The notes under the pieces are model-generated. The model had not been told where the DNA came from. It saw only the letters and a list, made by a program, of their open reading frames with translations, and ran no database searches. This document shows, one piece after another, positions 1 to 64,000 of a stretch of DNA of 64,000 bases. Both the position numbers and the translations under genes were made by a program. Positions within the stretch are counted from its first letter, which is position 1. Each line of letters opens with the position of its first letter. Source of the stretch: Ceratodon purpureus (Eukaryota; Streptophyta; Bryopsida; Pseudoditrichales; Ditrichaceae); assembly GCA_014871385.1 (NCBI GenBank), contig CM026422.1:21008177-21072176 (forward strand), in the 5' to 3' direction.

Positions 1-175
1 CACACGCAATATTAACATTGCCATTGTCTACTCAAGGTGCTTCGTCGCAACCACCTCTACTCTACCTAAACTGGAATCGAACCTCAACAACCTGCAAGAA
101 TTAGGCATAAACAAAGACAACTCTGGCGAGCGCCGCCCTCGAACGATGTTGAAATGATGAGCAGACAAAAGCAAG

Positions 176-255
176 TTAACCCTTAAACGTACAGGTGAAC
201 CCTTCGGGTCACCTTTTTAGTGTATTTTCCACACTGCTGGACGTTTAAGGGTTAA
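176..255. repeat. 80-bp inverted repeat with nested hairpin
   Basis: A perfect 15-bp inverted repeat (arms 176-190 and 241-255, TTAACCCTTAAACGT and its complement) encloses a second hairpin at 193-214. The inner hairpin has stem AGGTGA/TCACCT, then CCC/GGG around a TTC loop, followed by a T run. It could be a tiny foldback element or a structured transcript. No target duplication was identified. Confidence 0.7.
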
Positions 256-2700
256 ATTGATTGGCGGACTAAAAGTGGAAGAGAAGGTTGCGCGAAGTGT
301 TCATGATAGATCATGAAATTGCAAAAGACAAGTGACAGTGTGGAGCTATGATGGTGACTAGGCGGGCATCATGGGCGACGTGACAAGCGACATGACTCGG
401 TTCCTTCAATCGTGAGTGGCTCTTAGGGTCCCTAAAACCGTGGAATCTGAGAACGTCAAGTTTGCCATCATCAAAACAAGGTAAGTTACTAGCAAAAAAT
501 TGCCAATTTTTTTTTGCTTGTGCCGTGGCTTGCATGGTTTTTTTGACCATTGATTTTTATGCAACTAAATTAGTTACATTCGATTCAAAAAAAATAAAAC
601 TTCCCCAAAAAGCACCTACTTGTGGTATTATAGAAGGAGACAACACACTGGTTGGGCAGTCTCTGCAAAAGAAGATTGAAAAGATGAAGACTTGCTAGGT
701 TGATTTCTAATGCATGGCCTGATATGTCTGGCTGTCTCAATCTCCATGTTCATTAAAACTACACATTGCAATGCAACTCTCATACTCTGGGCACAACTGC
801 ATATTGTGTAGTCCAGCCCTGATTGATATCCAAGGATGTCTAATTTAAATTTCAGACATAATTAACTCATTTCTTTTATAAAAACCACTCACAAAATCCT
901 AATTTATGTGAGTAGGACAGTATTACCTTTTACCATCTAAAGTGTGTGAGAGAAACTACGATATTCCATGCCATAATGCAATGTTTCCAGCCCAAGAAAT
1001 GACACGTGCAATTACCCTTTACTTAACCAAAATGGAGTCCATATGCTCACCTAGGGTTACTCACCCACTGACTAAACATCAATTCTGAATTTACTGCCTC
1101 CATGTAGAAGCCAGCCCTTAATTCCCAGAAGGCCTGATAGAGAGATCACCCCTTAATTACCCATTTAAAATACACCCCTTTTGGTTGATTAACCGTGATT
1201 GAAGAAGTTATGACTCATGATGTGCAGCCCCAAATCTCAAACACCCATTTATGAAACCCCTCAATTATCACCCCCCTCCTACAATTGAATGACCCAACCC
1301 CCTTTCAATGTTCCCATTCCATGGTTAAAGCAACCCCTCCCTTAAATGAAAAGATACCCTTTTTTTGGGGAACCCCCCACCCCATTAATAAAATTTCAAA
1401 TACCTCCCCACACCCCCCCTTCCTAGGATCAAAAACCCCTCACCCCCACTGAACCGCACTAGTTGGAAGTTATGGAACTCACCTCGGGCCCACCACATCC
1501 CCCTCCGTGACCATGACCCACCTGAAAGAGAATTGTCCCACAAGTCACTAATTATGACCCCCCTCCATTAATACCATTCCGCGTTCGCCGTCCTCCCCCC
1601 CATCAATCCCCCCATAACATAAATCACCAAAAAACGTAGATTCTCATCACAAAACTCTACACTACACTTAGATCTTGAAAACTTACTCCTTAATTTAGAC
1701 TCACATCACACAGATCCACAAAAATGTACACTCTCAGCTCATGAAAATCAAAACGCATAGATTCACGTGAACAGCGACATCCAAACCCCCAAAACCATCA
1801 CCACCTTCCATAACTAAACAGTCTAATCAACTCATATCTACGAAAGACGTAGATTTACAATCACAGCGACGGTAACGGCTTTCCCCACACACCACCTTAA
1901 TTTAAACGGCCCCCTCCCCCGCCGCGTTTCGTCCACCCCCGTCCACAAATCGTCCATCCGTCGTCAATCCACGTCCCCAGTTCCCAAACGTCCCCAAACG
2001 TCCCCAATCGTTCCCATCGACCACAGTGCCGTTTGGCGAGTGCCCTAGGGAGTTCCCATGTAGGGTACGAGTTCTCAAGTGGGGAACATAGAGTTCCCAG
2101 GTGGTTCCCATGGGGCGTCGTCTCGCTCCTTGAATCAAGGGGTATGCGCAGGGAGCTATTGTGGAGGGGAGAGCAGAGGGCTGTGTTTTCGGAGCCATCG
2201 ACATGGGCTATGGCGTTCCGGGAGCTCGGATGTGAAGGACCGGGGTGTCTGGGCTAGGCCGACGGGGTTGGGGTGGTGCGGGGATCTGGATGCTGGCGGG
2301 CGGGGTCTGGGTGTGGGGCTCCGGCTGGGATGCGGAGGAATGAGTGAGAATGCGTGACGCTACTGGAGGCTCGGAGCGTCAGCCGGCGTGCGGGGGTGTC
2401 TCTGCAGCTCGCGGGAGGGCGGTCTTCTGTTTTCCTACTCGTCCGCCTCCTGTGTTTTTCACCGGTGAGTTGACGCAGGGTTTCGTTTCGGTTTTTTTTT
2501 TTTCCGTTTGTCGGTTCTACTGGAGTGGTGTATCACTGTTGGAGTTGACCGTTGAGTAGTGGTGTCGGTTGTTTCGTTTTTCGATGGCGATGGAGGTTCG
2601 GGTTCTCTCTGCGAGTGTGAAATGTTGCCCTAGCTTAGTGCAATTGTCGTGCTCGGGTTTAGTCAGTGGTGGTAGTGGTAGTGGTTTTTAAGCTACTAGT
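256..2700. other. non-coding DNA, then GC-rich upstream region of the lectin kinase
   Basis: No gene recognised. From about 1200 to 1640 the plus strand is rich in short C runs within AT-rich DNA. From about 1900 to 2500 the base composition turns GC-rich. That stretch probably holds the promoter and start of the 5' leader of the kinase gene that follows. The short open frames here show no domain or codon pattern that I recognise. Confidence 0.5.
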
Positions 2701-2758
2701 GGTGAGGGTGGAGGTGGTGGTGGTGGTGGTGGAGGTGGAGGTTGGGGGGAGGGGGGGG
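2701..2758 (+). repeat. GGT/GGA-rich simple repeat in the leader region
   Basis: Imperfect (GGT)n/(GGA)n purine-rich tract ending in a G run, just upstream of the lectin kinase start codon. It is probably in the 5' leader. Confidence 0.75.
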
Positions 2759-2937
2759 TGTTTGAGCGTTTTGAGCTGATCCTGAGCTGTTTGCGAGTGT
2801 TGGCATGCATTGTCGATATGAGGTGGAAATAATTTGGCTCTGTTGCAATTGTGGCAGTGGTTGAGAGAATTTGCAGGGGGCGTTTGTGACGTGTGGAATG
2901 TTAATGCTACATCTGTTGTCTGGCAAGTAGGTAGGGC

Positions 2938-5377
2938 ATGAAGGCATGCCTGTCAGGCACAGGACGAGTACAGTACCTGCTGCTGCTGGCGTGCTGCCTT
3001 TTTTCCCTGGTTCCGCTTTCGCATTGCGGTGAGTGCTCGCGTGTTGCGGGTTCCGGGAGTGGTTGTACTTGTTTGGTGTTTAAGGTAGCTGGTTTTGTGG
3101 TTTAGTGTAGTCAGAATTTTTCTTGTATGTTTTGGTGACGTCTCTACCGACATTTTTAGATGTGCTTTTTTTTCCCGAGGGAAAGTGTTTTATGTGTTGT
3201 TATTTGTCTCTGCCTCTCGTGCTGTTGTTACTGGCTTGCTGAGTAAGTTTTTGTGTGTACTGTTTTGCAGAAACTTGCCCACCTGGATGGCAGAAAGGAT
3301 ACAATGACACTGTCTGCCTTACTCTTGTGACGAATTCCAGTGTCTGGTCTGATTCAGAAAATGCTTGCAAAGCTCAAGGGGGACAGCTGGCATCGTTGAA
3401 CACGCTGGACGAGTTTTATTATGTCCAGGCGATCTGTGGTGCTGGGACTCTAGATGGCTGCTGGGTTGGTGGCCAGGAGGTAAGCTCCACTTCAAGCAAT
3501 ATATTAACAGCTGAGTGACGTGTATTTGTACGTGGGTGGGGCTGATTCCTTAAACGAGCTCCTTGTTGATCAGGCACTCGTATTGCATTTCCTAAGGCCA
3601 TATTTGTTCGTGTAGAAGCCCTAATTTTGCGATGATTGGTGTGGCAGCTTCTCCAGGCCCAAAATGGTGCCATTCAGTGGAAATGGAGCAACTGTGACAC
3701 TATCCACGACGTTGACCAGCCGTGGGTGCCCATACTTTCAAATGGGAGTTGCACAGCAACGGCCTGTCCCAATCCAGCAGCACCCCGGCTGTGTACAGTC
3801 GTCACAAGGGCAGGGGTTAAATGGGATTTATGCTCCTCCACTCATTCGTTTCTGTGTGCTATCGGACAAGGTCAGTCGAACACTATTGCTGCAAGCCGAT
3901 ATACCGTGTTATTTTCAGCAGCGCATTTCAATTTGCAATTTAATCTTGGTTTGGTTGAGAGTTTTCGGAATTAATACTCTTAGCTTGCCATTGCAGAGTC
4001 TGAATGTAAGGCTCCGAAGCCAACTCACAGAGAGTACACAATCATACTGATCTCAGTATGCACAATTCTTGCCTTCACCACCACAGCTATTGTGGCATTT
4101 CTTTTGGCGTACAGGCGAAGCAAAAGACGGCGGAGATCCCGTCGTCGGAAGCTTGCAGAGTTATCTAGTGCCAGCGGGCTATTGCAACCCGCATTTAGGT
4201 TGTACACAATCAGGGAGTTAGAGGTCATGACTGGGATTTTTTCAGAAGCAAATTTGCTAGGGAGTAGGCAGAAAGATATGGGGGGTACGTACAGGGGGAC
4301 TCTGCCAGATGGCACCTTGGTTGCCGTCAAGAAGCTGCAACGCACACCACTTCAGTCACAAAAGGAATTTGTGTATGACGTGCTGCGCATTGCACGGCTG
4401 AAACAGCCCAATTTGGTGGCAGTGAGAGGATGTGCTTACGAGAACCGTCAAGGGTACATTGTTTATGAGTTTCTTGCCAATGGATCGCTTGAACAATGGT
4501 TGCATACCAGGCCTGCAGGAGCTCAAGCGTTGGACTGGGACCAACGAGTGCGCATTGCTACAACTCTTGCCCAAGGCCTCTCGTAAGCTGCCCACTATAA
4601 ACTTTAAACTCATATTCTAGCCTTTTTTTTTAGTGTTGAAATTTTACATTGTTATTTATCGTGAAACTTTTTGGTTGTTTTCCATATTTTAGTTAATATG
4701 TTTGCATATGTGGTGCTGGCAGCTATCTACATGATACATTAAAGCCACAGGTAGTACACAAGGACGTCCGGGCCAGCAACGTCCTTCTGGACGAGCTTTT
4801 TGATGCACATATCCTGGGCGTGGGTTTGAGCAGGCTAGTCCTGCGAGAAGCAACTGTGGGTCACACCGTAATTGCCGGGACGTATGGCTACCTGGCTCCT
4901 GAGTTTGTGTACAGAAACGAGCTCACCACCAAGAGCGATGTGTACAGCTATGGGGTACTACTGTTGGAGCTCATCACCGGGCGCAAACCAACAGCAGATG
5001 GTGTGGAGCCTTCTGACTGGCAGAGCACGTTCGAGTGGGCAACCCCGCTGGTCCAAGCCCAACGATTTACTGAGCTTCTGGATCCCACTATCCAGACCAT
5101 TCCTGATGTTGCGCAGATTCAGTGTTGTGTGGACTTAGTGTATGCATGTACTCAGCATGTTCCTGCCAGTCGGCCTCGGATGTCTTACGTAGCTCATCAG
5201 TTGATGGAGCTGCGCCAGGGGTTGGTTCCGCGACCTTTGAGTCGCACGCAGACTCCTCCACCTCGACCACCGGCAGTAAGTAGGGCTGAGCACACGGGTG
5301 AGCTTATGAACTTGATCAGCAATCAGGGCGATAATACATCCTCTATTGAAATTGAAATTACAGAGGTCCCTTCCTAA
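2938..5377 (+). CDS. C-type lectin receptor-like protein kinase
   Basis: Five exons join in frame at 2938-3028, 3271-3479, 3648-3870, 3997-4582 and 4723-5377, all with GT-AG borders, giving about 587 residues. Exon 1 encodes a signal peptide (Leu-rich core LLLLACCLFSLV). Exons 2-3 form a C-type lectin domain (start ETCPPGWQKGY, WVGGQE, WKWSNC, Cys-rich end SFLCAIG). A membrane segment follows at about residues 187-212, then an Arg/Lys-rich stop-transfer stretch and a kinase domain. The VAVKK lysine is present, but the catalytic loop reads HKDVRASN, the DFG position reads GVG, and the Gly-rich loop is poor, so it may be a pseudokinase. GTYGYLAPEF and SDVYSYG are intact. The architecture and length fit the small plant family typified by Arabidopsis At1g52310 (from memory). 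It probably acts at the plasma membrane; the ligand is unknown. Confidence 0.9.
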
Positions 5378-5917
5378 ATTCGTATTGCCCTGTTGTACAT
5401 GGTCTACCCCATGGCTCCAACTGAGTACGTTGCTATGCTTTTGGAGTCGGCTTGAATTGATTGTGTAATGGACTAGGTAATGTGCAACCAGGCCCTGATT
5501 ATGAACGACGGGAGTCACTTATTATTTCAAAAACGAGGGGCTGCTTGCACATTCCTAGACATAATGTCAATGGGTGAATCTTGTCCAATCTTCTTGAATG
5601 ACGATCAATGGAGGGTTATGAAAGTAGAGTACCATAACTTTAAGCAGCCCAAGACTATGGAAAGTAATCTTATTCAATGCATCGGTGCCACCCCCACAGT
5701 ACTGAGCTGAAAGACCCGGATCCGGGATGAAATTACCCCCACAGTACTGAGCTGTATTGACTGTGGAATGTATTGACTGTGTGGAATGTATTGCTCTGGT
5801 TATGATGTCTGCAAAATCTTTGTCTAGGGCAGGTAGCTAATCCGTGGTTATCTTGTCCAGAAAGTGGATATTTGTTTCAAAGTTACATGTACTATCAGGA
5901 TTTGAATATCGGCAAAT
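5378..5917. other. 3' region of the lectin kinase with short direct repeats
   Basis: No gene recognised; presumably 3' UTR and intergenic DNA. A 19-bp sequence (CCCCCACAGTACTGAGCTG) occurs twice, at 5691-5709 and 5736-5754. Between the copies is the 12-bp palindrome CCCGGATCCGGG (5715-5726). A TATTGACTGTGGAATG-like unit is then repeated at about 5755-5795. Confidence 0.6.
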
Positions 5918-5922
5918 ATTTT

Positions 5923-6160
5923 TGTTAGAAAGGTTCTAGAAAGGTTCTAGAAGGGTGCGACCTCGGGAGCACCGACATGCAACTCCCGGGTGTCTTAAGC
6001 TAAAGTAGAGTACAACACTAAGTTAGTCATAGTTAATCCCTCAGTGTCATCACCTTGAGGGCTTTGGAGTTAACGTTCTTGAGGCAATAAATAAGATCAG
6101 CCTGAGGAAGGCTACACACTTTCCATCTTCATTTTCCCCTTTGCTCTGAGCTTTGTAACA
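5923..6160 (+). repeat. 5' LTR of the copia element
   Basis: 238 bp, beginning TGTTAG and ending TAACA, nearly identical to 11815-12052. Near its start are two TTCTAGAA palindromes (5934-5941 and 5945-5952) in a short tandem repeat resembling heat-shock elements. An AATAAA-like signal (CAATAAATAAG) lies near 6086. Confidence 0.95.
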
Positions 6161-6176
6161 CGTTATCAGCACGAGT
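6161..6176 (+). other. candidate primer-binding site
   Basis: The sequence right after the 5' LTR, CGTTATCAGCACGAG, resembles the TATCAG-containing primer sites of plant copia elements, which match initiator tRNA-Met. The match beyond TATCAG is partial. Confidence 0.55.
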
Positions 6177-6957
6177 TGCTCTTGATTTGTTTACTATTGC
6201 TCATTGTTTCTTACTTTTGCTCACTCCTTCTCACTATTGCTCTCATTTGGTCACTGTTCATTTGCTCTTGGTCACTTTTCATTTGGTCACTGTTGATTTG
6301 CTCTTGGTCACAGTTCATTTGCAGATTTGGTTAATTATTGGTCACAGTTCATCTCTGGTTTATTTCATTTCTGGTTTACCTGCTTTGGTTTTTCCAAAAG
6401 GTACTGGTTTGATTGCTCTCGGTTCATCTGCTCTGGTTTTACATAAAGTTCTAGAGCAGCCAGGAGGAGCTTCATGTGGAACAAGTGAACTCTGCCCTCC
6501 TTTGCGCGCAGTCGCGGGGATTCGGTCTCTGCACCCATTAGATGCAAGCTATCACAGTCACTGTCAATTGACTGATTCGTTTGCTTTCTGTTTATTTGTT
6601 TTGCATACCGGGTTGATCTGAATTTTGGGTTGAGTAATCAGAAGTGCACCTGCACCTGCACCTGAATTCAATCACATGATCATTCAGGCTCTCCTTGCAA
6701 TTGGAATGCTGCTGATGCTGATGCTTTTGCTTACTGAGTCTCTTTTTGTTTATTTGTTTCACTTACTGGGTATCAGTCAAATTTGATTTATTGTTTTCTA
6801 ATTGATTCTGCTCTGGTTGCTTCAAATTCTCAGTTTGATTTTGCTAACTGGGTTCTGGTTCTCAGTTTGGAGTTTTTCTTTATTTGTTTTCTGCTCTGGT
6901 CTAAGTTTGCAGTTTTTATTTTTATTTTTCCATTTATTTCTTCTCTAGAGTTTTTCA

Positions 6958-7046
6958 CCTTGGTTTTTCCATCAACCTTGGTTTTTCCATCAACCTTGGT
7001 TTTTCCATCAACCTTGGTTTTTCCATCAACCTTGGTTTTTCCATCA
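6958..7046 (+). repeat. 18-bp minisatellite in the copia leader
   Basis: Five head-to-tail copies of CCTTGGTTTTTCCATCAA, the last slightly changed, in the untranslated leader between LTR and gag. Looser repeats of a GGTCACTGTTCATTTG-like unit occur earlier, at about 6245-6345. It is open in several frames, which creates spurious repetitive peptides. Confidence 0.9.
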
Positions 7047-7345
7047 GTATCAAGTTGTAGGACTGCAAGCACGAGGACCGCCAGCAGACTACAAGACAGA
7101 CGACTTCAGCCACAACCGGGAGTGATCTATTTCCCGTCACTCAGATTTTATTTCTACTCTTGGTTTTTGAGTTTTTGTTACTAGGTGTTGATTTCTATAT
7201 CTTCCCTAGGTAACATCGGAACTCACTAACCGTGCAACCAAGGTTTCTGTCACACAGAAGTTGGAGCAGTTTGTGTAGCCGTGCCCCTCCTAGGAATTGA
7301 CAAGCTTCCGAGTGGGCCAGCTCTTGAGGAGCTCTTTCCTTCGTC

Positions 7346-8728
7346 ATGGCTAAGTCCGAAGCCAAGATCAAGACTCTCCTGTTCGATCCTTTGGCGGCTG
7401 ATGGTAGTAATTTTTTGGAATGGTCTAATGAAATGACTACCTTCCTATGTGCAGAGGAATTGGACGGAGCTTTGAACGCCCAGACAGCGGCTACGCTTCA
7501 AAGTTCTTGGAAGCATCAAGCTTTGATGATACTTCGCCGTCACATTGATGCCTCATTGCGATCACAGTACATTCAAGTCAACGATTCGACAGAGTTATGG
7601 AAGCAGTTGCAAACTCGTTTCCGACATGAGAAGACTCTCTTTTTGCCACAGGCACGCACTGATTGGTATAGGTTGCGTGTGATTGATTTTCCAAACTTGA
7701 AGGCTTATGATGCAGAGATGCACCGCATTGTTGCACAACTCCGTCTATGTGGCGACGTGATCACCGAGGAGCAACTTATTGAGAAGACACTCTCAACCTT
7801 TCCTCCTGCTAGTTCTGTTCTTGCTGAGCAATATGACAATATGAATTATAAGTGTCCTTCTGACCTCATGAGTAAGTTGTATCAAGCTGAGAAGAAGGCG
7901 TTGATTCGATTGAAGAATGCGGAGGAACGACCAGTCCGGGAGATTCATTCCACTCAGAAGCCATCAACTCCTGAACCGTCAATTGTTCCTACCAAGAAGG
8001 AGCCAGAACATGAGACTCACAGCACTGAAGCAGCCAAACGCCAACCCCGAAGTACAAGTGGTCGTGGCAGAGGGCGTGATGGTCGGTATTCCTCAAGAAG
8101 AGAAGACCACCGCTATAAATCTAACCAATGCTATCATAATGAGCGTCGAGACTATTCCAGGTACCACAACAACCATGAATATCATGAGCGCTATCAGAGT
8201 CAGTCTAGTCAGACCGCCAGAACCAGTCCCGCTAGAGATACGTGTCACCGATGTGGACGACAGGGTCATTTTGCTAGAGAATGTCGTACTCCCGAGTACT
8301 TTGTTGAAATGTACAGGGAGTTACAGAAATTGAAAGAGGAGAAGAGAGAAGTGCACACTCTCGATGCACCCTCTTTCAATGACATTTGCCCTGAAAACTA
8401 TATGGTCTATCAGTCTAGTTCACGGTCTGACACGGCACTTCTAGATAGCGCATCTACTCATTCTATTTTTCGAGATCCTCAGTTCTTTGAGGCCAATTGC
8501 TTGGAGGGACCCTGGCAAGAGTGCACTATTACTACCATTGCCGGAAGACGGAAACTTAAGTTCCGTGAGGGCCGGGCAACAATAGTATTGCCCGGGGGAT
8601 TCCCCCTCGAGTGTGAAAGAGCCATGTATGCTCCAGCCGCACCCCGTAGTCTGATCAGCTACCGGGATTTGCGTGCAAATGGGACCACGCCTTCACCCAC
8701 GGGGAACGCGATGATGAAAGGGCGCTAG
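7346..8728 (+). CDS. copia gag with protease region
   Basis: A 460-codon open stretch. The N-terminal part is a copia gag capsid-like region (FLEWSNEMTTFL near the start). A basic Arg/Ser/Tyr-rich linker follows, then a CCHC zinc knuckle (CHRCGRQGHFAREC, about residues 305-318) and a pepsin-type protease motif (LLDSASTHSIF, about residues 366-376). These parts bind element RNA and process the polyprotein in the virus-like particle. The start ATG sits about 1.2 kb inside the LTR after a long repetitive leader. The assignment rests on the zinc knuckle, the protease motif and the flanking pol region. Confidence 0.93.
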   Translation: MAKSEAKIKTLLFDPLAADGSNFLEWSNEMTTFLCAEELDGALNAQTAATLQSSWKHQALMILRRHIDASLRSQYIQVNDSTELWKQLQTRFRHEKTLFLPQARTDWYRLRVIDFPNLKAYDAEMHRIVAQLRLCGDVITEEQLIEKTLSTFPPASSVLAEQYDNMNYKCPSDLMSKLYQAEKKALIRLKNAEERPVREIHSTQKPSTPEPSIVPTKKEPEHETHSTEAAKRQPRSTSGRGRGRDGRYSSRREDHRYKSNQCYHNERRDYSRYHNNHEYHERYQSQSSQTARTSPARDTCHRCGRQGHFARECRTPEYFVEMYRELQKLKEEKREVHTLDAPSFNDICPENYMVYQSSSRSDTALLDSASTHSIFRDPQFFEANCLEGPWQECTITTIAGRRKLKFREGRATIVLPGGFPLECERAMYAPAAPRSLISYRDLRANGTTPSPTGNAMMKGR

Positions 8729-8748
8729 CACTGCGTAAAGGAGGACAA

Positions 8749-11724
8749 TTGCTTGCCATGGTACAAGAAGGCGCCACTGGACTTTATGAAGTATTGATTT
8801 CGGCAGACGCAAGCAATGCCCGCTCTTGCAACCTCACGGTGATTCCTAAGACTCAGCTCTGGCACCGGCGCTTGGGACACCCGGGTGCCACTATGTTCCG
8901 CAAGATGTTGCCAGTACTTACCGGCCATCCATTAAGTACCAGTGATGCAGACAAGGTGGCTGATTGCACAGCATGTATTCAAGGCAAGTATGCCAAGGCA
9001 GCATCTCGGTGGAAGCTCCCGACCGAGCTCCCTCAACCCCTTGAGCGCCTCCAGGGCGATATTTGTGGCCCCATCAGCCCACCGGCAGGTCAGTTTTTAT
9101 ATTTTCTGGTCCTTGTTGATGCGTCTGGTAGTCACGCCGAAGTATCTTTGCTTACAACCAGGAACATGGCCTTTCCAAAAATTCTAGCTATGCTCATCAA
9201 GTTTAGAACCCATTTTCCTGATAAACCCATCAAGACTCTGCGTATGGACAATGCTCAAGAATTTAGATCTCATGCCTTTGAAGACTATTGTACAGCCACA
9301 GGTATAGAGCTCACGTATGCTGTCCCATACGAGCATTCTCAAAACGGTCTAGCAGAAGCCTACATTAAGAAAATTCAGCTTATTACCCGCCCCTTGCTTC
9401 TTCATGCTAATCTCCCTGCTTCTATGTGGGGACATGCTGTTCTCCATGCTGCTAATCTCTTGCGACTTAGACCAACCCTTCTCAATTCTCAAACTTCATT
9501 TGAGTTAGTCTCAGGCAGAATCCCTGATGTTAGCCACCTGCGAGTATTTGGTTGTCAAGTCTTCGTACCTGCACCTGAGCCTCAAATCCGAACCATTAGT
9601 GCTCACATGATAGAGGGCGTTTACATTGGTTTTGACTCACCCAGCATCATCAGATACTTAGTGCCTACCTCTGGAGATATCCATAAGGCCCGTTTCGAAA
9701 ACTGTCGCTTTCTGGAAACTGTCTTTCCCAAACTCCCAACCAGACGAGCAGGTGCACCCTTAATTTTCCGAGCCCCTGAGACATTCACTCAAAACCCTGA
9801 TCCTCGTACTTCCCTTACAGAAACCGAAGTCAAGAAGTTACTCGAGCTTCAGTCCTTAGCTGCCCAAATCCCCGATGGTTTTGAGTCAGGGCCCCGCATT
9901 TTGAGAAATCCTATCCCTGGCGCTGGCAATGTTAGGCTATCCCCGATCCGGAGAGCTTCTAGAGTTAACACCCGACCCTCCAAGAAATCCAGAATAGAGC
10001 CTCAACCCATAGAACCTATTATCGACCAGTCAGAACCTGAATCCCATTGTCTTGAATCTGAATCAGACACCCAGGTTGAATCCTTTGTCACCAAGCTAGT
10101 TAGCCTCGACCATGAACCTAATTCCTTAGAGGAGGCTAGAGCTAGTCCTGATTGGCCCCAGTGGCAGGATGCCTTACAAGCTGAATACGATTCGCTCCGG
10201 AAAAGAGGAGTTTTTGGCCCCTTGTGTCTGACCCTTGAATCCAAGCCCATAGGGTATAAACTGGTCTTTACTAGGAAACGCAATGCCGAGGGTCAGATTG
10301 TCCGGTACAAGATCAGATGTGTTGCCCAAGGCTTCAACCAGCGCCGAGGAGTCGACTTCGACCAAACTTACTCACCAGTCATGGATTGTTCATCATTCCG
10401 CTATTTGTTGGCTCTAGCAGTCCAGCTTTCGCTTGCAACCAGATTATTGGACGTGGTCACAGCCTATCTTTATGGTGAGCTTGATGAGGAGATTTACATC
10501 AGGCCTCCACCAAATGTTTTGAAGCATAATCCCACTCCCCAACCTGGGAAATTTAGTGGCCTCAAGCTTCGAAAAGCACTTTATGGACTTAAGCAAGCGG
10601 GAAGAGCGTGGTATCATCATCTTCGACGTTTTCTTACGATTCACGGATTTACTTGTCACACAGCCCTTCCTTGCATCTTTGTCCTTTGTAAGGATGATGG
10701 TTATGTTATCTTGGCAGTGTATGTTGATGACATTAACTTGGTTGGTACTTCCAAACTCTGTACAGAAGTTGAGGACTTGTTATCTACCCAATTTGAAATC
10801 AAACTCCTTGGACAGACTAGCTTCTGTCTAGGTTTGCAGGTTCATCACCTCTCCGATCGGAGTATTCTTCTTCATCAGGAGAGTTATGTGAAGAAATTAT
10901 TGAAGCATTTCAATATGGCAACTTCCAACCCTATCTCAGCACCGATGGTTGGCCGAAGCAAGAGTGGAGAGGATCCTTATCGACCTTGCGAGGAGGAGGA
11001 GGAAGAAGTTGATAAGCAACGTTACCTCACTGCGGTCGGAGCTTTGATTTATCTTGCAACACATACAAGACCCGACATAGCTTTTGCCACCAGTGTACTC
11101 GCACGTCACAGCCAGAAGCCAACTCACCGCCACTGGGCAGCTATCAAACACTTGCTACGGTATCTCAGAGGTACGGAAGACCTTGGCCTTCATTTTTCCA
11201 AAAGAGCTAACCCAGATATTGTGGGATTTGCCGATTCAGGCTTCAAAACAGATGAGATCAATGGAAAGTCCCAGACGGGATATATTTTCATCAAAAATGG
11301 TGCACCCATTTCTTGGAAATCCATGAAGCAAACCATCACTGCTACATCAACAAATCACGCCGAGTTATTGGCGCTACATGAGGCGGCAAGAGAAGCAGTC
11401 TGGCTTCGTACAATGGTACAAACCATCTCAGAACAATGCAACATCAAATGCAACAGTGAAGCTACTATCATTTATGAAGACAATGCGGCAGCTGTAGCTC
11501 AAGTTGCAACAGGTTTTATAAAGGCGGATAGGGTAAAACATATTAATCCGACCTTATTTGGTTTCATGCAAGATCTTGTAGAAAGTAATCAGGTTATTGT
11601 TAGGAAGATTGAGTCGGCAAATAACATAGCCGACATGTTAACCAAGGCACTTCCAGCTTACAGGCATCGTGAGTTGGTAGCAGCCGCAGGGATGAAATCG
11701 CTCCAAGAACTTGACCAGTTTTAG
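8749..11724 (+). CDS. copia pol: integrase, reverse transcriptase, RNase H
   Basis: A 991-codon open stretch. In order it shows a GAG-pre-integrase zinc motif (LWHRRLGHPG with downstream CTAC), an integrase core (DICGPI, LRMDNAQEF and the NGLAEAYIKKIQ acid-bearing helix), and copia-type reverse transcriptase with the YVDDINL catalytic motif and ALYGLKQAGRAW. RNase H follows (FADSGFKTDE, ATSTNHAELLAL, YEDNAAA), and the frame ends just before the purine tract and 3' LTR. This is the expected copia domain order. Length and conserved motifs suggest a young copy. Confidence 0.95.
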   Translation: MLAMVQEGATGLYEVLISADASNARSCNLTVIPKTQLWHRRLGHPGATMFRKMLPVLTGHPLSTSDADKVADCTACIQGKYAKAASRWKLPTELPQPLERLQGDICGPISPPAGQFLYFLVLVDASGSHAEVSLLTTRNMAFPKILAMLIKFRTHFPDKPIKTLRMDNAQEFRSHAFEDYCTATGIELTYAVPYEHSQNGLAEAYIKKIQLITRPLLLHANLPASMWGHAVLHAANLLRLRPTLLNSQTSFELVSGRIPDVSHLRVFGCQVFVPAPEPQIRTISAHMIEGVYIGFDSPSIIRYLVPTSGDIHKARFENCRFLETVFPKLPTRRAGAPLIFRAPETFTQNPDPRTSLTETEVKKLLELQSLAAQIPDGFESGPRILRNPIPGAGNVRLSPIRRASRVNTRPSKKSRIEPQPIEPIIDQSEPESHCLESESDTQVESFVTKLVSLDHEPNSLEEARASPDWPQWQDALQAEYDSLRKRGVFGPLCLTLESKPIGYKLVFTRKRNAEGQIVRYKIRCVAQGFNQRRGVDFDQTYSPVMDCSSFRYLLALAVQLSLATRLLDVVTAYLYGELDEEIYIRPPPNVLKHNPTPQPGKFSGLKLRKALYGLKQAGRAWYHHLRRFLTIHGFTCHTALPCIFVLCKDDGYVILAVYVDDINLVGTSKLCTEVEDLLSTQFEIKLLGQTSFCLGLQVHHLSDRSILLHQESYVKKLLKHFNMATSNPISAPMVGRSKSGEDPYRPCEEEEEEVDKQRYLTAVGALIYLATHTRPDIAFATSVLARHSQKPTHRHWAAIKHLLRYLRGTEDLGLHFSKRANPDIVGFADSGFKTDEINGKSQTGYIFIKNGAPISWKSMKQTITATSTNHAELLALHEAAREAVWLRTMVQTISEQCNIKCNSEATIIYEDNAAAVAQVATGFIKADRVKHINPTLFGFMQDLVESNQVIVRKIESANNIADMLTKALPAYRHRELVAAAGMKSLQELDQF

Positions 11725-11805
11725 GGCATACTCTTTTCTTACCTAAGAGTTTTCCCCACTGGGGTTTTTCTCAAAGGTGAGTTTTTAATGAGGTGCTCCT
11801 AGGTC

Positions 11806-11814
11806 GAGGAGGAG
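11806..11814 (+). other. polypurine tract
   Basis: GAGGAGGAG directly abuts the 3' LTR, the expected site of plus-strand priming. Confidence 0.75.
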
Positions 11815-12052
11815 TATTAGAAAGGTTCTAGAAAGGTTCTAGAAGGGTGCGACCTCGGGAGCACCGACATGCAACTCCCGGGTGTCTTAAGCTAAAGTAG
11901 AGTACAACACTAAGTTAGTCATAGTTAATCCCTCAGTGTCATCACCTTGAGGGCTTTGGAGTTAACGTTCTTGAGGCAATAAATAAGATCAGCCTGAGGA
12001 AGGCTACACACTTTCCATCTTCATTTTCCCCTTTGCTCTGAGCTTTGTAACA
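11815..12052 (+). repeat. 3' LTR of the copia element
   Basis: 238 bp, the same length as the 5' LTR with about one mismatch; followed by the target duplication ATTTT at 12053-12057. Confidence 0.95.
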
Positions 12053-12057
12053 ATTTT

Positions 12058-12455
12058 GGGCCTGAACATAGACTCATTCACTCGCCTTCCTTGACTCCGT
12101 TCTAACCACCTCATACATCGAAGAGCTTCTATTAGAGTGAAATGTAGTGTAGCACATGAGATGTATTTTGTCTATTGAATTGCAATGGTTGGGCTGTTCA
12201 AACCTTGCCTTAAATTATAAGATATTATACAGTTTTGCTCATTTCTTAAGTCTAGCTTCACCTTTACAATTTATTTTAATAAGACTTATCAAAAGCAGGC
12301 CAAAGATATTTATTATTCTTGAATTTTACATTGAAATACTACATCTGTATTTGTTCATAGAACTTCGAAAAGCTAACACATGGCCACTGTTGCCTCTACT
12401 TTCATTGAGGTGGGTGTCAAAACTCTGCATGTAGTTCTAAAATTAAAGGCTTGAA
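12058..12455. other. intergenic, nothing recognised
   Basis: AT-rich flank between the copia element and the 3' end of the F-box gene. It may include the 3' UTR of that minus-strand gene. Confidence 0.5.
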
Positions 12456-13793
12456 TTATACACTTTCAATGCTCGCTCCTACATTGACTTGATCCCATAT
12501 AGTAGATGCTGATAGAGTGAGTTGCATAGGATTTCCATAGAACACTAAATCTATATATCTTAGGTCAAAAAGTTCTATGGGGCACTTGGGAAGCAAATTC
12601 CAGCGACATGTGTGTAGATCATATATAGTACTGTGTGATACTCCATTCAAATCATACGACAGTACAATAGAATTCTTGAACCCGGATGCACGAACACCAT
12701 TTAAAGAGAATATATCAATATCAAGCAATTGCTTCAAGTTGTTCAAAGTCAATTGAAGCACTACTCCGCACGTTTGATTCACAAGATTTAGTTCCACTAC
12801 TTCAAATCTTGGCACATCCCTTGACGTGTCCCAATGATTCCTTGGTAAGCAAGTTCCAAAGAACAAGCGATTGCCACTCACAAAGAGATGAGGATTTCTT
12901 GACATTGTTAATCGAAAATTAAAACCATGGTCATTCCAAGTGTCTTCAACGTGGTTCTAGCTCCATATTAGCCCTTGGTAATTAGTACCATAGTAATTAT
13001 AAGGTAGTGCATTTGAACACACGAAAAGGAATAGCATCCCATTGAAGGAAACACTACATTTTACTGCAATCAAAACATCAGTAATTTGTTGCATTGGAGG
13101 AATGCTTGATTTGCGCCACCGATTAGTTGTCCGCTCGTACACGTGGATAACAGGGTTGTCTTCACTTATATAATCTTTAGTATTGGGCATCACAAAAACC
13201 TTGTGATTGTGAGCAATACAGTCAACAACTATGTTCACTTGTGACTAAAAATAACGAGAATTCATGAAGTTGAAAGGACATGGTGGAAACGGTAGTCTTC
13301 TTGATGCCTTGCCAATGGGATTGGAAATAAAGATTGAGACATCCTTTTCCATATAAAAGTCCAAACCAAAAACTTGGCAAACCAACCCAGCATCCGTAAC
13401 TATGGGGCTTGTATAAAGCAACTGGTTAAAAACTTCTTCATTGTCTTGTGCAAAAGTATACCATCGCTTTGCATTCAAGTCCAAAAAGGCCCACCCATGG
13501 TGCTTGCTTAAGGTCTCCTTGAGAATATTGTCATCCCAGAATTTTATCATTTTGATGTATCGTGCGACTATGAAACATGCATCTGGTTGCCTCGCATAGG
13601 ATTGTTCGAGTACACTAAAGTTAGCATTAGAGATGCTTGAGTTCCAACTCTTGCATACAGCCCGCAGTCGGCATAGTTCAGGCATAGGTAGGAAAGAAAG
13701 AATGTGCTCTACAACATTGAATGGAAGCTCGTATCCCACCCCAACCCTCATATTGCCCAAACTATTCTCACGAGTGTGAGAAAAGTCAAACAA
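12456..13793 (-). pseudogene. F-box protein gene with two in-frame TAG codons
   Basis: One continuous minus-strand frame of 446 codons runs from the ATG at 13791-13793 to the stop at 12456-12458. It is interrupted only by TAG at 13245-13247 and TAG at 12957-12959, with no frameshift. Residues about 20-62 form a clear F-box (ELPFNVVEHILSFLPMPEL, then LRAVCKSWN), which in this family binds Skp1 in SCF ubiquitin ligases. The rest looks like a plant F-box/kelch-like repeat region (WAFLDLNAKRWY, VIHVYERTTNRWRKSS, YDLHTCRWNLLPKCP). The reading continues sensibly across both ambers: RYF-stop-SQVNIVVD and LIWS-stop-NHVEDTWN. A young pseudogene is the simplest reading; readthrough, a null allele or sequence error are alternatives. 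The first part alone would give a 182-residue truncated F-box protein. Confidence 0.82.
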
Positions 13794-15252
13794 AAAATAT
13801 CGAAGGAATTGTAGTGGTAAACATAAAACATAAATATATGGCTATTTTTCCAAACTAAGAACCTCACACATAACATATATTAATGACCAATGTGGTTCAC
13901 CCCCTTGCCTTATATACAACCAAAGCAAAGTTGCTTTTACTTATCATTTGCTTTTCCTTTTTGCCTGTACTTTTAACTTAACATAAAAGTCTAGTCTTTT
14001 GGTTATTTTCTTGACATTTAGAGAACCAAGTTCATGGTAGGTTACTAATGAGAATACACGGCGAGAAACATTAGCTGCCACATGCATGAGCCTTTCCTTT
14101 GAGGCGATTGTGTGGACGCTACTATTGGCCGCCATACCATATTATTTGCATATAATTGGAAGGCATTATGTCTCACCAGGTAGCACATCCCGTTGTTTCT
14201 CATCCCAGAGAACGCGGTTCATTGAGCAATTAACCAATTCGGGCAGAGGAAAGGGGCTCGCAAAATAAATTGTTGTAACGGATTTGATTACTATATCTCA
14301 TAGTGGCACAGTTTCACTGCTTTTTTGAATGAAAAACGACGCATTTGCTTGCAATGCAAAATGATATAACCAAAGCTTGACAAACATGATCTTTCGCAAC
14401 AACGGCATGGATAAAAATAAAACCTTGAAGCACATTAACACCATGCACAACCAAGCATTGCATTACAATATACACCGAAAATCAGCACTACGTGCTACAA
14501 TTTCAAAATATTACCCACAGAAAAGAGAGGAGTCACCTGAAGCTAAAGCTGAATCTGATCTCACAGCAAACACAGTGAATCGGGCTCACTCATGCTCTAA
14601 TTACCTTGAGCGAATGCAACAAGAATCAAACATGAGTGTGGCATAACTCTCAAATCAAAGAAGGAATTAAGAACTGGAACTGGATTCCTGACCAGTTGCA
14701 AACCCTGAAGCCGATCAAGTTGTACAGTGCCAAGTTCAATCAAACCAGAATCAAGCACCCGGCATTATGGACGAAGCATTCAATTTGAGCCGAGAACTGA
14801 AGCCACAGAGATGCCAATTTCAAGTGGCAGAGTGACTGAGAAAATGAAGTTTTCACTTAAGGTAGTAATACTATAAACCGATAGAATAAGGAGTTTTGAG
14901 CAATTTGTACTATCTTTTTCTTAGGGAATTATTGCAAGTACATAGACAAATTGAAAACATAATGATAGAAGTTGTTTTTATAATTTTTTGATGAAAATAC
15001 AATTTCCTAGAAATATTTTAGCTGAAAAGTTTGTCCACCCCAGTTCTTGTGTTGTAGACTTCATAAAGTCTGCTACTGGCATAGGCACTATTCCAAAAGC
15101 AGCTCTACCCAAAACTGATATAAGATCTCAAGGCTTGTTAGGTATATCAACGGTTCTCAAAAAATCTCAACGCTGATTCCTGTTGATTCCTGTCGGTGCG
15201 GTTTCAGCACAAGTCTACTACACATGTTATGGGGGGGTCTTGGTTTATGGTA
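13794..15252. other. AT-rich intergenic DNA, no gene recognised
   Basis: Upstream of the F-box gene. Short open frames exist (for example about 14377-14646, plus strand) but show no domain or plausible splice partners. Confidence 0.5.
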
Positions 15253-15255
15253 TTA

Positions 15256-15680
15256 GAGCATCCGCACCCCTACTCCAAATGCTGGGCCGGGGTGCTCTGT
15301 TGCGGACCCGCACTCAATTACGCCCCCCACCGACACTCGCAGAACAAGCACATCTCTTGCGGGCTCCAAAAAAACATGCTTCGACTCGCTAGTTTGCTGT
15401 ACTCCCTGCAGTTTTAGCGAGTCTCTCTTCTGTTCTATTTGTGGCTGATTCTACTAAAAATACTCCTGGTCGTGGTCGTGGGTCAAGGCCTTGAGGATTG
15501 CATGTGCTGCATCGCACTGTAGTTGGACACTCCAACGAGCCCGCCGGAACCGCTTCCCCACTTGTCTGATCTTGAGCACGTAGGTGAGGCTTACAAATTT
15601 TGCCGTGCCACATTCACCCTTCAGGGCCTTCGAAACCCCATTTCGCGAGTCCAGCATTTGGAGGAGGGGTGCAGATGCTC
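15256..15680. mobile_element. MITE, PIF/Harbinger-like
   Basis: Terminal inverted repeats of about 31 bp (15256-15286 and 15650-15680) begin GAGCATCCGCACCCC and match with about three mismatches. They are flanked by a TTA target duplication (15253-15255 and 15681-15683). The 425-bp interior has no transposase. A TTA duplication with GC-rich termini suggests a non-autonomous PIF/Harbinger relative. Confidence 0.8.
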
Positions 15681-16097
15681 TTACTACCTTAGTACAGGAA
15701 GATTTCCTTGAGAAGATTTCAGGCCAGCGGTTCCGGGCTCTATTAATATTCGTATAATACAGTAAGATTTTAGGCAATGGCAATATCTCTTAGACCCTGT
15801 GGTGTGCAAAATCTTAAAATACAACAGTGAGAAATTTTGGATTTTCAGGCTGTCCCAAGATTCAAGCCATGTTTTAGTTAGAAGCCATGATTTGTCGTTG
15901 ATAGAGTTGCATGATGTGCACACGCTTGCTCTTACTACCGAACAGTTCCGTATCCAAGTTACTGTATACTGTATACTATTTGTGACTCGCTTCTGTCGAT
16001 TCTTCCATGTCTGCATGACACTTTATCACAATAGTCAAATGAGTCACACTGTGGCAAGAATCAACATGGTATATTATTCCATTGAATTGAGGTCCTA

Positions 16098-16465
16098 AGG
16101 TAGATAAGGTTGATTGTCCTAATATCAACCACTACCCCAAAACCATTAATTTTCATTTTCAGCATGATTGATTATATCCAAAAGCAGTTTTCGGTTCATG
16201 CACTACTGGTTGGTTTTGGATTTGATCATCAACAGAAAATAGGACCTCCACAGTTTGATCATAGGAGAATGATATATCAAGTATGGGTCACGGGGTACTT
16301 TGCACTTTGGGATTTTGTATAAAATTTAAAAATACAAATTATATGTTGCAAATTTTTGCAATCCTCGTGAAATCCTAGTTTGAACGCGGTCAATTTTTTT
16401 TGGAATTTACCACTACCAAATGTAGGTCAGATTGCTTAAGTGGTTGGTTATAGGACAACCTACCT
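16098..16465. mobile_element. MITE with AGGTAG termini and TA duplication
   Basis: The ends AGGTAG...CTACCT are flanked by TA (16096-16097 and 16466-16467). The terminal inverted repeats extend about 35 bp with gaps (GTTGATTGTCCTAATATCAACC against GGTTGGTTATAGGACAAC). The interior shares a GGGTCACG..GTACTTT segment with the element at 57305-57702, so the two are probably one family (Tc1/mariner-like by TA duplication). It has no coding capacity. Confidence 0.6.
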
Positions 16466-16467
16466 TA

Positions 16468-19220
16468 TATCTTAAAGCAACCAATAGATGGCCTTACAAC
16501 CGACCTATACTAGACTCATATCCAATTTGCCTCCACGGAGTATTACTATTTGTAAGGAAGCAACCCACTAGTGGCATTCAAGTATTGATATTTTTGTAGA
16601 GTATCTTAGTGAGCATGTTTAGAATATTATTATAAGCGGAAATTAGAATGTTTTAAATGAAGAAGTCTAATAAAGAAGATGTGCTTTAAAGTTCTTTTCA
16701 CACCTAAACTTTGTCCAAATTTCAATAGTGGCAGATCAATCATGCAAAAAAATGCATTCTTTCCACCAACTTATAAAAATTATTATCTTTACGATGGATG
16801 GTTCTAAAATAGTGTAAGTAACTTAAATTACTTAAATAAGGTATCTCAACCTTGAACTTGTTTTGATTTAAGAAGATTTTGTTTGAGGAAGCAGTGGATA
16901 TTTTCTTTTGCCATGTAGCACTTTAAGGATCGCACAAAGGGACCTTCCTTCACATCCAAAATTGACATGACATCTTATACCACCTTATTAAGATACGAAT
17001 GCCTTTTCAAAATTTCCTTTTCGTGCGTACCATAATATAGTTTATTATATTATTCTTCCTCACTATCATTTTTCTTGCCTTCTGTTGTCAATGTCGTTAC
17101 CTAGAGTAGAACATTTGTTTTGGCAGCACTACAAAGTAGCATTAACTAAGACTACTTAAAACTATGGTTGAAGACATTTTAAGGATAAATTGAAGACATT
17201 AAAGTGTCTTAAATATAATTAAAGTGCTTTTAAAGACATTATTTTGTCCCCGCATAGTCTCTTAATCAATCCCATATTTAGAGGAACAAGTGTATGCATG
17301 CGCTTAATTTGATCTACTTGAGTTACAGATGCCTTTACACCTAGCAGGACCTATCTTTCTATGTGTGACAATGTTGACTCCAATACTAGAAAAAGATAAT
17401 GGTGTAGGTTGCAATCTATTTTTTTGAAATACATCAATAGTTTCTACATCTTCTTCTCTATTTGAGGCATGTCTTACATGATGTGTCTAAATGTAGATCT
17501 TAAATCGATTTCTTTTGCAAGCATTTTCTTTGTATTTGTATGTGTATATTATACTACATAGTTAAACAAACACCATGCCTACTACGTTGAGATACTAGGC
17601 AAATCTCTCTATTTTTCATGTGCACCTACCTTAATACAATGCCAGAGACAACAATATGGCATGTATGAAAAAAATAAAAAAAGAGGTTGATAAAATGTAT
17701 CTTTGTAGGTCGCATGAGAAAGAATCCTCTAGCTAGACGAAGTGCAACAAAGGTCTAAAAAGCTAAAGCTACAATTGTGAAATTCAAAAGCAAAGAAGAA
17801 AAAAATGCTATTAAGAAAGAATCCACTACTTTTAACATCCTTACATCCAAAGTGTGAATTCTTTAGTAAATGGAATTTTGTACAAATTACGTTAGTTTTT
17901 CCAGCGACTATAATCAAATAAAATATCATGCAATCAAACTATTGTTACACAATGACATTGTAACAAAAAGGACACTTGTTACACACAAATAGACAACCTT
18001 AGGTTACAATGATTGTGGAAAAAAATTAAATTTGGTCTCTAAAGTTTCCATTATAGAAAGAGTGAAATTGTACTAATTTTATATTGCACAGTTTTCCAAA
18101 AAAATTACTTCACCTCAAAACCTATAATTTTTTAATTTATAGGGTGAATAATTGTATAGATAATTTTATCTAATTTAAAAATCCTATAATTGAAGATGGA
18201 ATTTTTTTCTTAGGTTCGGCACACTTAAATTTGAAATAAGTAATGGAAGCAAGAAAAGTGTTCACAGTGCTGAAAAATAATAAACTAAAACAACCATAAC
18301 AACATTTATAAAACAAAGGATTTCTTCATCTTCCCTTTTTAATCCACATTGAAAATTAATTTGATAGTTTTAGTATTTTCTTGCAAGATCTTCAAGGCTT
18401 TGGTTGTATAATTCCCAGAATAGTTTCATATGCCTTTTAAATAGTTTATTGTACTAAACATTTGATTATGCTGTAATAGCCAAGGAAATTCTAGATATTT
18501 TAGAAAAGAACAATTATGAACAAAAGACATATTGTGCATAATTCTTTTTATTGTGACTTTATACACTCCAACCAAATTTTGCTTTACTTTGCCACTGCAA
18601 GGACCAACAATAACAAGACTTGGAAATAATCACGATTTTATTTTCTTGAATGTAAACCTCTTTTATTCATCCCTGTTTTTGGGTTTTTCTTCCTCATCTT
18701 TTATTTCATTCAAATGGATTAGGTCGTTGTTCTACATGAACAATAGCCCGGATAATAAACCTCGCCCTCATCTTAATGACAAGGCAACCCTCCTTCTGCT
18801 CGTCTTCTTTCTCCTCCCTCCCATATTCTAGTTTTAGGAGGTCTACGACTTTTTTATAGTAAATTTTATATTTTTAATGGAATCTAGGACTCTGAATTTG
18901 TCTACGGGTAGCGTTTTTTTGCTGGAAAATTTTCGCCATTACTGCATTGCATTTTGCATGTGGCTACCAATATACTTAAAAAAATGAACAAAAAAGTGGA
19001 TAAATTTGCCAAACTCTTCTTAAACAATTAACCAAATTTGCCACTATTTGGATGAAAATACCTTAGAATAAATAAAATTATGGATGAGTATGTTCAAATG
19101 GATGATTCTGTGCATGTTTTCCTTACTTGGCAACATTCTCAGGTGCCTGTCGCTCTACCTATGGAAAATCCAAAAAAAAACGCTGTCCACGGGGATCCAT
19201 TTAATTATTTTTAGATAGTT
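16468..19220. other. AT-rich intergenic DNA, nothing recognised
   Basis: Strongly AT-rich with many A and T runs. I see no supportable exon, RNA gene or paired element ends here. Confidence 0.5.

Positions 19221-19316
<96 letters not shown>
19221..19316. repeat. (TA)n microsatellite
   Basis: About 95 bp of nearly pure alternating TA with one ACA interruption near the left end. Confidence 0.98.
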
Positions 19317-19318
<2 letters not shown>

Positions 19319-20879
19319 TTTTTTTTCATTAACATGCATAATGTAGGGGGCTTTTTGCCCCTCCTATGGGAGCCCTGGTTGGAAAGCCCTCGTCATTTAG
19401 ACTAGGGTGAGGTTTATCACCGGGGGAACAATAGAGAATCCTCCCAAACTTTTAGGCAGGTGCATGAGGATGCTACAGGGAAAATAGTGGGGACAACTCC
19501 TGCATGGAAGCACTAATGGTGCAGGTAGTAGTAGGTAAGACCAATCCACAATAAGATAAGAGATACTAAATAAACACAAGTTAGCTACCCCACTCCAATT
19601 TCAGTTTGTAGTTTAGTTGTCCTACTACCCCCTCACTCATCACCTAAAATCCTGCAAACCAATGGCAACAAAAACGGAATTAGAGCACCCCTCTGCGCCA
19701 GAAAGGGGCACCAACAAGATTCCTGTAAAGATCCTTGGCTCATTTCCTGTTCATGCACAAAGCTTGCTTGCCATATCACTGTTACACAGGCATTGGAAGC
19801 TGTAGTGGTGTGGCCTCTGGGGAAGACAAGAGGGTAGCGGAGGCAGTTACGATCCACTGGCTACAGCTCCTCCCGTGCATTATACGTTACACACATACAC
19901 ACATACACACACGGGCCTACCAACATGGGATGGGCGCATGCACCTTCGATCTCTCCTCTCCTCTCCTCGTATCATGCTCCGTTTTTTATGTCCTACTACT
20001 GTAACACATCCCAGGTAATAAATGAGTTCACTTGGCTCCACTTGGGTTCATTTGCTATCAGTTTATGAGCTTAGTGGATGTTGGTAACGTTGGATTGGTA
20101 CTGTTGGTTACACGGAGCGGTGAATTGGATTGTACAGTACAGGCCGTATGAGCACAATCATTTGTAGCAGCAGTGAGTTTGGTGTTGTCAAGAAGTGCGT
20201 TTCTGTGTGATGAGATTCATCACATAGCATGTTGCCGAAAGGTTACCGTAGAGCTTTTCTTAGAGATTCTCTGGTTGCTGAGAAATACAAGGCAACTTGC
20301 AGCATCATGGAAGTTTTTCATACTAAGTTGTGGTGAAATGGTGGATTAGCATATGGGTGGTTCCAAGGTACGGTAGGATGGGACTCATGGGAGAGTAATC
20401 ACACATTGTAATTTTTATGGTAGTTTAGCATTTTTGATATATAATGTTCCTTTTTAATTTCTATTTTAGATTTTTATATTAATGGAAATACAATAGGGGA
20501 AGTTTTTTGGTTTGGTAAAGAAGAAGGTTGAATTATGAGGTCACTATTAATACTATATCCTTATTTGGAAGTATTATCGTGCACAATACCAAAGGCACAA
20601 AAATACTCAAATGTATCATGTATGTTATTTTTATAGATTTTTAGTGATCAATTTTGTTACATTTTCTTCTTCTTCATGTATGTTTTTATTTTCATTATTT
20701 ATCTATTTATACAATTTATATTCTATAAAAATATTTGAATTACGAAATATTGTGTCAATTGTCTTTAAAATGTTTTCAATTTTCTGCCTTTATTTTTACT
20801 ACCCACTTTCATATTGATCTCCTATCAAATTACAATTCATACGTGGTTAGTGGTAGACTATTTGAAGAACCCTTTTGGA
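19317..20879. other. intergenic, nothing recognised
   Basis: No gene recognised. A short CACATACACA tract lies near 19892-19912 and CT-rich DNA near 19950-19975. Confidence 0.45.
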
Positions 20880-21875
20880 ATGCAATCAATTCTTCTAAAA
20901 ATCAGAGAAGAGCTCACCAAACTTTCAAACATCCCAATTGCTTTCCCAGTTCTCAACAAACTTGATTTCAAAATGCTGTTTGATGCTTCCTGATCAAATT
21001 CCAGTAGTACAGTCTACTTGCCGTGATCATCTGAATGTACTTCGTTCTTTGTGTTACTGAGACACCGATTCTCTAAATGCGAGATTCCATTTAAAAACCC
21101 TGAATTCAATAAAATTGTTACACCATGTGCAAGTTACAACTGACCCTTGCTCTTGTGTGAATAAAACGGATCAAGTAGAATATTCATGATGTAATCTGTG
21201 TAGCATGATGTTCCGAACGCCCCTGTGTAGGCAACACCTGCCACAGTCTACTGTATACAACAAACATGTAAACCCATGCATGAAGAAGGTCTAATTTATC
21301 TTCCAAGCTGATCGGGTCCAAATTACCGAGCTCGCTAATATCCACAAAACCTTGAAACACACCACACTCCATCAATGCTAAAAATAAAAATTCACAAGTT
21401 AATCCTTCGTTGACAGACTCATTAACTTGTTTCATTTCCTCAAAGATACTAACCTCAAAAAAATCATGAGCTTCACGAGATTAGTGCAAGATTTATTCAT
21501 GAAGAATCACAGTAAATCCTGAGATGAACAGAAGCTTGAATGGTATGCTAACAGTGGATTCGAATGTGCCAGACTAGTCACGGTGATTTCCACAGTGGGT
21601 TTGATAAAAGATCAAGCAGTAAGTTGTGAGACCACCTTGCACAAATTATCCGGCTCAAGGTCTGCATATATCGAACGATAGACTAAACTTGCGGTGCACT
21701 TGATAAGTTACTTGAGTGTCCTGGGAGGAAGGGAGGGGGCCCAGGAATAACACTAGATGCACAGCAAGATTCTATCCGCGACCCAGACATTGGTACTCGA
21801 GTCAGCTACGCCGGGAAACAAGTTTCTTGTAGGGAACGACATTGGGTGCCGGCCCAAATGAGCCTGCCCGAGCTG

Positions 21876-21882
21876 TATTAAA
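21876..21882 (+). promoter_or_regulatory. TATA-like box of metallothionein copy A
   Basis: TATTAAA about 130 bp before the start codon, at the same relative position as TATATAA in copy B. Confidence 0.5.
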
Positions 21883-22006
21883 GGTCGTGTGAGCTGCTCT
21901 TCAGTTTCATTGCTCTCATCTGTGCTACCATCTTATATTCGTGCTCAAGCTCTTTGTCCGTTGTCTCATCTTCTCTTTGATCCTCTCCTCCACCAAGCTC
22001 TTCACC

Positions 22007-22540
22007 ATGTCTGGATGCGGAAGTGCCAACTGCGGATGCGGCCCAGGCTGCCAATGCAGCGCTGGATGCGGGTATGTCAGAAATACAGTTCCTCTCGCAT
22101 GATGGACGTCCTCTTTCTCCTTGCAGACTTTAGATGTTCACGATTAACTTTGTAGCTTGTTTAGTGTGACTGCTCAACTCCGGAACTCATATCGTCTTTG
22201 CTGCTGGACTATCTTCCGGTGCATCTTTAACCGGCTGATTGTTGTGTGAATTCATCCAGATGCTGCAAGACTTTGGCCGAGCCAACCTTCGGTGGTCTCC
22301 GCAAGTAAGTGCCCGCTTCTTCACCCTCAGTTTAGTGGGTACCTTCCTTAATGATGCGGCCATTAGACTTTTCAATAGCAATTCTGCAGCCCATGCTGCA
22401 CATAGTGGTTGCCACATGTTCCAGTGAGTAGAGTCTAATGATCCCACTTTTGCTGTGCATTTGTGAGCAGCTACAACTCGGAGAACGACTGCAAGTGCGG
22501 CCCCAACTGCAACTGTGCTGATTGCGACTGCCACAAGTAA
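22007..22540 (+). CDS. plant metallothionein, intact copy
   Basis: Three exons at 22007-22071, 22260-22304 and 22471-22540, with GT-AG introns, encode 59 residues. The protein has 14 cysteines. Eight lie in the N-terminal cluster (C4, C9, C11, C15, C17, C21, C23, C24) and six in the C-terminal cluster (C44 to C57, ending CDCHK). A cysteine-free linker with FGGLRNYNSEN joins them. This two-cluster layout is the plant metallothionein pattern: a cytosolic protein that binds zinc, copper or cadmium through thiolates. The exon pattern, CxC spacing and length all agree. The gene lies in a duplicated block whose second copy is damaged, so this is the likely functional copy. Which metal it handles cannot be read from the sequence. 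Confidence 0.93.
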
Positions 22541-22880
22541 ATCACCGATCAACAGGGCCATTGCCATGGCCGCATGTAACAGATAGCTTCCGAAGTTGAA
22601 AGCGAGAGTTGCATGGTAGTATGGCTGTTCAATTGTGTGAAAGAGTTTGAAAGATAGCAAAAAAAAGTCAAAAAATAATGGCTGCCCTTGTTGAATAACC
22701 GCGTGATGGCAAAGACAATCAGGTTTTCTAGAGAGAATGTGATGATGCGTGGGGCTGACCTGGTTTGAGTTGCAGCCCCTTATTGCCATCCTTTTGTAAA
22801 CCGTGAGTCATATGAATTGGACATAGTGTGATTTATTGTGACCAGTAACGGGTGCTTCCAGCTTGTCTGTGAGATGTTAT

Positions 22881-24679
22881 CCTTTGAATGATTCTTTGTA
22901 AAACTTACGTCAGAAGTGATATGATTTGTTTCATCTTCTGGACCAATATGCATCTTTAACGTCAGCTGAGCAGATGGCTTGGCAATTCGTAGAAGGCACT
23001 CAGTTATATATGAAGAACTTCGACGTGCCTGTATGAACTGGTTCACCGAAAGCTGTTCTAATTAGATCGCTGGATAGTGTGTGGTTACTTGAAAAGACTG
23101 CTTACAGCTCCAAATGAATCTAATGTGCAAGGTTCACTGCGAGGTTTGTTCTGTTTTCACTGAAATGGGCATCGTGAGATGTCTGCTTGGTAGAATATTC
23201 CCTAGTGCGGGGTTGGGTTCTAGAATTACAACCTTGATGTTATTCGCAACATTCAGAGGAAAACAGGAAGGGCCATAATTGTAGATTGCGCAACAACCAC
23301 AGCTTAGAATCGGTGAATTCTAAGTTGGTGCGCTTACAGATATGTAGAGTATAGAGTTTTGAAAACAAGTGAATTTTAGAGTGTGAGTCCTCTTTAGACC
23401 TTGGATTGTGTTGAATGTGAAATTGTACAACTATCTGACTGCAACTCTGGTGATGTATTGTTCCAACAAGGTTCGAAATCTAACCTGTGATCTACTAACC
23501 TGCAGCTACGCAGTGAAACAGTACTGCCTCCAGTTTAGCTCAAGCATCCCCTCTTTGCACTTTGTGTAATTAATTGATATTCACCAATCACCAGCACATT
23601 TGTCACCAGAATACAAACATCAGTTACTCACTTTGTACTGCAAAATGGTTATACTCTTCCATCGAATCTTCAAAGGAGACATTGAGAAAGGAACTTACTG
23701 GCAATGCTATGACGTTCCTGAGCAGGGATCAAACTGGATGCTGAACAATTCGCTCATGCTCGCTGTAATGGAAATTGTAGTAAAAGAGACAATTCTATAT
23801 TAATCAAAAGTGCTAATCCAACATCCAAATTTTATCAACTTTTGTTTAAAACTCCTTGAAAAATTAAAACCCAAAAGTATGTATCTTCATTGAAGAGTAG
23901 TACTGCACAGAATGTACTGTAGTATCCGTGCACCTCCCTACTTGGAAGTAGACGCCTACTGCTCCTTGAAGTCGGTAGGGTCTTCGTGATGAGTTGCTTT
24001 GGCATGCACCTTGAGCTTCATGCTAAGGTTGATCCATCTAACAAAAAATCAACAGTAAACTAGAACCGTCGTCGATATCAAAGCATCTGCGATTGAATAC
24101 TTGACCTGGTCTACATTGCCGGCCCATCGAGATTCGAGATAAGTGAGATATTGTATGATCAGTGAGATATTGTATGATTCATGTGACTCTGAATGTCTAA
24201 AAGCTTACTGAATATAATCAATAGTATAACTTAAAGGTCGGTGTTCTCGAGAGTTCAGCCAGCTAACCCAAATTATATATTCAGGTTCACTTGATCGACA
24301 AGGTGTAATGTAAGAATGTTGTTCAAGTAATCCTTCTGAGGTTTGTCAGCGTTTGACTTCTAGGTTCTTTAATTGATCCTCGAGCACACTGGGCTAGTGG
24401 CTTTTACCGATATGAGGCTCCGTGCAACTGGTCTCTGAGTTATCAAAGAAGAAACCGATGTGCCGGTCAACTGATTCTTCTGTTTTTGATCTTGGTAAGT
24501 GAATAGATTCTATGCAAGTGTGAAGAATGAAAGTTACTTAACTGATCCGCAACTGAAGAATGAAGAGTCCAAGTTTGCTGTCGAAGGTGCTTTCGTCTGG
24601 TATTGCATATTCACAGTCAGATACCACCATTGCACTTCGAATCAGAGGCAGCTTAATTCGTCATCACCTTTACTCAATC
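22881..24679. other. spacer between the duplicated blocks
   Basis: No gene recognised. A 67-codon open frame at 23600-23803 (plus) has no recognisable domain. A short direct repeat (AGTGAGATATTGTATGAT) occurs at about 24142 and 24160. Confidence 0.45.
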
Positions 24680-25514
24680 AACTATTGCTTGAAAGAACAG
24701 AGAAGAGCTCACCAAACGGTCATATAACTTCTATTATGCTTCCTGCTTCCCGAATCCCAATGATCACGCACCAAATATGATTTCAAAAATATATGACACT
24801 TCTTAATTTTATCCAATGTACACATGCCGTGATCAATCAATCGTCCTTTAATCTCTCAATTTAGTCCCCCAAGACAGTGGTCCTCTAGATGTGAGATTCC
24901 ATTCAAGAATGTAAAATCGGCATTTGTTGCATGATGTTTGAAGTACGTCCGGGCAGAACAGACGACAGTCTACAGAACCTTAGTATCTAAACACATGAAC
25001 TAGGTCGAAGCTTGCCTTTCACAAGCGTTACATCCACGAAACCTTTAAAATACTACATATATAGTACAGTTCGATGGTAGTACATCCTAAAAATAAATTC
25101 ACAGAGTTCGTACAAAACGTACTAACGAATAACTTCATCTTATCAAGGTGATTCTGGGATGCAGAGGATCTACTGGGAATTTACAATGAATTCGGCTATG
25201 CTACAATAGTACCAGCCACCATGATTTCCACATATTTGATTAGGAATCAGTTTGTAAACTGTAGACAGATTCTCGGACATTACATTATTATCCGGCTAGC
25301 TTTATGTCAGCTTCATGTGAATGCCATTCGTTAATTCGGGTCACCTGGTAATATACTGCGATACGCTGGATGGAGGAAGGGAGGGGCCCAAGAATATTGA
25401 GTGCGTGTGGCTAGATACCTTCCGCTACCAGACAGGACCCACACATTCGTACCTGAGTCCAAGTTGCTTGCAAGGAACAGAATTAGGTGTTAGACCTGGT
25501 AAGTCAGCCAACCA

Positions 25515-25521
25515 TATATAA
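25515..25521 (+). promoter_or_regulatory. TATA box of metallothionein copy B
   Basis: TATATAA followed by GGGGCC, 128 bp upstream of the ATG. It is a better TATA match than that of copy A. Confidence 0.65.
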
Positions 25522-25648
25522 GGGGCCATGTGCTGCACTTGAGTTACATTGCTCTCAATTGTGCTTCCTTACCATCTTCGTGCCAAAGCTCGTCCGTGGG
25601 CCTCTTTCTCTCTCAAAATCTAGCCTCTCCTCTTCCAAGCTCTCCACC

Positions 25649-26219
25649 ATGTCTGGATGCGGAGGCACCAACTGTGGACGAGGTGCTGGCTGCCAATGCA
25701 GCCCCGGGTGCGGGTATGTCAGCAACACAGTGCCACTCACTAGACGATCCATCTCTCACCTCTCAAAATTTTGCTAAGACATAATCAGTACTAACTTCAT
25801 TCCGTTGCTTGTTCGGTGTGACCATGTGCATCTCCAGAACTCATGCTGGTGCCCTCTTGTCAATGATATTTTTCAAACATTTTTTTTAACGAAATGCGTG
25901 TTGTGTGAATCAAACCAGATGCTGCAAAAGCTTGGCTGAGCCAACCTTCGGTGGTCTCCGCAAGTAAGTGTCCGCGTCTTCACCCTCCTCACTTGAATAT
26001 GTACCTTCCTCAATGTCGACGCTGCTAATTCTGTACAGACTTTTGAATTGAAACTTTCACCCCGTTCTGCACACAATAGTTGCTGCATGTCCCAATGTCT
26101 TTGAGTAGAGTCTGATGGTTCCCTTGCGGCACGTGCATTCGTGAACAGCTACAACTCGGAGAACGACTGCAAGTGCGGCCCAAAACTGCAACTGTGCTGA
26201 CTGCGACTGCCACAAGTAA
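25649..26219 (+). pseudogene. metallothionein copy B, frameshifted
   Basis: Exons at 25649-25713, 25919-25963 and from 26149 match copy A with conserved splice sites. In exon 3 there is one extra A in CCCAAAACTG (about 26180-26187; copy A has CCCCAACTG). The frame therefore changes after CKCGP and ends at TGA 26198-26200, giving 53 residues. The C-terminal Cys cluster loses C50, C52, C55 and C57 and gains one terminal Cys. C11 is also replaced by Arg. The original stop position is still visible as TAA at 26217-26219. The gene retains its TATA box and introns, so it may still be transcribed. It is either a decaying paralogue or a one-base sequence error; the Cys-to-Arg change favours real decay. 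Confidence 0.85.
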
Positions 26220-26575
26220 ATCACCGATCGACAGGGCCATTGCCAAGGCCGCATGTGACTGATGGCTTCCGAAGTTGAAAGAGGTGCATAGTAATGTGTG
26301 TCACCCATAGTGTGCAGAAGTTGGAGAGTTTAAAACGAAAAGTAGAAATAGCTGTGAGAGATTTGGCACGATGGCTGCCTTTATTGAATAACCGCGTGAT
26401 GGCAAGGTTAATCATATTTTCTTGAGAGGATGTGATGATGCGATACGGCCGAACCGGTTTGAATTGCAGCTCCAAATTGCCATCCCGCTGTAAATCGTGT
26501 GTCATATGAAGTGCATATAATGTGATGTAAAGTGGTGACGGGTGCTTCCAGCTTGTCTATGAGATGTTTTCTTGG

Positions 26576-27773
26576 ATACTCGGAAAGAGTACTTGTAGCA
26601 TCAATTGAGTCTTAAGTGCAAGGTTTAGTGGTGATGTTTCTCTGTTTGTTGTATTCTTTTCTAAGAGAACTCTAAGTAAGATATTTACTGCGAGGTCCAC
26701 TCAAATTGAAGTCAATCGAAGTTAGTTGATAAAATAAGACCTGCAATCACCATTTCAGATAATTGTGACAAAGCTCTATCAGGAGATATGAATGCAATCA
26801 TCTGAGATGACATGATAGACCTTTCCAAACACTTAACGTTGGATGCACACCACCTACTTATGCCTTTTTATGCCAGAGTAGAGAACCGATTATCAAACTG
26901 GGAACATATCCACAATGAAGATAATTTACCTCGAGCATTCTTTCTGAGTTCCTGAAGTTTCGAAGCTATCAAAACACGGTTTCAAATTTCTTACACCAAG
27001 GGATGGACTAAAGAATATTCAGAGGCAAATTATCGTTATAATAGAAACAAAGCGGAATATGGGACAGGATATAGTTCCTTACAGCGGACAGCATCTTCTT
27101 TCATTCTAAACAAATCGAGTTCGTCCTCATTGTCTTTTAAGTGAAACATACAACCATTCCTCATAATCAAACGGTATTTACTTTTGCGGATTGTCAATCC
27201 TGTCAATTGAGTTGAGTCTTTTAATACGTATACAAACTTGGCAAGAAGTTTGGCAGACGACTCGGAACCTTAACGTAGATGAACCATGAAACTCCACATA
27301 CCTCTACATATCCAGATCAGAACCTTCTGCAAACAGGCTACTTTATCAAAAAGTAGTGGAAAAAAACAAAGTAATGACAAGTGCAAAGCTTGCCAGCCTC
27401 ATGCAGATGTTACACATGCCGGACTAATCTAAAATTCAGCGAATTACTATGATTAATACAAGGATTGATTGAACATTGAATATATTTATGTATGTAATTT
27501 AATAACAAAATTTCTGTGAACTAATCACTAACCTTCGAGTCATAGATAGTTGTTTTCCTGCAGAGTCATGGAAACCCAAATTTCAGGTATAAGCTAGATT
27601 CTTAAATATGGATTCAAAACAGAAAAAAGAAAAGATTTCTGATAACAATTGTGGTACTATATTGTCTGTTTGTAACAACTGAGTTGCATATCCTCAAATA
27701 TGGTTGCTATCCATGAGTTCCTAACTAATAACAAGAAAGAAAAGCATGGAATTTGGGTAAAAGTGGTACCGTC
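26576..27773. other. intergenic, nothing recognised
   Basis: AT-rich DNA between the metallothionein block and the 3' end of the coatomer gene. No exon or RNA gene seen. Confidence 0.5.
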
Positions 27774-29695
27774 TTATGCAAAAGCTTGCACAGCTCTCTC
27801 GAAATCGGCCTCAGCAGAAGCAGAGCGCTCCACTAGTAAATGCTTTGGGTATGAGCTTTTGAGTAGGCTGAAAATACGTACAAACATATGAACAAGCATG
27901 TTGTGATAAAAGTCAGTGTCGAAGTTACACTCCAGCTATCAAGTGTCGTTGTCTAGCTTCAATGTTCATTAGTCCAGACTTTCATGAACAAAAAAAGTAG
28001 AGGACGATGAGAAGCGCTACACACCTCAAGTAACGTGTAGTGGGCTTGCCCAGTTGCAGGCTACATACCACTAAATTAGCAAGCGTTGTTGCATTTTTGG
28101 GATCCTGTAAACAGAAAGCATCCGTTATTGCCACCAAGAAAGAATGCAAAAGCAAGCCACTGTCGTCGTGTTTGTGAAATAATCTGTTGGACGTGGAAAC
28201 GAACTATTGCAAAAGAAGAAAAAGAGCATTTCCTTATCATAATACCAAAGTGTAAGAAACATTACTCTGTTTAGGGCCTCAACAAGACGAGTCTCGGCCT
28301 CCTCAAACTGACCCATGTGCATTTGACAAACTGCACTCCCATTGATGAGCATGACCGTTGATGCGTACTTTTCTGCGAGTTCTTGGAAGATATAGAAAGC
28401 TTCTTGCACCTTGGCACCACCCTACCACAAAATGAAAGATTAACGAGGTGAGGAACCGCCACAAGTTCAGCTCAAACGCCGAGAACTTTGTATTTGAATT
28501 TTCTGAAGAACCAATTCAGAAAATGATGCACACCATCCTGTACCATCTGAAGCTGCCCCTCCTGCCAGCGTGTACAAAACCCATTCAAAAGTAGATCCAA
28601 GGTTAAGAGACAGAAAAGTAACCAAAACAATCCGGAGTCAGTTGCAAAGTAGATGCACCCAGACAAAACTTGCATCTCACCAAAGCTAAATTCACCCAGG
28701 CATTCGCTAGTTGAGTTAGGGTATGGTCTTCATCAATTTCCTGCATGGCCCTCAACTGCTTCTCCGCATACTCCGGCCGATGCATCTTCAAGTAAATTTG
28801 TACATTCAATGCACACCTACCATCAACAGAAAGTACAACCCAATGAACCTCACGTTTATTCCCTTACATGGCATGTGAAGACCGAACCACACCACGACAT
28901 AAACACCAGAAACGGAAAACCTAACGCAATGGAGAACTGATCATAAGCTACTCACAACTCAAGGTTACCGCCGACGTGTGTGTGTTTAAGAGCTTCGTTG
29001 TAGTCTTGCTCGTGGATGTAGATAGTGCCAGCAACGACCCGAAGCATAAGATTGCTTGCAATAGCCGAATCAGCCAACAACTCACCCAAGCTATACAGGG
29101 CCTTCTCCTGCAAAACCATGAACACCAAATAGAGAATGAGGTATGAACCAATCAGCACCATCACTGCACATCAAATACAGCCATAATCACATCACCGCCC
29201 AAACCACAAGAGATGAAAAAAACGTAAACAATCCATACCTTCTCACCGGACATGTAGAGAGCAAGAAGCTTCACAGCTTGCAGCGCAGTAGGGGCAGCAT
29301 CCTGAATCTCACTAACCACCAGCTGCCATGTCGCAAAACCAAAAAAATAAAATCACACAACATCAGAACAAATTCTGGGCACACTGTTTGCAAGGTCAAG
29401 AACTTCACCGTCACTTCAAACCATCTCAGATCTCATCCCAACACATGGCAAAGTGACCACCATCAGAGCTTGACCTTCTTCTCGATCGGGACCCAGGGTC
29501 ATCGCAACGATTGCAAGCAACACCACTTACCTGATACTGGCCGAGCGCAATGTAGGCGCGGTACACCATGCAATCCTTGTCCACGAGCTCCGCGTCGCTG
29601 AGCTTGTGAGTGCCATGGCTCTCGTTGACGGCCCTCTGAAACGCTCCCAAGTAGAAGTTGTTCCGCACCGGAAACAACACATCCGGCCCACTCAT
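27774..29695 (-). CDS. COPE: coatomer subunit epsilon
   Basis: Seven minus-strand exons join in frame: 29531-29695, 29239-29322, 28956-29107, 28681-28816, 28266-28421, 28025-28104 and 27774-27867. Together they give 288 residues, close to the usual plant length (about 290). The protein starts MSGPDVLFPVRNNFYLGAFQ and shows the all-helical TPR-like pattern of epsilon-COP: LMLRVVAGTIYIHEQDYNEA, LTQLANAWVNLA, GGAKVQEAFYIFQELAEKY, MHMGQFEEAETRLVEALN, and LANLVVCSLQLGK near the end. The family is part of the COPI coat that buds vesicles for Golgi-to-ER and intra-Golgi transport; epsilon stabilises alpha-COP. All introns are GT-AG. Upstream lies a CT-rich tract followed by a 26-bp-spaced repeat array. 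Confidence 0.95.
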
Positions 29696-29811
29696 CGTGG
29701 CAGGAGACTTCCTAGCTGATGATCTTCACTCCGACCACCGCCCACAAACCAGAAAACTCTCCAAGATGCAAGCTTGTGAGAGTGATCGGCAGAGTTTTCC
29801 GATCACCGAAC

Positions 29812-29839
29812 ACTCTCTCTCTCTCTCCCTCTCTCTCTC
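29812..29839. repeat. (CT)n microsatellite upstream of COPE
   Basis: CT dinucleotides with two CCC interruptions, about 120-145 bp upstream of the COPE start codon. On the gene strand it reads as GA repeats, common in plant promoters and leaders. Confidence 0.9.
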
Positions 29840-29874
29840 GCATGATTGGGGCCCAGGCCCCAGCCCACGCTACA

Positions 29875-29963
29875 GTGGGAACAGGGCTTTCGATCTGCCG
29901 TGTGAACAGGGGTTTTATTTCTACAGTGTGAACAGGGCATATACTGCTGCAGTGTGAACACGG
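29875..29963. repeat. four 26-bp-spaced GTGTGAACAGGG repeats
   Basis: The 12-mer GTGTGAACAGGG, or a variant with one or two changes, recurs at 29875, 29900, 29926 and 29952, at spacings of 25, 26 and 26 bp. The array lies about 180-270 bp upstream of the COPE ATG, possibly in its promoter. Confidence 0.75.
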
Positions 29964-31472
29964 TTCCACTCTTTTTCTTCTCACTATTCCACGTTGGAAC
30001 GGTCGATCCCGCAGATAGTTGTTGCGGTGGGGAACGGGTTTCTGTTAGTGGTTATTTTGAGGGTTTGGACCTTTGGATTTTTCTTTGGAGATGTGATTTA
30101 TTGTATATTTTATATACTGAGTGCTAATATTTTTTCAATTATTTATTAAGGATTTTTGATAGATGAAAATTTTGTTAATTTTACGTTGTATTTTGAGTGT
30201 CTGTGATAAAACTGTGTATTTTGAAATATATCATGTTTGAACTAGAGCTCAGGCCCCCTTTACACTAGAGGTGAAAGGCCGTGAGAAAAGAATTTTAAGC
30301 CAATGATATGCGTAGAAATTAAGAGGACCAAGAAAAGTCAGTTATCTCCAAAATTTTAGTCCAATGGACGAAACGAAAATGATATGGATAGCATTTTTTG
30401 CCTTTATGTTATAATAGTCATTGAGACTATAATCCAATGTTTTGAAAAACTATTGTTTATTTATTTTTATTTATTTTTGTTTTTTATATAAATCCAACAT
30501 TTAAGTGTCTGTAACATTAAAATTATTTTTAATAATATTATGTAAGCATCCAAATCCAAAATTTAATTGAATTTGCATCTATGTAAATAATCTAAGATTT
30601 CTATTTTAAAACTCATTTCCAATTTTTGTTAATGACTAAAATGCTAAATAAATCATCCTTCCTGGAAAAACCAAACTGACATGAAAATAGCAATGTTGGA
30701 CCCTACACTTTTTGATAGACACATTTAGACATTTTTCTCAGGTGATCCACTACAAACCCGTGCATTTGAATGTAACTATGAAGAGATGACTAGTAAAGTG
30801 CAAGGAAAGGTTTCAACTGAAATTGATTTTTGAGGGGTTTGCCAACACATCCGGCCAAATCTATTTTAAACAAGTTTGGTTTTTCCAGGGAGGGTGAGAT
30901 ATTAGAAGGTTTTAGTTAATTCAAACTATATTTTGAATAAGTAATTCTTTAAAATATGATATAAAATAATAAAATTAAAATATGTTTAAAAAAAATTTAA
31001 GTGAAGGATATTGTATCTGTTTGAAGAAATAATTGTAAATTTTAACATAAAAAAAATTAAAAGAACAATATCTTAAACTATTAGCCTTTCATTTAAATTT
31101 ACATAACGTCTTTTCAAAAGATTAGATGTTTGATTGATATCCTTTAATCTATTTAGTAAAAACAAAATCGTGTCATATATAAACAAATTCGAACACTAAA
31201 AACTTTAAGTAGAAAAAACTTAAAAGAAACAAACTTCAAGTATTGTACCTATGACCGCGCCGAGAATACGGCTTCGCTATATTCTTTTTCAGTTCCCGGG
31301 AGAGGAAGGCATGTTCTGGCGCAGAACTGGCGAGCCCTAGAATCGTCAGGTGGTTCCGGCAGCCCTAAGAGCCGCGCGAGCACGGACAGCTTTCTCTTTC
31401 GCGTTTTGCACCCACGCTTGCGACGTTGCGTCCGCCTTCCGCTTCGCTCCTCGACCCCCCAGCTCGAGCACC
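29964..31472. other. AT-rich intergenic DNA and RPS11 promoter
   Basis: No gene recognised. The DNA is strongly AT-rich up to about 31230, then GC-rich for 240 bp before the ribosomal protein start. That fits a short promoter and leader. Confidence 0.5.
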
Positions 31473-32965
31473 ATGGCGGAGCAGGTGCCGTGTGCTGGAT
31501 CTCTCTCTTTCTTTCGCACGAAAACGATGTTTGGCTGTGGGATTCCGGGGTTTTGCCGTGGTTTTTGGGGTTAGGTTTAGGGGTTTGGGAGGTTGGGGTT
31601 TCGTGATGTTGATGGGGGTTTGGGGGATGGGGTCTGCAGACCGAGAAGTCGTTTTTGAAGCAGCCCAAGGTGTTCCTCAGCAGCAAGGCGTCGGCCAGGG
31701 GAAAGGCACCTGGGAAGGCTGGAACTCGGTTCTGGAAGAATGTAGGTCTTGGCTTCAAGACTCCCCGTGAAGCTATTGAAGGTATGGATGTCTGCTGGAT
31801 TTTTGTGTCGAAGTTTGTAGTCCTGCTATGTGTCTGCGCGTGAATTGATCGCTGATTAGAATTCCCCTACATTGATCCGAGCAGTTAATACGTTTTTTTG
31901 TTTTTCGAGGTTTGAAGTACTCCTTGATTTACCATCATTATGACTAGCTTTTTTCCGTGTGCCTTCGTCCGTATTTAAACACATGCTCTACTTAGGTTGC
32001 GGCATATGATTTTCGAACGAATTAATATATGATAAGATATTTCAATATTTGTTTCTGCAGACCGTCGCCACTAGGGTTTGTACTTTTGTGTGTCTGAGCT
32101 ATGTGTTCGATTACGCTAGCTAGGTTATGCTTTTCACTTCTGCAACCATACATTGCGCAAGACTTTCGGGCTCTTTATTAGGTTACACTTTAGGGCAATG
32201 CACAATAATACGCATCCTGTGTGACTCCGCGAAGTTTTGACAGTACCAATCTCAAGATGGAGCTTAGGGTTTATCTTGAAAGTGGCGTACCTACATTTTC
32301 TAAGTAGCTTTGTTTATTTACAGGTACTTACATTGACAAGAAGTGCCCATTCACCGGAGATGTCTCCATCCGTGGCCGCATCCTCACTGGAACCGTGAAC
32401 TGCACAAAAATGACCCGTACCATCACTATTCGACGGGATTACCTCCACTTCGTCAGGAAGTACCAGAGGTGAGTCTGGTCTTCTCTGTTCGACTTCAAAG
32501 GCAGTTTCGGAATGATTGTATGCCTTTTCACTAAAGTACATGCATTGTTGTATACTTTTCAGCGATTGGGATATGTCCTTTGCATATTGGATTGGCTAAT
32601 TGAGTACAAAATTTCTCCAGGTACGAGAAGAGGCACTCCAACTTGGCTGCCCACGTCTCTCCCGCTTTCCGTGTGAAGGAGGGTGACAAGGTCATTGTTG
32701 GTCAATGCAGGTTAGATTTTCTCCCGGCCGACAGATTATATGTTCGCTTTACGGCAGCTTGGAAGTCTTCCAATTTTAAGTGTCAATGACTTTATTTCAA
32801 TTTCTGGAGTTTAGGAACAACTTGACTCACTTGTGATTTCTAAAATTGATTCTGTGTCTCGTCGTTAACAGGCCCCTCTCGAAGACTGTGAGGTTCAACG
32901 TCCTGAAGGTGATCCCAATGGGCGCTTCTGATGGAGGAAACAAGAAGGTGTTCACAGCCGTATAA
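31473..32965 (+). CDS. RPS11: 40S ribosomal protein S11 (uS17), cytosolic
   Basis: Five exons at 31473-31484, 31640-31781, 32324-32468, 32621-32710 and 32872-32965, all GT-AG, encode 160 residues, the normal plant length. Exon 1 encodes only MAEQ, as is common in ribosomal protein genes. Recognisable segments are [90 protein letters not shown] and the uS17 core [20 protein letters not shown]. It is a component of the small ribosomal subunit that binds 18S rRNA. The start is fixed by the family N-terminus. Confidence 0.97.
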
Positions 32966-35293
32966 AGTTACCTAGTCTTCTTTGTACGCACGAGTGCACT
33001 GGTTGGGAATTTTGCCATCCTCACTTTTGAAATGTGAAGTTCACTGTTCTATTTATCCAAAAGTGCTTCATGCCACCATTAAATGGAAATTCTAATGGTC
33101 TGCACGTCACGACGATCCCCGTGCCTTTTTGGATTCTCTGGGAGTTTCTAGAATATGTTAACTAGTTCGCTCTCCGATTCTTTGCATTGCAGTTTTAGGT
33201 CTTGCGTATTGTGTGTAGAAGTGAGTGCGTATGATCCCTAGTTGTGGCAGCATTCGCAGTCGTTACTGCCGTTATTCCTTCTGTTGTACCATTCCTGCAC
33301 TGGATCAAATCGGTTATTTTTTTTATCCATAATGGCTCGTAACTTTATATTGAACTAAACCTCTCACTATGATCGCTGGAAATATCTGCCGACTAATGTG
33401 GTTTGACCGACGCCATAAGTTTTGCAGTGATTCAGCAGCCTCAGCTTTGTTGTCTTAGAGCTAATCAACAGCTGTTTACTTTTAACGTGACTGTCGAACT
33501 ATGGATACTTGCCCAGACTTTGGAACGATTCATAACACTTAAATCCTGTTTACGCTGCATATGTCCAACTTCACTGCCAGTGTCTGACGTCAGAAACCTA
33601 TTTCTTTGCCATAGTTGGTAGATCAAAATCTGGAAAAGTAATCGTATAATCCGTAGTGGCTCTCCAGCGACACCTACATATCACATGTTCCTGGCATTGG
33701 CATTGGGACTAATTCAAATCCTAGTCTTCTAAGTTGAACGCAAATACCTCGAAACCGTCACAAGCATTCTACGATATCCAAGGATTTTATATTGCTAGTG
33801 GTGCTGGGTTGCAGTCATACAGACTGGAAACAACAAGAACCATATGTCATGACGACGCACTTGTCCATCTTCATGGTTATCTCACTAGAATCCACATGAG
33901 CAGATTGTAAGGTGATTCAGCACATTCTCACTCATCTAGTAACACAGATGGAGTTGATCTTTATCAGGGAAATTCCATGTGCCTGTCTTCCGTGGTCCAA
34001 TTGTCATGTTACACCGTTAAATTGGGCCTACCCGTTTGGAACTAAATTTCGGCAATAAAAGCCAATACTCCACATTGTGCAATGCTGTGTATGTACAAGG
34101 TTACACGAAAATTGTAAAACCAGTGATTGTGCTTTCAAACATGAACTTTTGAACTAGTAAGGTTCAGAAATTGGACAACAATAGTTTATTTTTTTCAATG
34201 TGTTGTTTGACCATCTATTTCTTAACTAATTCTTTATGATGGATGTGGCTATATTTGAGGTTATACCACAAAGAAAATTCTGTAGAAAGAACCAAATATT
34301 GAAACTAATTATATAATAATACACTATAGATTTGAATTGATGTAGTCTACAATGACGACTTTTTTGAATTCTATTTAAGAAACATATATTAGAGTAACCC
34401 TATTTTTTTCTAGACTTTAAAATAAGTAAAACATATTGAATTAAGATTACACATATTACAACATATATTGAGATTGTATTATATATATTTATTTCCTTAT
34501 AGGAAGTTATGATCTTTAAGATTACATACTAATATGAAATTCCATCTATGAAAATTTTAGACTACAATGACACTACATCAAACAATTACATATCACAATA
34601 ACTAATTTGGGGTCTGAAACACAATTTTATGAGCAACAATAATTCAAACCGAAGAGCCACGCTAATCCACAACATCTTACTTGTTCCTAATTTCCATGAC
34701 CATAAACACTATACACATCATATCCCAAATTCGCTAAGAAATCACGTAAAGTTTTGAAACAAAGACGACCGGAATTACATAAGGAATTTAATGCACATTC
34801 AAATTACCGTTCCACACAAGAAAATACAAATTTATTTAACTCCAAAAGTAGAATAAAATGTACTTTTGACAGTATCCCTGACAAGCACAAAAAGGCCACT
34901 GCACCAGTAAATTCCCAGAATTCACCAACAGAAACCTATTCTCAACCCAGACAGGAAGAACTTCACAGAGAATAAAAAAGGCATCCGAAAGGAATCGGGT
35001 GAAAAGATTCCGCCAGGGTGACGGCAATGGGCGGAGCAGCATCCCAAAGCGATAGAACTGGCCTCCCTCGGACGGCGACAGTTTCGACCCGGTCCAGCGG
35101 AATCATCATCATCAGCACACCGCCATTATTACAGATCCACACCATCAAATCGCAAAAACCAAACCCACGCCCAACACTGCACTCTGTGGTTGGTGGGTTG
35201 GGTTGCTTTGCGTTGCTTTGCTGCGGCTCTTGTTGTTTTGTTGGCCCGATCCAGCGGTGGTTGTTTTGTGTTGGGTGCTGTTGATCTGTCGCC
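32966..35293. other. RPS11 3' region, intergenic DNA and SHMT promoter
   Basis: No gene recognised. The first about 200 bp is probably the RPS11 3' UTR. An AT-rich core at about 34140-34900 follows, then less AT-rich DNA upstream of the SHMT start. Confidence 0.5.
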
Positions 35294-38200
35294 ATGGCGA
35301 TGGCCACCGCGCTGCGACGCCTCGCCAAGGCCCAGGGTCACCACCTGCAGCGCGCCCTCCAGCAAGCCCCGCCCGCCGCCTGCTCCAGCTTCCGCCTCGC
35401 CAGCAATGTGAGTCTCTGGATTTTCTCGCCTCCTCTGAATTTCCTCCGTTTCGCAGCTCTTGCAACTTTCTGTGAGTTTCGTAAGGTTTTTGTAATTTTT
35501 GTAATTTTTGAGATTTTTTTGTGATTTTTTTGTGAGTTTTTGGTGATTTTTTGGTGATTTTTTGGTGATTTTTTGTGATTTTTTTGGATTTTTGGAGTTT
35601 TTTGAGACTTGGAGTTTGGTGGGTTTTGTGTGATGGGTTTGATGTGAGCATGGGGGTTTGTGGGTTATGATTTGATGGTTGGATCGGTTGGTTGGTTTTG
35701 GTGTTGTGTTGCAGACTGCAGTAGCTGCAGAGGAGGCGTCATCTTCGAAGTCGCATATTACGGTGAGATTTTGGCTGTCGTTGCAATGGCATTTTCAGTT
35801 TTCTGGAGCTAGGACATGGTGGGAAGCTGGAGTAGTAGCTCCTGAACATGTGCCTGACTGTAGGTCATTGTGTGAGGAATTTAGTGGTGGGGATGTTTCG
35901 TTCGGTATAAATGAGGGCTGCACTCGATGGTTTGGATGCAAATGAGCTGTTGCATCACAATTGGGAGCAAGCATGGTGATGGTGATGATGGTTGCTGAGT
36001 AGATCCGGATAAGTAGTGAATGATAGGGTGGTCACATTTTTCATCGTTTTTCACTGGATTACTAGAATCGCCAGGATCTTTACAGCAGTTGTGGTTCTTG
36101 TGGAGATCGGGGTTGATGGTATTGCTTTTCTTGGAGTTAAAGAAGTTGGAAGGTCTTCTTTTGGTTAACTTGGCATGTTCATGATTTTGCACCTGGGTTG
36201 TCTTAGTGAATCTGGTTGTGCTACTGTCTTTCCAAACCTGAAATTTACAGGAGTAGAATTCAGCTTATATGCCTAGGTGAAAGAGTTTCCTTATCCTTAG
36301 TTCCTATGATTCATTCAGCAGGATTTACTCGCGCAGATAGCTTAACCCATTATTTCAGCGGACCACCCACCATCTTGCTTTTGCCATCACACAGATGAAA
36401 CCTCTCTTCGAATGCAATAAGCAATGTTGTGACGCTTAACTCTGCGCCTTGTATGAAACAGTGGCCGAAACAGCTCAACACCGACATATCTGAGGTCGAT
36501 CCCGAGATTGTTGACATCATCGAACGTGAGAAGAACCGCCAATGGAAGGTCTGGTGATCCGCCCCCTGCACTGGGTGTACACCGTCTTGATTGACACCCT
36601 CTATATCTCCTTTATACATGCCAGGATATTAAGAGACTTGACAATGCCGAACCTTTTCTAACTTGCATTATGTTTTGTAGGGGCTGGAGCTTATCCCATC
36701 AGAGAACTTCACGTCCCTTTCAGTTATGCAGGCAGTGGGGTCAGTTATGACCAACAAGTACAGCGAAGGATACCCTGGTGCTCGCTACTATGGTGGCAAC
36801 GAGTGCGTCCCTTTTTAGTTTTTGATTGCATTTTGATTCGTCTCAACTGTGATCACGGAGTCAGTTATTATGGTCTAGCTGTACTGATGGCTCTTTTACT
36901 TTCCAGGTTTATCGACATGGCTGAAAGATTATGTCAGAAGAGGGCTCTGGCAGCTTTCCGTCTCGACCCAGAGAAATGGGGAGGTCAGTCTTTCAGTTTC
37001 TATCTACAATTCTCTTCTTGTCGTTGCTCTCATTTCGCGACGTTGCTGATTAAGTGGTTTTTTGGGAAGCATATCATACTGATGTTTTTGATTGTTGAAA
37101 CAGTGAACGTGCAGTCCCTTTCTGGATCACCGTCCAACTTCCAGGTGTACACAGCTCTGTTGAAGCCACATGACCGCATCATGGCCTTGGATCTTCCTCA
37201 CGGTGGTCACTTGTCTCATGGATACCAGGTGTGATTACTGACAAGCTTATGCGAGATGTTATTCTGGATTATTTTATCTAATAGGTGCAGATAATTTTCT
37301 TGCTCATTACTTATCTGCATGTTTTCCAGAGCTGTGTATTCACTCACATTTTCCCTTTCTTGTGGCTCACAGACAGATACGAAGAAAATATCTGCTGTTT
37401 CTATTTTCTTTGAGACCATGCCATACAGACTGGACGAGTCAACAGGTTACATAGACTACGATACGGTAACTGCCGCAAACTATTATTCCCTGTTTGTTCA
37501 GTACATGCTCCAGTTGCTGTCCGTTTGTATGTTTCTTGTCGTTTCAATACGAATCACGTGAACTCTAAGTTATATCTATCTGCTATACATGTTTTTCCCC
37601 AGAGTTACGATGAAGTTCAGGTGGATTTTAACTTAGGTAAGATGTTGCTTGTTTTCAGATGGAGAAAAGTGCCGTTCTTTTTAGACCAAAGCTGATTGTG
37701 GCTGGTGCCAGTGCCTATGCCCGGCACTACGACTATGCTCGTATGCGCAAGGTCGGTTTTAATACGACAACCGCTATCTGTGCAGTTTATCCACAGACGT
37801 ATTGAGCTGCACTTTACGACGCTTGTATAACAATATGTTTTCGTAGTCCTGACGTTCAAAGCTTTATTGATATATTCAAACAGTTTCCTTGAAATTTACG
37901 TCTAATCTACTTGAAATGCTTTTGTACGCAGGTTTGCGACAAGCAAAAGGCTATCCTGCTTGCCGATATGGCTCACATCAGTGGGCTGGTAGCAGCTGGA
38001 GTTGTCCCATCCCCCTTCGAGTTTGCTGATGTAGTCACTACCACCACGCACAAGTCTCTTCGAGGTCCCCGGGGGGCAATGATCTTCTACCGGAAAGGAT
38101 TGAAGGAGATAAACAAGAAGGGTGAACAGGTATCTCACACTAGATCCGATGTTTGTTTTTATGAAAATGGAAGCGATCTTCCACATTTATTTATCGAAGA

Positions 38201-39773
38201 CTCTTCCTCTATGGTGGTATGATGTTGTGTCTGCAGTTCGATTTTTTGTCACCTGAATGTTGAGGATTCATCCTATCGTGCAGATCTTTTATGATTACGA
38301 AGACAAGATCAATGGAGCTGTCTTTCCAGGACTTCAAGGGGGTCCTCACAACCACACCATCACTGGTCTTGCTGTTGCTCTCAAGCAGGCAAGTTGTTTT
38401 CCTAAGCACTCAATTTTCTGAAGACTGCAGGCCTTTGACAATGTTTGTAAATTATCAAATGGTCCACAATCCCCCACTTTTGCTGCAATACTTGCATGGC
38501 TTATTGGGTGGGTCATGAAATACGGTGTACAACGTTCATTGCTTAATGATTAGATCTCGACTGTGGTGTGAACTAGAGCATCAGTGATGTCACATTTCTT
38601 CGGCCTTATCGAGTCTGACCTCCAATTTATCTGACTACAGGCAGCCACGCCAGAGTTCAAGGCTTACCAAGAACAAGTTCTCAGTAACAGTGCACGTTTT
38701 GCCAAGGTCAGTTCTCCTGATAATGTGTAGTAAGATATTTAAAAAGCGTGCGTGTGGTCCCTATAATCAAAATACCAGATTGTGGCATTTCAAGTTTTCG
38801 GAGTTCAATAGTGTAATGTGCCGAATTGTCATGCTGCTACTTTCTCAGTAGCTCATACAAGGGTGTGATTGGTTTATTTTATATTTAAGATTTTCATCTG
38901 TGAGTTACGTATATTTTATTTTTTTAATTTTCGATTTTTTATATTGTAGGCCTTGATGGACCGGGGCTACGAGTTGGTGTCTGGTGGAACAGAGAACCAT
39001 TTGGTTCTAGTTAACCTTAAGCCCAAGGTATGTTGTGCGCACTATCTCAAAACAGCACTTGCATATATTTTGCAGTTTCTAGTACTTGATCTGTCCCTCG
39101 ATTTGACAAATCGGGTTCTGGAGAATGACTCCTTTAGTTTGTCAGGGTGTGGATGGCTCAAGAGTGGAGCGAGTGATGGAGCTTGCTCACATTGCAGCAA
39201 ACAAGAACACCGTTCCTGGAGATGTGTCTGCCTTGGTACCCGGAGGGATTCGCATGGGTAAGCTTTCCGAATCTGTTAGACCATAGCTATCCTTGACCAC
39301 AATCTTGATATGATGAGACTCAGAGATATCACTCTGACAGCGTATTATTTTCTGATGGAGTTTATTCTTTGCTTGGAACAGGTACCCCGGCTTTGACAAG
39401 CAGAGGTTTCACTGAGGAGGATTTTGAGAAGGTTGCTGAGTACTTTGATTGTGCGGTAGATATCGCCGTGAAAGTAAAAAAGTCAACAGGTGAGACTTTT
39501 ATGAACTTCTTTCATTTGACAGACCTTGGTTTGGGCACGCAAGTTTTTAAGATCTCGTAAATATGATCATCCCTATTTTAGTTTGTAACGAAATTAATTC
39601 GTGCACGTTCTTACCTGGTTGCAGGAACAAAGTTGAAGGACTTCAGAGCTGCCGTGGACACAGATCCTGAGGTCCAGGCGGAAATTGGAAGGTTGAAGGT
39701 TGAGGTGGAAGATTTTGCCAAGCAGTTTCCTACTATTGGATTTGAGAAGTCCTCAATGAAGTACCAAGATTAG
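35294..39773 (+). CDS. SHMT: serine hydroxymethyltransferase, mitochondrial
   Basis: Fifteen exons join in frame to 524 residues: 35294-35407, 35715-35762, 36462-36548, 36681-36802, 36907-36983, 37104-37228, 37373-37465, 37659-37751, 37932-38129, 38284-38388, 38641-38706, 38950-39027, 39146-39257, 39382-39489 and 39625-39773. The first about 40 residues are Ala/Arg/Gln-rich without acidic residues, a typical mitochondrial presequence. PLP-enzyme signatures include [46 protein letters not shown] and [14 protein letters not shown], whose Lys (about K294) forms the Schiff base with PLP. The enzyme interconverts serine and glycine with tetrahydrofolate; in leaf mitochondria it works with glycine decarboxylase in photorespiration. 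Intron 10 (38389-38640) has a GC donor (CAG|GCAAGT); the other introns are GT-AG. Confidence 0.97.
35508..35600 (+). repeat. T-rich minisatellite in SHMT intron 1
   Basis: About eight loose copies of an 11-bp unit like GATTTTTTGGT. The tract is open on the opposite strand and gives a Lys-rich artefactual peptide. Confidence 0.8.
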
Positions 39774-42094
39774 GAAGACGGTCTTTGTATAAATCACACA
39801 TCATTCAGGCATTTGAGTGAACAAGTCACATCCACAAGCCACCTGCAATCACCAAGTCGGAGGCCTCACTTTACATTCCATTTTATAAAATTTCTGAGGG
39901 AGGAGTTTTGTTAGTGAATGAGTGGCAGCTCTGCTCTAATTTTGTTTTTTTTTCGTGCCACTTGATATGCACTTGGGTACCATTGTAACTAACCTCGTTA
40001 TCTTGAAGGGAAGGTATACGCCACATTCTGAATTGCCCTGTCTCCTTGCATGTACATAATGCCTGATGTTTGATTGTCTATTTTGAGAAACATTCTCTTG
40101 TATGGTCACTCTAATTATGAAACTGAGCTAGCTCCTCTCTAAAAAGCCTCCTTTCTCAATAACCTTCTCCTTATCATGCCTTCAAGCGTCTGTTGCACAC
40201 ATCTACCTCAGTATTAGCAGACGACAAGAATTTTATTCAACCGACTGGGTTGTTTCAGGTCAATTCCTGACAGTTCATCTGATTTTCATATTTGTTTCTA
40301 GTAGATGACAAGAACAGAGTGTGTGCGTGAGAGACAGGCCACAAACAGAAGTTTTAGTTTGTTGGTTCTGAATTTACCGACAGCAAATTCATACCAGTAT
40401 CTACATCTGCAGTGACGATTGATTGTTCCTCCTCAGGTGCCTCACTGAACCTTCCGAAATTTACAGAAAGTCGAAACTTGAGCCCCAAACTCACAAAGCA
40501 TACAAAGAACTCGTCTCAGGACATCTAGTGGGTTTACACAGGGCGTGTCAGTGATGTTTAGGTGCAGCATAAGGTTGAGAAGATGACCAGATTGAGAAAT
40601 TTGCGACAAGAAAGTGGACTGCACAGAGGTTCGATGCTAAACAGAAGCATCGATAAGATTTACTGTATCGATGAGGAATTTAACCCGGAATCCTGGTTCT
40701 GCAACACGTCATGAGCCGATAGTCTGGACAACCCAGATGCTGAGTTCACTGTTTGATGAAATCTCGATTGTCGTCCACTTGAACATGGACATTTGAGAGT
40801 GTCCATGATACTTTGTTAGTTCTAGGTTTCGTGTAAGGTTTTGCTTTCGAGCTTCAAAGCTAGCAGAGTCTGATTGACTTGGAGTAATCTAGAGAGTGAA
40901 ACATATGATGCGGTGCTTGAAAGCAGCATAATTCCTTGGGTACTTTGTTTCTTTGACGCTTTCCTCCGCCAACTGGTTGATAGTGGGGTTGCTCCAATTC
41001 CCAAATCCACTGTCATGAAGGGTACTCTTAGCAAACTCCTCCAATTCCCAAATCCGAAAAGATACGGTACCCTTTTTGCAACAAGCATATCGTTTCGTTC
41101 GCAGTGATTCGAGAATGGAGCGAGAGACAACAACCTCAGGGTTTAGTTTGTCGGATCTCTTTACCGACAACTGTTTCGGTGACTATACGGTAAGTTACTC
41201 TTTTCCTCTGAGTCTTTAGCTCTTCTGGCCGGCTGCTACGTTTTCGAATCTTAAATTTTAGTGACGGTAGTGCAAGCGGGGATGCGTGATGGGGTTTCGT
41301 TGTTGGTCTGCTGTTCTCAATGATGTACTCCTCTCTCGTTAGTACGTATCTTGATATTGTGTGCAGAGAATGATAAGAATGGAGTGAGATTTCAAAGTTG
41401 GCAGCTGTCGGTAACACAGGTGGGCACGGTTATTTTACCGAGAATTAGTAGTATATCACTGTTTGATTGTAATAGGCAGTGTTTTCTGGTGATTGTGAGT
41501 GTAACACGAGTTTCTGATTATCAAATGATGAATGCGTTGCCGATCGAGCGTTTTGCAGATTCTAATACGTGTTGGTCTGAACCGCACCAATTTAGCATAT
41601 CGACTTCAACGATGCTCGTCATTGCTCAGTTTACTCACAGAGGACTCTTTCTGAGATTCTGCTCTTAACAGAATTAGAGAATGTTAGACTTCGACTCTAT
41701 TCCTCAATGAGATTTCCGGATCTTCACATGAAGGCGCTGCTCGAATCCGCAGCCTGTTCATTTTATGGTAGGTAACTAGCTTACTAGCTCTTTGCACCGT
41801 AGAACTCTCATGATGTCGATTCCTTCCATAATCAAGTCACTGTGGATTCCTGACTGTGCAACCACAATGCTTCGTCTGTTGCTGGCAGGAGAATAGGATA
41901 GGAGGGTCTCACGGAATAGCCCACCATGTGCCGTCCCTGGTTTCATGTTCCAGTGGGGATGGTAATTACTGCTTCCAGATGTTTTTCTCGTGATCCAAAC
42001 CCATCTTTCAGCGCTTCACGTGAAAGCCAGCAGGCACCATATAGTTCCACTTTAAAGAGCTCTGAGAAACTACGAACAGTTTGGGCGGTTCTAA
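39774..42094. other. SHMT 3' region and intergenic DNA
   Basis: No firm gene. One possible first exon lies at 41115-41189: ATG with 25 codons (METTTSGFS-like after ERE), ending at a GTAAGT donor. I could not place its partner. A 17-bp sequence, CTCCAATTCCCAAATCC, occurs twice (about 40992 and 41038). Confidence 0.4.
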
Positions 42095-44156
42095 ATGATG
42101 ATGACTTTTGGTAACTTCAGAAACAAGTTATCTGATTTGTTTAAGTCAAAAACCACTGAAGTTGATAATCCTGCTATCACTGGAGGGCTAGCAACCACTG
42201 AAGTTGATACTCCTGCTATCACTGGAGGGCAAGCAACCACTGAATCAGGTGACAGTGATCACCATATCAAGATGATGGGTAGTAATTACTAAGGATTGCG
42301 ATCGGATGCGTCCAGATTACGTTCTTAGGTGTTTTACAGTTTGGTCGCAGATTACTAGAGGCTTAAAGTATAGTGTGTCTTCTTGCTGCTCTCTGATCTA
42401 GATGTCACCTGATTCGTGTTGTCGCATCTGTGATCTTGATTAGCTTGACGCGCACACTTTGTAATGAAACCCAACCTGATTCAGACTGTTACGTTGCGCT
42501 CCAGGTGAAAACCCCCAATTTTACTTGAGGCTGACAACACAATGTACGAAGAAAGTTCAAAGCATGGTTGCTTCCACTTCGCTGAAGTTCAACCACGAGC
42601 AATGCGAGTATCTCGCCCACAAACTGGAAAAAACTGTGCGGAGCGCTCATTCCTATCATGAGCAATTGACCAGTACATTGTATTTTGAGTTTGCTTCAGG
42701 TGAAGACAGAGAACGGTGTCTTGAGATATTCAAGCTTGTCTTTGCGTTAACTCAGGAAGTTGAGACGTTCATCCTGGGGTGCTCCGAAGAGACGTGGGTC
42801 CAATCCGCCATCCTCTTGGCAATTGCATCGGATGTGCACATTGCTTCATTATGTTTCCACCTGGAATTCTGCACAACTGTCTTGTCTAAAAGGAAGGTAT
42901 CTGGAGGAACTCCAGTCTTGACGGATGCAGAAATTTCCAGCCTACATAAATCTGAATCTGGTATTGTCAAAGAGATGTCTCAACGGGACCGACGTAGTTT
43001 GGATATGAATCTCAGGGCTCTAGAAAACCAGGTGTCAAGGAAACCGGGTGGTGCAGATCAGGAGCACATCTTGGTTCTACGTGAAAGATTGAAATCCACA
43101 ATGCTGATTCCAAGTGCTGAATTGCCAGAAGCGAACCAATTAGGTAGTCGTCCTGGATTTATACGCATGAGCAGCCTGAAGCAGATAACCAAGTTGGGGT
43201 CGGGTTCTTTTGGTGATGTGCACAAAATGAACTGGCTGGGTTTTGAAGTTGCGAGGAAAACTTTCCATGGATCCAGTGCGCCAGATTTTGAGCGGGAGAT
43301 CCAGATCTTAGAAGGGTTATGCCATCCCAACATTGTGTCCTTGCTTGGGTATACAAGAAATACGCGCAAATGCTACTTGATCATGGAGTTGATGGATGGG
43401 GACCTTTACTCTTTGATGCAGGAAAGACTGGAGTTAGGAAATGGTGGTCTTCCTTTCAGCATTTCGGAAGCAGTGCACATGATGCTGCAAGTGGCTGAAG
43501 GGATGCTGTTCCTGCATGAGAAGCAAATTGTGCACAGAGACCTAAAATCGCAAAACATATTGGTGAAGCATATGGGGATCAATAATGTGCATGTGAAGGT
43601 GGCAGATTTTGGGCTGTCGAGGACAAAGGAGAACAGTAGGACGTATTCCATCCAAACCCTGAATCAAGGGACGTCAAGGTGGATGGCTCCCGAAATGATC
43701 CATCTCATGAATGAAGATGGTCATGTAGAGTCACATCGTGAGGACCTGCTGAAGTACCCTTTCAAAGTTGATGTATACAGCTTTGGAATGGTATGTTTTG
43801 AGATTTTGACTGGAGACCTGCCTTTCCCAAGCCTGACCCCGAGGGAAGTGAAGATGAAGGTGCTGCGGGGTGATCGTCCACAGTTATCAGATGACTGTCC
43901 GGAAAGACTAAGGTCTTTGATTGAGTCATGCTGGAGCTCCAAGCCCGATGAGCGCCCGCGATTTGATTACATTTGTGCGGAGTTGAGGCATCTGAAATGT
44001 GCACATTATATGACATGTAATTTTCTTGATTCTGAACCTGGGCTATGCATAATGTTCTTAATGAGAGGATCCTGTTATGTTGGAGCCGTCCCCGGGGCTT
44101 TGATTGTGGATTTCTCCAAATCAACTAGGGTTCGGACATTTTCAAAGTTGTGGTAG
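42095..44156 (+). CDS. TKL-type protein kinase with N-terminal helical domain
   Basis: The best model has two exons, 42095-42278 and 42505-44156 (GT-AG, phases agree), giving 611 residues. The N-terminus MMMTFGNFRNKLSDLF is followed by two 14-residue repeats (TTEVDNPAITGGLA type) encoded by 42152-42235. A helical region of about 150 residues follows (EQCEYLAHKLEKTVRSAHSY onward) that resembles the N-terminal domain of plant DUF1221/MLKL-like kinases; this is inference. The kinase domain looks active: LGSGSFGDV, VARK lysine, HRDLKSQN, DFGLSR, GTSRWMAPEM, DVYSFGM. The sequence is closest in style to RAF/TKL kinases, likely cytoplasmic as no signal peptide or membrane span is visible. A second kinase gene starts about 50 bp after the stop. 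If exon 1 is wrong, the first in-frame Met in exon 2 is at 42564. Confidence 0.82.
42152..42244 (+). repeat. 42-bp in-frame tandem repeat
   Basis: Two copies (42152-42193 and 42194-42235), differing at about three bases, plus a 9-bp partial third. They encode a 14-residue Thr/Ile/Gly-rich repeat near the kinase N-terminus. Confidence 0.88.
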
Positions 44157-44181
44157 CGTAGTGATTCTTTGGAAGGACTAG

Positions 44182-46124
44182 TCAGGTCATAAGTGTTCGG
44201 TTTGCTTGTGCTCTTTTGATAGTAGATGGAGTTGGAACTTGGTCGGGAGGTTGAGTGGTGAGTTTGGTTGGTATGCAGCTATATGGATCAAAGCTCCCCG
44301 TTGCTTCAGATTTGAGAAAATCAAGAGAATGACAAAAGATTTCGCGGCACACAATTGGATAGGAAGAAGTTACGGCCCTAGGAAGGTTGACAACTAAACT
44401 TGTCTGTCTAGTCTCGATTTTTCTTGGAAGATCTAGGAATATTTGTGTTTTGGGTAGTTCATGGTTGGAATGGGTGTCGTGGCAGTGATGTGATGTTCCG
44501 GTGATGCTCTTGTAATTAGTTGGGACTGGATAACATCGACCTCAGTGGAAGTTGTTTGGAGTTTTGAACTGCATTGTAGAATCCATGACAACCTCTTCTG
44601 AAATAGAAAATGCAGTGTTAGACATGTCTTATGTGTAGATGATTTGACAACATCAAGTGTAACTGGTAACATTTTATGTGTCTGAGCAGGTGTACAAGGG
44701 TGAGATGGTTGACAGAGGTGAGGCTGTTGCAGTGAAATGCTACGAAGGGATTTCCTTCAGTTACAACTACAGGAATGAAATGGCTGTGTTGCCACAACTT
44801 CACCACAAGAATGTGGTGGACTATGCCGGATTCTGCTCGGACGTCGAGGGGATTCTTGTGTTCGAGTACATGGAAAATGGTTCGTTGGACAAATGGCTTT
44901 TTGGTGAGTATGGTCAGTGAGGGAGGAGTTTGTCCCAACCCTTTGGAGGCTCTTCGTTGACACTATCTGGATGCATTCTCATCCCAGCAATCTGTAATTT
45001 TTTGCGTGACTGCTCATGAGATGGTTTCTAGAGGGGTAAACTTACATCACTGGGCATCCTAAGAATACCCACTTTGGTTGGTTCATGCAGATGATGCACG
45101 GAAAGTGAAGATGACCTGGCGTGTGCGTCGAGACATTTGCCTTGAAGTGGCTAACGGCATCCAGTACTTGCATTCTGTGTCTCAACGAAGAATCGTCCAC
45201 CGTGACATAAAACCAGGCCACATCTTGTTGGACCAGAATCTAAAGCCAAAGATTACAGATTTCAGCCTAGCATATTTTTTACCGGATGACAAGAGCGAGA
45301 CTAAGGCGGATCGAGTTGCAGGCACCAGGTAAGCACTGCTTGAACCAGACTGCAGTAAGAGATTTCGTTGGATACGTGATGGAAAGAGTGGAAGTAGTTT
45401 TCCTATATTCCCTCACGTTTGTGTCGATTTAGATCTTGGAGTCGTCGAGAGATGTGTACCTTGTACTGACAGTTCATGGTGTGTTGAGTAACCTCTGAAT
45501 GTGGGCTGCGTATCTATCATGCCTGCAGTGGATATATAGCTCCCGAGTATCGTGTTCATAAGGAAATTAGCCAGAAATGTGACGTATTCAGCTTCGGAGT
45601 TGTGCTTTTTGAGATTGTGGGTGGGAGAAGATCGTATGTGGATCTGTTCCCAGAGCTGTTTCAAAAGCAAGTTTATGATTTTCATGTGAGTTTGTTCATC
45701 AAATGCAATTTTTATTTGTTCGTGGAATATCACTGAGTAGTGGCTAGCTTGACATTTTCTGAATACTGCCAATACCGGCGCAATCTTGCCTCGAGCTTCG
45801 TTAATTACTAACTAAGGAGGGACCCTGTGCTACTACCAGGTTTTTGAAACGTACGATGTACGGAGAATAAACATGCTCATCGACCGCACTTTGGAGCTTC
45901 AACCAGATGAAGAGATCGAGGCAGTCAGGATCCTGAAGATAGCTCTACTGTGCGTGCAGTCGTCACCTGTGGAACGACCAGACATGGGCCTTGTGGTTGC
46001 AATGCTCCATGGAAGATTAGATGTAAATATTTCGAGGCTAACTGCAGAATCGTCATTCTGTTTGCGTTATCCGAGACTTTCAAAAGAACCTGAAATATGT
46101 AGAATTCTTGTTGGAAAGCGGTAG
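44182..46124 (+). CDS. receptor-like kinase domain, atypical; 5' end uncertain
   Basis: Exons at about 44182-44385 (5' border not fixed), 44690-44903, 45091-45328, 45529-45685 and 45840-46124 join in frame. They encode an RLK/RLCK-type kinase domain: [14 protein letters not shown] (the typical segment before the domain), [82 protein letters not shown] and ERPDMGLVV. Two catalytic positions are changed: the HRDxKxxN asparagine is His, and DFG is DFS. The Gly loop is also irregular, so it is probably a pseudokinase or a weak kinase. No signal peptide or membrane span is visible in the part I can place. The head-to-tail position after another kinase raises the possibility of one tandem-kinase transcript. 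Confidence 0.8.
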
Positions 46125-46417
46125 AGAGGAGAGAGAAGTGCACAGTCCTATTTGCGTGTAGTTTGTGTTGTGAAGCTGTAACTTCAAACCCAGAGCCTCC
46201 AGATTGTGTTGCTTTAATTGGTTCCAAATGACGTCCAACGCCGCATATGCCTGATGGATATATTCCTATGTTGTTTTTGAAGGAAAAAAATTAAAAAACT
46301 ATAAAGTCATGCACATGGTTCAAGTCATGCTGCTTAAAATAGATTATAAATTGACATATTTAGGTCTACAAATTTGTATTATGTGTGGTAGACTTGAATA
46401 GCCTCCAGGGGACTATC

Positions 46418-46520
46418 CTTCATCTTCACTTCCCTAGGGGTCAGGCTTGGGAAAAGCATGTCTCCAGTCAAAATCTCCAAACATACCATTCCAAAGCTGT
46501 ATACATCAACTTTGAAACCC
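46418..46520 (-). pseudogene. inverted fragment of the upstream TKL kinase
   Basis: On the minus strand this stretch matches 43762-43861 of the kinase C-lobe (FKVDVYSFGMVC, EILTGD, FPSLTPREVKMK) with few differences. Similarity ends abruptly on both sides. It is a short, recent inverted copy without coding capacity of its own. Confidence 0.88.
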
Positions 46521-47060
46521 GCCTCCACCAACACCTCGTGAAATGCGATTGGTATTCAGTTGGAAGTCGAACAGAGCTATACTCCAAGTAATTAGATAGA
46601 AGTGCATGGTTGTCTATGAACGCTAGGTACTACATTTGTCGCCATTGTGTGTAAGTTTGGTTTTCTAGCAGTAGTAGTAGTCCAGGTTTACAGGCTTACA
46701 GGCTTACTGGGGATGCTCTAAGGTATACAGTAGTGGAAAACTGATCCAAGTACACCGAGAACTACACCAAAAACAGGCCTAAACTTTGGCTGTGAGAAAT
46801 CGTGTAGTTGGAATTCATTTAGGTGTAAACCGGCACCTACACACTTTGAATCTAATTGCAAAGTTCCGGGGTCGAATCCGCGGTGGTCCCTACTTGCGAA
46901 CCAAATGCCAAGTCAATCACGTGGTGCACCTTGGATTTTTCCGCATGGTAAAAGGATAACAACCTGGGGTTTACTGATTTCTGTTCCTGGATGACGAGTT
47001 GGATGTGGTCCTTTCTGTCCAGCCAAAGGTAAATGAAGGCAAGGTAAAGTTGGCCAAGCC
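46521..47060. other. intergenic, nothing firm
   Basis: No gene recognised. A GGATTCGACCCC sequence on the minus strand (about 46867-46878) resembles a Pol III B box but no tRNA fold surrounds it. Confidence 0.4.
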
Positions 47061-47457
47061 TTAGGTGCAAAATCAGGTCACAAAAAGGCCGTGTAAGCGG
47101 CACGTGAGAGAAAAAAACAGGCGCTGCCCGCGTACTTTTTGACGTGGCACGTCCTGTGCCACCGTGGTGCCAGCAACCGCCACGGGGGCTCGAACCAATG
47201 ACCCCCGAGCGAGGCGTGTGGAGGGCACAAGCTACAGTGTTGGGCTGACACAACCTGCCCACTTGGGACCAAAGCCCGAGTCAAGGCATTCATGTCTCAA
47301 CTAATATTCCGAGGACCTTTGTTGTGAGTGCGCCACGCAGTTCTGTGCGGGCAGCAACTCTGGCATCCGTTGCCAGCGGCAGAGGTGCCCAAAGTAGGGA
47401 GTTCACCTAGAAAGGGCAGGCTTACACGGCCTTATTTTGACCCCATTTTGCACCTAA
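47061..47457. mobile_element. MITE-like element with 38-bp inverted ends
   Basis: Inverted repeats 47061-47098 and 47420-47457 match at 34 of 38 positions and begin TTAGGTGCAAAAT. The roughly 320-bp GC-richer interior has no transposase. No target duplication is obvious. It may be a non-autonomous DNA transposon with eroded flanks. Confidence 0.65.
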
Positions 47458-50400
47458 TGGAGTTTACCATGGGTATTTCCCAGATACCCGATTTGAAGAA
47501 GTTGATGTCATGGTGTGCGATCTTGATGTCCGGCCACAATTATTTTTGGGTATATATCCGGTGAAGTATGATACCCTTTGTCATTCACGCAATACTTCAG
47601 TGGTTATTTAGTTTGATGCATACTTGGGCTGATACACGGGTAGCTATTGAGGTCTTGTTATAATGGACCCGTACCAGGTATAATTTAGTACAGGTTATCA
47701 ATGACTATTACCCGGGTATTTGTTGAGCAGTCCGGGTATGTGACGTGATGTACTACCAGGTCTCGGGTGACAATTTTTGGAACGTCGTCGACAAGTGAAT
47801 CAATATAATAAGACTAAAATAAAATGCGAAGTGAATCATCGTTGCATGGTGGACCGGATGCTGCATTTAGAATCCTCTCACAGTTCTCCATTACAAAAAG
47901 GATAATTACAAAATGCTGCACCGTGAGCAACACAAATGCCTCCTGAAGGTTCAATTGCTAAAACACTCTACATGGACTTAAACTTCTACATTGCCCCCAG
48001 ACTGTGAATGATCATGCAGTCTGCTTGGGTTTAACGACCTTGGGTTTCTTGTGTAACAAGTGGGTGTTCCACTTCACATATACCCTACCTCGTGGTCAGT
48101 TTCGACAAAAAATAATTCATTTTCTCCTTAAAGTGCCACGTGTCATCTTCTGATAGGTTTGTGATGACGTGGACCTCTGAACATCTGACATGGAAATCAG
48201 ATTTCGACACAGGATTGCCGAATCTGACCACGGCGTACGGTATGGCGCTCCCCGAAGACTTCACCAATGCTTGGTCCAGCATTGTGAATGGCTGCCTCTC
48301 TTCTATAAAAATTAGTGGTAAATTCAGAACCAGGATTTTATGGATTTGGACCATCTAGTGCCCTTCACTACATAGCGAACCAAGCTTCTGCAAAGGGGAT
48401 TTCCAGCTTCCTCCCATCCTGCCCTCAACGACGATTCTGTCTTCAGTGTCGAGGTGTAGTACGAAGCAAGGGGCATTTGCTACGAGAGGATCACTTGTTG
48501 TTCTTGGTAAGAGTCCAAGCTCAAGTCGCTCCCTTGGTAATCTGGGGGTCGGGGCCGGCACAGCAGTGATTGACTTCGCGCGGGTACTAATGCCTTCGCT
48601 TGCTGTAGTAGGAGTTGGATGCTGCGCCGCTTGCCGTATCTCAGTAGCTTGCATTGGCTCTGCACGGTGGCACTGCGATGCTGATGCCCCCTCTTGTCGA
48701 CACTTAGATGTGGAGAATGCTCGAGGGCGCTTGTCCTGATCAAAGCAGACACTTTGGTCGAGACAGCTGCACCTACCGGCATATGGTTTCGGAAGTTTTG
48801 GAGCATTGTATTCGGTGTGACAGGAATTGTTTCTCCACTTGCCCAGGAAGGGGATGCGCTTGCCACTTTGCTGCGTACTGGAAGTACTCGTCCCACACTG
48901 AGTACGAGGTCCGTTTCGCACATAGGTGGTAGTTCCCGACCCGTAAATAATCGAGAGGGGGAGGCCGAGGAGGTACCGCTGGAGCGCTTCAACGCGTACC
49001 TGCGAGAAGAAGAGCAGGCTGACGATGAAGCTCACTATGACGATACACAATTTCTAGATGAAGTCGAGATTCAATGTGTCGAGTAAGTTGATGGTAGGAT
49101 GCATCTTCGTTAACCAAGTAGTCCATGAGGTACATCAGACCTATCATTTGAATTGTGTCTTGTATTCTGCTTTGTATTACTTTGATTGTAAACCGTTTCT
49201 TCATTTAAATTCACCTTGATGACTCTTGTTGTAGCCTTTGAGTTCCTAGAGTGTTACAGTAACAAAGGTATCCGGATAGTTGCTATCTTTTTTTCTTTTT
49301 CAAAACATAATACAAATACGGACACTTTCAAAAGCCTTCACTCCTTCTCTGAAATTTAATCATTACATCTCGAGAATGGATGTTCGTATGTCTTATTTAT
49401 TATAGTTAGAAAGTGCTATCCAATTCTATGAGAACAGTGACTGGTTCATAGTACCTGGTTCTGTCTTTGTGATAACCTCATCGTTGCGAAACAAAGTATT
49501 GAAAGATCATGCTCTGGATTTTACCTCAACACTCTTTAATTTCTAAACCGAATTTTAGTAGTGTCACGATATCCTAGACTCTAATCGCTGGGACATGGAT
49601 AGTGTAATCTGTGTTCCAGATAAACAACGTTATAATGTATCGCTCCTGATCAGAATGTTTGCATGACGCATTGAAGAGAGTTGCTAACTTGCTGGTGGTG
49701 CAATCACTCTGCTGCATACAGCTAAACGTCATGGTATTACACCTACTGCATGCGAATTTCTTCATACTTAACCAATCCGTAGCAACACTTTCCATAGACG
49801 GCTTCCATTGTGGCCTCTTAGTAAGTATGTGCAGAAGCCAACTTTAGATATGGTTGTCAAATTCCTTTGTTAATCTTGTGTTCTTTTTAGCGCATCAGTT
49901 AAAAGAATATGCCAGCAGACTCAGGATCCAGATCCATAGATTCTGGCGTATCTGTGGTCATGCTTGCAGGAAATTTGGTTTTAAAATTTGTGGTCATGAA
50001 AATTTAACACTGATAGGAAATTATAGCTGCTTAGAATATTTACATTATCCCTCTACTCTAGCTTGAATGCACAGATAGCTCTCTGCTGAGGTTTTATTCC
50101 AACCACCTTGGCTTGTTTTTTATCCCTACTCTCCTTCTACCACTTCTACTTAGTTTTCAATTCGCCACTGCTACAAATGCAACATTTGAGCATAATGATG
50201 TTGTATTTGGTTATTGAGATTACAATGTTTTGTGTTTGAACAATTGGATTATGATCTTGGAGCTCCTTCTAAACAAGCATGGCGGCGCAAGCATAACATT
50301 CATGGTGATTTCTTGACGGAATTTCGGGCTCATCTTCATGGAAAGCGTGAGATACCATGACGTAATACCAAGTAGTTTATCCAACTACGTACTAGTAAAT

Positions 50401-51440
50401 TTCCAAGCAATTATGTGAACTCACTACTTTGTGCATTCGTCACTTACTTCTCTCCCCAATGTGAGTGCAGGTCATCAATCTCACAGCAATGATGATTCTA
50501 CCATAGGTAGAGTTTAGCTGAAATCTTTTGAGATTTAGATGGAAGTCGACATGACAGTTTGGGCTGGACACGACAGTTTGCATCAAAGTCAGCAGCAGCC
50601 ACTCCACGCCATTTCCCTCTCCATTCATGATGATGGTTGTGGAGCTTGTCTCTCTCCCTCTCATAAGTTTTTTTAGACCCCTGTCCAAGGTGTATTTCTC
50701 TGTCTTCCTCTCGGTGTGGTTCACTCTTCATCTGCGCTCAACCCTGTCTCCTTCTTCTTGAGTGTATCTATTTCTTGCTGGTGTTCTCCAAAGGCACACT
50801 GTTTCCCTGAGTTGCGAGTTCCATATTGTTGCGTTCTTGTCACGCAAGGGCACTGCTCCGCTGTGTAATGTGAGTACTCTGTGGGTCACCTCGGATGCTG
50901 GCTCTTTTTTTTATGTTCCTTATCGTAGTTTGTCGTCCTCTTCCTTTCTTCTAGGTTTTCTCTGAGTCTACCTGCTCTCATATCTCGATACTCTCGATTC
51001 GGTGAATACGAGCGGTTCTAATTGTACCTCATAGATTACCCCGTGAGTTCTTAAGCACCAGGTTGTTACGCTCGATTTGCTTTGTAATCTGGATTTTGCT
51101 AACGATGTTTCATATCGTCACTGTTGACAGTTGGGGACGCGTGCATTTCCAGTTTATCTCAACCTTCAGTAATTCACTATTTTCTTTTTGTTTCATATGT
51201 TTTCTTTTGATGCTTTGTTAAGCCCATAAGCTTCTACAATTTGTGGCAGTGTAACATGTTAATCTCCAGAGGCTCCCTACATGGGTTAGCGATGTCTCTC
51301 CTTAGTTGAAGTAATTCGGTTCAGTCCCATTGTATTCGCTAATTGTGTATCATTTATTCACGTGGGCATGGTTCGTCACTTACTTCTCTCCCCGAACTCT
51401 TCTAATCTACAGTCCCATTTCTTTACTATGATTTCAGACC
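47458..51440. other. long stretch with only unrecognised open frames
   Basis: No recognised gene. Plus-strand open stretches at 48140-48358, 48446-48739 and 48694-49086 lie in a GC-richer patch. The last ends with an acidic tail (LREEEQADDEAHYDDTQF) and could be an exon of an unknown protein. A 231-codon open frame on the opposite strand (48355-49050) is probably its shadow. The remainder is AT-rich with no visible RNA gene or element ends. Confidence 0.35.
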
Positions 51441-52943
51441 ATGGCAGGGCAGTTGATCCCGGACATGTCGACTCACCACGTGACCTCCATCCCTTGGTTC
51501 GTTGATTTCATGCGTCTACACAATCGGGGAGTTACACCGACTTGCTTGCGTACTGAGTATATGCCCACAGGGGATGCTCTAGCAGAATTCTGAGGGCCTC
51601 CCACATTGAACGGCTTCATTTTCTCGGACCAGGGAATACCCGCTTACGAAATCTACGTTCGATAGCTATTTGGTTGGGTTCACCAACTTCCATGGCCGGT
51701 GAGTGGTGTCATCCCGTTTGACTTTGCTAGAGGATTGTTGGTGGAGGCCCTCGGCGTAGAAGTGAACTGGACAGACTTTGCTTACCGCCAGACGCATCCA
51801 CCACAGCGGCACATAAGACTACCAAGAGTATTCCCGGAGTACATAATTTTGGTGACTCCTCTGCCACCGCTACCTCTTGTTATGCCACGGGCCAATATCA
51901 CCGTAAGTTATCCCATTCTCTTCACTTTTAATTACTCTGTACAAGATGAATTCCTTACTCGTCGTTGAATTTGTTTGGTTATTCTTTCAGTTGACCCGGG
52001 TATGGCCTACTATAACTGATCTACTTCTTCTATCAAGTGAGATGCATGTTTGTCTTTGTTCATGTTTCCTGCATGTGACAACAGTGCTGGATCTCCCCGT
52101 TTTGTTGATTGCCTTTAATTTGGTAAGTGTTTCTCTGATTGTTGGATTTTAATCTGTACGTGGACAATCAGAACGAATTCCTAATGGCGACATCCATAGC
52201 GAGGGCATTGGACATGCAAGGTGGCACAACCTTTGATTCGGATTCCACTGTGGAAGCCGCTATGTCCACCCGTGAAGCCATTTTGGGCACAGAAATTGCA
52301 CCGCGTGCAATTCCCCATTCTCCTACAGTTCGCTTCGTCGTGAAGACCAAAGATACGATCCCCGTACCCCTGACAGAGGCTAAAGTTCGGCCCCGTTGCA
52401 TGTCTGATGTCTCACGAACCCTTGATTCCTCTGCCATTTCCGGGCTGATGATAGTACGTCCCACAATGATTGGTGCAGCTCAGAACGAGCGCAACCGCGT
52501 GACTATGTCCCGCGACGACGTTGGGAAATCCTGCAATACTATACGTCTTCGACTGACTGAGGAGCGAGAGAAACTAAATTCATTGAGCGCAAGGTCGGCG
52601 AGAAGAATGGTAGCCACAATAGAGCCGCCATGGAGTTAGAACAAACACGTGACATGATGGATACTTCAAAAATTGGAAAAGCATCCGCAATCACAAAGGA
52701 GCGGAAGATGGCAAACAAGGAGTTCCTCCAAACCATGGAGTGCAGCTTGTCGAGTCTTGGGTGCAGACCGTGGCAGCTGCCCACAATCGTCTTCAAACGT
52801 CGGAGTTCAAGCGGACACGGCAACATGATCGAGTGGTGTCCTTGACGGCAGAGCTACTCGCAGCAAAGGCGGAAAACCTGGAGAAGCTAGACAGTACCCT
52901 TGCACAACTACAGGCCCTTGAGGACGTCCTAGAGAATCTGTGA
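51441..52943 (+). pseudogene. unrecognised coding-like remnant with coiled-coil end
   Basis: An open-frame mosaic of gene-like composition. The first part (51441-51899) begins MAGQLIPDMSTHHVTSIPWF and ends at a GTAAGT donor after a Pro/Leu-rich stretch. The middle part (52172-52639) has no known domain. The last part (52740-52943) encodes a heptad-like coiled coil (SLTAELLAAKAENLEKL, LAQLQALEDVLENL). The stretch carries a few interruptions, so it looks like a decayed gene rather than a working one. I do not recognise the family; a host orphan family or a mobile-element-associated gene are both possible. Confidence 0.4.
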
Positions 52944-55066
52944 TATATATTACAGTGGATCTGTTTGACGTTGTCCATCTCGGCGTGGGAGTAGAGAGGT
53001 TTCACTGATGTATTGTCCGAAGTCTGAAACAACATACGATTGCAGTTCATGCTGTTCGAAATGGTGGAGCTCGTAGCCTCAACGGAGTTTATTTTCCAAG
53101 CTGCATTGTTGCTCGATCAGGCTTAGATCAAATATGTACGTACTGTAGTAGAAACATTTGAACTTTCTACTTGAACAGCCATTTCTTTTTTATTAAAGCT
53201 TCTCTTCTTTAGTTTTAGTGGAGATAGTAGTCAAATTGAATTAGACTATACCGGATAGAGTTGCGGACTTAAGATACAAAACAATGTCACAATTGCAGAT
53301 TCTGAAACCAAGAGAAAGAAAATTTTGTGCACTTTGTTGAAGAATCACCGACCGTTGAATTTGAGTCGTTGGCCGAGGTTGTTCATGTCGCAAGGACTAT
53401 TGATATCCATGCAGGAATTGTGTCTGGGTCTCTTGTCTTTGAATCCCTGTAGTAAAATTCAATCTTTTACGAACCCAGCTACAGTATTTGACAGAAATTA
53501 ACAGAAGTTTGCCGAAGTTCGATGAAGTTGCTCCAAGTTTGTAAATTCACTTTGTGGTTTTTTTTATAAGTTACCGGATACATGGTCAAAACAAACACAA
53601 TTCACATTTCGAGGTAATCAAGTTCGCCTCGGAGAATCTACACGGTCGCATACGTCTGCATTGGTTGAAATTCCCGGTGTACAGTCCTCGGCTTGAAATA
53701 GAAACAACGAGATGATCACAGAGCATGGTGAACACCGAAAAGGATTTTCTGCCAATCACATTGCTGGGACTAAAAATAATTTACACCAAAGTTTGGTTTC
53801 GATGTAGTTGGCCGCTGTAGTAGGTCGCAGTTTCCACTAGTGATAACCAATAACTTAAGCATTTCAGCATAGCATATCTTGGGTTATCAAGAAGGAGTTA
53901 TTTTTTTTTGTGCATAGAAAAATAAGGTTCATGAAGAATGAGATCTTTTCCAAAATTAATTAAGTAAACTTAGAATTACTACAATTTTTTCTGTTCAAAA
54001 GTTGGTCAAAATCCATAACCAATATATAGCTTCACCCATGATTGACAATAATAAGAGTAGTGAACAAACATAACACTATTTAATCCCGTAACACTCACAG
54101 ATGCGCTCTATTGAAGGATACATCCTGAATATCTTGGATCTTAACCCCTAAAGTTCCTTGACTATGGTTCACCAAAAAACACTCCAAAATTGCCATTTCT
54201 CATATAAAAAGCACAAAGGGCTAAAAAATATTATTTTCCAATTCTAATTGTAAGATATTCAACAAGATTATTGTATTAGACAGCTCAAAAATTTTCATCA
54301 TAATCGACCATAAAGATTAGAAGATTATAATGATTGAAATTTGAAAACATACTTTTTTGACAGGATTTTTGACTAGGTTGACAAGCTCTAAGTTTTTTTT
54401 CTTAGGTCTTTTTCATTATTGATTTTGGGGATTTTGGTGCATGTCAAAGATGACTAAGTTAGCTAATTTCATAAAAAATTACACACAAAAGTCAAGTATA
54501 GCATGTTGAATTTATTTTTTTGTTAAGTTGAATACACAAGAATGCTAAATCTTATTTCTTTCCTAGAAATTCCATTGTTTAATGAAGTCCTAATCCAAAC
54601 AGTCAAAGTAAAGACTAATGATCATATTTTAAGTGAAAAAAAGAAAAAAAACCTAAAATAATATTTTTCTAACTTTTATGAAAGAAAGAAGAAGTCTTTT
54701 TAGTACACTGCCCAAAACGGTGAGAAAACTTTGATATCTTGTGGAGTGAATACTTTGTACTAAAAGAAGTTTTTTTTGGAAATCTCCATGATGACATCAT
54801 GAAGTGTTCATAGAAATAATCTCAGAGGCAATAGATGTATTTAGCATAGCTGCATGAATTGCCCATCCAGTAGTTATTTTGACTTCAGGTACCATAAGTA
54901 TTTTTATAAATGTCCAATTGAAAAAGAAATTAGATTCCCTTAAAGTTCTTGTTATGGCCTACGTTTACAAATTACAAAAAAATTCAAAAACAAGTATCTA
55001 AAATTGTAATCACAGATACTTGCCTGAATTTTTTAAAAGCCCATTCTAGAACAATGGTCTTTTCAT
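52944..55066. other. AT-rich intergenic DNA, nothing recognised
   Basis: No gene, RNA gene or clear element ends seen. The GC content drops sharply after about 53850. Confidence 0.45.
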
Positions 55067-55068
55067 TA

Positions 55069-55405
55069 GGAGAAATCCGGGGTCTCCAAAAGGCCTTTGG
55101 GTTTCTCACGTGCCCGAAATTTTGGTGAAACCCGTGCACTTCATCTTGCTGGCACCAATGGTACGACGAAGTCGCCAACAGTAAATTCTAAAGGTCCAAC
55201 CAATCGCTGCCACTACTGGCATGTGCCAAATCTATCAGCGCAGCAAACATAACTAGGACTAATGACGTTGCCAGCATTGTGGTGACTGACGATGTCAGCG
55301 CGCATGACTTCCACCAATGGGATTACATGGAGAGGGATACGTGGGCAGCACGTTCACCTACTTCGGGCTGTCTTACAAGACCTTTTGGAGACCCTACATT
55401 TCTCC
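55069..55405. mobile_element. MITE with GGAGAAAT termini and TA duplication
   Basis: The ends GGAGAAATCCGGGGTCTCC (55069 onward) and GGAGACCCTACATTTCTCC (ending 55405) form imperfect inverted repeats of about 29 bp. TA flanks both sides (55067-55068 and 55406-55407). The 337-bp interior is GC-richer than its surroundings and non-coding. By the TA duplication it may be Tc1/mariner-like. Confidence 0.65.
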
Positions 55406-55407
55406 TA

Positions 55408-57302
55408 GTGAGGGGTAACTTAAATACCGGCTTTTAGTTTTCCAACGCATAGCAACGAGGAAGTGTACGATTTCTTTACAAACAAAAAATAAATTCACAA
55501 TGACTACCAAGCAATGTCAAATTTGGTTAGTGTTCAAATTACCTGATATGTAGCAACAACAGTATGGTCAAGCCACCCAATGCATAACCAATCACTTAAA
55601 GATTTTAGCATATGATATTAAAATATATAATTTTTTTAGGATTTCTCATATGTGCAAACATAAGGTTCTTGTTGAATGCAAAAAGTTCCATGATTTTATT
55701 TCCCCCATTCAAATAGTTATAATTATTTGAAGTGAAAAGTTGCTCGTAATCCACAACCAATCTATAGAGTGCTACATAACCGCTCACTATGGAAGTAGTT
55801 TCTAATCATCCTGGTACATGTAATTGTCAACAAAGAAAGTCAAAACTTCTGTAACACAAATATGTAAGAACCAATAAGAGTGAACCACCTATGCATGTTT
55901 ATAACCATCCATAAAAATTGGAAATGATTGGAAATGTGTCTAGCCCATGACTATTTCTATGTATCCTACATGTTGCCGATGGGGTCATGGTTGGTAAGGG
56001 GTGGTTGGACCATAGCTCCAAATACAAAGTCCTTCAAAAAGCTGCCCTCTCAACACTTGGAAGTTCTTGTGTACTAATAAATTGCTGTGAAGCTAAAATA
56101 ATTGCAATAAAAATCATCCACACTTTCTTGAAAATCACCATCTTTATTAAAACACTCAATAAATCTCTCAAGGACGTGCCATACCGGACTTCATCCACAC
56201 CCCACAAGTTTCCTATGAGACTTAAATCGGCCCTACAATAGTGCATTCCTAAAAAGTGGTGGCTAAGTGTAGTTAAATGCTATTAGTTTTGGTAGCTTCT
56301 AGAAGGTTCTACATTCTTTCACTAGTTTTTAGAACCTTCCACGCCTCTATTAGTTTCCAGATACTTCCACAAGCTTCAATTTTGTCTTAGCAGGTTTTGG
56401 AAACTTCCACAAGATTCCGTATAGGTCTAGTAGTTTTCGGAAGCTTCCGGAAGTTTCCATATGTCATCAACCGGGACTCGCCAAGAGTTTTTCTTTGTAA
56501 GAGTTATCTACGTCCCTCCTTCTTAGCGCACTACCTACACTCGAAAAAAATAACTGATCAGTAGAAAAAAACTCTAACATTTAACAATTTTCCTTAATCT
56601 CCAATATAGGGTGGAAATTTTACTTGCATAGTTGACGGGCGGGGGCGGAGATTTGGAGGGATCGGAAGTGCCGTTTGGAGAATGTGAGAGCTGGTGAGGA
56701 AAGGACTGAACTATGACCCCGTAGTATTCAGCCCAATCCCGGTTCGCGCAAGACTAGAGTGTCAATGCTCTAAGCAATTTGAACTCAAACTGAACGCACT
56801 TAAAAAATGAACCTGTAGTTTCCAAGATTAGTCAATATAGACCGGCTTCCACTCCAGATCTGCAACAAATAGAGCGGACATACGAACCTCACCCAAACAC
56901 AAAAATCGCCTCTAACTTGCCCCTATTTAAAATCAACACACAACCACCCTAGAGATCCCATGTTTGTTAGTCTTTGTATACTTAGAAGACCATATAGTTC
57001 AGTATATATCAATTAATGTACAACAGTTTTTTGATATATTTGCAATGGTTCCACATTTCAAAAGAAATTTAGGCCAAAAGTGACACTGAACTTCTTGTTA
57101 ATTTGGTTCTCACAAGCTTTTAGAATTTCCAAATAAGAACAATTTATCAAAAGAAAATGTCAAAACTACACCACTAAATTTACTACATCACAAACTATAA
57201 TGTGTTGATGCAACATTCTAGCAAACGAAAAGGACAAAGTTGGTATTCAGTAATTGAGCCTCGTCTATTTACGTACCCATATTAAGAATAAAGAATATCT
57301 TA
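55408..57302. other. AT-rich intergenic DNA with a TTC/GAA motif cluster
   Basis: No gene recognised. Apart from the heat-shock-element-like cluster at 56297-56457 I see nothing supportable. Confidence 0.45.
56297..56457. promoter_or_regulatory. cluster of heat-shock-element-like motifs
   Basis: TTCTAGAAGGTTC (56297-56309) is a perfect three-unit heat-shock element. GAAGCTTCCGGAAGTTTC (56440-56457) is a perfect four-unit one. Between them, loose copies of an AGAACCTTCCAC-like unit recur every 40-55 bp. Heat-shock factors bind alternating GAA/TTC units. No gene start was identified nearby, so a regulatory role is uncertain. Confidence 0.5.
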
Positions 57303-57304
57303 TA

Positions 57305-57702
57305 AGGTAGAAGCACCTAAAACCAATCGCACCTCAGAACCAACCTGTAGATGTCCCAGAACCGCATTTTGGCTGACCACCTGGCTGACTAGCATTGTCA
57401 GACCATTGACCAATCAAAAAGTTCAAAAACACTCAAAAAGCTGGTCGTTTTGGGTACACTCATGAGTGGAAATTAGTACCAACTAGGTGTGACAATGGAA
57501 AAAGTCTAAATATCAGTTTTGGGTCACGAAGTACTTTTGTGTTTCGAAATTTGTATCTATTTCAATATTGGGAAGAAAATTTTGAAAAAATTTACATTCT
57601 ATGAAAAACCTATTTTTCTACACGTGAAAATTACACCCCAAAAATATATCAAAAAAAAAAGGCTCAAAACCCGTAAGTTGTTGGTTTTAGGTGCTTCTAC
57701 CT
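57305..57702. mobile_element. MITE with AGGTAG termini and TA duplication
   Basis: Perfect 22-bp terminal inverted repeats start AGGTAGAAGCACCTAAAACC and are flanked by TA (57303-57304 and 57703-57704). The 398-bp AT-rich interior has no coding capacity and shares the GGGTCACG..GTACTTTT segment with the element at 16098-16465. It is the better preserved of the two. Confidence 0.82.
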
Positions 57703-57719
57703 TACTCAGAACCTGCGAC

Positions 57720-57761
57720 TAGAAAAATCCATGGGTCTCATAGAAAAATCCATGGGTCTCA
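57720..57761. repeat. 21-bp perfect tandem duplication
   Basis: TAGAAAAATCCATGGGTCTC plus A, twice in a row, 16 bp outside the MITE. Confidence 0.95.
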
Positions 57762-59261
57762 TAGCTCACGGGATACATTCGTGTAAATTATTAAATTTTG
57801 ATTTCTTCAATTATTCTTGACTTGTAAAGAATTTAATTATGACATAAAAGAGGACCAAGCTTATAGCGGAAAGGATGAATGAATGCCTGGCAAAGTTTCA
57901 TCCGTTAGGGCAGCCGCAGGGTGACAGATATCGTTGGGATCGCTCTAAAAGAGTCCAAGGGTCTGTCTCTCAAGAAACACCGACACACCTGCATTCTCAT
58001 GCTCATGCTCTTCGGGCTCTTACATAGCCGATGCCTGGCTCTGGATTTCTACATTCCTCCACCATGGCTGAAGTGGGTTCCATGTCTTGCAAAGGCTTCA
58101 GCGCCGCAGGTGCGTGGCCACGTTCTCTATTGCATTGTGTTGTTGTGAAGCATGCATTCGTATTTGCATCGTACTCTGCAGTTTCTGGATTAGATGGGAC
58201 TCGGTGTATGCGAACAGATGGGCATGGCACTCTTGATCTTGACCAGACGAAGCTGAAACAGGGAGAACGTGAGCACAGTCCAAGATTTGTGCATATTCTT
58301 GGGGTCGGTGATTCTTGATTGTGCATTCCTGTTACCTCCTGCTTTCGTGACTAGCCTCTCCCAGTCTAACACGTTTCTTCGGAGTTGTTGTCTCTGCATG
58401 CAGTGGAGAGCATGCTCTTCTCTTGATGGGGTGTGGGGTTATCTGTTCTCCAAACCCTTGTATCAGCAAGGTCAGTTCTGATGAGTGCATCTTAGGTTAT
58501 GCGACAAAGATGCTCCTCAGTTGGTACCATGATTTTGTACCAGTAGGCTCATTTGGTGCGAACGTCTTGCAGATACGAGGTCCACAACAGAGACGATGTA
58601 GGCACATGGTGATGATGTGGGTTCTAAGTGTTTGTTGGTCGGTTGCCTGGTGATGCAAATCTGTTTTCGTGCGAGAGAGAGACAGAGGTGCCCTCCAGGA
58701 TACATGGTTTGTGTGCGCAGGGATACAGGTGGAGAGCGTGGTAGCGACGGTCTTTCCGGAGGTGAGGTGCCATCATCCTTCTGTCGATTGTGAAGTGAAG
58801 CATGCTGGAAGAATGATGTCCAGAGGGGGCCGTGGGTGGCCTGCAAGTGATGTAAAGAGCTCCGGGGACTGACTGAATGCGCCTGCGAGTGAGGAACTAA
58901 TGAAGCATCCAGTGCAGGTGGGTGTTATGAGATGAGTGTAGGGTTGGGCAACGCAGACGCCGGGCCAGGTCCTCGGACTTAGAATTCATTCAGAGTCTGA
59001 GGTCGGTAGAGTGTGGTGCTGCGTAGAGAAGGAAGTGGGTGTAGAGTATCCCTGGTCGTGTCATGCTCGTGGTGTTCCATTCTTCTGCCACTGCAGGGGC
59101 AGTGGGTAGGATTGCAGGACCGAGGAGGCAACGTTGCGAGGCTTCCTCGGTCCATTCGGTTGCTGCTGGACGTGGTAGCGGTTGTGGTGTAGGGTTAGGG
59201 TTTGGAGGTTTAGATAGTAGGTGAGAAGTAGGTTTGTCATGTGTCGGTGATCGGCTAACAT
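57762..59261. other. no recognised gene upstream of the tRNA cluster
   Basis: Moderately GC-rich DNA with several short open frames on both strands, none with a domain that I recognise. Confidence 0.4.
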
Positions 59262-59301
59262 GTTCATATGGCCGAGTTGGTCTAAGGCGCCAGATTAAGG
59301 T

Positions 59302-59334
<33 letters not shown>

Positions 59335-59342
59335 TGTGAACA
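59262..59342 (+). tRNA. tRNA-Leu(AAG)
   Basis: A complete 81-nt cloverleaf. Acceptor GTTCATA pairs with TGTGAAC, the anticodon stem is CCAGA/TCTGG with loop TTAAGGT (anticodon AAG), the long variable arm is TCCGAAAGGGC, and the T arm is GTGGGTTCAAATCCCAC. A box (TGGCCGAGTTGG) and B box (GGTTCAAATCC) are good. No T run follows before the next tRNA. Confidence 0.96.
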
Positions 59343-59345
59343 TTG

Positions 59346-59365
59346 CCCCTCCGTCGCTGGAGGGG
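59346..59365 (+). other. GC hairpin between tRNA-Leu and tRNA-Tyr
   Basis: CCCCTCC pairs perfectly with GGAGGGG around a 6-base loop in the 51-nt gap. It could be a processing element in a joint transcript. Confidence 0.6.
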
Positions 59366-59393
59366 GGCGCCCCCGATCATGATCTGTTACTTA

Positions 59394-59477
59394 CCGACCA
59401 TAGCTCAGTTGGCAGAGCGGAGGACTGTAGAGTTGGCAGATATCCTTAGGTCACTGGTTCAAATCCGGTTGGTCGGA
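59394..59477 (+). tRNA. tRNA-Tyr(GTA) with an 11-nt intron
   Basis: Acceptor CCGACCA pairs with TGGTCGG, and the T arm holds GGTTCAAATCC. The anticodon loop CTGTAG is followed by the intron AGTTGGCAGAT (59431-59441) at the canonical site one base 3' of the anticodon. The mature stem GAGGA/TCCTT forms only after removal. Plant nuclear tRNA-Tyr genes normally carry such an intron. A TTTT terminator is at 59484-59487. Confidence 0.96.
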
Positions 59478-59483
59478 CACCAG

Positions 59484-59487
59484 TTTT
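59484..59487 (+). terminator. Pol III T-run after tRNA-Tyr
   Basis: First TTTT downstream of either tRNA-Leu or tRNA-Tyr. Confidence 0.7.
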
Positions 59488-59868
59488 GTTTCTGCGGGTT
59501 GTGTTTTACCTGTGTGGATGTGTCCGAGCACATTCTCAGGGCGTTTTTGTGAAGACACTAGGGCGTGCTGCTGGAATCAGCATTTTGCGTTTTTTCCCTT
59601 CGTTTCTGTATGTTGTCATTGGTTTTCTGGGCGTGTTCGAACTTCGGGTGGTGGCTACTCGAAGCAGAGAGTGTTTGTGTTGACAGAAGAGGGGGGGCGT
59701 TGGGAAGGAGGGGAGGGGGAGAGTGAATTAGCAATGTGTTTGCGAAAAGTAATGTGTTTTGGAGAAGCATTGTGTTCTGCGAAAAGCGATGTGTTTTGCG
59801 TGACGGGTGTTTTGGTGGTGCGTTTGGGGTTAGGCTTTGCGGAGCGCAGTGATGGAAGCATGAAACTG

Positions 59869-59940
59869 GGATCCGTGGCGCAATGGTAGCGCGTCTGACT
59901 CCAGATCAGAAGGTTGCGTGTTCGATTCACATCGGGTTCA
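59869..59940 (+). tRNA. tRNA-Trp(CCA)
   Basis: 72 nt. Acceptor GGATCCG pairs with CGGGTTC, including one G-T pair. The anticodon stem is CTGA/TCAG with loop CTCCAGA (anticodon CCA), the D arm starts TGGCGCAATGG, and the T arm holds TGTTCGATTCACA. A TTTTT terminator is at 59968-59972. Confidence 0.95.
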
Positions 59941-59967
59941 ATCTCCCGAACATATCTTCCTAGCGCG

Positions 59968-59972
59968 TTTTT
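59968..59972 (+). terminator. Pol III T-run after tRNA-Trp
   Basis: TTTTT 28 bp after the tRNA end. Confidence 0.65.
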
Positions 59973-60086
59973 GATTTTGTGATCTTTTTTTGATCGAATG
60001 TCCGGATGGACATATTCGATTGTGTACGAAGGAAGGGAGCGTAGGTATCATCTCGAGGCATTTCCACAGCAGCTCTGCTTCGTTTC

Positions 60087-60168
60087 GTCAATTTGGCCGA
60101 GTGGTTAAGGCGGCAGACTCGAAATCTGCTGGGGTTTCCCCGCGCAGGTTCAAATCCTGCAGTTGACG
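60087..60168 (+). tRNA. tRNA-Ser(CGA), left copy
   Basis: 82 nt. Acceptor GTCAATT pairs with AGTTGAC, the anticodon stem is GCAGA/TCTGC with loop CTCGAAA (anticodon CGA), the long variable arm is GGGGTTTCCCC, and the T arm holds GGTTCAAATCC. The discriminator base is G. A TTTT terminator is at 60180-60183. An identical copy lies inverted at 63795-63876. Confidence 0.96.
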
Positions 60169-60711
60169 TACTGCTTCAATTTTGTGAACATTGCTCGAGC
60201 GGTTATGTCAATATCGGAAGTACTGAGCGCACGTTGATCAATCAGTTGCAGGTTTTGATCATCGAGGAACAGAGATCATCTTGGCTGCCAATCCGGAGGG
60301 GTTTCCGACTTCACCATTGTGGAGAATGGAGATGGATCATGCTATCAGACTGGTTTACCGGCGTACATTTAAGTTCACCATTTCTTTCTACCTTGAGGAA
60401 GCTGTGACCCTCTTGCGTATGTATATGTTGACACTCATTCGCCTGGCTCAGTGTGCTGTCTCGTCCTTGAGTGTGCCGTCTCGTCCTTCAGTTTTTTCCT
60501 CTACACCTAGGAGCAATTGTTTTTCAGTCGCATCGTCAGGTACAATATTGGTTCACTCATCTATCAGGGTGCGGCTGTTGGTTTCCGTCGAGCTGTAGTA
60601 GCTGCTGTGGTAGCTCAGAGGTGTAATGATGGCTGGAAGGAGAAGAGATCAGTACGAAGTACTCACTGGGTTTGAGAGATTGGGTCAATGATCGACTGCA
60701 ATGCTTGGTTT

Positions 60712-62037
60712 CAGGTGATCGAAGATGGCTGCTCGACGTGTGTTGCCTCCGGTGATGGCTACCATGGCTACTCAAAGTTGACCGCCATGTGGTGAACCGG
60801 CTCCAGGCCGCATAGGGCCAGAAGTAAGCGTAGATGCAGAGTTCAGACCAGATCTGGTGACCTTTGAGAGAGCCAGTGATAAATGCAGCTGTGATTTGAA
60901 GTTATTCTTCTCAAATAAAAGCTAACGGAACAAGACTTTGTTCTTTAATTTGGAAAATGGGTGCCGTGCTGGAAATTTATGAGCTTATCAGCTTTCGTAA
61001 TTGCTATTGTCTGGATCTTAAAGATGTATAAGGTTGTGGGACCGATAATTCCTGACTGAATTTCAGCATTAGCTACAATATTTGAGCATTTCTATAATTT
61101 TCTGTGATATTTTAAAGTCTGCATGTGTATAATCTTTGAACCGCTCATAGAGTCCTGGATTTCATGAGAAGTTGAATCCTAAAATAGAGTTCTGCACCAA
61201 TCAGAGCTAATCAGAAACAAGGCACTCATACGAAATTTCAAACTGGAAGGGGTTCTTGAACATAGATGGGTTGTCGAGCACCGCAACGTTGGTCACGTTC
61301 ACAGCCGACATGATGATGAAGCAGAAACTCCCACAAAAACTACCTCACTCTAGAACCTCTCAGAGACTGAATATAGAATGGGAGGAGCCCAGTAAAAGCT
61401 CTACGCGCAGCTACGAAGGTAACCAATCCAACAAAACCGATCACGAAGCTAGAGCTTAATCAACGACACCAGAAGTCTAAACACCAAAATCCTAAGCAGA
61501 ATGAGCGGAGGGGAGAGGGAGAGCGAAGTGAAGCTTGAGTTGCGAGTGCTTGATCATTCGCGACATTCCTCCTTTCTAGAGGCGCCTTCAGACCGCAGGA
61601 AATATAACACACTAATGAAATTTAATATCAGACTTTTTGAGCTGAAAAATATAACCATGAGTGAACAGGTAGTCTAGCCATAGATCATATTCCTCAGAGA
61701 AGGTGAAAGCGATATTGTGCAAAATAGAAGCCAAGTCATACTCCAAGTCAGGGCACTGGTAAATTTTCACTGTATTTTATGTATCCTCAAGCATCTGGTA
61801 AAAACAGATGGAGTCGCCTTAGGTAAAGTACATCAAAACTAAGCTCGTATGACATAAATATGGATATAAATGTCACCACATCATTCAACTGATTGCTGTC
61901 GCGGACCACCATGACCAATTCAGCAACCATCGAACCACAACATCACCTACCGAGAAGAGACCGCCAGCAACAAGACTGGCGGTATCCAGGAACCACTAAC
62001 GTCTTGGCACAACCAGATACCACTAACTTCACAATCT
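60712..62037. other. palindrome spacer, left part
   Basis: No gene recognised. AT-rich DNA downstream of the minus-strand NTF2 gene; its first few hundred bases beside the gene may be the 3' UTR. Confidence 0.45.
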
Positions 62038-62409
62038 TCAGCCGTAATTGAGCCGAAAAATGTCATTCAACACATATAAGCTTCCTTGAGGAGTAGGAAG
62101 GAGGTGGAACATCTGAGCAAATTGGAGCAAATGCTCCTCATCAGGAAGTTGCAAGGTCCCGCTCACGAACACCACCATGCCACCCGCAGGCCCCGAAGGC
62201 TGGCAGTCGACGGTCGAGACGATGTGCTTGCACTGCTGGAAACAGAGGCTGTTCAGCTTGTCGCTGATCGCCTGGCCGCCCTGCACCTTCTGCCCCTCGA
62301 ACGTCAGCATAGATCCCTCCTCGTAAAGCCCCACGAGCGCCTCCCGGTTTGTGTCAAATGTGCTGTAGTAGTGCTCTACGAACGCCGTGCTCAACACATC
62401 GGGATCCAT
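62038..62409 (-). CDS. NTF2: nuclear transport factor 2, intronless
   Basis: A single exon of 123 residues, the normal NTF2 length. The start ATG is at 62407-62409, chosen because MDPDVLSTAFVEHYYSTFDT matches the family N-terminus, although the frame stays open upstream. Conserved parts are LVGLYEEGSMLTFEGQKVQG, FQQCKHIVSTVDCQPSG, GGMVVFVSGTLQL, FAQMFHLLPTPQGSLYVLND and IFRLNY. NTF2 is a homodimer that binds RanGDP and FxFG nucleoporins and returns Ran to the nucleus. A TATATAA box lies about 65 bp upstream. The lack of introns contrasts with the other genes here and hints at a retrocopy, but the frame is intact. It lies in the spacer of the large inverted duplication. Confidence 0.95.
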   Translation of the reverse strand: MDPDVLSTAFVEHYYSTFDTNREALVGLYEEGSMLTFEGQKVQGGQAISDKLNSLCFQQCKHIVSTVDCQPSGPAGGMVVFVSGTLQLPDEEHLLQFAQMFHLLPTPQGSLYVLNDIFRLNYG

Positions 62410-62474
62410 TTCTGGCACTCGCTGCTGCTCTTTAATGTCGAGTACTGTGGCTCTTTGGTGCAGGTGGGTGAGCG

Positions 62475-62481
62475 TTATATA
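62475..62481 (-). promoter_or_regulatory. TATA box of NTF2
   Basis: TATATAA on the minus strand, about 65 bp upstream of the NTF2 start codon. Confidence 0.6.
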
Positions 62482-63166
62482 GATGCGCAGGTCAGGCGCG
62501 TGGAACTCACGCAACAACGATCACGCAACCCGAGGCAGAGCTGCCCAAATCTCCCCTTTCTCAAAGCCCCACTGAATTACCCAAATAATTGTGCCCGACG
62601 AGCCTCTCTAGAAGTTTAGAGCGAAGACTAGTCCTAAATTTGACTTGTTATATGCCTTGCCACACACTCAGCAGAATTATAACTATAGAAATCCAGGCAA
62701 AAACTGATAAAACAGCAAATAATTCATTCGGGGCTCAAGCAAACCTAAACTCATCTCTTAGCAAATAATCTGAAGGCTTTAACAGAATTGACAAGAAACT
62801 CATTGCATTCCTGGCTTGGAAGATGGGATGGAAACTGGCCCGCCCCGGTTGTGGGGCAAATGAGGAGGGACAACATTGCGAAAGAAACTGTTACAGTAAA
62901 TCGAAAGACCCACCCCACCAATCCAACATTCCGAACTCTGAACCAGAAATATTCAATGGCTTGACTTGTACATGAACGTCAAACAGAATGATGACCTAGA
63001 ACATTCCGTAAAACCAACGCCAGAACTCGAGGGCCGAGACTACTACTGCTGGAAGCACCGTCATCTTAGGAACGTCATCTCAATGGGGCTAGTAAAGCTA
63101 CCCACCAGTATTTGGTTCCCGCATTGTGCACTTATCAGACCTCAGGTCGGACTCAAATCCAATTCT
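62482..63166. other. NTF2 upstream region
   Basis: No gene recognised. Open frames on the plus strand opposite NTF2 (62086-62619) are shadows. Confidence 0.45.
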
Positions 63167-63252
63167 AAGCTGTGTTCAACACTCTATCCCTGAATGTTTC
63201 ACTTGCTGAAAGCTGTGTTCAAAACTCTTGCTCCGACTAATTCACTTGCTCA
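63167..63252. repeat. 43-bp diverged tandem repeat at the arm junction
   Basis: Two copies (63167-63209 and 63210-63252) share AAGCTGTGTTCAA and TTCACTTGCT. The end of the second copy coincides with the inner border of the right arm at 63252. Confidence 0.75.
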
Positions 63253-64000
63253 AACCAAGCATTGCAGTCGATCATTGACCCAATCTCTCAAACCCAGTGA
63301 GTACTTCGTACTGATCTCTTCTCCTTCCAGCCATCATTACACCTCTGAGCTACCACAGCAGCTACTACAGCTCGACGGAAACCAACAGCCGCACCCTGAT
63401 AGATGAGTGAACCAATATTGTACCTGACGATGCGACTGAAAAACAATTGCTCCTAGGTGTAGAGGAAAAAACTGAAGGACGAGACGGCACACTCAAGGAC
63501 GAGACAGCACACTGAGCCAGGCGAATGAGTGTCAACATATACATACGCAAGAGGGTCACAGCTTCCTCAAGGTAGAAAGAAATGGTGAACTTAAATGTAC
63601 GCCGGTAAACCAGTCTGATAGCATGATCCATCTCCATTCTCCACAATGGTGAAGTCGGAAACCCCTCCGGATTGGCAGCCAAGATGATCTCTGTTCCTCG
63701 ATGATCAAAACCTGCAACTGATTGATCAACGTGCGCTCAGTACTTCCGATATTGACATAACCGCTCGAGCAATGTTCACAAAATTGAAGCAGTACGTCAA
63801 CTGCAGGATTTGAACCTGCGCGGGGAAACCCCAGCAGATTTCGAGTCTGCCGCCTTAACCACTCGGCCAAATTGACGAAACGAAGCAGAGCTGCTGTGGA
63901 AATGCCTCGAGATGATACCTACGCTCCCTTCCTTCGTACACAATCGAATATGTCCATCCGGACATTCGATCAAAAAAAGATCACAAAATCAAAAACGCGC
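63252..64000 (-). repeat. right arm of the large inverted duplication
   Basis: The reverse complement of 59963-60711, running off the window end. Mirror pairs sum to 123963 (for example 60087 with 63876). Confidence 0.95.
63795..63876 (-). tRNA. tRNA-Ser(CGA), right copy
   Basis: Identical in reverse complement to 60087-60168, with the same cloverleaf, anticodon CGA and downstream T run. Confidence 0.95.

Follow-up and report, generated by a model that had tools for sequence, protein, structure and literature searches.

The window, our term for the whole 64,000-nucleotide stretch of Ceratodon purpureus DNA that we analyzed, ends in two inverted arms that carry the same tRNA genes and face each other across a spacer. 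This raises the question of why the arms are so alike: they may have been duplicated very recently, they may be kept alike by ongoing gene conversion, or one of them may have been created during assembly.

Structure and extent of the palindrome

The inverted repeat is real: a spacer lies between two long arms of opposite orientation. Comparison within the window matched 59963-60711 to the reverse complement of 63252-64000 at 749 of 749 positions, which far exceeds chance, and repeat finding recovered the same pair with 3 additional nucleotides containing one mismatch. This match confirms the large inverted duplication with tRNA-Ser(CGA) in both arms that had been proposed in the first-pass annotation. 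The right arm is cut by the window end only, extending beyond it as far as C2:21074417, and on the left a weaker mirrored similarity reaches 56907, outside the near-identical core. An exact-match search with a 33-base arm piece found none in viral and prokaryote collections, from which records of this genome itself may have been left out. The parts of the palindrome are as follows:

56907-57291, plus strand: mirrored remnant farthest out on the left arm, 77.4% over 398 columns
57712-58071, plus strand: part of the left arm outside the core, diverged, 66 and 82% in bins 57712-57911 and 57912-58111
58072-60711, plus strand: near-identical core of the left arm, 2 differences in 2640 bp from the mirrored arm
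60712-63251, no strand: spacer of 2540 bp, fragments with homologues on several chromosomes
63252-64000, minus strand: in-window part of the right arm

Four tRNA genes (Leu, Tyr, Trp, and Ser) were called in each arm, and all look intact. The earlier suspicion that tRNA-Trp, -Tyr, and -Leu are also mirrored was borne out in the 10 kb directly past the window end (L017):

59261-59343, plus strand: tRNA-Leu(AAG) (ARAGORN, Rfam), mirrored at L017:620-702
59394-59478, plus strand: tRNA-Tyr(GTA) with an 11-nt intron (ARAGORN, Rfam), mirrored at L017:485-569
59869-59940, plus strand: tRNA-Trp(CCA) (ARAGORN), mirrored at L017:23-94, with one arm-to-arm difference at 59931
60086-60169, plus strand: tRNA-Ser(CGA), left copy (ARAGORN, Rfam)
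63794-63877, minus strand: tRNA-Ser(CGA), right copy (ARAGORN, Rfam)

Identity along the arms and its possible causes

The core of the arms is far more alike than the remainder of the same arms. Between 58112 and 60711 there are 2 differences in total (at 59931 and 58239), so that identity is ~99.9% and each 200-bp bin stands at 99.5 or 100%, whereas the alignable parts outside the core reach 66-82% (66-82% over 57712-58111 and 72-82% over 56912-57311). Palindrome B has an uneven profile, ~97-100% in its inner 4 kb and 82-97% farther out, in which certain bins double-count overlapping matches. The step at our locus is consistent with recent homogenization of the inner part of an old palindrome, rather than with a single fresh duplication or assembly copy. 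Of the three causes offered in the first-pass annotation, we therefore prefer ongoing gene conversion, since the inner 2.6 kb is almost free of differences but the outer parts are not; either of the other two, acting by itself, would leave unexplained why an identical core is flanked by mirrored sequence that has diverged.

We think it likely that the locus is a genuine palindrome (an inverted segmental duplication with tRNA-Leu-Tyr-Trp-Ser in each arm), formed by an old duplication, homogenized in its core by conversion around a patchwork spacer, and representative of a genome-wide habit. An old inverted duplication would have placed a mirrored second copy of the tRNA cluster beside the original. 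The outer parts of the arms would then have drifted apart, and the inner 2.6 kb would have been overwritten through arm-to-arm gene conversion, a process that we infer from one assembly and that may help to keep the genes intact.

The arm is also composite, ending in a segment that is foreign to the tRNA cluster:

60345-60711, plus strand: inner arm segment of 367 bp, with homologous loci on C3 and C7

The tRNA part of the arm (59015-60344) matches palindrome B at 79%, and 60345-60768 matches the C3 and C7 loci, which continue into a homologue of 60772-61031 at the left end of the spacer, so that both loci are uninterrupted where the left junction falls. At palindrome B the tRNA part lies ~120 bp from a homologue of 62677-63222 without the 60345-60711 piece, no homologue of which was found there. 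At least one copying event may thus also have run from left to right, transferring to the right arm this segment, which probably belonged to the left side originally.

Alternatively, an older weak mirrored similarity may have been followed by a single recent event, such as a template switch or break-induced copying, that made the 2.6-kb core with no recurring conversion. The near absence of differences in the core and its sharp edges would agree with such a nested duplication, as would the inner junctions, where the arms part at once and the first base beyond already differs, and a patchwork spacer is compatible with template switching. Nevertheless, we regard this as unlikely, given that the new copy would have had to land beside the diverged mirrored flanks (~C2:21074070-21074838) in the correct order and orientation, which conversion achieves automatically, and that several identity levels occur along one arm in palindrome B. 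The outermost remnant (56907-57291 on the left) lies ~0.4 kb closer to the core on the opposite side; the outer remnants are thus mirrored in order but off in spacing, and a separate older event could be their origin. Elsewhere in the genome, arms that are 100% identical over the sequence read (palindrome D, 6 of 10 tRNA samples of 1.07 kb each, and 2 of 8 non-tRNA samples) fit a recent duplication equally well.

That a misassembly inserted a copy of one arm is very improbable. The complete identity of the arms within the window would be expected from such an error, and our assessment was made from assembly sequence alone. However, the arms do differ at the two core positions, they are flanked by mirrored rather than unrelated sequence, the window contains no N, and a like pattern occurs at other loci, with arms 92 to 100% identical. 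An artefactual palindrome of the SMRTbell type would, moreover, not be expected to carry a 2.5-kb spacer. Because moss plants are haploid, allelic false duplication is not expected either. That is the main kind of false duplication in PMC9516828.

Composition of the spacer

The spacer matches eight chromosomes and is made up of pieces of differing character:

61075-61218, minus strand: dispersed repeat of ~140 bp that abuts the point where ASF1 is truncated, to within ~3 bases
61216-61602, minus strand: truncated ASF1 copy, promoter region and first 32 codons (CDS part 61216-61311; Pfam, PDB sequences)
61322-62020, no strand: segment with ~91% copies on C13, C10, and C12 (sequence comparison)
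62038-62409, minus strand: complete, intronless NTF2 gene of 123 aa (Pfam; paralogue on C4)
62677-63222, no strand: segment with an 85% homologue ~120 bp from the tRNA genes of palindrome B (sequence comparison)
63167-63252, plus strand: tandem pair of 43-bp units that stops at the right inner junction (63252; 63254 according to TRF)

The single NTF2 ORF is the gene that had been placed between the arms from the outset, and its paralogue on C4 is intronless too (79%). While the duplication, the mirrored tRNA genes, and NTF2 all stand, the earlier interpretation had overlooked the ASF1 fragment, the patchwork nature of the spacer, and the membership of this locus among many such structures. The ASF1 copy is 83% identical to the gene on C13, which looks full length, and the homology stops within an exon; scoring of the presumed exon end as a splice donor came out unfavorable (52nd percentile), and neither the window nor the 10 kb after it yielded any further ASF1 exon. 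The adjoining repeat has at least 33 matches of 73-78% among the 40 scored of 167 candidates. We suggest that the spacer was assembled piecewise, probably via break repair in which pieces of other chromosomes were captured or copied.

Inverted duplications at inversion breakpoints are known to mark staggered breaks (PMC5080602), and there too the duplicates flank a segment. Since only the start of ASF1 is present, it might be proposed that the spacer was flipped by a micro-inversion that duplicated the arm at both ends and split this gene. We consider this scarcely credible and rejected it: the expected split of a gene between spacer and outer flank is absent, an apparently full-length ASF1 gene lies on C13, the copy in the window breaks off within an exon after 32 codons, its other exons are missing from the neighborhood, and the continuity of the C3 and C7 homologues means that the left junction is not a new breakpoint. 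A Pack-MULE-like transposon, whose long terminal inverted repeats would surround captured NTF2 and ASF1 fragments as the arms do here, has practically no chance of being correct and was likewise rejected, since each arm holds four intact-looking tRNA genes, the outer ends fade across hundreds of bases with no clean terminus, and the 749-bp arm has two full copies in the genome (32 of 32 candidates scored) rather than the many of a mobile repeat.

Recurrence in the genome and related systems

Inverted neighbor pairs of tRNA, U6, histone, and ubiquitin-conjugating-enzyme (UQ_con) genes were found on several chromosomes. In all 24 pairs examined base by base, a subset of those seen (palindromes A-F, 10 same-score tRNA pairs from the Rfam list, and 8 U6, histone, or UQ_con pairs), the arms extend past the gene, over at least 536 bp at 92-100%. 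The main arms of palindromes A-F enclose spacers of 1.8-13 kb, and the arms of 3 histone and 2 UQ_con pairs span 650-1250 bp at 94.9-100%, lengths that are lower bounds set by the stretch fetched. Inverted sets within 30 kb include 13 of 19 full-length tRNA-Trp genes, while in most families they are a minority (11/27 for Ser-type, 6/20 for Gln, 6/23 for U6, and 19/63 in the Rfam tRNA list); the comparison group for the tRNA palindromes is the non-tRNA gene families.

The first-pass annotation had invoked replication fork stalling at tRNA genes as a seed for the palindrome. This idea was not supported: between the nearest tRNA gene, ending at 60169, and the inner junction at 60711 lie 542 bp, and long, near-identical arms are found around U6, histone, and UQ_con genes too. 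Those same pairs rule out a mechanism confined to tRNA genes, and the histone and UQ_con pairs tell against one confined to polymerase III genes. Since the arrangement is seen for tRNA, U6, and protein-coding genes, it would reflect a general habit of the genome rather than a peculiarity of one tRNA cluster, perhaps inverted gene duplication combined with efficient homologous copying. If this is true, a genome with core genes often held in long, near-identical inverted pairs would provide a naturally occurring test case for arm-to-arm conversion away from the sex chromosomes; the plant itself is probably haploid, and its group has active homologous recombination. Such a genome would also serve as a caution that inverted arms of complete identity may be genuine in assemblies of this sort.

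For the Y-chromosome palindromes of human and apes, arm-to-arm gene conversion has been proposed. They resemble our structures in having large, near-identical, gene-bearing inverted arms around a unique spacer (conversion in them is cited in PMC5490193), but ours lie on several plant chromosomes, have arms of a few kb, and carry tRNA, U6, and housekeeping genes, and conversion here would be read from one genome. Conversion between arms was also proposed for long, nearly perfect inverted repeats in Caenorhabditis, from a comparison of three species (PMC1803023). Those repeats likewise hold convergent or divergent gene pairs in highly identical arms, although two examples have spacers of 126 and 414 bp, far from the range in palindromes A-F, and the word "tRNA" is absent from the main text of that paper. 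Palindromic gene blocks are scattered through the genomes of Folsomia candida (11) and Adineta vaga (17), but these species are parthenogens and the units are gene blocks; in Folsomia, the spread of synonymous divergence spoke against concerted evolution (PMC5490193). In the moss Physcomitrella, gene conversion was suggested for highly similar tandemly arrayed genes (PMC3045890). Adjacent moss gene copies stay alike there as well, although the case concerns tandem genes and the available text does not mention palindromic tRNA clusters. Judged by titles and abstract openings, no published account was found of palindromic tRNA genes in the nuclear genome of a moss. tRNA genes are described as turning over quickly, and almost all clustered pairs (<1 kb apart) in Arabidopsis and Selaginella are parallel (PMC2888827), figures not directly comparable with our pairs, which reach 30 kb. 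Our best reading is that inverted gene palindromes with proposed conversion, known from Y chromosomes and nematodes, recur in a moss genome.

A bolder proposal, which we find possible but doubtful, is that palindromes serve as a widespread copy-editing device, in which the arms of inverted core-gene pairs (tRNA, U6, histone, and UQ_con) of a mainly haploid plant repeatedly repair each other, so that every gene always has a template on its own chromosome. On this proposal, the tRNA cluster type Leu-Tyr-Trp-(Arg)-Ser/Leu, whole or partial, would have become palindromic at five places through at least two independent origins.

Weighing against our preferred reading, direct tRNA-Asn arrays are present as well, one on C12 with at least 20 copies and another on C1, where adjacent copies are 93.5-99% alike. 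Match lists alone also point to inverted pairs of tRNA-Trp on C5 (6.78 Mb), of tRNA-Asn on C7, C10, and C11, and of tRNA-Gln on C11 (8.46/8.47 Mb) and C2 (3.99 Mb), the Gln pairs being partial or 87% copies.

Arms and spacer of the inverted repeat

The window lies at G000:C2:21008177-21072176 of the genome assembly we searched (362,488,568 bases in 151 contigs, here C1, C2 and so on). A first-pass annotation had described apparently identical inverted arms at 59963-60711 and 63252-64000, and base-level comparison bore this out, with 0 differences in 749 positions. The first base past these arms at the inner edge is already mismatched, and the following two agree by chance (a repeat search gave 752), leaving a spacer of 2540 bp (60712-63251). 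The annotation had also suspected that tRNA-Trp, tRNA-Tyr and tRNA-Leu are mirrored beyond the window, and all three are indeed present, mirrored, in the next 10 kb. By BLAST the arms of this repeat, palindrome A, align over 3010 columns at 96.4%; farther out, another block of the arms aligns at 77.4% over 398 columns.

Features of palindrome A (tRNA genes by ARAGORN and Rfam; protein-coding features by Pfam and PDB relatives)
Left arm: tRNA-Leu(AAG)
Left arm: tRNA-Tyr(GTA), with an 11-nt intron
Left arm: tRNA-Trp(CCA)
Both arms: tRNA-Ser(CGA) on the left, tRNA-Ser on the right
Spacer, 61216-61602: ASF1 fragment, promoter and 32 codons only
Spacer, 62038-62409, minus strand: complete NTF2 gene, 123 codons, intronless

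The NTF2 gene has a paralogue on C4 that is 79% alike and likewise intronless, and C10 also matches, as part of another paralogue. One Physcomitrella study ties intron loss to a high homologous recombination rate (PMC3729371), which may bear on the intronless NTF2. A search of the window plus the 10 kb that follow it turned up no additional ASF1 exon; tested on planted exons, that search recovered 147 of 150 of 25 residues and 60 of 60 of 42 residues. C13 carries a full-length-looking ASF1 gene, matched by human protein residues 1-151 in two pieces, and a second match to the ASF1 start lies at C3:1334653. Other spacer segments match C13, C10 and C12 at ~91% (61322-62020), C2 at 19.12 Mb at 97% (62401-62545) and C6 (62547-62806), while a dispersed repeat of ~140 bp (61075-61218) has at least 33 matches, on most chromosomes, among the best 40 of 167 candidates scored. 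Since its pieces match many places, the spacer is a patchwork of fragments, which suggests that it may have been built by repair that captured or copied fragments. The 140-bp repeat, a candidate short mobile element, abuts the truncated ASF1 exon within ~3 bases.

A near-identical core in divergent arms

Position-by-position alignment of 58072-60711 with the mirrored arm revealed 2 differences in 2640 bp, at 58239 and at 59931, the latter within tRNA-Trp. Outside this core, likeness to the mirror falls to 82% (57912-58111) and 66% (57712-57911), is lost where 57312-57711 finds no alignment, and returns at 72-82% (56912-57311). The outermost mirrored block keeps the same order on both sides, with the right copy ~0.4 kb closer to the core. 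A new duplication should be evenly alike and then give way abruptly to unrelated sequence, whereas here a 99.9% core sits within a mirrored arm of 66-82%; this pattern is what gene conversion leaves when it homogenises the core of an older palindrome, and we favor that reading. Its main rival is a nested recent duplication, which would itself have made the near-identical core. At a plant rate of 7e-9 per site and generation, which may not be this plant's, 0 differences in 749 bp would put the last homogenisation less than about 290,000 generations ago.

The composition of the arm bears on the direction of copying. Full copies of the 749-bp arm number two in the genome, both at palindrome A (32 of 32 candidates scored). 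The tRNA part of the left arm (59015-60344) is ~79% alike to palindrome B, an inverted set 0.86 Mb away on C2 that has tRNA-Leu(CAA) in place of tRNA-Ser. The adjoining 60345-60768 is ~79% alike to loci on C3 and C7, where its homologue is followed by a ~0.5 kb insertion and then the homologue of 60772-61031. In palindrome B, which is without the 60345-60711 piece, ~120 bp separate the tRNA part from the homologue of 62677-63222, and on the right side of palindrome A the tRNA part likewise lies near 62677-63222. Given the continuity on C3 and C7 and the arrangement of palindrome B, 60345-60711 appears native to the left side of palindrome A; that the right arm holds it too is best explained by left-to-right copying, which would have stopped at 60711/63252. 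Two tandem 43-bp units terminate at the right inner junction (63252, or 63254 by another repeat finder).

Arm-to-arm conversion of gene palindromes is known from Y chromosomes (cited in PMC5490193), and conversion is proposed for Caenorhabditis inverted repeats (PMC1803023) and suggested for Physcomitrella tandem genes (PMC3045890). Other mechanisms described for inverted repeats are ODIRA and template switching (PMC11790251, PMC10766186) and staggered breaks (PMC5080602, PMC11499932). Judged by title or abstract start, none of the papers that literature searches listed describes tRNA palindromes from the nuclear genome of a moss.

Other tRNA palindromes

Matches to tRNA-Ser and to the arm led to five further inverted sets, all five of them palindromes. 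Palindromes A-F (n = 6) were picked since their matches were inverted.

Further palindromes (location; arm likeness)
Palindrome B: C2, 21.93 Mb; core 98.6%
Palindrome C: C1, 22.16 Mb; 99.9%, arms 4.8 kb
Palindrome D: C1, 2.61 Mb; 100%, 1.8 kb
Palindrome E: C4, 16.30 Mb; 99.7%, tRNA-Pro and -Ser
Palindrome F: C12, 5.21 Mb; 98-99%

In palindromes A, D, E and F the tRNA genes face inward, in B and C they face outward, so that the six likely arose independently two or more times; A, D and F could be of common origin. Complete or partial versions of the cluster Leu(AAG)-Tyr-Trp-(Arg)-Ser/Leu form palindromes on C1, C2 and C12, and the palindrome centre can lie to either side of the cluster. Trp-Ser neighbours (e.g. 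C2:24.36 Mb) and Arg-Ser neighbours (C4:20.09 Mb) also occur without an inverted partner.

Among the 63 tRNA genes scored from 18,830 candidates in an Rfam list, neighbours with equal scores and no more than 30 kb apart formed 10 inverted pairs and 2 direct ones (one Asn array). Likeness continued past the tRNA in all 10 inverted pairs: eight were 99-100% alike along the entire 1.07 kb read, and the others had arms of 536 bp at 99.8% and 686 bp at 92%.

Inverted and direct neighbours by gene family

We counted families among the matches listed, so that these are not genome totals. Full-length genes at ≥96% were kept for tRNA-Trp (19 of 24 rows, 5 shorter or weaker ones excluded) and tRNA-Gln (20 of 32, 12 excluded). 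Inverted sets hold 13 of the 19 tRNA-Trp genes, and neighbour pairs within 30 kb were inverted in 7 of 7. For tRNA-Gln, 6 of 20 genes are in inverted pairs and one neighbour pair is direct; the excluded rows would add 2 inverted and 3 direct neighbours, all partial or weaker copies. Genes made up 27 of the 32 tRNA-Ser-type rows, 11 of them in inverted sets. tRNA-Asn gave 4 inverted and 2 direct loci (best 40 of 70 candidates scored), and by gene copy a single tandem array (C12:2899007-2936066; at least 20 copies, 843-bp step, two blocks, one direction) exceeds the inverted copies. Counted by locus over the matches listed for these families and by Rfam, with palindrome E added, inverted tRNA sets come to 19 and purely direct ones to 2.

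Beyond tRNA genes, we found 3 inverted and 3 direct U6 pairs, 2 of the latter with weak matches (24 matches, 23 above cut-off); 3 inverted and 1 direct histone pairs (30 matches, some being exons of one gene); and 2 inverted and 1 weak direct pairs for ubiquitin-conjugating enzyme (44 matches, many of them to single exons). In each of the 8 inverted pairs the arms extend for at least 650-1250 bp, limited by the stretch read, at 94.9-100%. In the one direct Asn array read, adjacent copies were 93.5% and 99.0% alike. Thus near-identical neighbours occur in direct order too, and genes other than those for tRNA also stand in inverted order.

In a few comparisons between loci, tRNA loci of the same isoacceptor were less alike than the two arms of a single locus: one Gln pair reached 71.5% over 499 columns and another 91-97% over short stretches, and Arg reached 88-92%, again over short stretches. 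This difference would fit both concerted evolution within a locus and recent local duplication.

Elsewhere in the window, 5925-12052 is a young Copia retrotransposon with two identical 236-bp LTRs and gag and pol ORFs by Pfam, and 21890-22881 and 25529-26571 form a direct duplication of ~1 kb at 73% identity. A 101-bp piece of a protein-kinase ORF (42525-44156) recurs inverted 2.56 kb away at 96% (43760-43860 and 46417-46517), a small inverted gene-fragment copy.
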